Below, piece by piece: positions 1-64,000 of a stretch of DNA of 64,000 nucleotides (position 1 is the first letter of the stretch; the number at the start of each line of letters is the position of its first letter). The position numbers and the translations under genes are program-made. The DNA comes from Favolaschia claudopus (Eukaryota > Basidiomycota > Agaricomycetes > Agaricales > Mycenaceae): assembly GCA_037176885.1 (NCBI GenBank), contig JAWWNJ010000048.1:1513733-1577732 (forward strand), in the 5' to 3' direction. The notes under the pieces were generated by a model. The model did no database searches, was not told the origin of the DNA, and saw nothing but the letters and a program-made list of their open reading frames with translations.

Positions 1-1207
1 AAAGGTCTAGACGGAGTGGAGCAACCATATGATTTAGAGGATCTATATGGATGCCGGGGAGACACGTCGGAGCGGAACAGTGATACACATCCGCGGATGA
101 CCAAGATAGTGATTCAACCGTGAGATGGTCAGAATAGATGACTTTTCATGGACGGATCGTGACGATTCAGAGCGGCAGACGGCTGCTAGACCTACGTATA
201 CCCAATCCCAACTCAATTGTTTCTGTATCTTGACTCAGATTTGTTTACATCATGTATTTTCTTGGCATTAGTATAAAAGACCATGTATTTCTCGTCGTTT
301 GTCTAGTTCATCGCGCGCAGGTCATTGACGGCGTTGGTGTACTCAGGCAGGGACGTAGAGGCATTTAAATTGGAGTTATCTGCTTGCTAGTTTTTGTCTT
401 CATTAGGAACGATTTGTTGAAGTTCAGACAAGTGTGAATTAAGACTTAAGTTTCTAGAAGCGTTCACCCGCGGAAACTTTGGACTGTGGAGTTTTGTCGT
501 GGCATAGCCAACCCAGTAACCTTCCAAGGACTTGGCCCGTTTGAGCATTGCTCGCCCCCATTTACCAGTGTTGCGTTTGACTGGTCCACTTAACCCGCGG
601 ACTACTCAGAATCAGTTGAAGGGAAAGTGTGCTTAAGAGTGAACTAGTATCTCCCCAAGTTGAAGAGAGTAGACGATCTATCCGCGGACACATCGTGTTC
701 AGACTTGCCTGCACGTAACCTAACGGGATACGATTAGTGCCTTGGAGCTTGTGCTATATAAAGGAGTGTCAAACGTACCTGAGAGCTTGGAAGTTCAGGT
801 CTACAGTCGCAGTGGCACTGTAAGAAGTGTGTGTACGAGGCATTTCTAGCAATTGGCTGGTGTCTAATATATTCAATTCGCCCTGACTGTCGGAGTTCCT
901 CCCAGTCTTGTATCCTAAAAACCGATATACCTTGTTCATTGGAAAGTCCGCGGACGGATTTCCTCTAAACTATAGTCAGTAAAGAACTTGTTTTGCGTCA
1001 GTTCAGACCAGTAGACGAAGTTGAACTACATCTGGATTTCGGATTGGACCCCACGAACTCAATAGGAAGCACTTGGTGTATCTTGTTGAGACATATATAA
1101 GTGTTGGAGTGTTGTGTGTGTTGGTTGAGTTGTTTGTGTGTTTTGTAGTGGATTAGTCCATTGCGCACTTTGCATCTCATATCGATATATTCAAGTGCAG
1201 CGTTTCA
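1..1207 (+). repeat. 5' LTR of element A (3' part only)
   Basis: Position 1 corresponds to 63476 in the 3' LTR. The LTR ends in CA at 1207, directly before a PBS-like sequence. From the 3' copy (start TG at 62844) the full LTR would be about 1.84 kb, so roughly 630 bases lie left of the window. It has a TATA-like box near 755 and several CCGCGG motifs. No gene is seen in it. Confidence 0.9.
755..761 (+). promoter_or_regulatory. Probable TATA box of LTR A
   Basis: TATATAA lies in the context GTGCTATATAAAGGAGTGTC. The same block is kept, reversed, in the diverged solo LTR of this family near 36670, which suggests selection on it. Transcription would start some 30 bases downstream, within the LTR, giving an R region of up to about 420 bases. 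The start site is not shown by sequence. Confidence 0.55.
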
Positions 1208-1229
1208 TCTGGAGCCCACCGCGAGGGGT
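1208..1229 (+). other. Primer-binding site of element A
   Basis: Directly after the LTR end (TTTCA) and a TC spacer comes TGGAGCCCACCGCGAGG. TGG is the complement of a tRNA 3' CCA, and the following bases would pair with an acceptor stem and part of a T stem. The identical block follows the 5' LTR of element B at 8907, so both families appear to use the same tRNA. I did not identify which tRNA. Confidence 0.75.
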
Positions 1230-1293
1230 CCATTTGTCTCTTGGTTGTTGAAGCAAAAACAAGTTGCTATAGTTTGGGAGAGTCTAGAAGAAG

Positions 1294-3150
1294 GACTTTC
1301 CGGGAAAAGTTGAACCAGTCAACATTTCCGCCCCTCGAAAACGAAAGAGTTCGGGGAAGAGCAAGCACCAGCGTAGCCCGTCTCCATTAAATACCGGAGC
1401 AGGTTCAAGGAGTTTGCTAGAGCAAGCCAGGGTTGCATTACAAGAACCCGCTCAAGCGTCGACTTCAAGGAGCAGTCTTATACCAGAGACAGTAAATTGG
1501 GGATCCTCGGCGTCTGGCAGAAAACCCCGTACGACCAAAAACTCCAGTACCGGACGGTCGTATAGTTCATCTCCTGTTCGCAGAAGAAGAAGAGCGAGTT
1601 CCGCGGAGGAATTAGACTTGACAGAAGCGTTTCCTTTCCAAGGACAGGCTATCCCTTCGGACGGCGAGCAGTCTGATCATTTGGATCAGAACCTTGAGGC
1701 TATTTCGAACTCAGTAGCCAATCAAAACCCCCTACAACAAAACACTATGCCCCAGCATGACGAATTAGATAAGACCAAGATTCCTGACTTGTTTGGGAGA
1801 CATAACCTGAAGTTTGAAGATGACTCCGGGGATTTGCCCAAGTACTTGTCGGGGATTGAGGATCTGTTTGAAAAGCAGGGGAACATTAGTGATACAGCCA
1901 AAAAGTGGCTAGCGCAACACTATGCGAACAGTAAGATCCAGAAAGAGTGGACTGCGTTGTCGTCCTACAAAACTGGAACTTATGAAGATTGGAAGGCGGA
2001 TGTGATCAATTCGTATCCAGAAGTACGAGCAGTTGAGAAAGGCTCCCGCGCGGGATGGGCCTCCTGGCTTAAAGGCTGGAGGAATCGTCCTGTAAGACTT
2101 GGCGAAGAAAATAAGTTGTCGACTTTTATTCGCGAGTTCCGCGGACGCGCAGGAACCATGAACCAAGATAGGGAATGGTTATCTCAGAGAGAGTTGGCGA
2201 GAGATTTTCTGGAGGGTATTCACCCTACGTTCAGAGATGATCTCCGTTCAATTATCATAACCAAGTCTCCCACGGAGTTGGGTTCCTACCAGCGTGCTAA
2301 AAAGGAGTTTGAGACTGCAAATCCAGGCAAGGTGTTTAAAGCACCACAAACGCACCAGGATGATTTGTACGAGTGGACGGACTTCGAGGATATTTTGACG
2401 ACTCTTATGAAGAATAACGACTCAATATTCTTTGGAGACACATCCGACGGAAGACGGAAAGCGACAGTGTTGTATGGCGCAGAAGAGGATGAAGGCGAGA
2501 AGTTGAAAGCTCGTCTTGATAGACTGGAGAAAGAGACTCAGGTGAGTCAAGAGCGCATCTCTAAGGATGTAAAGGACAATGTCGAACAAGCACTTGCTGG
2601 ACATCTGGATAAGTTCACCGCGGACCAGAAACAGATTATGTCCAAAATGCATGAAGCTTTGGAGAAAGGCACGTCCAACAATCCGGGGAGGTCTGGCGAT
2701 AGATCTGATTATAGAAGTCATAACACTGGTGACAAGCGTCCTAGAAGGGATGAGTGTTACTACTGTTGGGAGCTATATCATTATATTGGCAACTGCAAGG
2801 AGCGAGCGACGGACCTAGCGGGTGGAATTCTTTCCCTCTCCAAGGATGGAGAACTTCAGACCTTCGATGGGAAAAATATTCCTATTGAACCACGCAATAA
2901 AAGTCCGATGACCAAAGCGCGCGACTATTACAGTCACCGAAATAATAGCTTCCTGCATGAGGATCATTTTGCTGTTTTCTTTACGTCGGCTGGTTCTACC
3001 GCGGCAGACGCAGAGCAAAGTTCAACTCCGCGGGAGTCTCCTGGGAACACGGGAAAGTCCGCGCAGGATGAACAAATTGCTAGGCTCGAAAACAACCTTG
3101 GGGAACTTAGGCAACTAATTCTTCAAGGAGGACGGGATTTTACCCGGTGA
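1294..3150 (+). CDS. gag: Gag of element A
   Basis: Structural Gag protein, which would assemble the cytoplasmic particle and bind element RNA. The frame is open from 1294, just after TAG, to TGA at 3148-3150. The first in-frame ATG is only at 1747, so the first ~150 codons need a non-AUG start or a spliced leader. The capsid-like helical region spans about 1790-2400, a coiled coil about 2490-2680, and a CCHC zinc knuckle (C-x2-C-x4-H-x4-C) lies at 2755-2796. A GGATTTT heptamer at 3135-3141 sits just before the stop, and pro lies in the -1 frame. Intact, without internal stops. B carries a homologous but broken gag. Confidence 0.85.
   Translation, partial: DFPGKVEPVNISAPRKRKSSGKSKHQRSPSPLNTGAGSRSLLEQARVALQEPAQASTSRSSLIPETVNWGSSASGRKPRTTKNSSTGRSYSSSPVRRRRRASSAEELDLTEAFPFQGQAIPSDGEQSDHLDQNLEAISNSVANQNPLQQNTMPQHDELDKTKIPDLFGRHNLKFEDDSGDLPKYLSGIEDLFEKQGNISDTAKKWLAQHYANSKIQKEWTALSSYKTGTYEDWKADVINSYPEVRAVEKGSRAGWASWLKGWRNRPVRLGEENKLSTFIREFRGRAGTMNQDREWLSQRELARDFLEGIHPTFRDDLRSIIITKSPTELGSYQRAKKEFETANPGKVFKAPQTHQDDLYEWTDFEDILTTLMKNNDSIFFGDTSDGRRKATVLYGAEEDEGEKLKARLDRLEKETQVSQERISKDVKDNVEQALAGHLDKFTADQKQIMSKMHEALEKGTSNNPGRSGDRSDYRSHNTGDKRPRRDECYYCWELYHYIGNCKERATDLAGGILSLSKDGELQTFDGKNIPIEPRNKSPMTKARDYYSHRNNSFLHEDHFAVFFTSAGSTAADAEQSSTPRESPGNTGKSAQDEQIARLENNLGELRQLILQGGRDFTR
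3135..3141 (+). promoter_or_regulatory. Putative -1 frameshift site, gag/pro (A)
   Basis: In the gag frame this reads G GAT TTT, six bases before the TGA. The protease frame is -1 to gag and is open from here to 3281. The same heptamer recurs at the pro/pol junction (4469). It resembles the G GAU UUA slip site of known retroviral pro-pol shifts. An in-frame TGA at 3282 then separates this open stretch from the ATG at 3297, which is unexplained. Confidence 0.5.
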
Positions 3151-3296
3151 GGGAGACCCGATCACGGAAGGCTCCTGAGGAACCAAAGACGAAAGACCGT
3201 GAAGAAAATGATAAAAATACAAAAAAACAGTCAGACGAGCGTTCGAGTGGAAAGAAGTCCAAGAAGCCTGAGCTCGAGAATTGAGTTGAAGTTGTA

Positions 3297-4499
3297 ATGG
3301 AGAGAAGGAATCCCCCGCGGAGACCTAGAGTTACTGTGGAGGAGGTCAGCGACTCCGAGGACGAGTCAGCGGATAAGAAAAAGGCGACAGAGAAGGAACT
3401 TCCCTTCAAAGATGTTAAGCCTCTTTCTGACCCCGCGCCTCGACCTGCACTACCCAGGAAACCCAATGATGAGCAACCTGCTAAGCCAGGACCAGTTGAA
3501 CGAAAGCCTCGAGCGCCGCGGGACACGCAGCGTAAAGATGCAGCTACGGCAGAAATTGTCAAGAGCATTCGTGATACTGTAATTCCAGTGAAGTTGGGGG
3601 CTCTCTTGGATAGTAATGACAACCTTTGTCGTACACTAGAAGGTGGTAGCAAGAGGAAAAATAGGAGTCGGTTCTTGAAAACAACTTCAGGCGAGATTAT
3701 TCCAGCTAGGGTCCAGAATTTTATGGTTCAACGAGTCTCTGAAGAATCTGAGGGGAGCTCCGCGGACGAAGATGAAGGACTAGAAGTTAATGTGCGGGAA
3801 GAAGAAACGTCTTGTGTGACGGTTGACGAGTCAGGAGCGACTGTCTCAGTGTTATACTTTGACACCTACCCAGAGTTAGTTACCTCCGGGGACGGGGACC
3901 TTCCGCAAGGAAGTGTGATCTGTGGTGACCCAGTATTGCAGTACTTTGAGTCGTTACCAGCTGGAAAAGAACCTAGGAAGGTGAAGGTTCCTTCAGTGCC
4001 TTCCGCGGTGAATTCTGGAGGACTCCGGTGTGTTCGCCCAACCATAAACGGAAAATATGTGGAAGCCATTACAGATAGTGGGTCACAAATCGTGTCCATG
4101 AATGCCACTCTTGCAGAAGAGCTTGGTCTGAAATGGGATCCTAAAATTGTTTGTGATATGGTGGCCGCCAACAACCAAACTCAGACAACCATGGGGTTGG
4201 CGAAAAATGTGCCGTTCAATTTCAATGGGATTGTGATGTACCTTCAGGTGCACATACTACCAAGCGTTCCCTATGAGGTACTTCTAGGGAGGCCTTTTGA
4301 AATTTTGGCGGAGACAGTTTTCGCAAGCAAAAAGTCCGGCGAAGTCGAGGTTACAATTACAGATCCGTATACAGGACGCACTAGTACTTTTCCTACAGTG
4401 CCCCGCGGACGTAAATTTAATCGAGACACTGGAAAATCTGAACCACCTGAACCTGCTAAAGCCAAACAGGATTTTCAGAGGTCTTCGAGGAACTCGTAG
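3297..4499 (+). CDS. Aspartic protease region of element A (pro)
   Basis: Retropepsin-like domain that would process Gag and Pol. The N-terminal ~200 residues are charged and low complexity. The protease core is around residues 245-350, with the active-site triad D-S-G at 4074-4082 in the context ITDSGSQIVSM, and a later hydrophobic strand ending VLLGRPFEI, typical of retroviral-type proteases. Lies in the -1 frame relative to gag, and pol lies in the -1 frame relative to it, so three frames are used in succession. First ATG is at 3297; the frame upstream is open back to 3285 and, past one TGA, into gag. Confidence 0.8.
   Translation: MERRNPPRRPRVTVEEVSDSEDESADKKKATEKELPFKDVKPLSDPAPRPALPRKPNDEQPAKPGPVERKPRAPRDTQRKDAATAEIVKSIRDTVIPVKLGALLDSNDNLCRTLEGGSKRKNRSRFLKTTSGEIIPARVQNFMVQRVSEESEGSSADEDEGLEVNVREEETSCVTVDESGATVSVLYFDTYPELVTSGDGDLPQGSVICGDPVLQYFESLPAGKEPRKVKVPSVPSAVNSGGLRCVRPTINGKYVEAITDSGSQIVSMNATLAEELGLKWDPKIVCDMVAANNQTQTTMGLAKNVPFNFNGIVMYLQVHILPSVPYEVLLGRPFEILAETVFASKKSGEVEVTITDPYTGRTSTFPTVPRGRKFNRDTGKSEPPEPAKAKQDFQRSSRNS
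4469..4475 (+). promoter_or_regulatory. Putative -1 frameshift site, pro/pol (A)
   Basis: In the pro frame this reads G GAT TTT CAG. The pol frame is -1 and has no ATG near its start; it is open across this point, so translation into pol most simply requires a slip here. Element B has the canonical A AAT TTT at the homologous place (35857). The sequence further on could fold, but I did not model this. Confidence 0.6.
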
Positions 4500-7094
4500 A
4501 GGGGGGAGAAGCCACTGTAGCGTTTGAGTTGGATGAGCAGGGGCAGTTGATTTGCATTGGTTATGGATTTCCTAAGTCGGGTGATGTTGTGACGCAGGCA
4601 GACCGTCAAATGGCGTATTTGATGGCCTCTCAGCAGAGTTTTAGTGGAGATAAGGACGCTTCTGTTCTGTTGAACCAGTACGCTGGAATAATGGAAAAAG
4701 ACAAGGGAATGGATATTTTCTTGTTTAAAGAGGACGGTCCGCCGAGTAAGCCGAAGAAGCGGTCGAAAAAGTTGAACCGTGGAAAGAAGAAGAATGCCAA
4801 ACGTAAGGCTAAGCGCGCGGAGGCGGCTCTTCTGACGGCGGAGTCAACAAATGTTGCAGTAGGTGGTGCCGAGGAGCCGATTGATCCGGTCCGCGGACTA
4901 CCGCCTAAGAATGTGGTTCACTTAGATTTGCCTGTACCTGATACACCCAGGCAGCAGTTCGTAATGGAGCAGCTTGACCCCAAGCCTGAACCAGAGCGGG
5001 TGTTTGCTAACAAGTACAAGCCCGTGGCAGACAAAGTGAGGCCCATTTTAGGTCGAGTTGATGAGAAGTTTAGGATAGTGCGGAATATCACTGGTGATCC
5101 GCTGAAGGACATGCCGACGATCAGTCCGCATCCTCCAGAGTTTGCACCTACTGGGAGATATACCGCGGAGCGGAAGGAAGTGTTCGACAAGACTCATGAC
5201 AATGGCTTCTTATTGCCAGAAGAAATGAAATTGTTGAACCACTTCATGATGGAGCATAATCAGCACTTTGCTTGGGAGGAAGACGAGCGCGGACAATTCA
5301 AACATGAATTCTTTCCGCCCGTGGACATGCCTGTGGCGCCTCATACGCCGTGGGTCTGCTCGCAAATTCCAATTCCCCCCGGACATTTCGATGAGTTCTG
5401 TCGCATCATTAAAGCTAAGATTGATGCCGGCGTGTATGAACCTTCGAACTCGTCTTACAGATCGCCGATTTTTGCTGTCATCAAGAAGGATGGAAAATCT
5501 TTACGGATTGTACATTCGTTGGAAAGACTTAATGAAGTAACCATTCAACACTCTGGAGTGCCCCCGGGTACTGAGAAACTGGCAGAACATTTTGCTGGCA
5601 GAGCTTGTGGTGCTGCATTGGACATGTTCGTTGGATATGATAACAGGGATCTCGCAGAATCCTCCAGGGATTATACTACGTTCCAGACGCCGTTTGGTGC
5701 ACTGAGGCTAGTTAAATTACCCATGGGTTGGACAAATTCTGTTCCTATCTTTCATGATGATGTTACCTATGTCTTGAGAGATGAGATTCCGCATGTTACA
5801 ATACCTTACATAGACGACGTACCGGTCCGCGGAGGTCCAACGAGGTATGAGACGGGAGATGGAGATTGGGAACAGATTCCAGAAAACTCCGGCATTCGCC
5901 GATTTGTGTGGGAACATGTTCAAAATTTGAACCGTATTGTTACTCGCATGAATTATGCTGGTGGAACGTTCTCAGGAAAGAAGTTGGTGCTCTGCGCTGA
6001 TGAGTTTGAGGTGGTAGGACATTTATGTTCGTACCGCGGACGTCTGCCGGATCCCAAAAGGATTGATGTGATAAACAATTGGGGCCCCTGCGATACTTTT
6101 ACGCAAGTAAAGGCATACTTGGGTACTGTTGGAGTCTTGAGGAGTTTTATTGAAGGGTACGGTGACATAGTCGCACCTATCAATGATCTTACCAAGAAAG
6201 ACATCGTCTTTAAGTGGACCGCGGAGTGTGATGAGGCGCAGGCAAGGATTAGGCAGAGGTTGAAGGATTGCCCCGCGCTCAAGCCTTTGAGATACGATTG
6301 GCTTTCAGATATAGTATTACAAGTGGATACGTCTTGGCGAGCTATTGGTATAATTATATACCAGCTTGATCCAGACGACCCTAAGAAGAAGTACTATGCG
6401 CGGTTTGCGAGTATAACGCTGGGGAAAACTGAGGCAAACTACTCACAACCCAAACGTGAATTGTATGGGATGATGAGAGCTCTTGAAGCCATGTACTACT
6501 GGATTTTCGGAGCAAGGAAGCTTGTGGTTGAAACCGATGCGTTGTACATCAAGGGCATGTTGAAAAATCCTGGAATGGGTCCAAATGCTACAATAAACCG
6601 TTGGATTGAGAAAATTCTCATGTTCCATTTTAAGTTAAAGCATGTTCCTGGTGAAAGGTTCGCCCCCGATGGATTGTCAAGGAGAGATCCTTTCCCCGGG
6701 GATGAACAGTTCAAAAACTCCGAGGAGGGCTATGATCAGAATGAGCCTCCCGAGGACCATGAAGATGTTGTAACGGACGGGCAACAGCCCTTGGAATTTG
6801 AAGAGTTTAAGCACCTTATTGATAAAAGGGGTGGTTACCTTCTGATGAAGCCTGAAGCGTTGAGTGTTGAAGATTTCGCGGAGGAGTGTATGCTCGCTGC
6901 GTCCGCGGAGGCAGACATCGCAAAGGCAAGGCAAGCGGCCTATGAAACGGATGGAAAATCAGTTCCAGAGTATATTTTAATGATGGAACCATTAATTCCT
7001 GACTTAGAATTGAAGTGGAACAAAGATAAGCGTGAACCGTATGATGAAGAGCATCGCACGGAGTGGATGAAAAAGAGAGACGCAAAGTTACCGT
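4469..7094 (+). CDS. pol: Pol of element A, part 1: reverse transcriptase and RNase H
   Basis: Copies element RNA into DNA. The frame is entered without an ATG from pro. RT spans about 5330-6060: the motif-A Asp lies in the ALDMFVGYD stretch near 5620, and the catalytic YIDD is at 5807-5818. A connection and RNase H region follows (about 6270-6680), with Asp in LQVDTSW, Glu in KRELYG, Asp in VETDALY and the closing DGLSR. The linker to integrase is acidic. The frame runs into element B at 7095 and only reads a few foreign codons to 7117; it resumes in phase at 53674. No frameshift is seen in this part. Confidence 0.9.
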
Positions 7095-8906
7095 TGATAG
7101 GGCCGCCCAGCGGCTAGGCATGAAATGCCCGGAATTTATCGATTTTCGGGACCTATCAGCGGGAGAAGTGAGGCTAGGATACTAGAAGATATGCCCGTCC
7201 TCGCGGGCAGTATCTTATTGCTGTGGATAGCCGACAAGCTGGTGGGACACCAACGGGTAGCAGCGGCTTAGCGACGTTTCCCTAAACATGGGTGCGAGAC
7301 TCTGCCGCTGACTATTTCTAAACTGCCGGGCCAAGAGGCTTAGTGGGAAACTACTATCTCAAGGTGCTGGAGGCGACTAAGAGGAACTACCAACCTCCCT
7401 GAGGTTAGGCGCTCACCCGCCGACCAACATGAAGAAGATCTAGCGGGGGACCATACTGAGTTCAACTTCGAACTCAGGACGGCCACCACTCTACCGACGA
7501 ACAGGATCACCGGCATGCTCTAAACGAGCACGCCGGCTGATTACGGACAGCCGGGACTTAACCGACTGCCAGCGGGAGCACCTCGGAGCCAGCGGCTATC
7601 CAGCCAACAGCTCTGTCAGATTGATGAGAAGGACATGGCGAGTTGCCGGGGGTATTTCCCGCTGATTGCGGACAACCCGAACGGCGAGTGGCGAGCCGCT
7701 AACGCGACTCGGCTCTCCCTATTTTCCCTGGGACTTAGACTGTTCTGAAGATAGAAGACGAGACGAACTTGACCGCTGTCGAGCCGTTGACTAACTACTC
7801 AGCGGGAAGCCCTTTCGACTTCAACTCGACCAGCGGCAAGACCATATTATGAAGGAAGAATTTCGTGTCCCCTCCCGGGGACATGGCAACCAGCACGCCA
7901 TTGCACTGCAATAAGGCGCAATACCCACCCGCCCGCATGGACTTTCTCCGGGAGGCAGTCTTTTCACTCACGACTCGCAATCCTGAACATACCATTGGTT
8001 CCCAGCGGGCGCGGCATCACTCTTGGACGCTCTCTCATCATGATTTTATTTGGTTGTTTCTGCTCTCGCTGCATGTATTTAATCTCCCGGTGTACTTTTT
8101 GTTACTCAGTCAATTACCTACCCGTAGACGAGGGCAGTTTGTAGCGGACTCTAGAATTCGAATTGAACTTTGAAAGAGACTAGACTTGATATCTGAGAGA
8201 GACTCGAGTGATACGGAAAGACTTGTGGCATACCGAGCCGCCAGAACTTTGAGAGCCCCGCCAGCCTTTGAGCCCGAGCCCTCCTGAAATACGAAGCCCC
8301 GTTTCTCGCCGTTCCGCGGTATAACCAAGACCCCCGTTCGTGCTTGATTCCGCGCCGTCGACGCCCCGTGTGCCAGCCGTTCCGCGGTATAACCAAGACC
8401 CCCGTTCGAGCTCGCCGCCGCGTAGTGGTGTAACTGCCCGGGTCACTGTTAGTGTCCGCGCCATCGACATAAGAGCCCCGCTTCTCGCCAGAGCCGCGCC
8501 GGTCGTATAAGAACCCCGTCCCGCTGAGCCGCGCCTTCTGCCCGCCGGTTGTCATCCAGAAAGCTTCTTGCCGGTTGACGATCCACTACCGGGCGACGCT
8601 TTTCTATTGGCACGGAGACCCTCCCCGCTAGACTCAGAATTTCTCATTTCGAAGTCTCAGAAAGAGTGACTCTTCGCTTCTCCCGCTGCGAATCGTTTTG
8701 CCCGCTACGTTCTCGCTAGACAATCTAGTAGTTCGTCCCGTTCAAACGTAGCGACCTTGATCGATTGAAGCTTGCACAAGTATTCTGAGGGACGATACGT
8801 GCTCCCGCCACCCCGAACACACACACACACACACGTCGTATTGGATTAGATTTTGTGATTTTATATTTCGGTATATTTCACGCCTACACCTACACGCACC
8901 GTTTCA
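7095..8906 (+). repeat. 5' LTR of element B
   Basis: 1812 bp, TGATAGGG to GTTTCA. It is repeated at 51859-53669 with about seven substitutions and three one-base indels seen by eye. It contains a (CA)n run near 8818 and several AGCGGG motifs, and is bounded by the duplicated CCGT and by the PBS at 8907. No gene is present; short open frames are chance. Confidence 0.93.
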
Positions 8907-8928
8907 TCTGGAGCCCACCGCGAGGGGT
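8907..8928 (+). other. Primer-binding site of element B
   Basis: TC followed by TGGAGCCCACCGCGAGG, directly after the LTR end. It is identical to the PBS of element A, although the adjoining LTRs are otherwise different. Confidence 0.75.
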
Positions 8929-9062
8929 GACAGATTATTTGTGTCAAGTCGAAAGAAATCACTTGTGGACGCTGCTCTAAACTAGCACGAACCATCCGCC
9001 GGTTGACTCGAGAATAGAATATACACCCGCCCGTTGAGCCGATAGCTCCAGGCCCGCTATAG

Positions 9063-9287
9063 AAGATTTTGCCATTTAGTTTCGGAAGAGACGTGGCTTC
9101 AGAAGGACGATCCGCTAGAGCACCACCACCAAAACCTCGGTCGACCAACACTAGCCTACGCGCCGCTGCCGCTGCTCTCGATCTCGAGACTGACGATCCT
9201 TCCCGCCCGCCTGTTGCTCTTGCCCGGGAACTCTATTCTCTGCGCGGACGAACCCAAGCTCACGCTTATCGTACCCGCCAAACCCAG
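9063..9287 (+). pseudogene. gag: Gag of element B, N-terminal fragment
   Basis: Open frame after TAG at about 9060, with no ATG (the first candidate codon is TTG at 9069). As in element A the frame opens right after a TAG-AAG sequence. The product is Ala/Arg-rich and low complexity, as expected for a Gag N-terminus. It is cut at 9287 by transposon D; the duplicated AACCCAG (9281-9287 and 32910-32916) and in-phase continuation at 32917 show the two pieces are one gene. Confidence 0.7.
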
Positions 9288-9324
9288 CAACAGTAGAAGT
9301 AACATAAACACTTACCTGCAGGCC

Positions 9325-10253
9325 TGTAAGGGCAACAGCTGCCAGGGCCTGAGGCCCGAGGTACTCAAGAGTCCAACAAGCACTGGGCAGAGGGAGAATC
9401 CTTAGAGGACTAGCTACAACAAGAGGAAGAGTGTCTACTCACCTGGGCAGAGGGAGAATCCTTAGAGAACAGAGTAAGGAGTCTCCATGCCCAGGCGTCA
9501 CAGTAAAAGGGCGCGTGACGCGTGACTTCTCACGGGGCGTGGGAACTATGTAGTAGCACAGCATCTATGATGTGATATCAATGATCAGATGATCCAACAG
9601 TAGCAGGGAGCCAGGGATATGCCCAGAAGGGGGAGGATCACAATACTGGTCCAGAGACCGTAGACCGACGAAGGCCCGGAGGTACCCTGTGGTCCGGGGA
9701 GCGTGGGAAACCGAAGCCGGAGTCCGGAGGGCCGGAGCTCGGGGCCCGGAGGGTCGGAGGACCGGAGGAATAGAGCCCAGGGAACCCGGGAAGGACGCTA
9801 GAGCCAGGGCGAGACAGCGGAGCATCGAGGCTTGGGCGACGGAACCGCTGGGGCTTGGCCCAGGTCCGGGGGAGCGTGGGAAGCCGGGCCGGGGTCCGGG
9901 GGACCGGAGCCGGAAGGCCGGAGGTCCGGACGACCAGAGCTCGGAGTACCAGAGCTCTCGGAGGGCTAGAAGTCTGACCGGAAGACCAGTAGGGAACCGG
10001 GTTGCGCTGAGCACTAGCTGTAGGAGCGCAGGGTCGACAGGAGTCTGTCGAGGAGGGGAACAGGGGCATACTGTACATAAGGACAGCATGTGGCATGGGC
10101 CTCTACGACAGTAGGCCATGCACAGGGAACGGGGGGTCGGAAGGAGGAAGATGTGACGAAGGGGGAAGTCTGGAGGGAGTAGCGTTCCCAAGAAGGCTGG
10201 AGTGATGCAAGGAATAGCGGAGCGGGTCGGGGAAGCGGGGGATTCCCCTGACA
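9325..10253. repeat. LTR of element C, left copy
   Basis: 929 bp, TG to CA, rich in CCGGAG-type motifs between about 9680 and 9960. Identical by eye to 12998-13926. Confidence 0.92.
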
Positions 10254-11264
10254 TCAGCCCCACTTCAGAATGTGGCGACCCGACACATCCAAAGCAGAGT
10301 GCGCAGAGCAAACAGGAAAAAATACACAGCCCCGCTTCACGCTTTGCGACGACCCGGCGCGAAGTGACATAAAAGGGAGGGTGGGCGGGGGAAAAAAGGT
10401 CATGCCTCCCTTGCCCATGCGTCTCCATCATGCACTTTTCGACCGTTGGGCTACGGTCGGTGCTTTGCCTTGTACACTGCATCCCAGATGCCCAAGTCTT
10501 CAGCATGACCCTCAAGGAGTAGGCAGACATGTCCTGTCCTGCCACTCCTTGAGATTGTACAGGTCAGTGCCTAGGCTTGTACATCCTCTCAGCTGTCCAA
10601 TCCTGCAGCAGTCCACTGACCCGCAGAGTGTGGCCAGTAGTCGCTACGCTCCTACTGTACTCTCTGCGCAGGGGGGGAGAGTAACAGGCATGGAGCTCCA
10701 AATGTCGCTCCTGTAGGAGGAAGCTCCCTCTTTCGCTTCCTCAGCTCTACCCCTTCCAGCCCACCTTCACAGTGTGGCGCCTCGACACACACATCCGGTG
10801 GGGCCCAACGGCCCCAGCGGAAAAAAAAATTGGATGTGGTCACAGGGTACACTGGGAGGTTGTATGAGGGCTGGAGGTATCCGCCGTGTCGTTTAGGGTG
10901 GCAGAGCATGCTGCACTGCGTGTAGCAGACAGCAGCACCTAGTGGTGCAACGACACGGGGATAGAACCAAACCAACCGCCTTTCTGCTGCTAGCCAAGGT
11001 GTTACAAGCCAATCAACGGGATTGGCCATCACATGGTCAACTCAAGGCCCCAGTTCCCACCGGGGCTCGTAGAGAACGTAGCCAGACGGATATAGGCCCA
11101 TGGAAACACAACGTAGGGGGTGGCAGCAGGATGGCGAGGAAGGGTTGGTGGTTCAGGAGAGCGCGAAGAATCGACGCCGTGCCCGATGCCTAATAGAGCG
11201 GAGGCCAGAAGACGCTCCTAATGTTGCGGCATCGTGCACAAGGCTACCTTGATAACCATGGCTG

Positions 11265-11545
11265 CGCTGGGTATTCCAAGACACCGCAGGTCGAGGACAC
11301 AAAAGCTAGCTCGACCATCACACATGCACCGTGACTAGAGGTGTGCGGAGGCATAACGTAGGGTAGCAGCGCGAACAACATGGCAGGGCAAGGTACCTCG
11401 TCGACATGACATCCAGCCAAATATACCAAGACGCCGCAAGCCGACTTTTAAAGGCCGGCCATCACGCATGCACCATGACTAGAGGTGTGCGGAGGCGTAA
11501 CGTAGGATAGTGGCGTGAGTGGCAGGCCGAGTCAACGGGAGGAGG
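11265..11545. repeat. Degenerate tandem duplication inside element C
   Basis: A ~150-bp unit containing ATGCACC..TGACTAGAGGTGTGCGG and CGTAACGTAGG occurs at about 11265-11400 and again at 11425-11545. It lies in the non-coding interior of C; function unknown. Confidence 0.65.
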
Positions 11546-11639
11546 GGGGAGGACAAATGTGGTGGACGTAAGAGACCCATTGGTAACCCAATGCAGAGCG
11601 TGGTGGAAGAAGGACTAGGAGCGGCTGGTGGAGGGGGGC

Positions 11640-12035
11640 GAGGAGCGAGCCCCCCTTCACCGGATTCGAGACACCGCTCGTAGCGTCTCATGCGCAAGTC
11701 TTCGTAGGTGAAGGGGACGAGGGACGAGCCCCCCTTCACCGGATTGGAAGACGAAGACAGCCATTGTGAGTAGGGTGAAGGGCGGCTTGAATGACAAGCC
11801 CCCCTTCACCAGGGAGGTTCTACTAACAAGAGGGCGGGACACTATGCACTAGGTGGACATGGTGAAGGCAGGGGAGAGGGAGCGAGCCCCCCTTCACCAG
11901 GCAGAGTCCACCTAAAGTGCAGCGGTGCGCATGAGCAAGGAGCCCCCACGGCGAGCATCACAGGGGAGAGGTCAGAATCAACATTCCCCCCTTGAAATCA
12001 AGTGACGCGGCGCAAGGAGCCCCCCTTCATGATTG
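11640..12035. repeat. Dispersed C-rich repeats inside element C
   Basis: AGCCCCCCTTCACC recurs near 11656, 11730, 11799 and 11885, with a shorter related copy near 12018, at spacings of about 70-130 bases. These sit in non-coding sequence and may be regulatory or packaging repeats; no function can be read. Confidence 0.6.
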
Positions 12036-12997
12036 CGACCACGCAATACGAGACAACAGTATCAAGACGAATCATGAATCCCCGCCGTCAACGCCACCGC
12101 TGCCGCGGGGACGTTACATTGGACAAACACACAGACGCCAGGACACAGAGTCAAGGGGAGGGATGGGATGGAGAGCGGAAGGGAAGGGTGCGAGTCAGAC
12201 ACCAGGCTGCAGAGAAGGCAGCGGACGGCCCCCAGCAAGCCCAGACGTAAGCTTCCCGCTCTTGCACAAACACAGGAGTACCCAGAGAAAGCAGATGAAG
12301 AGGTGTAGTTGACTACAGCCTGCACGATAGGAGAGTCCTTCGAATGAAGGGGGTGGCAACTGTAGCGGCTCGACGAGCTGCCAGCAACAAGTTGCCCCGC
12401 CACCCAATCTCCATGCAGACTGCAGGCGCTCAGAGGTCCCTAGGCACCGGCGGACACCCCTAAGGACGGGGAGGCCGGGGAGATATGGACTTGAGCAACC
12501 TCGCAACTCTCGACAGTGCTCCCTCCAAGCCACACCCACGAAGGCAAGAGGAAAGGAAGCTCACCGGTCAAGAGGGGGAGTGAGACTCGAAGACAGATGA
12601 CACAGCCAGCCAGACGACACAGGAACAGACCCAAGGTCACAGGGGGAGAAGGGAAGGAGTAGTCGAAGTGCCAGTGTGAGCCAGTGACGAGCAGTGGCAT
12701 CTGGCACGAGCCTAAACGGCAGTTGGCCACACACAAGAGGAGGGGAAGTCGACGAGAGGTGGCAAATGCCGAGGGGGGGGGTCCATGGGATGCAGGAGGG
12801 AGAGGGAAGAAGACTTTCAGTGGTAGACACACACACCATACTTGTGTTGCAGTCCCAAAACCCAAATCCTACACCAAGCCATGGGGCAGAGGCTACTCAG
12901 CAACCTCCATGCCCAAAGAATGCACCAAGATGGTCTGCTACTCTTGTGAGGACAGAGGAGGAGGGAGTAGGGTCCGCTATTGGTGACTCTGTTCTGC

Positions 12998-13926
12998 TGT
13001 AAGGGCAACAGCTGCCAGGGCCTGAGGCCCGAGGTACTCAAGAGTCCAACAAGCACTGGGCAGAGGGAGAATCCTTAGAGGACTAGCTACAACAAGAGGA
13101 AGAGTGTCTACTCACCTGGGCAGAGGGAGAATCCTTAGAGAACAGAGTAAGGAGTCTCCATGCCCAGGCGTCACAGTAAAAGGGCGCGTGACGCGTGACT
13201 TCTCACGGGGCGTGGGAACTATGTAGTAGCACAGCATCTATGATGTGATATCAATGATCAGATGATCCAACAGTAGCAGGGAGCCAGGGATATGCCCAGA
13301 AGGGGGAGGATCACAATACTGGTCCAGAGACCGTAGACCGACGAAGGCCCGGAGGTACCCTGTGGTCCGGGGAGCGTGGGAAACCGAAGCCGGAGTCCGG
13401 AGGGCCGGAGCTCGGGGCCCGGAGGGTCGGAGGACCGGAGGAATAGAGCCCAGGGAACCCGGGAAGGACGCTAGAGCCAGGGCGAGACAGCGGAGCATCG
13501 AGGCTTGGGCGACGGAACCGCTGGGGCTTGGCCCAGGTCCGGGGGAGCGTGGGAAGCCGGGCCGGGGTCCGGGGGACCGGAGCCGGAAGGCCGGAGGTCC
13601 GGACGACCAGAGCTCGGAGTACCAGAGCTCTCGGAGGGCTAGAAGTCTGACCGGAAGACCAGTAGGGAACCGGGTTGCGCTGAGCACTAGCTGTAGGAGC
13701 GCAGGGTCGACAGGAGTCTGTCGAGGAGGGGAACAGGGGCATACTGTACATAAGGACAGCATGTGGCATGGGCCTCTACGACAGTAGGCCATGCACAGGG
13801 AACGGGGGGTCGGAAGGAGGAAGATGTGACGAAGGGGGAAGTCTGGAGGGAGTAGCGTTCCCAAGAAGGCTGGAGTGATGCAAGGAATAGCGGAGCGGGT
13901 CGGGGAAGCGGGGGATTCCCCTGACA
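12998..13926. repeat. LTR of element C, right copy
   Basis: 929 bp, identical by eye to 9325-10253, followed by the duplicated AGGCC. A purine-rich stretch (GAGGACAGAGGAGGAGGGAG) lies about 30-50 bases upstream and could be a polypurine tract if C runs left to right. Confidence 0.92.
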
Positions 13927-13931
13927 AGGCC

Positions 13932-14582
13932 CTAGCCATAAAGTAGATTGTCTTTATGGATGAGCCTAGCCACCGCCTGACTGGCATAATTTACCGTGTT
14001 TTTGGCCTATTCGGCGGCATCCGGCACGCAGCCATAATGATGGACAGCTCAGGCGGCAGTGATGCCCATCATATCTTCATCACCCTCTTATCTGAAGGGT
14101 GTACCAAACACTTCCAAACAAATCCTGTAGGTCCATCCGACGTCCACCCCTGCCTTTATCCCTTGCTAAAATCAGCACTTAACGTGGCTGACACCCTCGT
14201 AGCCTTGTTAGGAAGTTTTCCTGTGTACTTTAGGCCTCGTGCGGTTTAATACCTGTACGCAAAGTAGTAGATATAGTATACTTACTCAATTGAATCTATA
14301 GCGCGTTGGAGCTTTCGGAAAGTTTCCTGTGTACTGTATGGCTCGTGTGGTTTAATACCTGCTGGTGGTTGAATACTTGTACGCAATGTAGTACATATAG
14401 TATAAATGAATTAGTATAAAATGAATTTACAGCGCCTTGAATTTCCTCCGCCCTGTACACGTTTAGTGCAAGAACTTCGTGCGATTCTCCACCGTTCGTG
14501 CGATTCAGCACACAACTAAATGGTATTATTGCACCATAAAGCCTGCACAACACCTTCAACAGTACCAAAATCTACGAGCGCG
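13932..14582. other. Non-coding part of transposon D with a duplicated block
   Basis: No convincing gene. Two similar ~100-bp blocks (about 14210-14310 and 14318-14440) share TTTCCTGTGTACT, GGTTTAATACCTG, TACGCAA.GTAGTA and ATATAGTATA. They lie downstream of the transposase stop and may be subterminal repeats or polyadenylation sequence. Confidence 0.5.
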
Positions 14583-17500
14583 TCATAAAAAATCTATATC
14601 CCCCGGCTCCTCGCGAATTTCCCTCCCCTCCTCTTCTCCCGTGGTGATATCCACAAATTGCTCGTCCTCCAGCGCCGCTCGCACCACTTCGGAAGCAGCT
14701 GTATCCCACATCGACCGAAACCGCCGAGCAATTGCGCGCGCCATCGAGGCCTGACGAGCAGCATATGCTCGTAAGCCGGCGCGCACATCCTCGCGCACCT
14801 CCCGCTCCACCACCAGCCTTTGTTCCCACCAAATAGCGCGTGAATGCAGGAAACGAAGAACGCGCTTCATCTCCTCGCGGAGCAACATGACTTCCTCCGT
14901 CCAGCGATCCCGCCGCGCCTGCGCGCGGGACCACTCTATGCGAACCGCTGAACTGTCGTTCAGCTCTGAATCATCCCAACACGAGCTGACAATGACTCAC
15001 CCTCTCGTAGTTCTTCTTCATCCTCTCCAGGTCCACCCCCACTCGTCCAAATCCAGGACATCTGTTTTTTGGCACGCTGACCCCTACCCTCCTTCCGCCC
15101 CGCGACCTTTGACCGATAGCGTTCCCTCGTGGTCGACCCCACGCGACCCAATCTCCTCCGAGCGCCCATATCCACCTCCTCCATCTGATCTCCGCGTATA
15201 TCGTCGTCGCGCAAAACCTTCCATTCCCCACAGTTCTCCTCCCCCCTCAGAGCAATTAATGCCTCTCGACTCGATCGATATTTCTTCGCGATGTCCTGGA
15301 TGTTGTTTTCAATGCGTTGGGACAGGACGGCCGATCGTGTTCCCTCTCTTTGCCCCCGAACGCGCAAGTCCTTCCAATCCCACAAATGAGTCCTTGACAG
15401 TAACGCCCGCCGCAGTTTTGCTATACCGTCGCTCAGCTGACCCTCCCGCAACCTCGCCTCCCTCTCGAGTAAGCGTCCAGAGCAACCCGCCCTGCGCCCC
15501 GCTGGAAGTCCTGACGGTAGGTAGAGGAGGACGTCTTCAGCCTCGGGCGCAGGAAGCTCAGAATCGCGACCATCATCCTCCTCCATCAGTTCCTCCACCG
15601 CACCCGGCATATAAACGGCTTGCAGACGACGGAACTTGGCAAGCTTCACGAAGAAAGCCCGCCGCATTTGCGAGATCCGCTCCGTCTGATCCACGAGCAG
15701 CAGCGGCCGCTGCCTCAGCTCGCGACGAATCCGAGCCCTATTGGTGACAAGAGCGGTCAATTCCACATCGTACAACAAAACTTTAGAACTCACTGCTGGT
15801 TTTCTAGCTGCATACCCATCACCAAGAAAGCACTCATGCTGGTGCTGTGCAATTTCTTTCCAGGTGTCACCGCCGCCACCTCCTCCAGCTCCTCCTTCGC
15901 CAGTTGCCTGCGAATTGTCGTTTCAGACACACCTGAGATCCAAATAGTGTTAGTGGTGCTCGTCTTTCGCTGCCTCTCATCCGCACTCACTCTCAATCTT
16001 GGAAGCGACATACGGATTCGGCTGATCTCGATCTGCGACCCACGCATCCACCATCGCCTGCCATTCACTTCGCAAGTCGTCGTCCAACGATCCATCCACT
16101 TGCTGGAAGCCGGCTATCTGCCGGTCCCGTTCCTCAATCGCGACCACCAGCTTGTGTGGCAGAGCCGTACCTATTGTAAGAAAGATTTCCTTCAACTATC
16201 AAATATTAGACACACGAACGGCGCACCTAATGAAATGTTCTTTTCCCAGTTATGGTGATCCAGACGATCGTCGATAGCATCGCCCCGAGCTCCTCTGCCC
16301 ATCTCCCTCGAAGCCCAGCCCAAAGTATTGAAGCGAGACCACGTCCGCTCAATACCCTCGCCGTCCGTCCGTCCCACCCCCTTGGTGTAAGTCAGCGAGT
16401 TTTGAGCTTGACAAGAGCGTTCGTGGGCAGCTGCGTGCCAGACAGGCAGGGCGAAAAGCACTGTCATCTTCGTTAGGTCGAGGCGCAGGCGTTCCGGAAC
16501 CTTCTCCATGCGAGTTGGGAAGTATATTCTCCATTGGCACGCTATGTCGTAGGAAATGGCCAAGAACAGGGCTAGAATCCCCAGCACGGCGCTAAGCACT
16601 ATGTAATCCATATTTGAGTACCTATTTCGGAGTATTTCAGTCTCTGTCAATTACCCTCTTCACCCCAGCTAAATCGAGTAACACACCTTTCACCTTTTTG
16701 AAGGTCCCCGACACCTTGCGGGCGCACGGACTCGTGCCTCGCACAAACGACTCCCCCCACGCCTGAGCTTCGCAAGCCCGTCGTCGATCTAGTATCCTTC
16801 TGCAGCAAAGCTTGAAATGCGACGCACGTCGAAACCTAGAAAGAATCAGTCTTATGTTAGACGCTGAAACCCCACGGCCCAATTGCAAAAACCTGTACTC
16901 ACATCTTCCTCGCCGACGTACGATCGCAGGTGTTCGTGGTAGGGAGCCTCCTCGACCATATAGGCCCACCCATCTCCAAGAGGCGGGTCATCGCGTTCGT
17001 TGGCACGAAGGCGATGCCGCATGTGGAAGTTGGCATCCATTGCGACGATGAGCATATACAGGAATCTGTTACATGATGTTAGAGCTGTTAGCTGTAAGAG
17101 ACCGAGACTTACTGAAATTCCGGGGAAACATCCCGCCAACCCTCGGGTAAATTCATCCCTTCCTGCGGACACGCCCAACAGAGCACGGCGCATTCGCCGC
17201 CTTTTGTTCCAAGCGCCCCACGTTCGTCGTGCGCTCGCCCCGCGCGCTGCAATCTCTTCAAGAAAGCAAACTGTCTGCTCATTCTGCCAAAGGCTTTGTA
17301 TCTATCCTGCCGCCCCAAATCAGAACGGTGAACTTACTGAAACTAAAACACAACGCACCGGGATTGCATTAACGCGAGTAGCATCCGTAGAGCGCTCCAT
17401 GATTCGCACCAAGTCATGGACCGTCAAATTTCCCACTGCATTCTGCAGACGAAACGTCCGCAAGGTCCCAATTGTCGCGCACGTCCCAGGATCGACGGTG

Positions 17501-18381
17501 GTGGCGGGATACCACCCGTTACGCAACAATTGCTGCAGATTATTGGCGTGGTCGGAAATGTCGCAGCCGCAGTAACGGAATTTGACTGTGTGAATCACGG
17601 GAAAATCCATTACCACGATTTCTCGGACGGCGGGGGCGGGTCGGGGGCAAGGAAAGCCTCCATGGCCTAGCTGGAATACGAAATCCAACTTGCACAGTGC
17701 TGTCGCAGACCAAAACTTCCCAGTCCACTCCTTCAGGTATGTTAACCATTTTTCCTTTCCACTAACGAATAACGGCCGCGCTTACCTCCAAGGAATGCAG
17801 TGGTGTAAGCTGGTGTCGCTTAACCACACACGCATGGCACTGCACAAATACCCCGCAGTCCTTGCAACGAAATTTCCGCAGGGACGATGCCCAGTCCATC
17901 CCGCAGCACGCGCACGTCGGGCTCGCAGGCGCAGCCTCATGCCTGAGTAATTCATCCAGGAAAAGCTCAGCGAGAGGTCGCCATAGTCTCATAGGCTCGT
18001 CCTGCAAGGTATTAATGTTCGCCTCCAGCCCAACTCAGCTCACACGTAGCTTACCGAACTGATATAACGCTTCCGTTTAGCGCCTGCATTCTCATTCTCC
18101 CCCCTGTCATCGCTGTTGTCCAAGTCATCGTGCAGGCCAGTGTTATCGTCGCGAAGAGGTACCCAGCCGCTGAGGCTGTCGTTCAGGTCGGAAGGTAGGA
18201 CTTTTCGTTTCTTCGCCTGCACGTTAATCGCGTCCATTCGTTTTCGGCGGCCGTCCTGAGAGGAGTGAAAAGCTGAATCACTGGTAAGGTCTCCAGCGCG
18301 ACTTTCGTAGTCGATGTAGGATTCAATGTGCTTCCGTGTGTTAGGCGCACGCGTCGGCGATACGTTGAAGCTGGCAGCCAT
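14583..18381 (-). CDS. KDZ transposase (multi-exon)
   Basis: Transposase of the Kyakuja-Dileera-Zisupton superfamily. The ATG is at 18379-18381 (MAASF). In protein order: a basic N-terminal tail; a CxC cysteine cluster (CACC, then FRCKDC, VQCHACVVKRH) at 18007-17762; an LGH-G-PCP block and WYPATTVDPGT at 17690-17470; acidic motif DANFHMRHR near 17040; motif SYDIACQW near 16550; and GVGRTDGEGIERTW near 16370, supplying the expected Asp, Asp and Glu. A long helical C-terminal region (15790-14583) includes YMPGA, a WEEV-like block and ends at TGA 14583. Exons are separated by short GT-AG introns. Exon edges were judged by eye; I saw no certain inactivating lesion. Confidence 0.88.
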
Positions 18382-18747
18382 AACCGTTTGCGAAGAGCCA
18401 GGAGATGAGCCGGAAAGTAAGAGAACGAGAGTACAGTTTGGCGGTGATCTTCAAGGAGTCTTTGATGGGACGAGGTGGCCAGCACCCACCGCCAACGAGG
18501 TTTGAGATTTCAAAGAAAAAGACATTGGGACACAAACGATATATACAGTGAAGAGGAAGAAGGTGAGCACCGCCACACCTTCCTTTTTGGGCCAAAAAAG
18601 ACAGTCGTCGAAACTCCAAGTTGTCATTGACAAACAAGACGAGACTACAAGGACTACAAGACTACCAAAGATATTCAAGGGCTACCAACGTATTCAACAG
18701 TACCAGCATATTTGGACGACACGTTAACATGAAGACAAAATTACCGA

Positions 18748-21700
18748 CTAGTTCAGCGGAATGACCTCGGTGCGCATAGTTCTGACTACAAGGGTCCCGT
18801 CATGCGCAGGGAACGCGCACTCTTCCTTCCTGGTGTGATCACCATGCTTTCCGTCGGTGCAGGCGCAGCGAACATCCCGCCAGCCGAAAACGCTCACCAA
18901 CTGAGAAACAGTCAAACCGTCAAATAGGGACCTCGAACGCCAAGGAGACACTTACTCGCAGGCCATGGGGACCGCTGTCGACGGCGGGAGCGCTGGTGAA
19001 GCTGGGACCGGGTGCACCGGGGGCTGGTGCCGCGGAGGTCTTCTTGTTATTCAAGCCAGGAGACGGGGTCACAGCGACGTCGGCAGCGGAGACAGTCGCT
19101 GCAGTCGGACCACCAGACGCGTTGGCAACGTCGTCGGGAACAGCGGTCGTTGCGTGAGGTGCGGTCGGCGCCTGAGGTGCGATCGGCGCGTGAGGTGCGG
19201 TCGCACTGACGTTGTAGCTGACGAGGGTTGCAGTGAGGGCACGAGCTACGGGCATGGAGCGCTCCCCGCGCTCAAGAGGGGGGGCAGATTCCGCCCAAGC
19301 GCGCTCAATCGGCTCACCGTTGACGGCGCCGACGCCGCTGGAGGACGCGATGAAACTAAACAAGGGAGGAAGCCCGGAGCTGTGTATTGCAAGTCAATCG
19401 AGATTGGAGACTGTCACGTACCGTGCCCTTCCCAGGACTCCTACACACTTTCCCACGCATTCCCATCCTTCTCCGGCACTGGACCTATCTCCCTGTTCAT
19501 CCAGTCGACCCTTCCGATACTCCCTCGTGCATTCCGATATGCTTCCGTCCTATCCAACCCTCTTGTCCTGGACTCCTAACCCGGACTCCGACCTCCCGGA
19601 GTATCCTACTGCACTATACAACTCCGAGTTCCCCTCACCGGAGTTTCTGTAGCACTATGGAACTCAGTCGGTCTTCCCGTTTGGATCTCGACTTCACCTT
19701 TGCCTTCTCCATGCCGTTCCGACCTATGACGCACTTCCCCGTGGATCCCTCGGACTCCGAGTAGTCTCTCCCAGAGTTCCTGACAGTGCCATTGACATCC
19801 TCGGACTTCCGTACAGTCTGTCGGAGTCCCAATCCCATTGGCATTCAAGTCGACTCCGCTCCTATCGCACTTCTCCTGTCCATCCCACTTCCCTTGTGCT
19901 CTCCACGCTTTGCGCACGTCCTGGACTAATTCCTCGGACATCTCGGACTCCGACACAGCCTCGGACTTCGGAGTTTGATCTACAACTCCATAGCCCTCAG
20001 TCGGAGCAATGGGTTTTTACGCAATGAAGTATTCTGAGCGTTTCCCATTAATCTGACTTGTGGACTCTTCCTCCATGGTGCAGTGCAACTCCGAATAACT
20101 CCGCTGGAGTTCTCCGACCATCCGGTCCGACTCGGAGTTCTCCCACACCTCAAGAATCTCCCGGACTTCCTCTAGTGTCCCGGAGTTTGGGTTTTATCAT
20201 GTGTGCGCATTTCCGTTCATCTGTCTTGGCATTCTTATTGTCTTTGTTACTTCCTTGCCTCATTGCTATGCCTTATGACCCTATGCATCACTTCCGTCAC
20301 TTCCCATCAATCCTCCCTTATTGTCTTCAGTTCCACTTACCTCCTTCCGGTTACATGTCTTATTGTTCTTATTGTTTTACCTCCGGACTTTGCTCGGACT
20401 TTCTGTTTAGTTTAAATATCCTTCCGTATTCAGTAGTACCTCAGTCTGATTATCGACAACGACTACACTCTTGTCTCTGGTCCTTCTTTGTCCTGCTTAT
20501 CTTATCCTCTTGCTTTAATGCTATTTATCTTGCTCTTCACTTCTTTGTTCGACTTGGTCTGAAATTGGGCACGAGCGTAGAGAACGGCGCAGCGCGCGAG
20601 CTGAAGCCAAGCCCACTCCGATCCTTCCTCCGATCTCCGCTCCGAACTCCGATCCGAACTCCGCCGGACTTTCCCACGACTCTCGGAGTCCTCCTGTGCG
20701 GAGTCACCTCTTCATTCTGCACCTGCACTTGCACCTCGGACTTCATCTCCAACCTCCGGTACTCCGAATGTGCTTGTGTGCGTCTGGAGTATCTGTTCAT
20801 TTACTCCACTTCCCCTTCTTGCCCTTTGCTTCATTCCCGGAGCATCGTCTTGTCCACCACTCTGTCTCGAAACTTCATTCCGTCCATTTCGCAGTCTTGC
20901 CGGACTTTCGTCAATCAACTCCGGCTTCTCTGATCCGTCCCTCGGAGTTTCCCACGGACATCCGTCCCGATTCGTGACAGAGACCTTCAGCCAAAGCCAA
21001 ACTTACCTCGCCCACGCGCCCCTAACGGATTCGTCACCCTTGGCCAGGTCGTCGGCGAAGTTCTGGTCAATGAGCTCGACCACAGCGGCAGCGCTCTGAG
21101 CGACGCTGAGATCTTCTTCTTCCGGCTTGTACGGATGCCCGCCGAACCAGAAAACAGGCGGCGGCGGAACAAACTCTTCCTCGTCGGAAGAGTCGCTAGT
21201 GTGCGATGAGGTCAGTTGGCGAAGCGCAGAGGAAACGGGGTAAGTAACTCACCTGTAAGGACCGTCGTCCTTACAGTCGGCGGATTCGGCCGCCTCTTGC
21301 GCCTCGCGGTACTTGGTGCGGAAGTATTGCGTGACCAGCTCATACGTAGCGGCCGATCGGGCTTTCTTCTCGGCGTCGTCGCCTGGAGCCACGGGGGAAT
21401 CGGGATGTCCACCCCTCATGTACCTCTGATAGTACTCCAGAAGTACTTGCGCCTTCTCCGCACTAAAGTGTACATACTCGTCAACACCCTGAACGGCAAC
21501 GCGAAAGACCAGACACTTACGGCGGCAACCCCGACACCACGGCGGTGGACGAGAAATCGAACGTCAGAGCTTTCTTGACGGGAGGGGGCGGAGGGGGCTG
21601 AGGGGTTTTTGTCTTGAAGTCTGAGTGAACGAGTCGTCAGCGGTGAACGTGTCTGTCGAGAAACAGTCGACTTACAGCGAATTCTCTTACGAGGCTGCGT

Positions 21701-21784
21701 CGAAGACGGTGGGGTAGGAGAAGAACGGGCAGGAGAGGAGGAGGGGAGAGGCGAGGAGCCAGGGAGTGGGGAATTTTGAGACAT
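18748..21784 (-). CDS. Hypothetical multi-exon cargo gene of transposon D
   Basis: Not assigned to a family. ATG at 21784 (MSQNSPLPG), stop TAG at 18748. Exons read as a Ser/Pro-rich start, a basic PRKRIR patch, a proline run followed by VKKALTFDFSS, a helical stretch around 21470-21270 (DEYVHFSAEKAQVLLEYY, then YELVTQYFRTKYREAQ), an acidic segment (21190-21010), an Ala/Pro-rich segment (19360-18960) and a small Cys-containing last exon (CACTDGKHGDH). Introns have clear GT-AG ends. One intron has swollen because solo LTR E (19412-20979) inserted in it. The start lies 351 bases from the divergent TET/JBP-like gene. Confidence 0.6.
19412..20979. repeat. Solo LTR E inside an intron
   Basis: Begins TGTCACG and ends CGTGACA, flanked by the 5-bp duplication GAGAC (19407-19411 and 20980-20984). 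No internal region or second LTR is present, so it looks like a recombined solo LTR of 1568 bp. It is densely studded with ACTCCG/CGGAGT. A 291-codon open frame at 20058-20933 is low complexity and not believed. The host intron still begins GTAAGT (minus strand, near 21006) and ends TTTAG near 19360. Confidence 0.8.
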
Positions 21785-22135
21785 TGTCGCCACTGCAAGA
21801 AGAAAGTGAGGCGCGTAGACTTTATATGTACCTCGCTTGGAGGAGCAAACGAACTTGGAGGAGCAAACGAACCGGCTTACTTGTTTCGACACAGCATCCG
21901 AACAAGCCGAACCATCGCGACACCAGATCCAGATCTCCCGCCGCGTCCGCAAGACCTCCGAATTGGGACAAGCGCAATCAAAGGTCTATATTCGGAGTTA
22001 GATAGGGACTGGCGAAAGAAAGGCTGAGAAAGCAATACATTAACGACAAACCGAAGGCAAGAAAAAACCTGGCACCGACTCTCACTTTCCTCCCCCTTCT
22101 TCCCTTCCCCCCAATCCTTCCCTTGACTATCAGCC
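21785..22135. promoter_or_regulatory. Shared divergent promoter region
   Basis: 351 bases between two genes that start outward. It contains the direct repeat GAGGAGCAAACGAAC twice (about 21838-21872) and pyrimidine-rich stretches just before the + strand ATG at 22136. Coordinated expression is possible but not shown. Confidence 0.45.
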
Positions 22136-23734
22136 ATGCAGCGCGGTCGCATCCGCAACCCGAACGCCATCCCCCCGCCTGCGCGAATCCCGACCCGACT
22201 TCCCCGCATTCTATCGTCTGGAATTGACGTTCTGGATGACCCTGAAGACCCCCACATTCCTTTTAATCTTACCACCCGCCTTCACAAAGCGCTTGCTCGA
22301 CACGATCCGTCTCTTCCGTTCCCCGGCGACCCTCTGCCTATGGAAGCTGTGCCTTCCGCCGTCCGAGCACTTGCGTATTCTCCTTTCCCGTACCTGTCCG
22401 GGTCAGGCACTCTCGTCCAGCCTCTCCGCAGCCCCCAGCGCAAGAGGGTTCGTCAACGGCAGGAGGCGCGCTCCGCCGCCCTTCGCGAGAAGCGCTTCCG
22501 CACGATGCTGGAGATCGCACTGGCCATATCCTCGAGACACCGAATTCGTCTGCCCTCGTCTCGTTCTCTGTACCGCCTCCCCAATGGTCGTGGGCCCTCC
22601 GCCGAGAACACACTCTTCATCGAAGACAGAGACTATGCGATGCATGAACTTGTCGGCCCTACCGCTCGCTTCCAGATGCGAAACGTTGATTGGGACGCGA
22701 TGTAAGTGCTTTCGATCTTGCCTCGTGGGTGTAAGTACGTCACCGCTGAAGTTTGCGCGTAGAAACGTCAGAGTGGTTGCCAGCGAGAACAAAGCCGTTG
22801 TGGTGCTGGCAGGAGTCGGCATAACTGGCGATTGGGACGAGGAAGTCATGGACCCACTGACTGTCGCTTGCGCAGGGGAGGCGGCCGCCCTGCGTCGGCG
22901 CAATGGCGATTATCCTGTTCTGTTCACGGGCGTCGGGCACTATTTCAATGAAGACAAGGTTAGTTTCTATCCGCCACCTTCACCGTCTCTCACACCTTCT
23001 AGCCGGCGCGTTACCCCGGCAGCCGGGCCTTAGATGTCTTGGCGATGTCTACCTTGTTCACCAGCGTCCCTATGAAGCGCCTCATTTCGTTCACGAACAG
23101 TAAGTGTGAGATGAGGATAATGGCTGTGCACGCGCTAATCATCATTAGGTCTGCTTGAGGCGTATTGTCCCACGGCTTTCAGCGTCCTTGAAGACCAGAA
23201 GGCGCAACTTCTCGCCTACGCCCCCGACGCTGTCTACCCATGCGAGACCAGCGTGTTCTCCGCGATCACTTTAGAATTGGGCGGACCTCACCACATTCTC
23301 TCCCCTTTCGGCCCTCACGGTCACTATGATCCCGCCACTTGGTGCATAATCACTTCCATAGGCGTTTACGACTGTCGGGTTGGGGGTCACATCATCCTCT
23401 GGGACATCGGCTGGGTCCTCGTGTTCCCGCCCGGAGCGTCAATTCTGCTGCCGCCGGGCTTGGTCCGCTATTCCTTCGTCGAGGTCGCCCCGCACGAATA
23501 TCGGTACCTCCTTATTCAGTTCGCAGGGGCAGGCACGAAAACGGCGAGCGCAAGGATGAAGAATTCGCGGCTGAGGCCACTAGAGCAGAATACACTGAGC
23601 GCGAGGTCAAACGCCGGGCATCTCACCTCTCCGCTCTCGAGTCGTTTGAGCCGATGGAGGAACTTCCTCTGGGACTATGCACTTTCCCGTACCGTGGTCA
23701 GAACCCCCCTCCTGCGCCCTTCCCTTATAATTAG
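22136..23734 (+). CDS. TET/JBP-like 2-oxoglutarate dioxygenase-fold protein
   Basis: Resembles the expanded mushroom TET/JBP family, whose active members oxidise methylated DNA bases. Exons: 22136-22701, 22763 to about 22960, about 23003 to 23100, and 23150 on; introns are GT-AG, 40-60 bp. The double-stranded beta-helix core lies at 23253-23530: an H-x-D motif (HYD) in the GPHGHYDPATW stretch, then GGHIILWDIGW, FPPGASILLP and YRYLLIQF. In family members I recall, the second metal-binding His follows the ILLP strand; here that place reads RYSF, so His appears replaced by Tyr. A one-base shift near 23532 separates the core from the charged tail (EEFAAEATRAEYTERE). Probably inactive as an enzyme, or a binding-only version. 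Confidence 0.7.
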
Positions 23735-23743
23735 TTCGTCGCC

Positions 23744-23823
23744 GTTTTCTGCTCGCACGTAGTATAAATTTTTGTCATTTGTGTTTTCTGCTCGTACGTA
23801 GTATACTTTTTTGTCATTTGTTG
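23744..23823. repeat. Tandem duplication of ~40 bp
   Basis: GTTTTCTGCTCG.ACGTAGTATA..TTTTTGTCATTTG occurs twice head to tail just after the dioxygenase-like gene stop. Probably a recent 3'-flank duplication. Confidence 0.75.
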
Positions 23824-23994
23824 ATCACAAAGCATACTTTTAATTGGTTCGCACCCTGAAGGCAAAGGAACAGAGAAAACCTGAGATTTGAGAGCGAAAT
23901 TCTACTGAGTACACCACTCTACGATACCCATAAATAGGGAAAGCATTTAAGCAAAGCAAATATGTAAAGCTGCGAGATAAACGTCTGTCCGTGG

Positions 23995-24351
23995 TCATGT
24001 CCATCGTCGGCGATGCGTGTCATTCCCTCCGAGCCCATCCTCATCCTCTTCCTCGTCCTCCGCGTCGTAATTGCATTCTGCCCCGCTGTCGTCGTCGACA
24101 GAAGACCAAGGCGACATTGGTGTGTCGGGGCTGATGGTGAAGGCTGCCGTGCTGAAGGTGAAGGGGGGTGGGGTTGGAGATTGAGTCGACGTTGAGGACG
24201 GACTGCAACGTTGGCTTCGGCGCAACGGTACTAAGTGGGGGTTGACCCTGTTGCTGGATTTGTCCCGAAGCCGAGGGCCATCGCGTTTTACGCGTCTTGT
24301 GTGAGTATTATTAGCCGGGGAGTCACCGAAAGATGTTAAGGGTGCGCGCAC
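23995..24351 (-). CDS. Possible hypothetical protein, acidic C-terminus
   Basis: An open frame of 118 codons on the minus strand: a basic N-terminal half, a Ser/Thr/Pro-rich middle and an acidic end (YDAEDEEEDEDGLGG). Composition resembles the disordered tails of the neighbouring D genes, and it may be the last exon of a longer spliced gene reaching toward 24800. No domain is recognised. It may also be a chance frame. Confidence 0.3.
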   Translation of the reverse strand: MRAPLTSFGDSPANNTHTRRVKRDGPRLRDKSSNRVNPHLVPLRRSQRCSPSSTSTQSPTPPPFTFSTAAFTISPDTPMSPWSSVDDDSGAECNYDAEDEEEDEDGLGGNDTHRRRWT

Positions 24352-25465
24352 TCTCTATAATCTTGACGATGTTTTCGCGCTCGCATGAGGTGTTCGTGCT
24401 GCACGGCGGATGGTGCGTTCTTGAGCGCCGCTCGTCTTCTACATGACCGCATGCGTTGTAGAGGGCGTTGGACGAATGAGGGCGCGGCCGACGTACCGTT
24501 GCATCCGCAGACGCGCTTTCTCGTTCACCTCCGCCCTATGTCTGCCTCAGAGGGTCGCGTCAATTTCGCGCGTCGACAGCAGGAAACGGTACTCACAACT
24601 GCCTATAGTGCCATGACTCGTCTGCGCGCTTGAGTCGAACTTCTGGTTGTGAAAGATTTGTTTTCGCCCGCGGCATTGTGGTTGTGAGTGGTGAAGGAGG
24701 GCTGTGGCTGTGCTCATTAACGAGCAGCGACGAAGGCAACACCGATACTGACCTGATGAGTCCCGCAAAAGAGGAGTAGAGGAATGAAGGTAGTTCTGGA
24801 AGTTGAGTCGGTTCCGAGGGTGGGAGGCGGACGACGTAAAGCGGTAAAGTGATTTGTTGTCAGAGGGAGTTCGTGGCTAAATCAGGTCATTGGGGCGACG
24901 ATGAGAGCGAACTAGGGACGAGAGAAGCAAGCTGAACACACCAGGAGGTAGACAAAGTATTGGAGTTCACAATGTGTCAGCAAAAGCAAGACAATTGAGG
25001 GATAGGTGGTGGAGCTGGAAGGTAAGGCAGTTGGGGTGAAGATTGGTACTTGCGGAAAGTAGTCGATGAGGGAGTTCGCTGAGATATGTACAGATTCGTG
25101 GAGAGACCGAGATGCAGTGCTATTTCAACACCGAAGCTAAGTGAATGCAATCCTGACCACATAGACGTCGGTTTGGAAGGCCAAGGGTCGGTACATGGCC
25201 GCTGAGAACGTCGAGGACGCCTGCGTGACGGTGCGTAACCCAGTGTCACCCCACTTCGGGCGGTCGGATTAAGTCGGATTAAATCGGATTTAGTAGCCCA
25301 GCGTCCTTGCTTAAGTGCAAAAACCGCTCGCAAACTCATATCCACCGCCTAATTGAGGGCCGTTTGCAGAGAAAAGAAGACAAATCGTATCATTCATGCA
25401 ACAACTACCAACTACCAGACAGTCCGAGGTCCGCATTCAAGATTCAAAATCTACCGAGCAGACAA
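24352..25465. other. No confident gene in transposon D
   Basis: Scattered short open frames, none with recognisable domains; possible remains of exons upstream of 23995-24351 on the minus strand. No clear repeat or RNA gene was seen. Confidence 0.4.
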
Positions 25466-27287
25466 CTATTCCCGATACATTGCCCGAGCCCACCCTTCCG
25501 CAATAGCACGACGGTAAACCGCCTCCGCTCTCTCACGCGAGGAATATTTCGTCCACATATGCCTCGAACACCGGTAACGTTGAGGACCCGCTTCAACATA
25601 TGACCGATAGATACCGGGGTATATCCCCTCTGCAAACAACGTAGTATGCGCCGTCCGCCCCAACTGTGAGCGGGTTCTCGGTGTAGACCGTTGGGGGAGG
25701 GCGCGGCGTTGAGGACTGGTCGAGAGGGGCTGCGGAATCCGAGGTCAAACCGCGCTCCCGAGCGTATACGAGCGCTTCTTGGGCGGTGCGCGCGCTGGGA
25801 AATCCACAGTGAACGGCATTGCGGTAGCCGTGTGTCTGAGCGATGACCTCGGGGTACGTCGCATAGACTCCTACCTCGAAGCCATGAAAGACAACATAGG
25901 ATTTACCGCGCGCGGCGGGAGGCGGTCCTGCAGCCGGCGCAGCGGAGGGCGAGGGATACGGCGGCGGTTGACGTTGCGGTTGCCCCGACGAAGAGACGCT
26001 GGGTTGCGAAGGCGGAAGGGGAGACTGCGGCGTGGAGAGGATTCCAGATGAAGACGCAGTGGTTGATGGAGACCATGGTGGGGGCGGGATGGACGTTTCC
26101 GCGCGCAGGCGACGAGCGTGAGAGCCCGACACTTGTATGGTTTCCGCGCCTGCCTCAAACCAGAGCGGCGTGGTTCCACTTCGGCCCGGCGTATGGAACG
26201 AGTAAGCCGGTCGAGAACGAGGCGGAGTTGGTGTGCGTGGCGCATCCGCCGGGGTCTGAGAAGTGTCGGGGGTGGAGGGCGGACTGTCTGAAGGCGTACA
26301 CATGTAGTTAGATATGTGTTTCTTTACTGTTAAGGAAAACATATTTACCAGAGAGATCGGAGGCACTGGACACGGAGGTCGAAAGGCGAGACACGCTCGA
26401 CGGAGGGCTAGGAGGAGGGCTATCTGGAGAGAGTGTTAATAGGGGGCGAGAAACGAGAAATTTTGGAACACTCTAACCCGGGATGTAGACGACAGGGACC
26501 TTGGTTTTGGAAGTCGAGGGCTTCGACTGGCCAGCGACGGCCTTCTTCTTCTTCGGAGGGTTTGAAGACGCCTCTGTTGTAGGGGTGGATGAGGCCGGTG
26601 TCCCCTTGGCCGGTCCTGCTACCGTGCGGTTAGCGTCATTATGATGAGATACGGCAGCAAAACAAAAGATATTCACCCGTGAAAGGGCCTTGGGAAGACC
26701 GAGTCGCGCGCAGCGCGTATGAACTCCCTGAGCAGCGTGTTTGAGAAGACACAATAATAAGGAGGAAGACGAGACATACCTCCAAGGTGCAGATTGCGGA
26801 ACGCTTGGGCGGGAGGCGAGGCGGAACGCGGAGGCGAGACCGGTGCGGCATCGGCAGGAGCCTGTGCTGTCGACGGCGGTGGAGCGGAGGAGGAAGGGGA
26901 GGCAGATTGGGCCGATTGGGCTTCTCGAGCAAGGTCGGCCTCTGAAATTCTATGAGAAATCAAGACCGTCGCGCGAAGTTAACGGTCTCACCTGCAAGTT
27001 CAAAGACAGGGAAGTTACGAATAATGCGGTCGGCTTCGTCGTCGTTTTCGGGGGGTCGGCGTGATACCACCATTTGAGAGACGCGCATCCAGCTTCCCCA
27101 GCAAAGGTTCGAATTGGCGGGCGAGGTCGGCAACTCCCAACAGAGTGGCGAGTCGTGCCAGCTCCTCATCCGACAAACCATCCATTAATTCGTGCGTCTG
27201 CCGTTCGCTGAGGGGAGGACAGCCGGGTGGAGGTCGCATGAGCGCGACGATTTGTTCGACGGTGAGGCGTTGGACTTTTGGGGGCAT
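25466..27287 (-). CDS. Protein with two RNase H1 N-terminal (viroplasmin-like) domains
   Basis: ATG at 27287 (MPPKVQRLTVEQ). A helical N-terminal part is followed by Pro/Ser-rich exons (26960-26050). A first RNase H1 N-like domain lies at about 25910-25750 (SYVVFHGFEVGVYATYPE, then HCGFPSARTAQEALVYARERG). A second, at 25660-25466, reads YYVVCRGD, then GIYRSYVEA and SSRERAEAVYRRAIAEGWA, split by a one-base shift near 25625. Such domains bind RNA/DNA hybrids or dsRNA in RNase H1 and caulimovirus viroplasmin; similar proteins recur in mushroom genomes. No nuclease domain is present. A frame change near 27080 also needs an intron or an indel. Confidence 0.6.
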
Positions 27288-28538
27288 CGTTGCTGGTGGG
27301 GGGCAGACAGTCAGAGTCAGAGTCAGAGTTGTGGTTAAGTTAGGTTGGTAGGACAAGGAAATCGATAACGGAGGCAGGAGATCTGTCGCGATTGCTGGAT
27401 TAGCTTTGTCAGGAGGGCGTGGGGGATGAAGGCGAGCCGAGGGAAGGTCGGACTTACGCTGAGAATGCGACAATTCAAGGTAAAGCAGGGCACAGATGAT
27501 CACCGAAAGATTCGGTATACGAAGCAGAGCTGTTAATGATGAGATTGAATGTGACCGACATGCTGACGTGCGTACCGCGTGAGGAAGGAGGAAATAGGAT
27601 CAGGAGGCTAGTTCGTGGCGAACGGTTATCCCCTCCGCCGAGGCGAGCTTCCGGAGTGTGCGACGTTGTTGGAAGGGGTGGAGCGGGCCAGATCCGCCCA
27701 GAACTTGTCGGGAACCAACACGTTGACCGACTGCATTGATTTGAGCTGATGGTGAGCGCCCATTCGGCCAAGTAAAGCTCAGAAAAGATGCGAGAGTTCG
27801 TAGCGAAGGATCGTTTGTCGGATGCTGTGGGCTGAAAACTCCGAAGAAGCCTGAAGATGACAGAGATACGGAGAAGTGGCCCCGTTTCGGTATGTAGATC
27901 GTTGCGCGTGTGCTGGGATTTGACGAACAAAAGGTCGAAAAAGATGCGAGAGTTCGTGGCGAGGTGTCGGTTGTCAGAGGAGGCGGGGAGAAAGCTCCGG
28001 AGAAGCCTGAAGATGACAGATATACGGAGAATTATCCCACTTTGGTAAGTTAACGCTACGGTTGGGAAGACATGGGATACCCAGAGGAGCCGTCCATGCG
28101 ATTCAAGTATGATTCAAGTCATTCAGGGCGCGTTTTCGTGATTGGGAAACTGAGCTGCTGGTGAGCTGGTGGTTCACTTGCTGGTTCAGGTGGATTAAAG
28201 GGGTAACAGCAGTGAAGCCTTGGCAAATGCGACACGTTGGGAGTTCGAGGCGAAAGCTCGGGTTGTGGTTCTGAGAAAGAGATGGATAAACATCATGGCG
28301 TCATATATTGATTGATCGATGTCGGCGATTCTCCGTTCCACGGAAGTTTTGTGTTCCATGGGAACAATTGACCAACTAACTCAATGCGGAGGGGGTTATG
28401 ATTTGGGGGGAGGAACGACTAAGTACATGAGGGACAACGATGAGCTACTCTACGCAGAATCCGACGCGTCTCGCATCCATGCGGCATCTGCGTGTTATCA
28501 GTGAGTAAGAGCAACGATGCAAGAGATATAAGTGCGTA
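27288..28538. other. Intergenic stretch of D with tandem-duplicated block
   Basis: No supported gene. Includes the ~130-bp direct repeat at 27757-28047 and otherwise unremarkable sequence. Confidence 0.4.
27757..28047. repeat. Direct repeat, two ~130-bp copies
   Basis: AAAAGATGCGAGAGTTCGT followed by GAAGCCTGAAGATGACAGA occurs at about 27784-27870 and 27938-28022, about 155 bases apart. The copies are clearly diverged, so the duplication is older than the 23744 one. Confidence 0.65.
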
Positions 28539-29128
28539 CTAGGTGACGACTTGAACGATACCCCAGGAAAGCGCCTTGTTGAAGGCGGCGAGGGGCTTGG
28601 GCTTGGGACTCGTAGGACTTGCGCGCACTGCCCGCAACGCCTGTGATGGCGAGCTCGGACAACGCACTGAGAGAGGAGGTGAGATGGTGGAGATGGTGCT
28701 GAGATAAGAAGGAAGAGAAAAGATAAAAAAAAACTCACTACTGGTCAACAACCCAACGAAACAACCGCGAGTAATGGAGTACCATTCGGGGGCTCGAACC
28801 TCTTCGTCGACGGGGGCGAGAGCCTCTGCGGGGGCGACGATGAAGACCTCGTTGGCGAGGTAGGGGACCCTCCTTGCGGAGGTGAGCGGCGAGCTGGGGG
28901 GGCAAGCCTGCGCCCGGGACTGGCTTAGGGACCTCCTTGGCGACAACCTCTTTATCCTTCTTGGTGGGGGCGGGAGGGGGGAGGGCGGGAGGAGCGACGA
29001 CGGCGGGGGTCGGGAGGAACGACGAGATAGGAATAACGACGCAAATGACTATTGAAGACGTTAAGACGGACACCGAGCAGTACAGGCGAGACAAACTTAC
29101 CCTGAGGCTGAATAGCAGGATAGCTCAT
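28539..29128 (-). CDS. Single RNase H1 N-terminal (viroplasmin-like) domain protein
   Basis: ATG at 29128 (MSYPAIQPQ), first intron GTAAGT. A Pro/Ala/Lys-rich linker follows, then the domain: WYSITRGCFVGLL near 28780-28745, an intron, and SYESQAQA with AFNKALSWGIVQVV ending at TAG 28539. The two halves are in different frames as expected for a spliced gene, though one indel may also be present near 28600. The domain matches the same family as 25466-27287 but is a single copy. Suspected role: binding RNA or RNA/DNA hybrids. Partner unknown. Confidence 0.55.
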
Positions 29129-29428
29129 GATGGTGGAAGGAAAGCAGGTTGTGCGGATTGTATTTGTTTGCGAAAGCGGTTTGAAGACTGATCGCCAACC
29201 TCTAAAGGCACTGGGCTGATGGCGGAGGCTTTGTCGCCTGATTTGTCTTGTCTTTCTGGAATCGGCGAAAAAAATCAAAGTCAGCGTCCAACCTTCCTTG
29301 TGCACCGTACCCGCGACCTACCGCGATAACTTCAGACGAGAATACTTAATTGGTAAGCTTGTGAATTTGATTCAAGGGCCAGAGACTGACTGGAGGGCGT
29401 CGACGGTAGATTGTTTGTCTGGGGTGAA

Positions 29429-32066
29429 ATGGCTAAGACCAAAAAACGTGCTCGCAAACGGACATGGACTCGAAAGGAGAAGAAGGACCGTCGGAATCTC
29501 AAACTGTGGGCCGAGGGGAGCGCGGGAGACAATTCTGCCGCCCCCACCTGCCTGGTTATACCGACGCACTGGAGCGGGGGTGGCGCGCCGAGCGCGACTA
29601 TCTGCGCGACGTCTGCAACGAGTTTCACGCTCGGATACCTTGGAGACTTGCCGACTATGAGGAACCTGAGCTACCGTTGCCTGTTTACGATCCGCTGGCG
29701 ACTGTTGACGCTGAGGAGCTTGACGAGGAGGAGACGGTGGCAAAGAGAGAAAGAATTGATACTATGAACGCAGTAAGTCCATTGATGACGTGAGTAGTGT
29801 TAATTTTAACTCTCTTCATACTACCAGCGCATAGGTCGATGGCTCAAATATCGCGCCACGAAACTCCGCCGTCCCAAGGCCACCGACCGCTCGCAAGATC
29901 CTTGGGCTCTTCTGATGTCTAAACTGGCTGGTATAACGGTGCCCCCCCCAAAGCTCGGCAGGGCTATCAACAGTTTATGCACGAGTCGTATGAAACTGAT
30001 ATCAAGCCGGTGGTGGAAGCGAGGTGGAAGGCGTCGTGCTTGGAAGAGGACGGGGTGACTCTGAGAACGGCTAAAGGGCCCGGCGCCCCTTTTTGAGCTG
30101 AGATCGCGCGGGAGTTGTTCAGCGAGCTTTCGACGAGCAACAATACGAGATCAAGGCGCGTGCAAAGTCGGAGGCGCTGGCAGAGCGGACGGTCTACCTC
30201 GACAAAATGAAGAATCCTCCTTCCAAAAAGCCTGAAGATCGGCAAGCGTGAGTTTCTCCTTCACTAAAGACGAGCAAGCGACTGATCAAGCACAGTTGTA
30301 TCGATAACCTAGGTCTTTCATGACAGAGATTCTGAAGGGCGTATTCGAGTATACAGGGCTCTCCTCGTTCGCTGTGTTTGGAGGTCCAATGCCGGCGTTT
30401 GAAGGCGAGTTGCGTACTTTGACGTGAGTGTCATTTTTGTGACAGACAGAATATTTCTCTTCTTAACGGTGATGTCTTTCGCTTTGCAGGGTCTCTTATG
30501 GCCGTAATTTGGGACCCAACGCTTGCCATTTCCCCCAATGGTCAACGGTTTTCTAAAGATGTCTTGGGACTTCATGAGGGAATGGCTCCCAACCGCATAT
30601 TGTAAGTGGTCGAATTTTGAGTACGAAACAATTCACCCGCTGACATGGTAGTATGTGTAATTTTTGGGCAGCCCCCCACCGACTGCGCTGAGGCCGCGAT
30701 TCCCAAGGATGCCGACGACGACCCCCTGGCCCACGCTCAATACAGGATGAGCGATGACGACGACTCGTCCGGCTCCGACGACAACTCCTCGAGCAGCAGC
30801 TCCGACTCCGACAGCGAGAGCGAGTCCGACTCCGACTCCGAGGTCGAACGGGACTTGCGGGCCGCTCGCAAGAAGCGCCACGGCGTTCAGAAGAAAAAAG
30901 AACGCGCGAAGGCGAACGAGAGGGCGAAAGCAAAGGCTGATCAGGCGCAAAAGGGGAAGGGTAAGGGGAAAGAAAAAGACAAGGGGAAGGAGAAACAGAA
31001 AGACAGAGAGGTGGAGAAGAAAAAGAAGGAGACATTGAAGAAGAGGGACGATGGGAAGGGGAAGAAAGAAACGAAGAAGAAGAAGACCGACGAGGGGTCG
31101 GCGGACGATGGGAAGGGGAAGAAAGAGGCTACGAAGAAGAAGAAGACGGACGAGGGGTCGGCGGGGGAAGAGAAGGCGCGACGATGGGACGAGGAGGGGG
31201 CAGAGGAAAAAGAAAAAGGCCACGCCGGGCGGTGCAAGCCAGGAGACAGAGGTCGGTGGTATACATTTCGTTTCCAGTGGTAGCAGCGCTGACTTTGTTT
31301 ATAGACTCTGATAGACCGGGGCCGAGCAATACCGCTCGATCCGCTGAAGTCTCTACATCGGCTAAACGTAGCGCGCCTGGTCCCAAGGCGCCTGCCGCAC
31401 CCCCCGCCCCACCACCCCGTGCTCCTAGCCCACCTCCCCCGCCGCCTCCTCCACCGACCCCACCCCGAACGGCGGCGCCGCCGCCACCGGCAGACGCCCC
31501 GGAAGCCTTTCAGCAAGTATATCGCGAGGTCACGGCTTTTGCGCTGGGCGATCGCTTCAACGCCTTGTTGCAGGCTTGGTGGAAGCTGGAAAGTGAGTAC
31601 AAATGGCAGCGAGGGCAAAAAAGGCTTGAGTACGAGATATCGGCCTCCGCAGGTCTCGAGTTGGATAACGGCGGGGCGGGGGCTTCGCGGAGGCTGTATG
31701 TCGGTCGGTGTCGGTCCGACCCTTGGAGATGTGGAAGGCTACAGCAAAGCGTGGTGGCAGTGGTGGGGGGGCCTACAACCTACATGGCGGGTCGTCGACG
31801 AAGCGCGGGGCGGTCGTTTCCGGCGTCTGGCGTATCCTGAGGGAGGGGAAGTGAAGAATTGGGAATCACTGCGTTTCCCAGGGCATAACGGTGCCCTCAG
31901 CCTGGTGGCTAGTTTGTACTGGTGGGGGGTGAAACTGGTGGAGAAGAAGATTACCGAGGGGGAGGAAAATTGGGGTCGAGGCGGTTGTCGACGTTACGTG
32001 GATGCTGGTTGGGCTTTGCGAGGCGGAAAAGTTGCGAGAGGTGGCGGAAACATTACAAGATGGTGA
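29429..32066 (+). CDS. Large hypothetical protein, mushroom-specific family
   Basis: Starts MAKTKKRARKR at 29429. After two indels near 29520-29560 the frame reads DALERGWRAERDYL, then PEDRQACIDNLG-like sequence, GGPMPAFEGELRTL (about 30385-30420), an intron, and VSYGRN with CHFPQW at 30490-30540. A highly charged region follows: Ser/Asp repeats (30750-30860) and Lys/Glu repeats (30890-31200). The C-terminal part has a long proline run (31380-31500) and a Trp-rich end (WWQWWGGLQPTWR, LVASLYWWG). I recall similar proteins in many Agaricomycete genomes, with no known function. Several one-base shifts suggest a damaged or misassembled copy. Confidence 0.55.
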
Positions 32067-32909
32067 GGCGGACTGAAAAAAATTTGATCATCTTTGTGCT
32101 GGGTTTATGAACGGCGGAGCTATAGTTCGAAGTGTTTTCTTCCAGCGGGAATTTAAAGTCTTTACTTTCCCTTTGTTTAATTGCGTTCGCTGGTGTGCCT
32201 TTGGTATTAGTCAAGTATTGGTCCACCCAAGAATCTATTTGGTGAATACAATATCTCTGTTGATTGAATAATACACTATCTACTCTGTGCATGGAATAAG
32301 GAAAGCTTTGCGAGAGAGAGGAGGGAGAAGACACATAGGACTCGTTGCCAGTTGGAGGGAACTTAAGGTGAATGACTTAAATTTTGTGTTGTACAAGTTC
32401 GATAGTACCTTCGTAAGAGTCATTAAAAATGTATTCATGCATTCATGGGATACCAAATGTAGTGTATTTGTTATATACGAGATGTTTTTAGAGAAACTAA
32501 TGAAGCCTTGAGATGTGAAGTCGAAGACGATTGGGTTACGTAACACGCTTGACGATGGTAAATCGACAATTTCGGGGACAATAAATAGCAGAAGTAAAAC
32601 GGAAGGTAGGGTGGGCAGCAGAGCATTGGGGAATAGAGGGAAGTAAGTAGGTGAGGGGAAGGGATACGGCCTGCAAGGCAATGGCAGGATGGGGGGTGGC
32701 AAACAAAGCCCAATTGATGGTGCGTCAAAGATAACGGGTGTACCCGACAGCCGAACTGGCGAACATTGTTCTGCCGGCGTGCCGGCGGGAGGGCTTGAAA
32801 AAGTGCGCAAAGTGGTCGTAGCCAGGCGGTCAGTGTGTCCATCCATAAAAACAACCGCACCCACTGGCTATGACCATGCCACTTATTCTTTATATTACAT
32901 CTAGGGCTC
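32067..32909. other. Right terminal region of transposon D
   Basis: AT-richer, non-coding sequence between the last D gene and the right end at 32909. Its last ~20 bases (TTTATATTACATCTA) are the inverted counterpart of the left end. No RNA gene seen. Confidence 0.5.
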
Positions 32910-32916
32910 AACCCAG

Positions 32917-34631
32917 TCGTTGAGCCCCTCTGCTCCGCTGGAACAACAAACCTCAACTCAACCGCCCGGCACAAGACCTGTTACGCCCGACGGTGCAGCT
33001 ACCCAGTCGTCAACGACTCTTTCGTCTGTCTCCTCACCACTACTCAACACTTCACCAACCCCTTCAAATAATCCGATGGCTGACGACGGCAACAACAACC
33101 CTGTCGTTCGAGGAAAGAAGCGCGCGCCGGAACCATGGGACAGGAACGCCCCGCTCTTCAAAGAGGAAGAGCCGGAGGAACTTGTTCGTTTCCTGGACCA
33201 TGTGGAGCGTATGATGGAATTAAATGAGACGCCGGATGATAAGAAGAACGAGTTCGTCTGCCGCTATACTGCTCAGGCAACCGCCGAGGAGTGGCGGCAA
33301 TTCGCCTCGTATTCTAAGAAGTTCGACGACTTTAAGAAAGAAATCCTGGAAAATTACCCGTCCGTAGTCGACCAAAAGAAGGGCTCTGTGCAGAAATTGC
33401 ACCGGCAGCTTCGTAAGTTCACGGAAGAGGGGATCGACCGGGACGATGAAGACGAACTCATGCGCCTAATGCGCGTCATGAACGTCGAGGCAAACAAGCT
33501 TCTCGATTCGAAATTAATTTCGCACCGGGAGGCTCTCCCGATGTTCTTCTCCAAAATTGAGTCCTGAGTTCAAGGAACGAATTCTGGAGAACCTCGAGCG
33601 GAAACCTCCCGCTGCCGGGGGGTGATGCTGACGAGCCAGAGGTCCGCACATGGACGCTGGCCGAGGTCATGACTGAAGCCAAAAGGATCGCAAAACGCTC
33701 GACCGCTAACTCTGAGTTCTTTGGCGCCTCTGACCGGGGTTACTCGAGCAAGTCCAAGAACGCCAGCGGGTCTGGAAGGGCGTCGAGCGGGCGATCCATA
33801 CTACCTCACCCAAACGTGACGGTAAAGAAAGAAGAAGAGGACCCTAACAAGTCCCTTCTTGAGACGATTAAGGTGTCGGTCGTCACTATGATGGAGCGGC
33901 TGGATAACCAGACCTCCCAATTAAAAGAGATCGACGCCGCGACCAAGAAGAGGATGGCCGAGTTAGAGTCCTTCTATAAGTCCCTACCGGGCAGAGTCCC
34001 AGGCGCCGCTGACTCCCAGTCTTTCCCGCGAATGCCAACCGTGCAATTCAAAGGGAACCTGGCGGATCAGGGGTGTCTTTATTGCGACAAGTTTGGGCAT
34101 TTTAGAGACAAGTGTCTCATCCGGCAAGCCCACATAGGGAGTGGAAAGATGAAGGTCGTAGCGTTCAGAGACTGTTTCCCCGATGGGATACCAATCCCGA
34201 AAGACGGGCACAAGTCCAAGAAGCAGCAGGTAGAGGAGTACCGCCCGGCCGCCCAACCCACGGCCGCTGCGCAAAACTACCAGTCTGTCTTCGCTCAGCT
34301 CTCCGTTCTTGACATGGATGAGCAAGAGCTGGAAGCCGCGCAAGCCGCTTTCAATCAGAACGAGGAATTCTACTACGACCCTAGAGAAGAAGAATTGGTT
34401 TCCTTGCGAGCTGAGCAAGTAAACCTCCAGCGGCAAGTGACGCAACTCCAGTCGCATGGTTCAGGGGGTGTTCAACCACCCCTTGTGGCTCATCAAAGCC
34501 AATCTCCCCCGCCGCAATTCGACGCCAACGCTGTTGCAATTCTGCTGGCGGCTGTCTCAGCGAACTCTCGCTCTCCCAACGGGGCTGGTCCTTCCCGAAC
34601 GGGGAACAGCGCCGAAGGAGAGCATTTTTAG
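32917..34631 (+). pseudogene. gag: Gag of element B, main part, frameshifted
   Basis: Continues the 9063-9287 fragment in phase. An in-frame ATG at 33076 precedes the conserved part. Capsid-like helices lie at 33190-33560 (EEWRQFASYSKKFDDFKKE resembles the A Gag). One-base shifts occur near 33567 and 33620, after which the frame runs 33669-34631. The CCHC zinc knuckle (C-x2-C-x4-H-x4-C) is at about 34078-34120. The C-terminal part has a coiled coil (34385-34450). Gag stops at TAG 34629-34631, and pro is open in the -1 frame through that point. As it stands it cannot give a full-length protein. Confidence 0.8.
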
Positions 34632-34717
34632 AGAGTTCGAGGAAGGGGGCAAAGGGGAAACCCAGTGCGGATAAGCCCCCGGAGAACAGACAAGTACGCC
34701 CGCCTGTAGGAAAGAAA

Positions 34718-35881
34718 ATGGAAGTTGTGATGCCGAAGTTGCCCTACAAGCCGAGGACGCTGCGAAAGCCCGCTGTCGAAGCACAGCCGGCGATCGTGGA
34801 GACCAAGGAAAAGGAGCGGGAGGAGACAGAAGAACAAAATGGCACTCAGCCGCCGGAACTTCCGTATAGGAACGTTCCCCCGGTCAAGCCAGCCAAAAGG
34901 CCCAACGAACCTAGAGTTCGGCCGGCGGGAAATCCGCAGGCGGCGGCCAACGAAAAGAACTACGAGTTGAAGGCGCCCGTAGAGGACCAGGAAGATGAGG
35001 AGGTCGAATCCTTGATAAAGGAGATCTTTGGAAACCTGGAAATAGCACTCCCGCTAGGGAGGCTGTTCGCTCTCAGCCCGAAGTTGCTGCGTCAGGCTAA
35101 GGCGTTGCTCTCGAAGAAGAGAGTCTCGCCCGCTGTTCGAGTCACCCTCGAGCAATTGATTAGCCACGCAGAGAAAGAAGCCGACGAAGATGATGAGTCC
35201 TCCAGCGTAGCCTTGGAGGACCTCCCTTACGAAGCATTAGTTCAGGTCTCAACTGTGGCCGATGGACTCATGCCAGCGGGAGCTCTCATCACTGTCGACC
35301 CGGCAGTGCAATATTGGCAGTCGGTAGCCGATGGTGAGCAGGTGAGAGAAATCTTCGTCGCGATCTCCGAAGCTTCTGCTGGAGAATCAGCGGCCCTGAG
35401 AGTGGTCTTCCCGCTCATTCATGGAGCCGCCGAAGTCGAATGCATTCTGGATGGTGGATCGCAGATCGTGTCCATGGCCCTGTCGGTAGCCACCGAGCTA
35501 GGAGTCAGCTGGGACCCCGATAACTGTATCCACATGATGAGCGCCAACGGGCAAACCGAAAAGTCAGTCGGTCTGGCAAGGAACGTCCCCTTCAGGTTCG
35601 GCGATATGACTGTGTACCTACAAGTGCATGTTATACGGAACCCGGCATACAAAGTGCTGCTGGGGCGGCCCTTCGAAATTCTGACCGCCAGCGGTATCAA
35701 AAATACTTCTGACGGGAACCAGTTCCTGACTCTGACCGACCCCTCCACTTCTAAGCGGGTGGTCGTCCCTACCTTCCCCAGAGGTCAGCGGCGGCAGGTG
35801 CGGCGCGTACAAAACGATGCGCCACCGGCTGCGCAGGCGAGCGGCGAAGAGGAACAAAATTTTCAGAATTCGAGGAGTTGA
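34718..35881 (+). CDS. Aspartic protease region of element B (pro)
   Basis: Lies in the -1 frame relative to gag, and the frame is open without stop from 34622, so a -1 shift at the CATTTTTAG end of gag would give a Gag-Pro fusion; 34718 is the first ATG. The N-terminal half is charged. Protease core around 35395-35700: active-site D-G-G at 35450 (ILDGGSQIVSM) where element A has D-S-G, followed by VLLGRPFEI. Intact over its length. The end overlaps pol by a slippery heptamer at 35857. Confidence 0.8.
   Translation: MEVVMPKLPYKPRTLRKPAVEAQPAIVETKEKEREETEEQNGTQPPELPYRNVPPVKPAKRPNEPRVRPAGNPQAAANEKNYELKAPVEDQEDEEVESLIKEIFGNLEIALPLGRLFALSPKLLRQAKALLSKKRVSPAVRVTLEQLISHAEKEADEDDESSSVALEDLPYEALVQVSTVADGLMPAGALITVDPAVQYWQSVADGEQVREIFVAISEASAGESAALRVVFPLIHGAAEVECILDGGSQIVSMALSVATELGVSWDPDNCIHMMSANGQTEKSVGLARNVPFRFGDMTVYLQVHVIRNPAYKVLLGRPFEILTASGIKNTSDGNQFLTLTDPSTSKRVVVPTFPRGQRRQVRRVQNDAPPAAQASGEEEQNFQNSRS
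35857..35863 (+). promoter_or_regulatory. -1 frameshift site, pro/pol (B)
   Basis: Reads A AAT TTT in the pro frame, matching the canonical X XXY YYZ slip pattern. Pol is in the -1 frame, overlaps pro, and has no ATG start. The pro frame stops shortly afterwards (TGA 35879-35881). Element A has GGATTTT at the same place. Confidence 0.75.
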
Positions 35882-36182
35882 TTAACCATCAAGGAGAGTT
35901 AGCGGTTCAGATAGAACTGGACGAAAATAATGTTCCTAGAATTTGCGCTTTGATGAAATCTGGAGAAGAGGGGTTTTCGATGGCCGAGACGAAAATGGCC
36001 TACCTAGCGGCTGCCATGCCAGAAGTTGATGACAAACCCGCTGCTCAGCTATTCCAAGAATATAATGAGCAGCTGACAGAAGGAAAGGAAGTCGGCGAAT
36101 CCTATGTAGCCATCGTAGCTAATATAACGGATAAAGTCAGAGAGAAACTGAAGGACCCAGTCGCTGTGTTCATGACAGCCGG
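35861..36182 (+). pseudogene. pol: Pol of element B, N-terminal fragment
   Basis: Entered from pro by -1 shift; codes for the pre-RT linker (AETKMAYLAAAMPEVDD), homologous to the start of A Pol (QMAYLMASQQSF). It is cut at 36183 by a reversed solo LTR of family A and resumes in the same phase at 38246 after the duplicated CCGG. Confidence 0.8.
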
Positions 36183-38241
36183 TGAAACGCTGCACTTGAA
36201 TATATCGATATGAAGCGCAGAGTCTGATGCAGCAGAGATACTCCACTGCAAAATACAATACACCTCAACCAACACACACACACAACACTCCAACAATATC
36301 TATATACTCAACAAGATACACCCAAGCGCTTCCTGATGAGTTCGTGGGGTCCAATCCGAAATCCAGATGTGGCAATCCACTGAGTTTAACAGAGAAACTC
36401 AAAACATTGACACAGTTGAATTGCGCAGTGCGATTCACGGTCAAATCGCTCCGCGGAAAGCTCAACACTAACGCAACAACAACTATAGCTACACCGCCAA
36501 CGTCCGCGGAGCCATCGTATTTAAAACGGGTGGATACAAGACGAAAGAGGTATTTCGTCAGGGCGAATATGAATATAGTCGACACCAGCCAATTGCTAGA
36601 AATGTCTATACACGCACTTCTTACAGTCTCTTTACTGTAGACCTAGACTTCCAATTTCTAGGCACCTTTGACACTCCTTTATATAGCACAAGCCTCCAAG
36701 AGCACTAATCGTTTCCCGTCAGGTTATGTGCAGGCAATTCCTCGACACAATGCGTCAGCGGATGAGTCGTCTACTCTCTTCAACTTGGGGAGATGCTATC
36801 TCACTCTAAAGCACACTTCTGCTTCACACCGAACTTGACAGTCCGCGGGTTAAGGGACCAATCTAACGCAACACTTGGTACGAATGGGGGCGAGCAATGC
36901 TCAAGCGGGCCAAGTCCGTGGAAGGTTAACTGGGTTGGCTATGCCACGACAAAGTCACTCTAATGCAAAGCTCCATGGGTGAGCACTTTGAAATGCACTT
37001 GCGCACTCAAACTTTAACAAGACACAAGGACACTTCATTTTAAAGACAAGTGATTACTGAAGTAATTAAACCCCTTCACTGCTGCCTGAGCACCACTGCA
37101 GCGTCGCTCTCGACGGGTCTACATGGTCTGCTGGCGAGCAGGTACAAAACTGGCTCCTTATATACCTTTTTACAAGTACAAAACATGTGATAATCAAAAC
37201 AGATAGAATAATCGAAATTGTCCAATGCCGGGTGGATTCCTCATGATCCCTGGCTCTCAGGCCATCAAAACGACGTCAGACGGCACCTTTCCTATGGCAA
37301 TGAGGTGGCCTACATGCCGGGGGAAGCCGCTGACTCAAAACATCTGACCAAAAGTCCAGACAGTTGATCCAGTCAGTTCTAGACCGGATCCAGCCCATGG
37401 ACCTTGATCCCAACACATCTAGACCTCATCAGATCATTGAGACGACATTGAAGTGTCCCTAATGAACTGCCAACTCGAAATATAGTTCCGCGGGAGACTG
37501 TCAAAGTGTCAACCATAATTAAAGTTGAACTCCGGCAGTCTGCACTCCAATCGAACTTGAACTATAAATCACTGTAGATACCTCTGCACCTCAGAACTCC
37601 TCTGTAGGTCGCCAAAGGGTCTACCCACACTCTAGCCACTTGATATCCATCAAGCAAGGCCCCGCGGACCTTCAACTCCAGCCAAACTTGAACATCGGTT
37701 GTCGTTCGAATACGAACAATTCAATAAGTCCAGAATGACTTCAACCAAAATTCTGGGAATGCGTCCAGCTATGTGTAAAGGTCCCTCGGACCTTCCTACA
37801 CACTCTACACCCTCAGCCGAGTCCCCGCGGACCAGCCATCAAGGATCAAATTGCTATCTCTGACTCAAATCAGATACTCCAGGCGAACGGATTCATATCT
37901 CCAGTTCTAAAGCTAATGCCATTGCAACGCAAGTGCGCAGGGGTGCTCCATAGTCCGTTTGACATAGCTACCCTCCCGCGGACCTGCTTACGTAACAGTC
38001 TAGCGCTCAACCAAGTTGAACCAAGTCATCTCGGACTCAATCTATGCAGCCGTTGGTTCCCTTGTGAGGATCCTTCAACTAATGAATGTGACGGGCTTTG
38101 GGCTGTATAGCACTGGACAGAGGTACTGACCGCCTATTGCAAGTCGAGTAGAGCTATAGTCATAGCGGGTGATTGAGTGTTTAGGGCCGCATCTGACTTA
38201 TAATAGCTAGATTTAACGCGCAAATTTGTACACGCGTATCA
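36183..38241 (-). repeat. Solo LTR of the A family, reversed, in pol of B
   Basis: The reverse complement runs TGATACGCGTG to GCGTTTCA, matching the LTR A ends, and keeps the TATA block. The duplication CCGG is at 36179-36182 and 38242-38245 (CCGGT if counted as five). At 2059 bp it is longer than LTR A (~1.84 kb) and clearly diverged, roughly 85-90% where I compared, so it belongs to another subfamily. It still carries about seven CCGCGG motifs. No gene within. Confidence 0.88.
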
Positions 38242-38245
38242 CCGG

Positions 38246-41200
38246 TGCCGATGTTGAGTCGCTCAAACAAGAGCGGTCTCGGCATTCAGCGGGGGAGCGC
38301 TGTCAGTGCTGTGACTACGCCGATTGGGTAGTGCCCGGGTTCGAACACAACGAAACGAAAGTGGTGTTGATGGAGGAAATCGTTCCCGAGGATCACCCGC
38401 CTGAAGTCGAGGTGAAGGAGGTGTTCTCGAAGAAATACAAGCCGGTAGCGCTGAAAGTAAAGCCGGTCCTCGAGCCGCTCCCTCCCGAGTTCAGGATAGA
38501 AAGAAATATCATTGGGGATCCGTTGCAGAATCTCGTCCCGCTAGACCCTCACCCGCCAGAGTTCGTCCCCGTAGGGAGGTACACAGCGGAAAGGAAAGCG
38601 GTTGTGGACGAGCTGCATAATGATGGGGTTCTTAAATGATGAGGAGATGAAGCTGGTTCATCACATGTTATCTATACACGAAAATACGGTAGCATGGGAT
38701 GACAGCGAACGAGGAACTTTCAGGACGGATTTCTTCCCGCCAGTCAAGTTCCCGGTGAAGGCAGACCATAAGGTCTGGGTGGAAAGAAATATTCCCATCC
38801 CGCCGGGACAGCTGGAAGAAGTCTGCAAGGTACTTAGGGCGAGTATCGACGCCAATATCTACGAACCGTCCAACGGCTCGTACCGCACGAAGTACTTTGG
38901 AGTTCTGAAGAGTGATAAGAAGTCAATTCGGTTAGTGCATTCGTTGGAGCCGCTGAACGCGGTAACCATTGCGCACTCTGGGGTGCCTCCCGGCGCCGCG
39001 GATCTAGCCGAACATTTCGCAGGAAGGGCTTGTGGGTCCACGTCGTTTGATCTTTATTCTGGGTACAACCACCGGCTGATTGACCCGGAATCTCGAGATT
39101 ACACGACCTTCCAAACTCTGTTTGGGGCGCTTCGATTCGTAAGATTGCCGCAGGGTTGGACCAACTCGGTGCCGATCTTCCACGAAGACGTAACCTACAT
39201 CCTGCGAGATGAAATTCCTGCAGTTACCCGGCCGTATATAGATGACGTGCCTGTCGCCGGCGGCTTCACTCGATATGAGAAGCCTGACGGGACGTACGAG
39301 ACCATCCAGAGAACCCGCTGATAAGGGTCTTTGTGTGGTTACACTTGGTAGACTGCAACCGGGTACTTACCCGGCTAGCCTATTCTGGGGCGACTGTAAG
39401 CGGGAAGAAGTTGCAGATTTGCCGGGGAACCTTTAAGGTGGTCGGCCATGTCTGCTCATACGAGGGCATGCGCCCGGATGAAGATAGAATCGGCGTCATT
39501 GAGCGTTGGGGCCCGCTGAAGGATCCACGATGTGAAAGCCTTTCTGGGAACTGTGGGCGTTATGAGGATGTTCATCCAAGACTACACGGTCAAGGCTGAA
39601 CCGATTCAGAAGCTCACCCGGAAAGAAGTCATATTCGAGTGGGGCCCGCCCCAAGACGCCTGTATGAAAGTTTTGAAGAAGGCTTTGCGAGAATGTCCCG
39701 CGCTTAGACCTATAAGATATGAATGGGACAACCGAAGTGGTGCTGGCGGTTGATACATCGTACCTTGGAGTTGGAGTGCATGTGTACCAGCGGGATCCTT
39801 TGGACCTAAATAAGCGGTACTATGCCGCTTCAGCTCCATACCTTTGAATGACCGGGAGTCGAGGTATTCTCAGCCCAAGCGGGAATTGTTTGGCTTGAAG
39901 AGGGCGCTAGACCATATGCAGTATTGGCTGTTGGGCTGCCGCAAGCTGGTCGTCGAGACCGACGCACAATACCTCAAAGGCATGTTGGATCACCCGGGAA
40001 TGGGACCCAACGCTACGATCAACCGCTGGATCGAGGAAATCTTAATGTTTCATTTCACTCTGAAGCATGTACCGGGCAAGACTTTCGGGCCAGATGGACT
40101 CTCCCCGCCGGCGTATTCAGCCGGGGGATCCAGAGTATGATCATCCAGAAGACGAGTTCGATAATAACGAGCCGCCGGGTCTTCATCCTGAAAGTAGCGC
40201 TTGGCCGCCTCTCAAGAATTTCGAGGATTTCAAGCACGATATTGACACCCGAGGTGGCTATATGGTAGCTGAATTGGCGGGAGATGAGGCTCGGTCAGCC
40301 GCTGACTTCGAAACGACGCCGAACAGGCCTGGGCTTACACCCGCCTTAGTAGAGAATATGTTTTCGAAGTCTTCTCTCAGTCAAAGGGTGACGACAAGCC
40401 AGTAGGCGAGCCGCTGATCCCTGACCTCGAATTGAAATACGACCCGACGAAGCGGGAACCGTATTCTGAAGACCAACGATCTGTAGCGGCGAAGCTAGCG
40501 GACGAGCGGCTGCTCCTCATGAAGGAGTGGCGGCGAAACACCCTGGCTCGCCCGGATGGCATGAACGACAAGGAATACAAAGCTTTCTTGCGATTCGCCA
40601 CCGGCTTCTTCGAGGATGCGGATGGAAACTCTATCATAAATCCACAACGGGGAGCGCACATCAGTTGGTGGTAGACAAAGAACACCGAATGTATATGATG
40701 CGAGCGGCTCATGATAGCCTAGCTCATCGCGGCGTCTTTGCTACCAAATCCTTGATAGAAATGCGCTTCTGGTGGCCTGAGATGGAGCGGGATGTCACTT
40801 GGTACATTGAGACTTGCGAATTGTGTCAATTGAGGCAAAGGACTTTATTAAAGATCCCGCCCGTTGTCACTCATACCCCTTCGCTCTTCCAGGTGGTACA
40901 CGTCGACGTGATGGTCGTTGGTACTCCTTCCAACGGCTTCAATAAAATTGTCGACGCCCGCTGCTCTCTCAGCAGCTACATAGAAGCGCGGCCGATAAAG
41001 AACGAGAATGCCAGAACGCTGGCCTTGTTCTTACTTGAAGATGTGATTTGTAGGTGGGGTTGCCCGGAGGAACTGGTAACAGATAATGCGCCGGCCTTCC
41101 TAGCGGCCGTAGCCTACCTTGAGTCTAAGTACGGCATCAGAAATATCAGAGTTTCGCCGTATAATTCTCAAGCCAACGGGAAAGTCGAAAATGGGCATTT

Positions 41201-41914
41201 CTCGATGAGGCAATCCTTATGGAAAGCCACTGGCGGGAATCCCAGCAAGTGGTACTGGTTCTTCCCGCAGATGTTGTGGGCTGACCGGGTCACTATTCGA
41301 CGAGGAACGGGTTGTTCACCCTACTTTATGGTAACGGGCGCACATCCAATCCTCCCGCTGGATATAGAAGAAGCGACTTGGCTAGTGCATCTGCCCGGCA
41401 GGACTCTAACGACCGCTGAGTAATCGGCTATCGAGCCCAGGCTCTGGCTAAGCACGCCACTCACGTCGAACAGATGAGGGAGCGGGTCACCGACGAGAAG
41501 CGAGCGAATTTGCGCCGGTATGAGATAGCACATAAACATACTATCGAAGATTACCATTTCGAGCCGGGAGACTTGGTGCTCATCAGGAATACGACCGTTG
41601 AGAAATCGCTGAATACGAAGATGGCCGCCAGATACCTGGGACCAGTAATTATCATCCGGCGTACGAAAGGTGGAAGTTATATCGTGGCGGAGATGGACGG
41701 CTCTGTCTTTCAATCAAAGATTGCTCAGTTCAGGGTAGTCCCCTTCGAGCAGCGGCGCTCTATCAAGCTGCCCGCTGACATTCACGACTTAATTGACCTC
41801 TCGGCCGAGACGCTGGAGAAGATGGTCCAGGAGGAAGACGGTTATTCTGGAGATGACTTCCAATTCGGGAATGTAAGGTTAACCCCCAGCGGCCAGCAGA
41901 AGGATGAGCCGTGA
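38246..41914 (+). pseudogene. pol: Pol of element B: RT, RNase H, integrase, with many frameshifts
   Basis: RT is at 38750-39330 with YIDD near 39235 (RPYIDDVPVAGG). RNase H is at 39740-40110 (AVDTSY, KRELFG, VETDAQY, PDGLS). Integrase zinc domain is at 40680-40840 (H near 40687 and 40725, C-x2-C near 40815). The catalytic core has Asp in VVHVDVMVVG, Asp in VTDNAPAF and Glu in NGKVENGH (40900-41200). A C-terminal GGSY-V-E-DG domain ends at TGA 41914. One-base shifts appear near 38625, 39308, 39525, 39732, 39840, 40103, 40405, 40650 and 41420. All catalytic residues are still present in one frame or another, so the damage is recent or is sequencing error. Confidence 0.88.
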
Positions 41915-41979
41915 GGTGTCCGAAACGATTGAGCCAGTACCGAGGATTCTGAAGAAAGGGGGACCCGCTGGGGGGGGAA

Positions 41980-42660
41980 TTTGAACTCACGGCCGCGAAC
42001 TGTCACAGTGACGGTGTGACGGTGTGGTACCCCTATGATATCGCTATTAAATTGTGGACTGGTATCTCTTCGTTCTTCTATAGGTAACGTGTGTAGGTGG
42101 ATCGGTGTTACGTTTTGCGCGTGGTCGCAAGTTCGATCCTCGCCCTTGTGTTTTTATTTCGTCACCAAACAACTGTAGCATATATTTAATTTGAGCCGCG
42201 CGGCGAGCGCTAGCTCCACGCAGTGGGCCTCCGCGGCGAGCGGAAAGCGCCGCGCAGCGGTCGGGGTCTGGGGTGGAAAACCCCAGCCGTCCGGGCCGGC
42301 GCCCGCAACATAGTACCACTCACAAAACAAAGGAAAAAAGTCTATTCAACACGAAAATACAGCGGCAAGTACTCCGAAATTTTGGAGCTGCTTCCGGTCG
42401 GTCAACAAGAAAATTGTCATACACGCCGCGCGGCAGCTCCACGCAGTGGTGCGCCGCAAATGTCGGCGGGGGATGACAATTTTTGCGTTGACCGACCGGA
42501 AGCAGTGGAAAAATTGAGGGAAAACAGCGCGCTGGTATGCAAGATAACAGATGTGTGCCAGTGGAAGGGCAATTCCAGCAAAAAAAGGCCGGCCTGGGGT
42601 AAGCAGAGGGAAATTGAGTTCGCGAATGTGACGGCGTGACAGTCACAGTTCGCGGCGTGG
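41980..42660. mobile_element. Small composite insert with inverted ends, tRNA-like head and hairpin
   Basis: CCGCGAACTGT near 41992 is answered by ACAGTTCGCGG at about 42644-42654. Inside are a tRNA-like promoter stretch (42085-42140) and a 32-bp inverted repeat with ~50-bp loop (42389-42420 and 42473-42504, about 29 of 32 matching). Composition differs from the flanks. No clear target duplication was found, so limits are approximate. It lies between B pol and the first antisense gene. Confidence 0.45.
42085..42140 (+). ncRNA. tRNA-like internal promoter, possible SINE head
   Basis: GGTCGCAAGTTCGATCC (ending 42139) matches a tRNA variable-loop and T-arm with a B box; GTGTAGGTGGATCGG at 42091-42105 is a weak A-box match at plausible spacing. 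The acceptor stem does not pair, so not a functional tRNA. A tRNA-derived SINE is the likely source. Confidence 0.4.
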
Positions 42661-42697
42661 GTTTGGTCTTCCGCTGGGGGAGCTCTTTAGGAACGAG

Positions 42698-43940
42698 TCA
42701 GGGAACATGAGCATCGACGCCGGCAGAGGAGGACTCGGGGAAGTCGCGAAGGCGAGCCGAGATCTTCTCTCCTTCGTCGAGGAGCTGCTCGCGCCGGGCC
42801 AGAGAGCTACGAAGGTTCTCGTGGATGACCGCCAGCTCGACCATGATGAAATACATCCGCTTGCGCAAGGCAAGGTGGTTGCTCATGAACTCGGTACCCA
42901 TCTCAACGACGCTAGCGGCCTCGTCGACAACAGCACCTGAAGCGGGTGCCGAAGCGTAAAACTCAGCCGTTGCTGTAATAACATTCAGCGGGAAACCACT
43001 AACAATGGACGGGAAACTCACCGTTGGTGAGGAAGGAGTCCTCGTGGAACGGGTTGTTGTCGATGCGAGCGCGCTTGTTGCCTTTGCCCTTCTTAGCGGG
43101 GGCCGGGCTATGCTGAAAGATTGAAATGAATGACAGAAGCTAAAGCAGAAATAACGTGCGACTTACAGCGCGCGCACCCTTCTTGCCCGCCAGGGGCTGA
43201 TTTAGCCTTGGGACCGGTAGGGGGAGCCTTGGGAGCGGGGACATGCTCATCGTCAACGAGCATCTGGGTGAACAAACACCCAACGGCGATGATAGAAGTG
43301 TCAATCGTCAGCTCTACACAGGCCAGCTGTTAAACGAAAGAACGAACCTCGTCAGCACCGATGGTGGTGAGAGCGGGCGATGGAGCACGAACGGTGCCTT
43401 CGTCCTCGTCCTCAGACTCGGGTTCACCCTGAGACCGCCCGCGAGTACTCTTCTAGCGGGGGGATGGTTGTGAGTCAATGGTGAGCACGGCAATAAAAGT
43501 TAGTGAAACCGACCCGGGTCCCCTTGGAAGAAGAAACGGTGGAGACGGGCGGGATCGCCTTCTTGGAACGGTCTTCGTGAATGGCCTTGGTGATCCGCCG
43601 CAGGGCATCGTACCCAGCGGGGAAGGTCACGTCCCGTTTACCATCCGGGTCGTACAAGGAGTGGTAATATTCACGCGAGGTGAAGATTGCCTCACGAAGA
43701 ACCGCGCTCTTGTCTTCCAAAATGAAAGGCATGAGCGGGGGAAGGCGCGCCTATGAACGAAAGAATAATGTTAACAAAACGAGACTGGTCAATGTAGCCG
43801 GCGGCTCTTACGAGAATCTCGGCGACGTCCTTGAGCTGGTTTTTACGAGACTCGGGCGGCGAATACTTGACGAGGTTGGCGGCAACGTCCATAGCCTTGA
43901 GGAAATCGGCTTTGACGGTGTTGTAATCGTTTTGAGACAT
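42698..43940 (-). CDS. Antisense gene epsilon of element B, spliced, unknown function
   Basis: ATG at 43940 (MSQNDYNTVKADFLKA). The first exon is helical; after a GTAAGA..ATAG intron, exon 2 reads PFILEDKSAVLREAIF and continues to about 43510. Later exons carry an acidic patch (SEDEDEG), KAPPTGPKAK, a Lys-rich patch (KKGKGNKRARID) and a helical C-terminus (NHLALRKRMYFIMVELAVIHENLRS, in part) ending TGA 42698. A TATA-like TATAAG lies about 70 bases upstream. It is the last of five minus-strand genes. Position in the block is like gene A2, but similarity is too weak to call homology by eye. Confidence 0.5.
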
Positions 43941-44360
43941 TTTGGAGGAAGCAGAGTAAAGACAGTAGACGAGGCTGGGGGGTATACCCGTCCGCCCGCT
44001 GCTTCTTATACTCGAGCGGCAGTAATTAACGCCGTAAGGATATTTTGGACAAAATTTGGTCAACGGCCGAACTTGGATTACCATTTATGGTAGATGCACG
44101 CGCCGGTGGCGCAGAAAATTATTTCAAACGCACCCGATCGTTCCGTGGCACGAAAATTTGCTGCCGGGGAACCTGAATTTCCTCTGATCGATCAACTGGG
44201 GACAGTTGAGATTTCTGAAAGGGGGAGAGGTGGGTCACCTAGCACGTCATTTGAGGGCAGCGGGCACATCTTTACCAAGAAATAAATGTTTCCAAGGCCT
44301 CACATGGGGCGGGAGTGTGTGTTATCGGAACGAACTATCCGAAAGTACATGTGCCTGTAT
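43941..44360. other. Spacer between antisense genes delta and epsilon
   Basis: No gene recognised. Holds the likely epsilon promoter (TATAAG on the minus strand at 44005-44010) and an AGCGGG motif at 44258. Confidence 0.4.
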
Positions 44361-44990
44361 CTACACTGCCCGCATCCTAGCCGGAAGATCCAGGAAAAGA
44401 TTATTGGCGAGAACGTCTAACCGCTCGCGGATAACAGCAACATACGCAGCCGGGAGATTAGCCGTTTTGGCCTCCTGAAGAAGATGGAAAACCAAGCGAG
44501 CCTCGAAGTAAAAGGACAGCCGTTGGGCTGCCTCTGCGACGTTCCGCCCGACGATTACAGAATGGTATTGTTGCCAGAATGGGAACTGCGCCAGGGTCCC
44601 CTCATGAAGGACGTCCCAAGCAGCTAGCCGTTCCTTCGTAGCCGCTAAGAAGCGAGCGGGGAATCAGTTGTGGCGCAACAGATAAGAAAGAAGTCGTCAC
44701 TTACGATCGGGACCCTCTTTGAAACGGTGCCGGCGGGCAGCAATTTCATCGGCCAGCTCAGCGGTCTGGGTGTACGAGCAGTTGTGCTTCAGCAAGTAAC
44801 AGCGGGTGCACGGCGCTCCCCACTCAGTAAACTCGCAATGAGAACGGGCGTTGAGGCACGCAGAGCATACCCGGCCAGGCTGCCGAATGATGAGGAATTA
44901 CCCGAGGCAAAATGTTCAGGAACGTACATAGTACTCCCTGAGCGGGCCGACGGGGTCATTCGGGAAGAGTGGATGTTCCAGCAAAGACAT
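44361..44990 (-). CDS. Antisense gene delta of element B: six-cysteine cluster protein
   Basis: ATG at 44990 (MSLLEHPLFPNDPVG). After an intron with acceptor TCGGCAG, exon 2 holds CSAC, then SHCEF, WGAPCTRC and HNCSY: spacing C-x2-C-x6-C-x8-C-x2-C-x6-C (about 44875-44777), which fits the fungal Zn(II)2Cys6 pattern. After a second intron the helical C-terminus reads QFPFWQQYHSVIVGRN and VIRERLDVLANN, ending TAG 44361. About 170 residues. Paralogue of beta and gamma next door, and close in the WGAPC block to gene A3 of element A. DNA or RNA binding is inferred from the cluster alone. Confidence 0.6.
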
Positions 44991-45273
44991 GAGTAGACGA
45001 CTGAAGCAAATGGGACCTTCCCGCCAGCTTAAATATCTCTCTGAGACCTGGCGGGAGCCCCAAAAACAGAGAGATCGACAGCGGGACTCATTGCACCCGA
45101 TGCTCCCGGAAGATCTGCAATACATGTGGAATATCCAACGAGGTGCTGAGCTCCCGCTGGGCAAAAACACGAGGAAGCTTTGGTTTCTAAGAAGCCTTCC
45201 TAATCGGGCAGCTTGAAACAGAGTTTTAAAGATGCAAGTTCGTTTGACAGTGGGAATATATTTCCTACTACGC

Positions 45274-46050
45274 TTACGGCCCGATGAACATAACGGGCGG
45301 GAGCCTTGCGCCGGACTGGAGGGCTACAGCGTCTAACCTATCCCGGAGGAGATCTACAATTTCCTTTCGTACGCCCGCCCCCCTTCGCGTCAAACCACAG
45401 TCCGTACAAGAAGCGTAGCTGGCCAAACCCAAGGGTGCCGAGCATGGACCGGGCGGCGAGGATGGTGCAAGTACGCACGTCAATGTACCTCTTCTCGTCG
45501 AGTCGGGCACCGGCAGCCCGGGCGTACCAGTCAAACTGAGCGATCCGTCCGGCGGAGGGAGCTAAAATTCACTAAGACCCCCGCTGAGCGGTATAAAGAT
45601 AGAAAGCAGACTTACCTGGCCGAGAGGCTAGGAGAGTGTCGCGACGACGGCTGTTCTCGGCCTGCCAGACGGACTTCTTGGTGTAGCAGCACAAGGCGGC
45701 GCGGCCTATGAACATGCAGCTGAGGCAGGCTTCACCCCACTGAATCCAGATGCAATGGCGGTAGTTCTTGAGGCAGCACTGGCATTCGTACTCCGGCTAA
45801 GAAGAGGCACCCGTCAGCGGGAGAGCACCAGGAAAGAACGAAAGACCCACAAACTGAGCCTGAAGTACGAGCTGGTACTCTGAGGGACCGGTGAAGCTCC
45901 TAAAGCGTTCTGAGTAAAAAGTCGCTGCCAAAGAAAAAGGCGGGCATCGCTCGAAGGACTCACTGGGCACCGGCCGCTATAAGTAAAATCTATAGCCGAC
46001 GGGTGAGTACCACCGGCTGCCGGACCAAAAGCTCAGGTGGAATCAGACAT
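45274..46050 (-). CDS. Antisense gene gamma of element B: six-cysteine cluster, damaged
   Basis: Exons: RPVPSESFERCPPFSL and FRSFTGPSEYQLVLQ (45990-45857); after an intron, EYECQCC, RHCIWIQWGEACLSC, AALCC (45785-45668), giving C-x2-C-x6-C-x8-C-x2-C-x8-C; then AQFDWYARAAGARLDEKRY and LRFLYGLWFDAKG. A G-run near 45385 carries a one-base shift before the ending LLRDRLDAVALQS and TAA at 45274. The start is uncertain: the ATG at 46050 meets TGA after five codons unless an indel is assumed. Same architecture as beta and delta. Confidence 0.5.
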
Positions 46051-46119
46051 CACGATAACGGCTTGCGACCGGGCAAAGAGATTTATTTGACCCTAACGGG
46101 GAAAGGCTACTAGCCTGGG

Positions 46120-46862
46120 TTACCGCTCGAAGGTCTGGCGGCGCGTGCCTTGGGCCAAGGGCACGACGGTCGGAACGTTAGAGTCCCGTCGCCTGATATC
46201 ATGGAGCGAGATAGCTGCGTCGACATCGCACTGGGCATGGATCGAGCGATCCTGGGTACGCCACTCGCGTAAAACTCGAGACAGGATGTTGTAGAAATAC
46301 AGCCGCCGGCTGGAGTGAGCGGCGTGATTTAGGTCGTGAGCAATGTCCCAGTCCCGAAGGTCGCCAGCAAATTCCTCCCGCCGACGCAAGAAGTCAGCGG
46401 GCTCACCGTCCACCGAGCCGATAAACATATCGGGGCTTAAGCCGCCGAGGCGCAGGTGGTACCAGAGTTCGAGGAATGCAAGGTCGTACAAAGTGCCGCC
46501 TGAATAGAATAAGAAAGATGAGAATTCGAAGAGCGGCAGGACTTACCGCTGCGATAGATAAAAAGTGTCGGAAAGGTTGAAGACGGATAGGTATATTTGA
46601 ACCAATCCACCCCGGCGAACAGGCATTTGGGGACCTTCGCCTCCCGGCACCGAGTGCACTTTGAGCCCCAGTGGAGAAATTCACAGTCTTCGCCGGCGTC
46701 ACTACAAGGCGTGCAGACGAGATTTGGCTAGCGGCTGGTCGGACTTGGCGCAGAAATGTGTTGAGGACAGCCTACCACAGTATAGATCTTGCGCACAAAG
46801 TCTTGACTGACCACCGGGAAGAAATGGTAGTCGATTAAGACTTCACCTATGGGCTGAGGCAT
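46120..46862 (-). CDS. Antisense gene beta of element B: six-cysteine cluster protein
   Basis: ATG at 46862 (MPQPIGEVLIDYHFFP), a short first exon, then an intron GTAGGC..GCTAG. Exon 2 has CTPC, EDCEF, WGSKCTRC, PKCLF (about 46720-46616): C-x2-C-x6-C-x8-C-x2-C-x7-C. A second intron follows near 46545. The last exon is helical (LYDLAFLELWYHLRLGG, RRLYFYNILSRVLREW) and ends TAA 46120. About 210 residues, apparently intact, the best preserved of the three paralogues. Likely nuclear if it binds DNA like Zn(II)2Cys6 proteins, but no localisation signal was identified. Confidence 0.6.
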
Positions 46863-47641
46863 GACGATTGAAGGAAAAAGATGGTTTGATTGGCTATCTA
46901 CCCCTATCGACTATACGAGTACGGTAGCGGGCAGCTCGGGCCGCCGGGCCAGTCCTACTCTACGTCATCACTCTTACGAGGCCAGCGGGAGAAATGAGGA
47001 ACTAGCCACCCGGTGGAGTCCGAGGGCAGCCGCTGACAGCTAGAGAGAAGCCGCGGGCAATCCCCGCTATCTGATGACCCCGGTGATAAGCACCGTTGCC
47101 GCTCGGCATGTTGAAAAACTCGAAAGGTTCAATGTTCAGCTCGCTCTCTAAGTCGTGACCAGACGACGGGCGCAGCACTTAGCCAGAACTTCTCGCTTCA
47201 GACTCTTACAAATCACTTAGAGGCTCTAGCCGGGGCTCTGACTTAGGAACTTAAAAGAACTTAGAGGTTTCACGCAAGAAAAGAGCAGCGGTATTCAAAA
47301 AGCTTTTATTCATCGGCTCTTTGGCCGGCACATGCTGCTATACTACTTGGGGCATTTGATTTTTATTTGGTGGGTCGTGGCGGGTGGAATTCCACCAGGC
47401 CAGACCCTTCGCAACCAGCGGGATTATGGGACCCGTACCCGTAGCTTTTGATGATATTGGGGGCCGCTCGGCCCCCGCGATTATTGAATACAGAAAATAT
47501 TTCTGAAGAAAGAAGTTAGTTGAAGACAAGGGGAGCGGGAAGAACAGGCAAGTTGCTTACTTGCCGCCCCGCCCACCCACGAGGAACTCTAGAGGGAAGG
47601 GTCAGAGAAAGTAAAGGGATATATAAGTTGGACTCACCGGC
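46863..47641. other. Spacer between antisense genes alpha and beta
   Basis: No gene recognised. AGCGGG/CCCGCT motifs recur (46926, 46983, 47065, 47418, 47533). Probably the beta promoter and alpha 3' flank. Confidence 0.4.
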
Positions 47642-50600
47642 TCAGGCATAGTCGTCGAGGTCGATGACGGAGGCCTCGACGGTGTCGTCGACTTCTCCAA
47701 CTGCGTCAGCCTCGGCGGCGTCCCCTTCCTCGACAGACATGGCATTCGCGTCCTCGTCGTCGAGTTGCTCGGCAACGCTGCCGGCGACCTCGTCCTCGCT
47801 GTCCTCTTCCTCAGACTCGTCCCCGCTAGAAACCTCCTCGAAAGCGAAGGCTTCAGCCAAGAAGTCCCGCTCGAGTGCTAAGTGACCCACCTCAGTCACC
47901 GGCGCGACGACTTCCGCGTCACTCACGAACTCCTCGTCCTCAGGCTCGTCGGCACGACCTTTGCCTTTCGAGCGGGATCGTGGCTCTGGAGTCGGCGGGT
48001 GGGATCCGAGATCCATGGCTGGGGCGGGCAAGATTGACTTAGCAAGCATTTATGATAGAAGAAATTGAAAAGGGGACTTACCGTCAAGCGGGCCGTCGTC
48101 AGCCGATTCCTCCTCAGTAGGAGAAGGCGGCGGGCGGAACTCGTCGTTGGGCGCGTCGGTCTCGTCGTCGTGAACCACCGGGTCAGACTTGACCTTGGAC
48201 TTCCTGGCGGCAGGAGCTTTACGGCGGCGGGGAGGTTTGACTTCCTCATCAGGTGCCTCCATGAATGTTCCCCGGGCGTACAACTGACGGAAGAAACCCG
48301 GCACGTTCTGGTGCTTGGCGCTGTAAGGCAGCGGATGCCCATCGAAGTCCAAGGGATCGAGTTCGAGCGGGCCGTCGCCGTCCTTGTGGGCGCGAGCTCT
48401 AACTCTCGAGCCATCGGGGCCGGTCGACAAGACGGGGATCTTCTCGCCCTCGTCGTCCTCCTTGAAGATGACCTCGTAGCAGTCGTCCGGCTGTGAAGGA
48501 AATAAGAAGATAGATAGGATTTAGAAAGGGGGAGGGCTTACCTCGACCTGTACGAACTCAGGCGCCCGCTTGTCTTTCTCGCCCGATGGAATCAAGAAGA
48601 AGCCAAGAGGCGCGGACCGGTCGTTGGCGTCATAAGCCTTATAGAAGTTATAGGCTGTGCCAAAGATCGGGACGTCCGCCTCGTCGAGGAGCGCCATCGG
48701 GAAGAATTGCCAGGCGCGGATTTCGTTGATATCCGTGCCGGCGTGCATCCCCTGGGTCATCGCAATACGAAGCATGAGCTCCATGTGCTCCTCCCGCTCC
48801 TCGACCGTTTTGCCGTCGAAGCGGGCGACGAAATCTTCACGTTTGACCTGCCGGCGGGTGGTGAGAATGGCGTGCAGCAATTTGAACATTTTGCGGCGAA
48901 GGTGGGCATAGGCGCTTTCCAGCGAGTTTTGAATCGAGAAAATGGTTGCGCTGGCCTGATTCACGTCCTCGTTGAGGTCGTACCACTCTGCAAAGTAACG
49001 GTCAGCGGGAGAAAGATAGAGAAATATTTAATTCTTACCCGGGCCGGTCATGGAGGTCCATTCCTTGAGCTCGGTGCCCATGAGGCTCAGTTCCTCGCCG
49101 GTAGCCAAGAAAGTGCAGTCTTTCTTGGACTTCGAACTGGCGCAGGCTGAGCACTCAGCGGGGAATGCGGAGACATCGCACTCCGACCCGTTGTGCATAC
49201 AACGGATGCACCGGGGGCCGTACTAAGGAGAAAACGAGAATTAGAAGAAAACCCAGTCAGCCGTTTGAGGCACTTACCTGAGCGAGGAACAACTCGAGGG
49301 TTGTCACGAAATTGGCAGAGCTGAGGGCGAACATTCCCCGCTCCGGGTCGATCGGGAGCTCTTTGCGCATGGCGGCGTTCGGGTAGGCCGAAAGGAATTT
49401 CTTGAGGAGCTCTTTGTTAGGGATAACAAAGCCCTCTCCTTTGGCCTTCTTAGCGGTCGGCGGGTTCTGAAGAAAATTCGGTCAGGTTCACGCCGGGCGA
49501 AATAAAGTTGAAGGAAAAGTTGACCCAAGACTCACCGGGTTGATACCGAGGTTGCGGATAATCATGCGGTAGGCCATGTCGGCCACGACGTTGGTCATCG
49601 ACGGCACCTCGTCAATCAACACATCCTCTTGAGGGTGGCGGGGGGTTGGCTTTGATGTGGAGGCCTTTCTCGTCGGCGGGGGTTTGGTGATGACTATGAA
49701 GGAAGAATTCAGCGGGCGTTTGTACTTGAAAATTAAAAGTTCACTTACGAACAATAGGCTTCTTGGAAGCCTTGACCTCGGATTCGGAGACGTACTCGAG
49801 CGGGGGAGTCTAGGAAAAATTTATAGTCAACTCTATGTCCGCCTTACACTTGGGGCAACAACGAGTAACTACTACCTCCTGACGGGCGGGCGCCTTGCCC
49901 TTGCCTTTTTCCTTGTCCTCCTTGACCTTCTTCGCCGGCGAAGTTTCGGCGGTGGCGGAGGCTTTGCGTTTCGAGCCGCTGGCGGCAGCCAGGGGCGAGT
50001 CAGCGGGCACCGTGATCTTGCGCTTCCTCACAGTGACCCGGCCGGGGTCTTCGGTGGCGGAGGTGTCTGTCTGAAACGAAGAGTCAGCCGCTGGAGTTGA
50101 GTTAGAAAGAAACACTCACTGTCTTCTTGAACTTCGGGAGGGGCTTTCTCTCCCGGGGAGTATCTTCGTCCTGCAAAGACAAAAAGAGGATAAGTCAAGA
50201 AAGAACCAAGAAAGGATAGAATCTCTTACCTTGGGCGCGGGGGCCGGCTTGACTGACTGCTCAGAGTCGGCAGCAGGCTTGCCGCCGCTCTTGGTAGATT
50301 TGGAAGAGCCGCCGGCGGCCTTGGCGCGAGCCTTGGGCTTGCCGTCGTCGCCCTTCGACGATAACTGCCTCGCTGACGAGGAAGAGGCCTAGCGGGTGTC
50401 AGTTACGACCTTCAATAAGGGGACTGAACTCACCGCGGTGGCCTTGGCCGGCCGAAAATCCTCAGGCGTTAGCCGAGGCGGGAGGTCGGGAACTTGGAAA
50501 CTCGAAATACTGGCCGTCGGCTCCTTAGGGACTGTGAACTGGAAGAAGTTGGGAAAGTTAGCCTGAGAGGTTGATAGAATACGGAAAAGGGCTTACGCTG

Positions 50601-51167
50601 AGGTCCTCCATGGCCTTCTTGCCGATGGCCAGCTTCCAAAGCTCCGGGCGATGGCGCTGCGGATCGATTCTCTTCAGTTGTCGCCCGAGGTAATAGCTGA
50701 GCGCGATGGCCATCGGGGGGACTTTCTCTTCGCTGCCTTTGGCAAAGTTGAGTCCCGCCCGGTGAATGCCCTAGCCGTTAAATCAGTAAAGGAACGATAC
50801 AGAAAGAATGAAGTAGAAACTTACCAGTTCCTCCTGGAGGTCTTCGATGATCTCGGTGACCTCAGCGGTGGGCGTCTCGTCCAAGGCCCCGGGGGTGATG
50901 AGCTTCTTGGCCTTTTCGAACTTGTCAGAGCGGCCGCGCCAGCTAGACCAAAAGTCGATGTGGTCGTTAAGGTTGATGCGAGAAGTCGACTTGGCGGGGG
51001 ACTGGGAAGACGGAGCCGCCGACGGTGCAGCAGCCGGAGTCTGTTTTGGCGCAGGTGTTGAAACAGAAGGCGAAGTTGCCCGGGTGGGAACTCTAGAAGG
51101 ACGGCGAACGGAGCGAGAAGCTGAAGGCCGGCGGGCGCTGGCGGGGTGTTTCTTTATCGGAAGCCAT
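47642..51167 (-). CDS. Antisense gene alpha of element B: large multi-exon protein with cysteine cluster
   Basis: ATG at 51167 (MASDKETP), with a one-base shift in the first exon near 51140. About a dozen exons with GT-AG introns. In order: Ser/Pro/Arg-rich start; DHIDFWSSWRGRSDKFEKA (50960); MAIALSYYLGRQLKRID (50715); Lys/Ser-rich disordered exons (50430-49860); a block VVADMAYRMIIRNLGINP (49590); then a cluster CIRC, SECDV, ECSAC, KDCTF (about 49215-49115): C-x2-C-x6-C-x8-C-x2-C-x8-C; a helical exon with MFKLLHAILTTRRQVKRED (48890); a basic exon with PPRRRKAPAARKSK (48225); and a very acidic C-terminus ending TGA 47642. A TATAAA lies 172 bases upstream. Position matches gene A1 in element A. 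Confidence 0.55.
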
Positions 51168-51858
51168 TTCGCGGATGAGACGTCGCGAGATGAGCGGGCA
51201 GGAAGAAGTGGTCCCCAGTGCAAGGCACTCAAGATCGTCGCCGGGTGGAAAGAAGGAAAGAAAGGGCCAGAGGGAGCGAGTCAAGGGGGTGCCCAAGTTG
51301 GGGAATCGGTGGGGAACCTACCAAAATCCTCTCGACTCTTTATACCTCTCGAGGTCGGAGTTTGAATGTTTGATGGGATTCTCTGGAAAATTTTCATGAG
51401 AAACATTTGAATGGAGAAGCGGGGGGTCGCTGCGGCTTCTTTGATCCAAAACATTCCAGATTGCGACCACATACAACGGCCTTAGAGAGCGCAGGGTTAG
51501 AGTTCGACCCTAGTGCTTCTCAAATTGATGTACTTCCGAAAATGGCAATGGTGACGCCTCATAATGAAAATGACGGCATCGCCGGCCGCGGCGAGAAGTT
51601 AAGGCGAGAAGCTGTCAACGGAAGTAGAGTGGGAATCTAAAATTAGGTCGCCACGAGTCTTTCGTTAAGGTTTTCTCTCATGAAATACCAAAGGGGACGA
51701 GCGGGAACCGGGCCTCACTGGCGGCCCATTCGTTATCTAAGATTATTCCAAGGCGAAGTTTTGTCTTGAAGTCCCCTTCCCCGGGAAGATGGATAAGATC
51801 CCTAGCGGGCGATCACAAGTCGTCAACTCGGGAGAGTTGAAATCTAGAAAGGGGGAGA
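51168..51858. other. Upstream region of alpha and 3' untranslated part of element B
   Basis: No gene. A minus-strand TATAAA at 51339-51344 could drive the antisense block. The end, AAAGGGGGAGA at 51848-51858, is the polypurine tract that primes plus-strand DNA, directly before the LTR. Confidence 0.6.
51339..51344 (-). promoter_or_regulatory. Putative TATA box of antisense gene alpha
   Basis: TATAAA on the minus strand, 172 bases before the alpha ATG. Gene A1 of element A has TATATAT about 195 bases before its start, a similar layout. Confidence 0.45.
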
Positions 51859-53669
51859 TGATAGGGCCGCCCAGCGGCTAGGCATGAAATGCCCGGAATT
51901 TATCGATTTTCGGGACCTATCAGCGGGAGAAGTGAGGCTAGGATACTAGAAGATATGCCCGTCCTCGCGGGCAGTATCTTATTGCTGTGGATAGCCGACA
52001 AGCTGGTGGGACACCAACGGGTAGCAGCGGCTTAGCGACGTTTCCCTAAACATGGGTGCGAGACTCTGCCGCTGACTATTTCTAAACTGCCGGGCCAAGA
52101 GGCTTAGTGGGAAACTACTATCTCAAGGTGCTGGAGGCGACTAAGAGGAACTACCAACCTCCCTGAGGTTAGGCGCTCACCCGCCGACCAACATGAAGAA
52201 GATCTAGCGGGGGACCATACTGAGTTCAACTTCGAACTCAGGACGGCCACCACTCTACCGACGAACAGGATCACCGGCATGCTCTAAACGAGCACGCCGG
52301 CTGATTACGGACAGCCGGGACTTAACCGACTGCCAGCGGGAGCACCTCGGAGCCAGCGGCTATCCAGCCAACAGCTCTGTCAGATTGATGAGAAGGACAT
52401 GGCGAGTTGCCGGGGGTATTTCCCGCTGATTGCGGACAACCCGAACGGCGAGTGGCGAGCCGCTAACGCGACTCGGCTCTCCCTATTTTCCCTGGGACTT
52501 AGACTGTTCTGAAGATAGAAGACGAGACGAACTTGACCGCTGTCGAGCCGTTGACTAACTACTCAGCGGGAAGCCCTTTCGACTTCAACTCGACCAGCGG
52601 CAAGACCATATTATGAAGGAAGAATTTCGTGTCCCCTCCCGGGGACATGGCAACCAGCACGCCATTGCACTGCAATAAGGCGCAATACCCACCCGCCGCA
52701 TGGACTTTCTCCGGGAGGCAGTCTTTTCACTCACGACTCGCAATCCTGAACATACCATTGGTTCCCAGCGGGCGCGGCATCACTCTTGGACGCTCTCTCA
52801 TCATGATTTTATTTGGTTGTTTCTGCTCCCGCTGCATGTATTTAATCTCCCGGTGTACTTTTTGTTACTCAGTCAATTACCTACCCGTAGACAAGGGCAG
52901 TTTGTAGCGGACTCTAGAATTTGAATTGAACTTTGAAAGAGACTAGACTTGATATCTGAGAGAGACTCGAGTGATACGGAAAGACTTGTGGCATACCGAG
53001 CCGCCAGAACTTTGAGAGCCCCGCCAGCCTTTGAGCCCGAGCCCTCCTGAAATACGAAGCCCCGTTTCTCGCCGTTCCGCGGTATAGCCAAGACCCCCAT
53101 TCGTGCCTGATTCCGCGCCGTCGACGCCCCGTGTGCCAGCCGTTCCGCGGTATAACCAAGACCCCCGTTCGAGCTCGCCGCCGCGTAGTGGTGTAACTGC
53201 CCGGGTCACTGTTAGTGTCCGCGCCATCGACATAAGAGCCCCGCTTCTCGCCAGAGCCGCGCCGGTCGTATAAGAACCCCCGTCCCGCTGAGCCGCGCCT
53301 TCTGCCCGCCGGTTGTCATCCAGAAAGCTTCTTGCCGGTTGACGATCCACTACCGGGCGACGCTTTTCTATTGGCACGGAGACCCTCCCGCTAGACTCAG
53401 AATTTCTCATTTCGAAGTCTCAGAAAGAGTGACTCTTCGCTTCTCCCGCTGCGAATCGTTTTGCCCGCTACGTTCTCGCTAGACAATCTAGTAGTTCGTC
53501 CCGCTCAAACGTAGCGACCTTGATCGATTGAAGCTTGCACAAGTATTCTGAGGGACGATACGTGCTCCCGCCACCCCGAACACACACACACACACACGTC
53601 GTATTGGATTAGATTTTGTGATTTTATATTTCGGTATATTTCACGCCTACACCTACACGCACCGTTTCA
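51859..53669 (+). repeat. 3' LTR of element B
   Basis: 1811 bp, TG to CA, preceded by a polypurine tract and followed by the duplicated CCGT at 53670-53673. Nearly identical to 7095-8906. After it the pol frame of element A resumes. Confidence 0.93.
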
Positions 53670-53972
53670 CCGTTAATTAAGGAATGGTTAGCGGACCCTT
53701 TAATAAGGCCCGCGGGGATGAATGACGACCAGGAATATCGAGCTTTTGTCCGCTCTGCCTCACATTTCTTTTTGAAAGGGGGGAGGATGTATAAAAAAGC
53801 GATTGGAATGGCTCATCAATTAGTAGTTGACAAGGAACACCGTATGTTTATGATGAAGGCTGCTCATGATAGCCTGGGTCATCGCGGAAGTTATGCCACT
53901 ACGGAGTTAATTTCATTGAGGTTCTGGTGGCCAGGATTGGAGTGTGACGTTTATTGGTATGTGGCGACTTGC
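53670..53972 (+). CDS. pol: Pol of element A, part 2: integrase zinc-binding domain
   Basis: In phase with 4469-7094. Encodes EWLADPLIRPAGMNDDQEY then the HHCC domain: His in KEHRMFMM and in LGHRGSY, FWWPGLECDV, and the first Cys of the C-x2-C pair near 53970. It is cut inside that pair by the MITE-like insert at 53973, and the second Cys follows in phase at 54738. Matches the B integrase (40560-40820) closely. Confidence 0.88.
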
Positions 53973-54725
53973 TATGGCTGTAATAGTGTAACATTATTAT
54001 TTGTTGCACTGCTACAGGGACTTTGACATACAGTTACACTGCCAATGGAGATTTTTCACAATTTGTGCACAGGACGGGGAAAAAAATACACAATCTGTAC
54101 TTTGGAGGGGGAAAATACACTGCTACACACAGTTCGAAAAAAAAAATACGCAGCTCTTTGGTATATACCACGATCTAGGCACATCAAAGGTCATCAGTCG
54201 GCATCTGATCTGAATCAGGGAGAGCCCTGTTTTGCGCCTGTATAATACTGTATATCAACCCCATTGCGTTCATGGTTTCGGAATTTAACCTTTAAAAATG
54301 TGTTTCGAGTGGCTGGAGCTGGCTGACTTCCTTCAGTGGGACAATCGATTATGTCATTTGAACTGCTATGTTTCTCGAAAGCCTCGTTTGGTCCATATTT
54401 CCGGAACAATGAACCCTACATGAAGGCAGAGAAGATCATATATACCGTCTACCTTTGGCCTTGACCACTGTTGAGCAAGGCAAGAGGCATTTTTCAGTCT
54501 CAGATGAACTCGGAAGGCTAGCTAGCCGATGAATATGTGCTTGATCCTTTGTTGAGATCAATTGATGGTCAGTTCGGAGTTGGCTGCCGATGTCTCATCA
54601 TATTCTGAACCTGTGCATTTTTTTCCCTGAGGACGTGAACTTGTGTATATTTTGGAGGGTGTGCATTTTTTTGAGTATTCAAGCTGTGTTTATTCGCTGA
54701 ATAATGTTACAGTATTACCCCCATA
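53973..54725. mobile_element. MITE-like insert F with inverted ends, 753 bp
   Basis: Ends TATGGCTGTAATAGTGTAAC and, reversed, TATGGGGGTAATACTGTAAC (3 mismatches in 20, similarity continuing through ATTATT). The duplication ACTTGC is at 53967-53972 and 54726-54731. Insert plus duplication is 759 bp, and the integrase frame is kept across. Subterminal parts also pair loosely (A-run rich TGCACA/TGTGCA blocks). No coding capacity; the superfamily is unclear because six-base duplications are uncommon. Confidence 0.82.
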
Positions 54726-54731
54726 ACTTGC

Positions 54732-55966
54732 CTACCATGCCAAAATAGGCAGCACACCTTGATCAAAGTCCCGCCTGTGGTAACGGATACACCAAGTCTT
54801 TTCCAAGTAATCCATACCGATGTGATGGTGATGGGGCAAGTCTCAAATAAATGCGGACTTGTGGTTGATGCAAGGGACTCGTTGAGTTCCTGGTTGGAGG
54901 GAAGACCATTAGTAAGGGATTCCGCTCAGGCAATTGGAATGTTCCTGTTTGAAGATATTATCTGCCGTTGGGGTTGCCCAAAGCGGATTGTAACGGACAA
55001 CACGGGGCAGTTCAAGAAAGCCGTGGAGTGGTTGAGGCAGAAATATGGAATAGCCAATGTTCAAATTTCGCCTTATAATTCGCAAGCTAATGGCAAAATT
55101 GAGTCTGGGCACTTTCAAATGAGACAAGCATTGTTCAAGGCGACTGGAGGGAACCCCGCCAAATGGTTCTGGTTCTTCCATGTGATGCTTTGGTCCGACA
55201 GAGTCACAGTGAGAAAGGGTCTGGGGTGTTCACCATATTTTGTGGTAACAGGAGCGCATCCAATATTACCGTTGGATGTTGAGGAAGCAACGTGGTTAGT
55301 GGAGTTGCCAGACCGAGGTGTTGACCACCGCGGAGCTCATTGGGTACCGTGCGCAAGCTCTAGCCAAGCATGTCTCCCATGTTGAATATATGAGAGAGCG
55401 TGTTGACCATGCAAAACGATTGGCAGTTCAGAAATTTGAACGGAACCATAAGCATGCGATCAAAGGCTATGACTTTAAGCCGGGAGATTTAGTTCTGGTG
55501 CGACACACGGAGGTAGAAAAATCATTGAACTCGAAAATGGAAAAGAAAGGAAGGTACCTCGGACCTATGGTTGTGATAGACGCACCAAGGAGGAGCGTAT
55601 ATCCTTGCGGAGATGGATGGGTCTTTATTCCAAGACAGAATCGCTGCAGGAAGGGTAGTCCCTTACTTAGCGAGGGAACGAATCCAAATTCCGAAGAACA
55701 TTCAAAAGTTTATTGATATCTCTACGGAGGCGTTGGAAAAACTAGTAAACGACGAGCCCGCGGAGGGTACAGAAGAGAAGAATAAAAGGTCTAAGAAGTT
55801 AAATGATATTGCCTTCGACAAAGTCAACATCAGGGTATCGCCCCAAGACTTCGAGGATACAGAATCTTCACAATCTGAATCTGAAAGCGAGGAGGAAGAG
55901 TCGTTTGGACTAGATGATGAACAGGAACGAGTGGGCCCGCGAAGGTCCAGGAGAAATAGAAAGTGA
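54732..55966 (+). CDS. pol: Pol of element A, part 3: integrase core and C-terminus
   Basis: Resumes with CLPC-QNRQHTLIKVPP. Catalytic core: Asp in VIHTDVMVMG (about 54823), Asp in IVTDNTGQF (about 54997), Glu in NGKIESGH (about 55103). A one-base gain near 55317 (PDRG to VLTTAELIGY) and a loss near 55589 break the frame twice. The GGSY-type domain continues to MDGSLFQDRI (55613), then an acidic Ser/Glu tail and a basic end RRSRRNRK, with TGA at 55964-55966. No chromodomain. The stop abuts the stop of the opposite-strand gene A3. Confidence 0.85.
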
Positions 55967-56811
55967 TTAAAGGTTGTGGCCATATTTGCCCCTACCGAAC
56001 AAATAATCATGAGTATATTTCTTGGAAAATATGGAACGAAGACGTACTTGTCGGGAGATTCCACGGACTTGGGATGGATCCCCGGAGGAATCAGTTCAGT
56101 GATGCGAGCTAAGACGAGCTGCTTAGCAGAGTCGTCGTACATGTTGATGTCGAGTTCTTTGCGGAGGTAGGCGAGTTCGTGAACATCTGTGATCTGAGAA
56201 AGAGCTTGAACGAAGCCTTCCTTACGATACCGGATGCCCCGCTGAAGGAAGTAGAAAGCGAGGTCGAACTCTTCTGCGAGCTCACCAAAGTGGAACTTGT
56301 CATTCCCAAACATGATAACTGGGGGGGAAATTCAGCAATGAATAAAACCCCGCGGAGATTTTTGGAAACGTACCAGGGCCACCGCGCTCGTGGAAAACGG
56401 TGAACATATTGTTCTGCTCAGTAAAAGGGCAAGTGCGAAACTTGCGGAGGCAAGTATCGCAAGGAGCGCCCCAAGCCTGAGGATTACAAGTCCCAGAACC
56501 GTGCTCCGCTTCGCAGCAAGAACAAGCAGCAGTAGGCTGGAAGAATTCCCCTGAGTAAGGAGGCGAGATTTGGAGAAGAACAGAAGCGCACCTTGTTATC
56601 CGCAAGGAACGCAAGAGTATAGCGGAGACGTTCACGGACCTCCAGAAGTGGTGGATGCATCGTAATTGTAGCCAAAAACGCTACGAAGAGCGCCTATCTC
56701 ATCCATGGGGAAGAAAGGAGCGTCCCACTCAGGATGAGGCGAAGGAGTGGAGTAGTAGTAGTCGCCGTAGTCAGGTGGTAAATTCTCCTCGTCGTATGGG
56801 TCGCAGCACAT
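55967..56811 (-). CDS. Antisense gene A3 of element A: six-cysteine cluster protein
   Basis: ATG at 56811 (MCCDPYDEENLPPDYG), a Tyr/Pro-rich first exon; RERLRYTLAFLADNK before an intron; then CSCC, GTCNP, WGAPCDTC, RTCPF (about 56525-56428): C-x2-C-x8-C-x8-C-x2-C-x6-C. After another intron comes a helical domain (FHFGELAEEFDLAFYFLQ, ELAYLRKELDINMYDD); a last intron GTACGT..CCAAG gives KYTHDYLFGRGKYGHNL and TAA at 55967. The WGAPC-x2-C block ties it to delta of element B. It ends exactly where the sense pol ends on the other strand. Confidence 0.62.
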
Positions 56812-57470
56812 AAAAGAGCGGAAGGGGTATTTGGGATTTGGAAGCTCCGCGCAGCTGTCTTTAAGTCAGGCAGGGCTGCTGAGACATTACCCAGCACTTT
56901 TGGACACTCAGGAGTGTAGTTGCGATCGGTTGACTGAGCAATCACAGCTTAAATGGTTCAACGCAGTGCCATCGGAGCGTTTTGAATGGTATCCAGCGGA
57001 AAGAAACCCAATTTGTAGAGAAATTGAGGCCCGCGGACCCCTCACTACGAATGACAGGCGTTGCGGGGAAGGAAACAGATAAGCCTGGAACGGAGTGTCG
57101 GTTGAAGTCGATGATATGGCCATCATTAATTCAGAATTGGAGTATGTAGGGAATCAACCAGCGTAAGCAATTGAAGGCTAAAGACGCTAAGGCTCCCGCG
57201 GCTCTGTTGACAAAGAAATGAGAGGTTGTTCAAAGTCAGAGACGTAGACTTGGCGCCCCGCGGAGCGGAGTTTCACTCTCAGAATTGAAGAAAGCAAGGG
57301 AAATCACACAGGAATGGCTTGACAAAACAATTGTATTGCAAGCACTACTGAAATACGATACGCCCGGGCTGATAGAGACTGTGGTTGCTGGTTTGAGCAG
57401 CGGAAGTGTGTCTGTTGAAGACACGAATATAAAAACGGAAACTTGTAGCTAAATAATCCTAGCAAGGGAT
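56812..57470. other. Spacer between antisense genes A2 and A3
   Basis: No gene recognised. CCGCGG motifs at about 57031, 57196 and 57257. Confidence 0.4.
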
Positions 57471-59173
57471 TTAAGGCTGCGAGGGCGCGTTAAGCTGAGA
57501 CCAGTGCGCAAAGAAGAATTTGCGTACACCATGCGCGCTGTGCGGACGACGGATAGGCCTGTCATCAGGATACTTCTGGTAGAAGTCCAGTGTGAGCTTC
57601 TCGAGATGGTCGTCGTACTTATTGTATTCCGACAACCAGAAACGAAACTTGAAGGCCGCGGAGCGCATGCTGTGGCGAAGAAACTCCGACTGAGTGCGAA
57701 AGTCGTGGGGATCCATTTCTTCAGCATGGACATTGGCGTTATGAACCGCTTTGTCCATGATCGCAGGGTCTGTGATGACAATGAGATCATGATGAAGATC
57801 TATTGAATAATGAGGTGAATGACGGAGTAAGGGACGTTGAAACGTACTCGGGAAAGTGGGTTCGTGGAGCATATCGACTGCCGCGTCTGCCAGACGAGTA
57901 CGCTTGCGACCACGAGCGGCATCATCAGGATCAGCGATCTCCGCGGGAGGGCTGGGGACGAAATCAGTGAAAGGGAGTCGTATAACGAAAAATTGGACTC
58001 GCCTGAAGGCCCGCGGGAGGTTCCACCTAGTACGACTTGCGTATTAGAGGGATTCAACCGTGAGAAGTTGATTACGTACCATTGAGTCGTCCTGGTCGAG
58101 AAAGGCTTGTTCCTCTTGAGCGGCCTGAGCTCTGAGCTTGCGCTGAGGAAAAGAAATTTTCAGTGAGTAGGGTGCATGGAGAGGGAGCGTACAACTGTGC
58201 GACAAACGTTTTGGAACATCTCCTCTGGAATCGGATCGTCAACGATTTCAACTGACGCATCGCGTTTCTTGTGCGCCTTACCCTCGGAGATTTTGGAGTC
58301 CTTGGGTTTGACGGGGCAGGCGTCAATACCGTGTTGAGTCGATGAGCAAGACCCACACACGTTGATCTGCTCGAGAAATTAGATGGACGGACAAGAAAAG
58401 AAGGAATAAAAGCGGAGCGCACCGTTCCGCGGGAGTTATTCTTCTTGTTGTTCTTGCCACCGTTGGTCTTGTTGAACGAAAGACCTCCGGGGACCGAGCC
58501 AGAACCTGCACGGTAATTGGCCCCGTACGCGGCAAGCAAGTAGGGAGTAATATTCATACCTTCCTCCTTGTCAATGTCCATCTGTAGACGATTAAAGTGA
58601 ATCGTAATGTGGAGAACGCCTGGAGATACCTGGTCAGCGACAGACGCCTCATCCGCGGAGTCGTCACCGTCGGTATCCTCGGCAGCCTCCTTGGACTTGT
58701 GCTGAAAGGGATAAGTCAGTAGAGAAGCTAAGAAAGAGGGATAAAATAACGAGGGCACACCTTGGCCTTTTCGTCCTTCTTCTTTTTTCTTCTTAGCATT
58801 GTGGTAGCGGTTGATCAACTGGTTGAGCGTAACGTTGTGGCTGCTAGGAATGCGGAAGCCGTGCTCGTTGACAGCGAGTTGAAGCTGGTCAGGGAGTCCT
58901 AGAATGATCTGGGTGACGGTAGCATTCTGGGGGGTGCTGGAGCGCGGAGGCCATTGGGAGAAATCCGGTCTGGAAGAAACCCCGCGGGTCAGCATAGTAG
59001 TGAGTAGCGGAGTGTAGCAGACGTACGACGCGGTCGAGCACCGTGTCGAGCGCTCTGTTGCAGATCGCATCCGAGAATTTCGCCTTTCGGAGACCACAAT
59101 ATTCAGTGTGAGCTGCTTGAATGCCTTGGATTGCTGTCTGGAGTGCAGGCGGAGGGTGGCGGTCAGGCGCCAT
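57471..59173 (-). CDS. Antisense gene A2 of element A: CCHC zinc-knuckle protein
   Basis: ATG at 59173 (MAPDRHPPPALQTAIQG). Exons include RVVRLL, then DFSQWPPRSSTPQNATVTQ and VNEHGFRIPSSHNVTLNQ, a Lys/Glu stretch, MDIDKEEGMNITPYLLAAYG (about 58580-58520) and a Gly/Asn/Lys patch. A CCHC knuckle CGSCSSTQHGIDAC (C-x2-C-x4-H-x4-C) is at 58360-58315. After further introns come RGRKRTRLADAAVDMLHEP and a helical end (FRTQSEFLRHSMRSAAFKF, EYNKYDDHLEKLTLDFYQK), stop TAA 57471. A knuckle of this type is usual in Gag or RNA-binding proteins; its presence in an antisense gene is odd. Exon limits are approximate. Confidence 0.55.
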
Positions 59174-60212
59174 TGCATGGAAGTGGTCAGAACGAGACGA
59201 AGTTTAGCGGAGCGGACCTCTAGCTTTTATGTGCAAAAGGTCCGGGGAGTTACGAGATCTTGGTTACAGAGGCGCAAATCGCTGAAGCATGCCAAGACGC
59301 ATGGCAACTCAATTCTTGGCTGATATAACTGCATGCGAGGACGCATGTTTTATTTAGTCTGGGGGAGGAGAGAGAGCCAAGACACGGAATGGGCGGTGTG
59401 CCGTCCGCGCGTCATGCGTCGGTTACCATATCTAGGCTTGGAGAAATTTGTTTCACCAAGAATAGGCGATTGAGGCCGATGTTTTCAAAATCGGAAGTCA
59501 TGGAATCCTGATTGGGAGGATATTGATGATCGGTTTCTACACGCAGTGACTTGCGACACTGATTGATGGAGGGCCGCGGAGACGCGTCAGACGGCACGTC
59601 CCCGGAGTTCACCAGAAAAATAAAGTAGCAAGAGCTAGCAGGAAATTGAGGAGTCAATGAGACTTCATCACTTGAATAAATGTTGAAGTTGAAACTCCGC
59701 GGAGCAGAATCGTGCAAAGAGTTGAGAAGTGAAGTATTCTGCTATGAAACCAGTAATTTGAATTGAGGATCGACATATGATGACTCAATTTGGATTATAA
59801 GAGCAGTTGAGGCTTGGTGAAATTCGCACTTGGTTGGAAAAGTTGAGTGGCGGAAATCACCGTGATCGGATCATACTTGATGGATCTGTTGATCGGTCGG
59901 TAGGAAAGAGTTACCGGAGTCCGAGAGACCCAGGCGCTAAAACAGGCGCTAACGTTGGCGCGAAAGTGGGCGCTAAGGCATCTCTCATAAGGAAAAAGGT
60001 TCACACGGTTGAATCAAGTACAACAATTTGGCGCCTTGGGCGCTAATGCATTTATGGGTCGTTCACATGTTTACAGGAGATTCTACCTAAGATGGGTAAA
60101 CTATGTAAACGACCAGGGACTACTATATATACAATATTTTGGCTTGTTTCAACGCTGAAGCCTACAGCACGACGAGCAGATCATTGTATGTAAATAAAGA
60201 AAGTCCAATAGT
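59174..60212. other. Spacer between antisense genes A1 and A2, with GGCGCTAA repeats
   Basis: No gene recognised. Near 59932-60050 GGCGCTAA and close variants recur about five times at short spacing. Confidence 0.5.
59932..60050. repeat. Short GGCGCTAA-type repeats
   Basis: GGCGCTAA or GGCGC.AA near 59933, 59945, 59957, 59969 and 60038. Four of them are spaced 12 bases apart, so a minisatellite seed. About 1 kb upstream of the A2 start is absent; it lies in the A1 3' flank. Confidence 0.6.
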
Positions 60213-62001
60213 TCACGACGAATCAGAGTCCGACTCTTGATGGCGCGTGGAACGGCGCAGCTGCATCCCACCGGTGCTGGAGCCTTCTTCGAATTCCGGG
60301 TGCTTTCCCTTGTCAGATGCGATGGCCACTCCGGCTGGACCAAACGGAGGTTTGTCCGACGGAGCAGACGCAAAGATCGCGGCAGTATCTTGCGACAAGG
60401 AGGCGCTGGAAGGACCAACCTTTGAAAAATCGACCGACGACGACAGCTGAAAGTCGGGATTTGCCAAAGGCCGAGGAAGGGTGCCCGGAGCCAGGGAAGA
60501 GTCAACACGGCCAAACGATGGCGCAGGTACGATACGATTGGAGAGCAAGGGAGCATATGTCCCACGAGTACCAGGCGGCGCGTCATCAGGCGGAGGAACC
60601 ACAGCTGAAGTAGGATGGTCCGCTATAGCGTCGTCAATAGCAGACTGCTCCAAAACGTTCTTGAAGTACTTGTCCGCGATGTCGCGCATGCGATCGCCGT
60701 CCGAGGAGTCTTCAAAAACGCTGTTGAAAGCGGGCAGCGACCATGGCGGAGTCCGAGTTGCGAATAGTCACAGCGACGTCTTGGGCAGCCAAACGTTGCG
60801 CACTAAGAGAACGGGCGTGGAGGAGCGCGGTGTACTCAGCATCCACGGTCGTCTGGTATAGGCGCTGCAAAAAGGAAGCCAAAGAATGCGGAGCAACGTT
60901 GTGATAGGGGACGAATATGCTCGAAGAACTTCATCAGTTCGGCGGGCGACCAGTTTGAACGAGCACTTCTCCTTGCGAGTCGCACAGCGAATGCAAGAAG
61001 AAGACCGAGTAGAGCGGTCGATGCCGGGACAAGTAATGAAGTTGAAAGCACACTCGGTGCAAGGAAGCGCCTCGGGATTATACAGTGGCGGGTTAAGGGC
61101 GTCTGTGACGTAATGATGCGGGATGCGCATCAGCGTGGGAGTCGGCGCGCCCGCCTCGGGAATGGAAAAACAAAGCATCGGTGATTTCACCGCGGGACGA
61201 CACCTCGATGATTCGCGGGTCCGGTGCAGCAGGATCGGCACGCGGAGGGGAATCCACCTCAACGCGACGACGTTTCTGGGGCACCGTCGGCTCGACGACG
61301 GAAACTGACGCGCCTGGGTCAGCTTCGACATCGGAGTCCGCGACGAATTTAGCACGAGCGGGCGCCTTGAGAATTTGGGGAAGGCGAAAGTCCGGCGAAA
61401 GCGATGTCCGCGCCTTTGTCGATATTGTACTTCTTACGGAAGGCAAGGGCGGGGCGGCCGGCACGGTAAGCGTCGAGGAGGAGCTCAGGAGCTTCCATTT
61501 TGGAGGAGACGAGCCCTTCGTGAGGCACTTGAGGAGGCGAGCGGTTGTCCAAAGAAAGAGTTCGACCCTCGTCGGGGATTTCTTCGCGTTCACGGTAACC
61601 TTGCTGTAGAAATACAACACGGTTAGTCAAAATATGGAAAAGAGAACAGAAAGAAACATACCAAAGATGGGAGCAAACTTTTTGGCTCGCTTCAACTGAA
61701 TTTCGAGAGAGGGCTCCGGGTCCAGGTACTCGAGTTCGAGGAAAGCACGAGAGCGTTTGTTGTCAAATGGTGCCCAGAAACGGAGCACGGGGATCGGAGG
61801 CAGCTAACGATGAAGGCATAGCAGCCAAGCGCAGACCAGCCGGTGACAGAAGAGGATTCATGCGAGTATCAGCCGGAACTGGAGCAGGCGGGCAGCGCTG
61901 GCGGCGGCGCTGGTGGCGGCGCTTGGGGTGCGGGAGACGAATATGGCGGGGGAGGCCCGGTGCGAAGGCGAGTATTTTTCTTCGGGGGACGATGGCGGCA
62001 T
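60213..62001 (-). CDS. Antisense gene A1 of element A: six-cysteine cluster protein
   Basis: Probable ATG at 62001 (MPPSSPEEKYSPS), first exon frame uncertain. Then LPPIPVLRFWAPFDNKRSR (from about 61805), LEIQLKRAKKFAPIFG, an intron, QGYREREEIPDEGRTLSLD and YRAGRPALAFRKKYNIDKG. Indels near 61400 and 61160 are needed. The cluster CTEC, ITCPG, SSCIRC, EKCSF (about 61062-60970) is C-x2-C-x6-C-x11-C-x2-C-x6-C, within the Zn(II)2Cys6 spacing rule. A helical part follows (QTTVDAEYTALLHARSLSA), and a Pro/Ser-rich C-terminus ends RSTRHQESDSDSS at TGA 60213. It lies nearest the 3' LTR, like alpha in element B. Confidence 0.55.
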
Positions 62002-62843
62002 CTCCACCGACGACGAGCGCCAGGGAGAGCAGTTGGTTGAAGTTGGTGGGGAGTTGAACGACGTGGGCGTCGGACAACGGGAGCACAAGAAACCAAGAAG
62101 CAGCAAAGAAGACGGCCACACAGTGCAAAGCACTTTATGTGGGTGGTGGTAGTAAGAGGGAAAGAGCAAGTGGGCGCCAAGGAGCACCCCGCAGGTATAT
62201 ATGACGAAGCGGACTTAGGAAAATTTCCTGGAAGTCCTGGACGCCGCGGGCCACGAATATATTGAGATCTTATCGGAGTCTCGATAAGGGAACCTAGAAG
62301 CCCGCTATTTTTTAGCAAGGTTTAGAAGAGGTTCTCCGCAGTGAACCTTGAAAAACTTTGTTTTTGATAGAAGAAATCAATTATATTGCGTCGGTAAAAA
62401 CCGATTAAATGGAGGCCCAGACCTAGGGTTGAGGGTTTTGAAGGTCAGCGAGTGGTCCAAGCGAGTAATCGCGAGCGTAGGGTTAGGGTTAGCCAAAGAA
62501 AAATTGGGACTCTACCGAGAAATGAGCGGAGGAGTGCAGACAGAGTGTACACCCCTGTCCTGATAAAAGTCAGACAGAAAGTGTCAATTACGTAATGATC
62601 GACGTCCGCGGAGGCAATTGTCTAAAAATAGATTTTGCTGAGCGCAAGTTGAGACCAACGGACTTGGTGGAATTCTGCTTGCGGATTCAAAACCAGTAGA
62701 CGGTGAAAAAGTGTGCATGTGTGTAGGCGCTATAAAATTAGAACGTCTAGCTGGACGCAGTCAGTCCGCAGACCACTCAATATCTAGTACACTGAGGGCT
62801 ACAAATGTAGACCGAGGACGGTCTAGATTTAGTGAAGGGGAGA
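62002..62843. other. A1 promoter region and 3' untranslated part of element A
   Basis: No gene. A minus-strand TATATAT at 62196-62202 lies about 195 bases before the A1 ATG. The end AGTGAAGGGGAGA (62831-62843) is the polypurine tract directly before the LTR. Confidence 0.6.
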
Positions 62844-64000
62844 TGATACGCGTGGTCAATTTTGCGCGTATTTATCTAGCTTTTGTAGTGACTTGTGGCA
62901 CAAATACCCATATTAGTCTGCATGACACTAAGGGCTTTACTCGACTATCAATAGGAAGTCAGTACTCCTGTTCATGGTGACTTGAAGGAGGATCAGAGTG
63001 AGCTCCGAGCTGCTGGTCGTAACGTTACTGGAGATAATCATAGAGGCCCGCGGCACACGGAGTAACCCAAGGTTTTGGGTGTTGCAAGAGTAACAGATGA
63101 AGACTGAGTTGAAGTGCAGTCTGGACTTGTAGTAAAGCAAGACGGAACGTCGGAGGAAGGCCCGCGGAGTATCCAAACGAAAGGTCTATGAGATACATAG
63201 ACGCCGCGGACCTGCCGAAGACTTACAGACAAGTTGCCGCACCAATGTACCTTGAACATAAAGGGTGCCGGATGTTGGATCAACGGCAGGGTGATGCCTC
63301 AGATCTGGAACAGTGATTGCGGACATCCATCATGTCACGGAGAATACTCCGCGGACTCGGCATGTACATCACGGAAGCACTTTCCTGTATGCCGCTAATG
63401 AGATAGTTTGACACTGAAGCATAGGAATGTCTTAGACGGTGATCTGATGGTCTGAAAACAGAACTAGAGATCTAGAAAGGTCTAGACGGAGTGGAGCAAC
63501 CATATGATTTAGAGGATCTACATGGATGCCGGGGAGACACGTCGGAGCGGAACAGTGATACACATCCGCGGATGACCAAGATAGTGATTCAACCGTGAGA
63601 TGGTCAGAATAGATGACTTTTCATGGACGGATCGTGACGATTCAGAGCGGCAGACGGCTGCTAGACCTACGTATACCCAATCCCAACTCAATTGTTTCTG
63701 TATCTTGACTCAGATTTGTTTACATCATGTATTTTCTTGGCATTAGTATAAAAGACCATGTATTTCTCGTCGTTTGTCTAGTTCATCGCGCGCAGGTCAT
63801 TGACGGCGTTGGTGTACTCAGGCAGGGACATAGAGGCATTTAAATTGGAGTTATCTGCTTGCTAGTTTTTGTCTTCATTAGGAACGATTTGTTGAAGTTC
63901 AGACAAGTGTGAATTAAGACTTAAGTTTCTAGAAGCGTTCACCCGCGGAAACTTTGGACTGTGGAGTTTTGTCGTGGCATAGCCAACCCAGTAACCTTCC
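62844..64000 (+). repeat. 3' LTR of element A (5' part only)
   Basis: Begins TGATACGCGTG after the polypurine tract. From 63476 on it matches 1-525. The first ~120 bases also match, reversed, the end of the solo LTR at 38241. It is cut by the window edge; about 680 bases should follow. Confidence 0.9.

Follow-up and report, generated by a model that had tools for sequence, protein, structure and literature searches.

The locus analysed here raises the question of why two retrotransposon families should carry spliced genes in antisense orientation, and what the products of such genes may do. The window, a stretch of 64,000 nt from Favolaschia claudopus (GCA_037176885.1, contig JAWWNJ010000048.1, positions 1,513,733 to 1,577,732, forward strand), contains two Ty3/Gypsy families, A and B, with B inserted in the pol of A (Table 1). 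LTRs of the form TG..CA, target duplications, primer binding sites and polypurine tracts are all present, B being complete and A lying partly within the window; the overlapping portions of the A LTRs (1-525 and 63476-64000) show 2 differences. Protease, RT, RNase H and integrase follow one another in pol as in Ty3/Gypsy elements, with RVT_1 and rve scoring below their own cut-offs, and the RT/RNase H region of A matches Ty3 RT/RH in PDB (E 3e-22). An insert at about 53980-54715, flanked by terminal inverted repeats, lies in the remaining pol of A, where there is also a frame change near the C terminus. No chromodomain was detected in the scanned C-terminal pol pieces of the elements, the frames of which are broken. 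RT and integrase are 64-65% identical between A and B. The target duplications of two insertions start with CCG (n=2). No relatives were found in the viral contigs and prokaryote genomes scanned, collections which are unlikely to contain fungal elements.

Table 1. Features of the window, with positions, strand and remarks.
Feature	Position	Strand	Remarks
A 5' LTR, right part (left end beyond window)	1..1207	+	LTR end TTTCA; PBS TGGAGCCCACCGCGAGGGG from 1210
A word CCGCGGA	1..7094, continuing 53674-64000		50 in 16.7 kb
A gag, protease, RT, RNase H, split by B	1288..7094	+	PF13975/PF13650, PF17917; RVT_1 below cut-off
B 5' LTR	7095..8906	+	TSD CCGT at 7091-7094
Solo LTR, further family C	19409..20979		TSD GAGAC; rich in AACTCCG
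B gag, protease, pol	32905..41914	+	many frame changes
A-like solo LTR inside B gag-pol	36183-38241	reversed	TSD CCGG
B word CAGCGGG	main stretch 38242..53669		38 in 19.4 kb of B
B4 gene	42698..43940	-	305 aa, six exons, no module
B3 gene	44361..44990	-	173 aa, three exons; module exon 44879-44705
B2b gene	45373..45962	-	module exon 45796-45616; start provisional
B2 gene	46120..46862	-	215 aa, three exons; module exon 46727-46547
B1 gene (first of the antisense block; hypervariable)	47642..51167	-	at least 817 aa; module exon 49222-49039; N terminus provisional
B 3' LTR	51859..53669	+	polypurine tract precedes; TSD CCGT at 53670-53673
A remaining pol with integrase	53674..55966	+	PF17921; rve below cut-off
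A3 spliced gene	55967..57123	-	module exon 56550-56374; 3' end uncertain
A2 spliced gene	57471..59178	-	about 460 aa
A1 module gene	60213..62001	-	frame broken at several places in window copy
A 3' LTR, cut by contig end	62844..64000	+	polypurine tract precedes

A preliminary description of this DNA had claimed that both elements hold an intron-rich, multi-gene antisense block between pol and the 3' LTR. Minus-strand coding and splicing confirm this arrangement, with three to five genes per element; the gene finder scores the splice consensus itself, so that the appearance of the introns is no independent evidence. The block is also kept in other copies, as surveyed in the 264.6 Mb host genome, the one genome in which conservation was assessed. 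The B3 module lies antisense downstream of 88 of the 98 B integrases listed, the block is present in the fetched copies of A and of its sister family, and all modules in the fetched stretches (35/35) are antisense. Over 26 gene-by-copy comparisons the antisense genes gave dN/dS values of 0.04-0.44 (B2, 0.04-0.14 in 4 copies; B4, 0.17-0.44 in 5 copies; A3 and A2, 0.07 and 0.21 against copy L033), revealing purifying selection, on which ground the interpretation of the block as a decaying passenger was rejected. A pattern search found no module in L022, whose integrase is 77% identical to that of B and which has a scattered word of its own, CGTCAC (z 6.6); none occurs within the 5 kb covered of L039, where CACCACC is found 9 times. 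Among the papers listed by literature searches, none showed such an antisense block or the family words described below in fungal Gypsy elements. The preliminary description covered neither these words nor the hypervariability of the first gene.

Six of the eight antisense genes (A1, A3, B1, B2, B2b, B3) contain a module with six cysteines, invariant across the 6 modules; in five genes it is encoded by one exon, 175-184 nt long and in phase 1 at its 3' end, and A3 and B3 are homologous. Chance cysteine patterns were rejected as the origin of the modules. A Pfam scan of A2 gave no family above cut-off. The Zn2Cys6 cluster, PF00172, usually has six cysteines at set spacing, with which the modules are compatible (the first loop of A3 being x8), and its basic DNA-reading residues normally lie in the first loop. 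The earlier designation of these proteins as Zn(II)2Cys6-like is supported. When two AlphaFold models were compared with PDB by Foldseek, 22 of 22 and 21 of 21 matches were Zn2Cys6 proteins, each match being weak; the models were derived from six sequences, and may have been steered by the cysteine pattern. A module profile run against PDB retrieved Zn2Cys6 factors as 5 of the 7 sequences listed (best E 0.05). The best PF00172 score was 17.3, below the curated 21-bit cut-off, and, with E values of up to 10 allowed, 3 of the 6 modules match at all. The net charge of the first loop is between -3 and +2, that of the second, where the basic residues are found, between +1 and +3; the usual basic first loop is absent from the modules. 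In some comparisons the module aligned with Pfam or Gal4 in a half-swapped order, with which the collinear alignment of B3 disagrees. Since the Pfam score is below cut-off and the basic first loop is absent, the module is said to resemble the Zn2Cys6 fold, and 'Zn2Cys6-like' is the proper strength. The modules share with Gal4, Leu3, Ppr1 and Hap1 (PF00172) the six cysteines, a compatible spacing, the predicted fold and, in most family words, CGG; they differ in being retrotransposon-encoded, under the Pfam cut-off and basic in the second loop, and in that PF04082 was not detected in the block products scanned.

The first antisense gene, B1 or A1, is hypervariable between copies. B1 modules fall into about four classes within one family, through cassette-like replacement, and the A1 module is strongly unlike those of copies L033 and L034. 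Two B copies, L012 and L023, have a replaced B1 stretch, either unalignable or 65-69% identical; the replaced DNA retains the B word, CAGCGG occurring 16 times against 2.6 expected.

Such words, short sequences scattered along the length of a family, are present and maintained in both elements. CCGCGGA occurs 50 times in A against 3.6 expected, and CAGCGGG 38 times in B against 3.9 (2 of the 45 CCGCGG sites of A are second copies due to the LTR overlap). Conversely, CCGCGGA in B (4 against 4.7) and CAGCGGG in A (1 against 1.9) are at chance, and are therefore better called not enriched than absent. Further module-bearing families have the words ATCGCGA, CCGCGGAA or GCCGGAG. Per 10 kb, CAGCGGG reaches 18-26 in B, ATCGCGA 12-15 in the family of L017-L020 and GCCGGAG 27 in L027; outside these, the respective densities are 0-4, 0-3 and 0-4. 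The ATCGCGA family has the module, and its word lacks CGG. CCGCGGA is common to A, its sister family and L021, so that words are not strictly private. L018 has both CCGCGGA and ATCGCGA.

Codon bias was rejected as the cause of the words by synonymous shuffling, which the excess survives in both elements. None of 400 shuffles reached the observed counts for TCCGCGG in the A gag-pol pieces (6276 bp; 20 against 1.5), CAGCGG and CAGCGGG in the B gag-pol pieces (3933 bp; 15 against 4.5 and 7 against 1.3), CCGCGG in A2 (5 against 0.9) and AGCGGG in B1-B4 without B2b (21 against 7.0); in the latter set CAGCGG and CAGCGGG were weaker, being reached by 9 and 4 of 400 shuffles. Tandem arrays were similarly rejected for the words of A, B, L017, L021 and L027, but do explain the control words in L028 (a 126-bp array) and L040 and a repeated block in L038. 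Four module-free controls of 10 kb (L024, L025, L026, L028), with words placed or weak, have no strong dispersed word. In windows of 1600 bases the mean top-word z was 4.9 for A and 5.0 for B, against 4.4 for controls, a low value indicating that the signal requires whole elements; the C LTR gave a Markov z of 6.3, against a control maximum of 6.6.

Words are found along the entire element, also within coding DNA, with the B word weakly denser in noncoding sequences (P 0.03 for CAGCGGG, 0.08 for CAGCGG). For the spacing of four words, the departure from random towards evenness is slight (P 0.03, 0.03, 0.18 and 0.27). In an A-like LTR, 60% identical to that of A, the word is kept at 7 sites against 9, with 1 shared position, and CpGs within A words are not clearly better kept than others (6/17 against 19/66). 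The nested 23.3 kb contain 29 CAGCGG against 14.7 expected. Of 23 sites of the B word within genes, 18 read CCCGCTG on the coding strand (P 0.01); of the one-sided sites in element A, 18 of 22 have the base A on the plus strand (P 0.004). Such a bias is not expected of a purely double-stranded role; within the B LTR the orientations are balanced, 4 to 4.

The reading preferred here, to which a probability of roughly 0.55 is given, is that block proteins would bind the words of their own element and activate or de-silence it. A and B would represent a lineage of large fungal Ty3/Gypsy elements with an antisense block built around a duplicated Zn2Cys6-like exon. The block proteins would enter the nucleus and bind the short word accumulated along the family, CCGCGGA in A and CAGCGGG in B; binding would activate the LTR, hold silencing off the element, or both, and the element and its close kin would be favoured, as by VANC in VANDAL transposons. 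A role in reading CGG-containing words is compatible with CGG triplets being the target reported for Zn2Cys6 domains (PMC12997857). The word is constant while B1 and A1 differ drastically from copy to copy; B2, B2b, B3 and A3, small and conserved, are therefore the likelier word readers, and the role of the hypervariable first gene may be to oppose host factors or to adjust specificity. A broader proposal, tentative and somewhat short of even odds, is that these are self-recognition systems, in which antisense readers and matching words, the latter spread over the full element and its coding sequence, co-diverge by family and the first gene is cassette-swapped in an arms race with the host, so that elements would activate or de-silence their own kind.

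Among the alternatives, the least improbable, although unlikely, is that the words are read by host-encoded factors (an activator, an insulator, a replication or chromatin protein) while the block proteins act otherwise. The missing basic first loop, the sub-threshold Pfam score, the word without CGG and the sharing of CCGCGGA by three families would all fit such factors, but module-bearing families differ in their word, and the four module-free controls of 10 kb lack a strong dispersed one. More doubtful still is that the words are unconnected with the block and reflect mutation, codon use or some property at the RNA level (packaging, splicing). The orientation bias relative to genes agrees with it, as do the proximity of the B word to branch-point-like sequences in some introns and the 4 of 9 LTR-pair substitutions that fall at CpG (counted by eye); against it stand the survival of the excess under synonymous shuffling, the presence of words in LTRs, without strand bias in B, their persistence in replaced B1 DNA, and CpG observed/expected ratios of 1.00 and 1.04.

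There is little probability that the block proteins chaperone cDNA or target integration, the words being packaging or nucleoprotein sites on cDNA: words along the full element and in its coding DNA are what coating would lead one to expect, and two target duplications begin with CCG (n=2), but nothing links the block to particles, and genes that are spliced and antisense indicate nuclear expression from DNA copies. Least credible is that antisense RNA is the agent, or that the block was captured from the host as a gene cluster and is now a decaying passenger. The antisense layout, the regulatory RNA discussed for plant cases (PMC7264820) and the broken A1 of the window copy would suit it; the dN/dS values largely refute it, and the block is found at 88 of 98 listed B places, with A3 and B3 homologous in spite of the divergence of RT and integrase.

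Binding of the words by block proteins, the preferred reading, has partial counterparts in known systems. In plant Ty3/Gypsy elements (Retand, Grande, RIRE2) antisense additional ORFs are suspected of a regulatory role, according to PMC7264820 and PMC11963269, the latter reporting TRP28 as encoded by 97% of Retand clusters. A and B resemble Retand-type elements in the position of the antisense ORFs, and differ from them in being fungal, in having spliced genes, three to five in number, grouped around a Zn2Cys6-like exon, and in their family words and the hypervariability of the first gene; the TRP28 domain, PF04195, was not detected in the block products scanned (A1 and A3 in part). In Arabidopsis VANDAL/VANC, TE-encoded proteins are paired with short motifs differing between TE families (PMC5735166, PMC10398659). 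Words of A and B are likewise typical of a family and mostly different between families, CCGCGGA being shared by three; unlike VANC targets, which are tandem repeats in the noncoding DNA of DNA transposons, they are dispersed, occur also in coding DNA, and belong to LTR elements. Anti-silencing, in which the TE protein binds the motif and removes methylation, is a putative further parallel of A and B with VANC. Fungal TET/JBP DNA transposons are also thought to carry an anti-silencing gene, and would thus be comparable as fungal TEs with a putative gene against silencing; that gene encodes an enzyme, in DNA transposons, and the same source states that no retrotransposon with TET/JBP was found (PMC12730594).

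If the proposed reading is true, sequence-specific self-help of transposons would have evolved in fungal LTR retrotransposons, using a small protein fold that is easy to assay and words 6-8 bases long, and readers and words could be matched from sequence alone. Many as yet unassigned antisense cysteine-cluster genes of mushroom genomes could then be recognised as retrotransposon genes. The discrete, swapped gene classes within one transposon family would offer a direct view of the arms race between transposon and host.

The window forms the end of C48, one of the 460 contigs of the 264.6 Mb host genome, and is made up of nested LTR retrotransposons. Both Gypsy families, A and B, encode gag, aspartic protease, RT, RNase H and integrase on the plus strand; B sits within A pol, flanked by a 4-bp target duplication, CCGT. 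The two have identical primer-binding sites and similar LTR ends, and are 64% identical in RT and 65% in integrase. The LTRs are young, yet neither the A1 gene nor B pol is intact in the window copies; across the B pair and the A pair 1-525/63476-64000, 9 of 9 substitutions are transitions. Smaller features are included in the table. Among these, the short element looks non-autonomous and very recent, CCG begins the target duplications of both the A-like solo LTR and B, and AACTCCG is abundant in the solo LTR of the further family (11 against 0.1 expected from shuffling).

Features of the window, with gene models of the antisense blocks
Feature	Position	Strand	Description
A LTR parts	1-1207 and 62844-64000		2 differences over 525 shared bases
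B LTRs	7095-8906 and 51859-53669		7 substitutions and 3 gaps over 1813 columns
A antisense block	55967-62843	minus	between pol and polypurine tract
B antisense block	41915-51858	minus	between pol and polypurine tract
A gene models			A1 (frames broken in window copy); A2, about 460 aa; A3
B gene models			B1, at least 817 aa; B2, 215 aa; B2b, start not placed; B3, 173 aa; B4, 305 aa
Short LTR element	9324-13926		two identical 930-bp LTRs, 2.7 kb interior, target duplication AGGCC (by eye)
Solo LTR, further family	19409-20979		TGTCACG..CGTGACA, target duplication GAGAC
A-like solo LTR	36183-38241	reversed	within B pol, target duplication CCGG
Imperfect palindrome	42388-42505		about 118 nt, between B pol end and last antisense gene

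The blocks of A and B scored 174 and 72 with the gene finder on the minus strand, but 14 and 10 on the opposite one; maxima over 12 shuffles of each block were 9.7 and 4.9, and LTR controls scored below 1. Introns are 45-70 nt long in 25 of the 26 tabulated. Six of the eight antisense genes carry one six-cysteine module, whose cysteines are invariant throughout. The module is a single exon in B1, B2, B2b, B3 and A3 (184, 181, 181, 175 and 177 nt, respectively), and all five exons end in phase 1. They begin in phase 0 in the four B genes, four residues ahead of the first cysteine, and in phase 1 in A3; no module-bounding intron is present in the A1 model. B2, B2b, B3 and A3 are related outside the cysteines too. 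The B3 and A1 modules were modelled with AlphaFold from six sequences each, with mean pLDDT of 73 and 60. Every PDB match of the two models (22 and 21, respectively; best E values 0.19 and 0.20) is a Zn2Cys6 protein; among the matches are 1cld and CBF3, which count as members of this class. The module is Zn2Cys6-like and is not assigned to PF00172, because it falls below Pfam's cut-off and its basic residues are located in the second loop.

The arrangement recurs across the host genome. Searching with B integrase gave 98 B-type places (at least 89% identity) among the best 150 of 1232 candidates, and at 88 of these a B3 module was listed antisense, 2-7 kb downstream (median offset 3445). Near-full B3 modules number 129, and 41 of them were not paired with a listed integrase, several lying close to contig ends. 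In contigs C19, C66, C121 and C420 the B3 module always lies 14403 from the start, and B1 modules lie at 93 and 18776; these ends look like duplicates of each other. A integrase was found at 98-100% identity in at least 36 places among the matches listed, and many further matches, at 86-92%, define a sister family, here labelled A'. In stretches fetched from the same genome, all 35 modules found by pattern are antisense to pol. They occur in B copies (L009-L012, L023, L030-L032), A (L033, L034), A' (L013-L016), a 68% relative (L017-L020), L021 and L027, the last located through RVT_1. The pattern search found no intact module in L029, a B copy, and none in L022, L024, L025, L026 and L028 (10 kb each) or L038-L041 (5 kb each).

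When window genes were compared with other, non-independent copies, dN/dS was 0.04-0.14 for B2 (4 copies), 0.11-0.32 for B3 (5 copies, few changes), 0.17-0.44 for B4 (5 copies) and 0.13-0.23 for B1 (4 copies, same or near class). Values against L033 were 0.21 for A2 and 0.07 for A3, and those against A' 0.25-0.27 over 41-65 alignable codons. From these low ratios, the antisense proteins are judged to be under purifying selection.

The B copies match the window at 95.6-98.3% identity from pol through B2. The B1 stretch reaches 96-97% in L010 and L029-L031 only and drops to 87-89% in L032; in L009, L012 and L023 it is 65-69% identical or cannot be aligned. In L012 and L023 the replacement spans about 47586-51307, and the LTR is back at 95.5-95.8%; the LTR, too, has diverged in its left part (77%) in L009. 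Among the best 150 of 157 candidates in the host genome, near-full matches to the window B1 module form four identity groups (hand count: at least 20 at 92-100%, 13 at 84-86%, 65 at 60-62% and 32 at 36-38%), whereas the B3 module is 93-100% identical at nearly all its near-full places. A1 behaves similarly to B1: the window version of its module is very unlike that of L033/L034, while the A3 module differs by one residue.

Both elements are also rich in short words. By a second-order Markov model, A contains CCGCGG 45 times against 5.1 expected and CCGCGGA 50 against 3.6, and B contains CAGCGG 72 against 14.8, AGCGGG 82 against 16.3 and CAGCGGG 38 against 3.9; either word is at chance level in the other element. 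With dinucleotide shuffles, the top 6-mer z was about 20 in A, 19 in B and 6.4 in an 18.6-kb control. Words are located in LTRs, introns, spacers and coding DNA, are absent from a 729-bp insert in A, and remain in excess after synonymous-codon shuffles of gag-pol pieces. TCCGCGGA occurs 16 times in the window, 14 in A and 2 in the A-like LTR. GTTGAA is a second enriched word, with 41 copies in A (13.7 expected) and 7 in the A-like LTR (1.7 expected).

Per 10 kb of fetched stretches, CAGCGGG occurs 18-26 times in B (others 0-4), CCGCGGA 14-30 in A and A', 21 in L021 and 14 in L018 (others 0-6), ATCGCGA 12-15 in L017-L020 (others 0-3), CGCGGAA 27 in L021, 10-13 in A' and 7 in L018 (others 0-3), and GCCGGAG 27 in L027 (others 0-4). 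L018, with CCGCGGA and ATCGCGA at 14 each, may contain a nested insertion or be of mixed make-up. In stretches that lack the module, the top words either are weaker (z 3.5-6.6) or belong to tandem arrays (L028, L040) or, in L038, to a repeated block. The z of the ATCGCGA family (5.1-6.6) overlaps that range; the word recurs in all four copies, which share descent. The arrays (L028, 4759-6271; L040, 2616-3498) have 126-bp spacing and lie downstream of the RT genes of two other elements.

The words persist where the surrounding DNA has changed. The A-like solo LTR and the A LTR are 60% identical over 1791 aligned bases, an alignment partly uncertain at such divergence, and contain 7 and 9 CCGCGG sites with one position in common. 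The replaced B1 stretch has CAGCGG 16 times against 2.6 expected in L012 and L023, and AGCGGG 12 against 2.5 and GGCGGG 17 against 3.6 in L009; in the pol alignment, a B word differing by one base stands opposite two of the six A word sites. This persistence speaks for selection that would act on the word itself.

Within this one genome, where search counts refer to the matches listed, elements encoding Zn2Cys6-like proteins are filled with short words, most containing CGG. Zn2Cys6 domains are reported to read this triplet (PMC12997857). The main loose ends are that the words show a strand bias relative to genes and that the word of one family contains no CGG. The simplest link between proteins and words would be that the block proteins read the words, raising LTR activity or keeping silencing off, in the way that VANC21 and VANC6 are reported to work through motifs of their own in VANDAL transposons (PMC5735166). 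Since B2, B2b and B3 are constant, as is the word, and B1 is variable, we suggest that the small genes may be the likely readers, and that B1 would meet a changing host or tune specificity.
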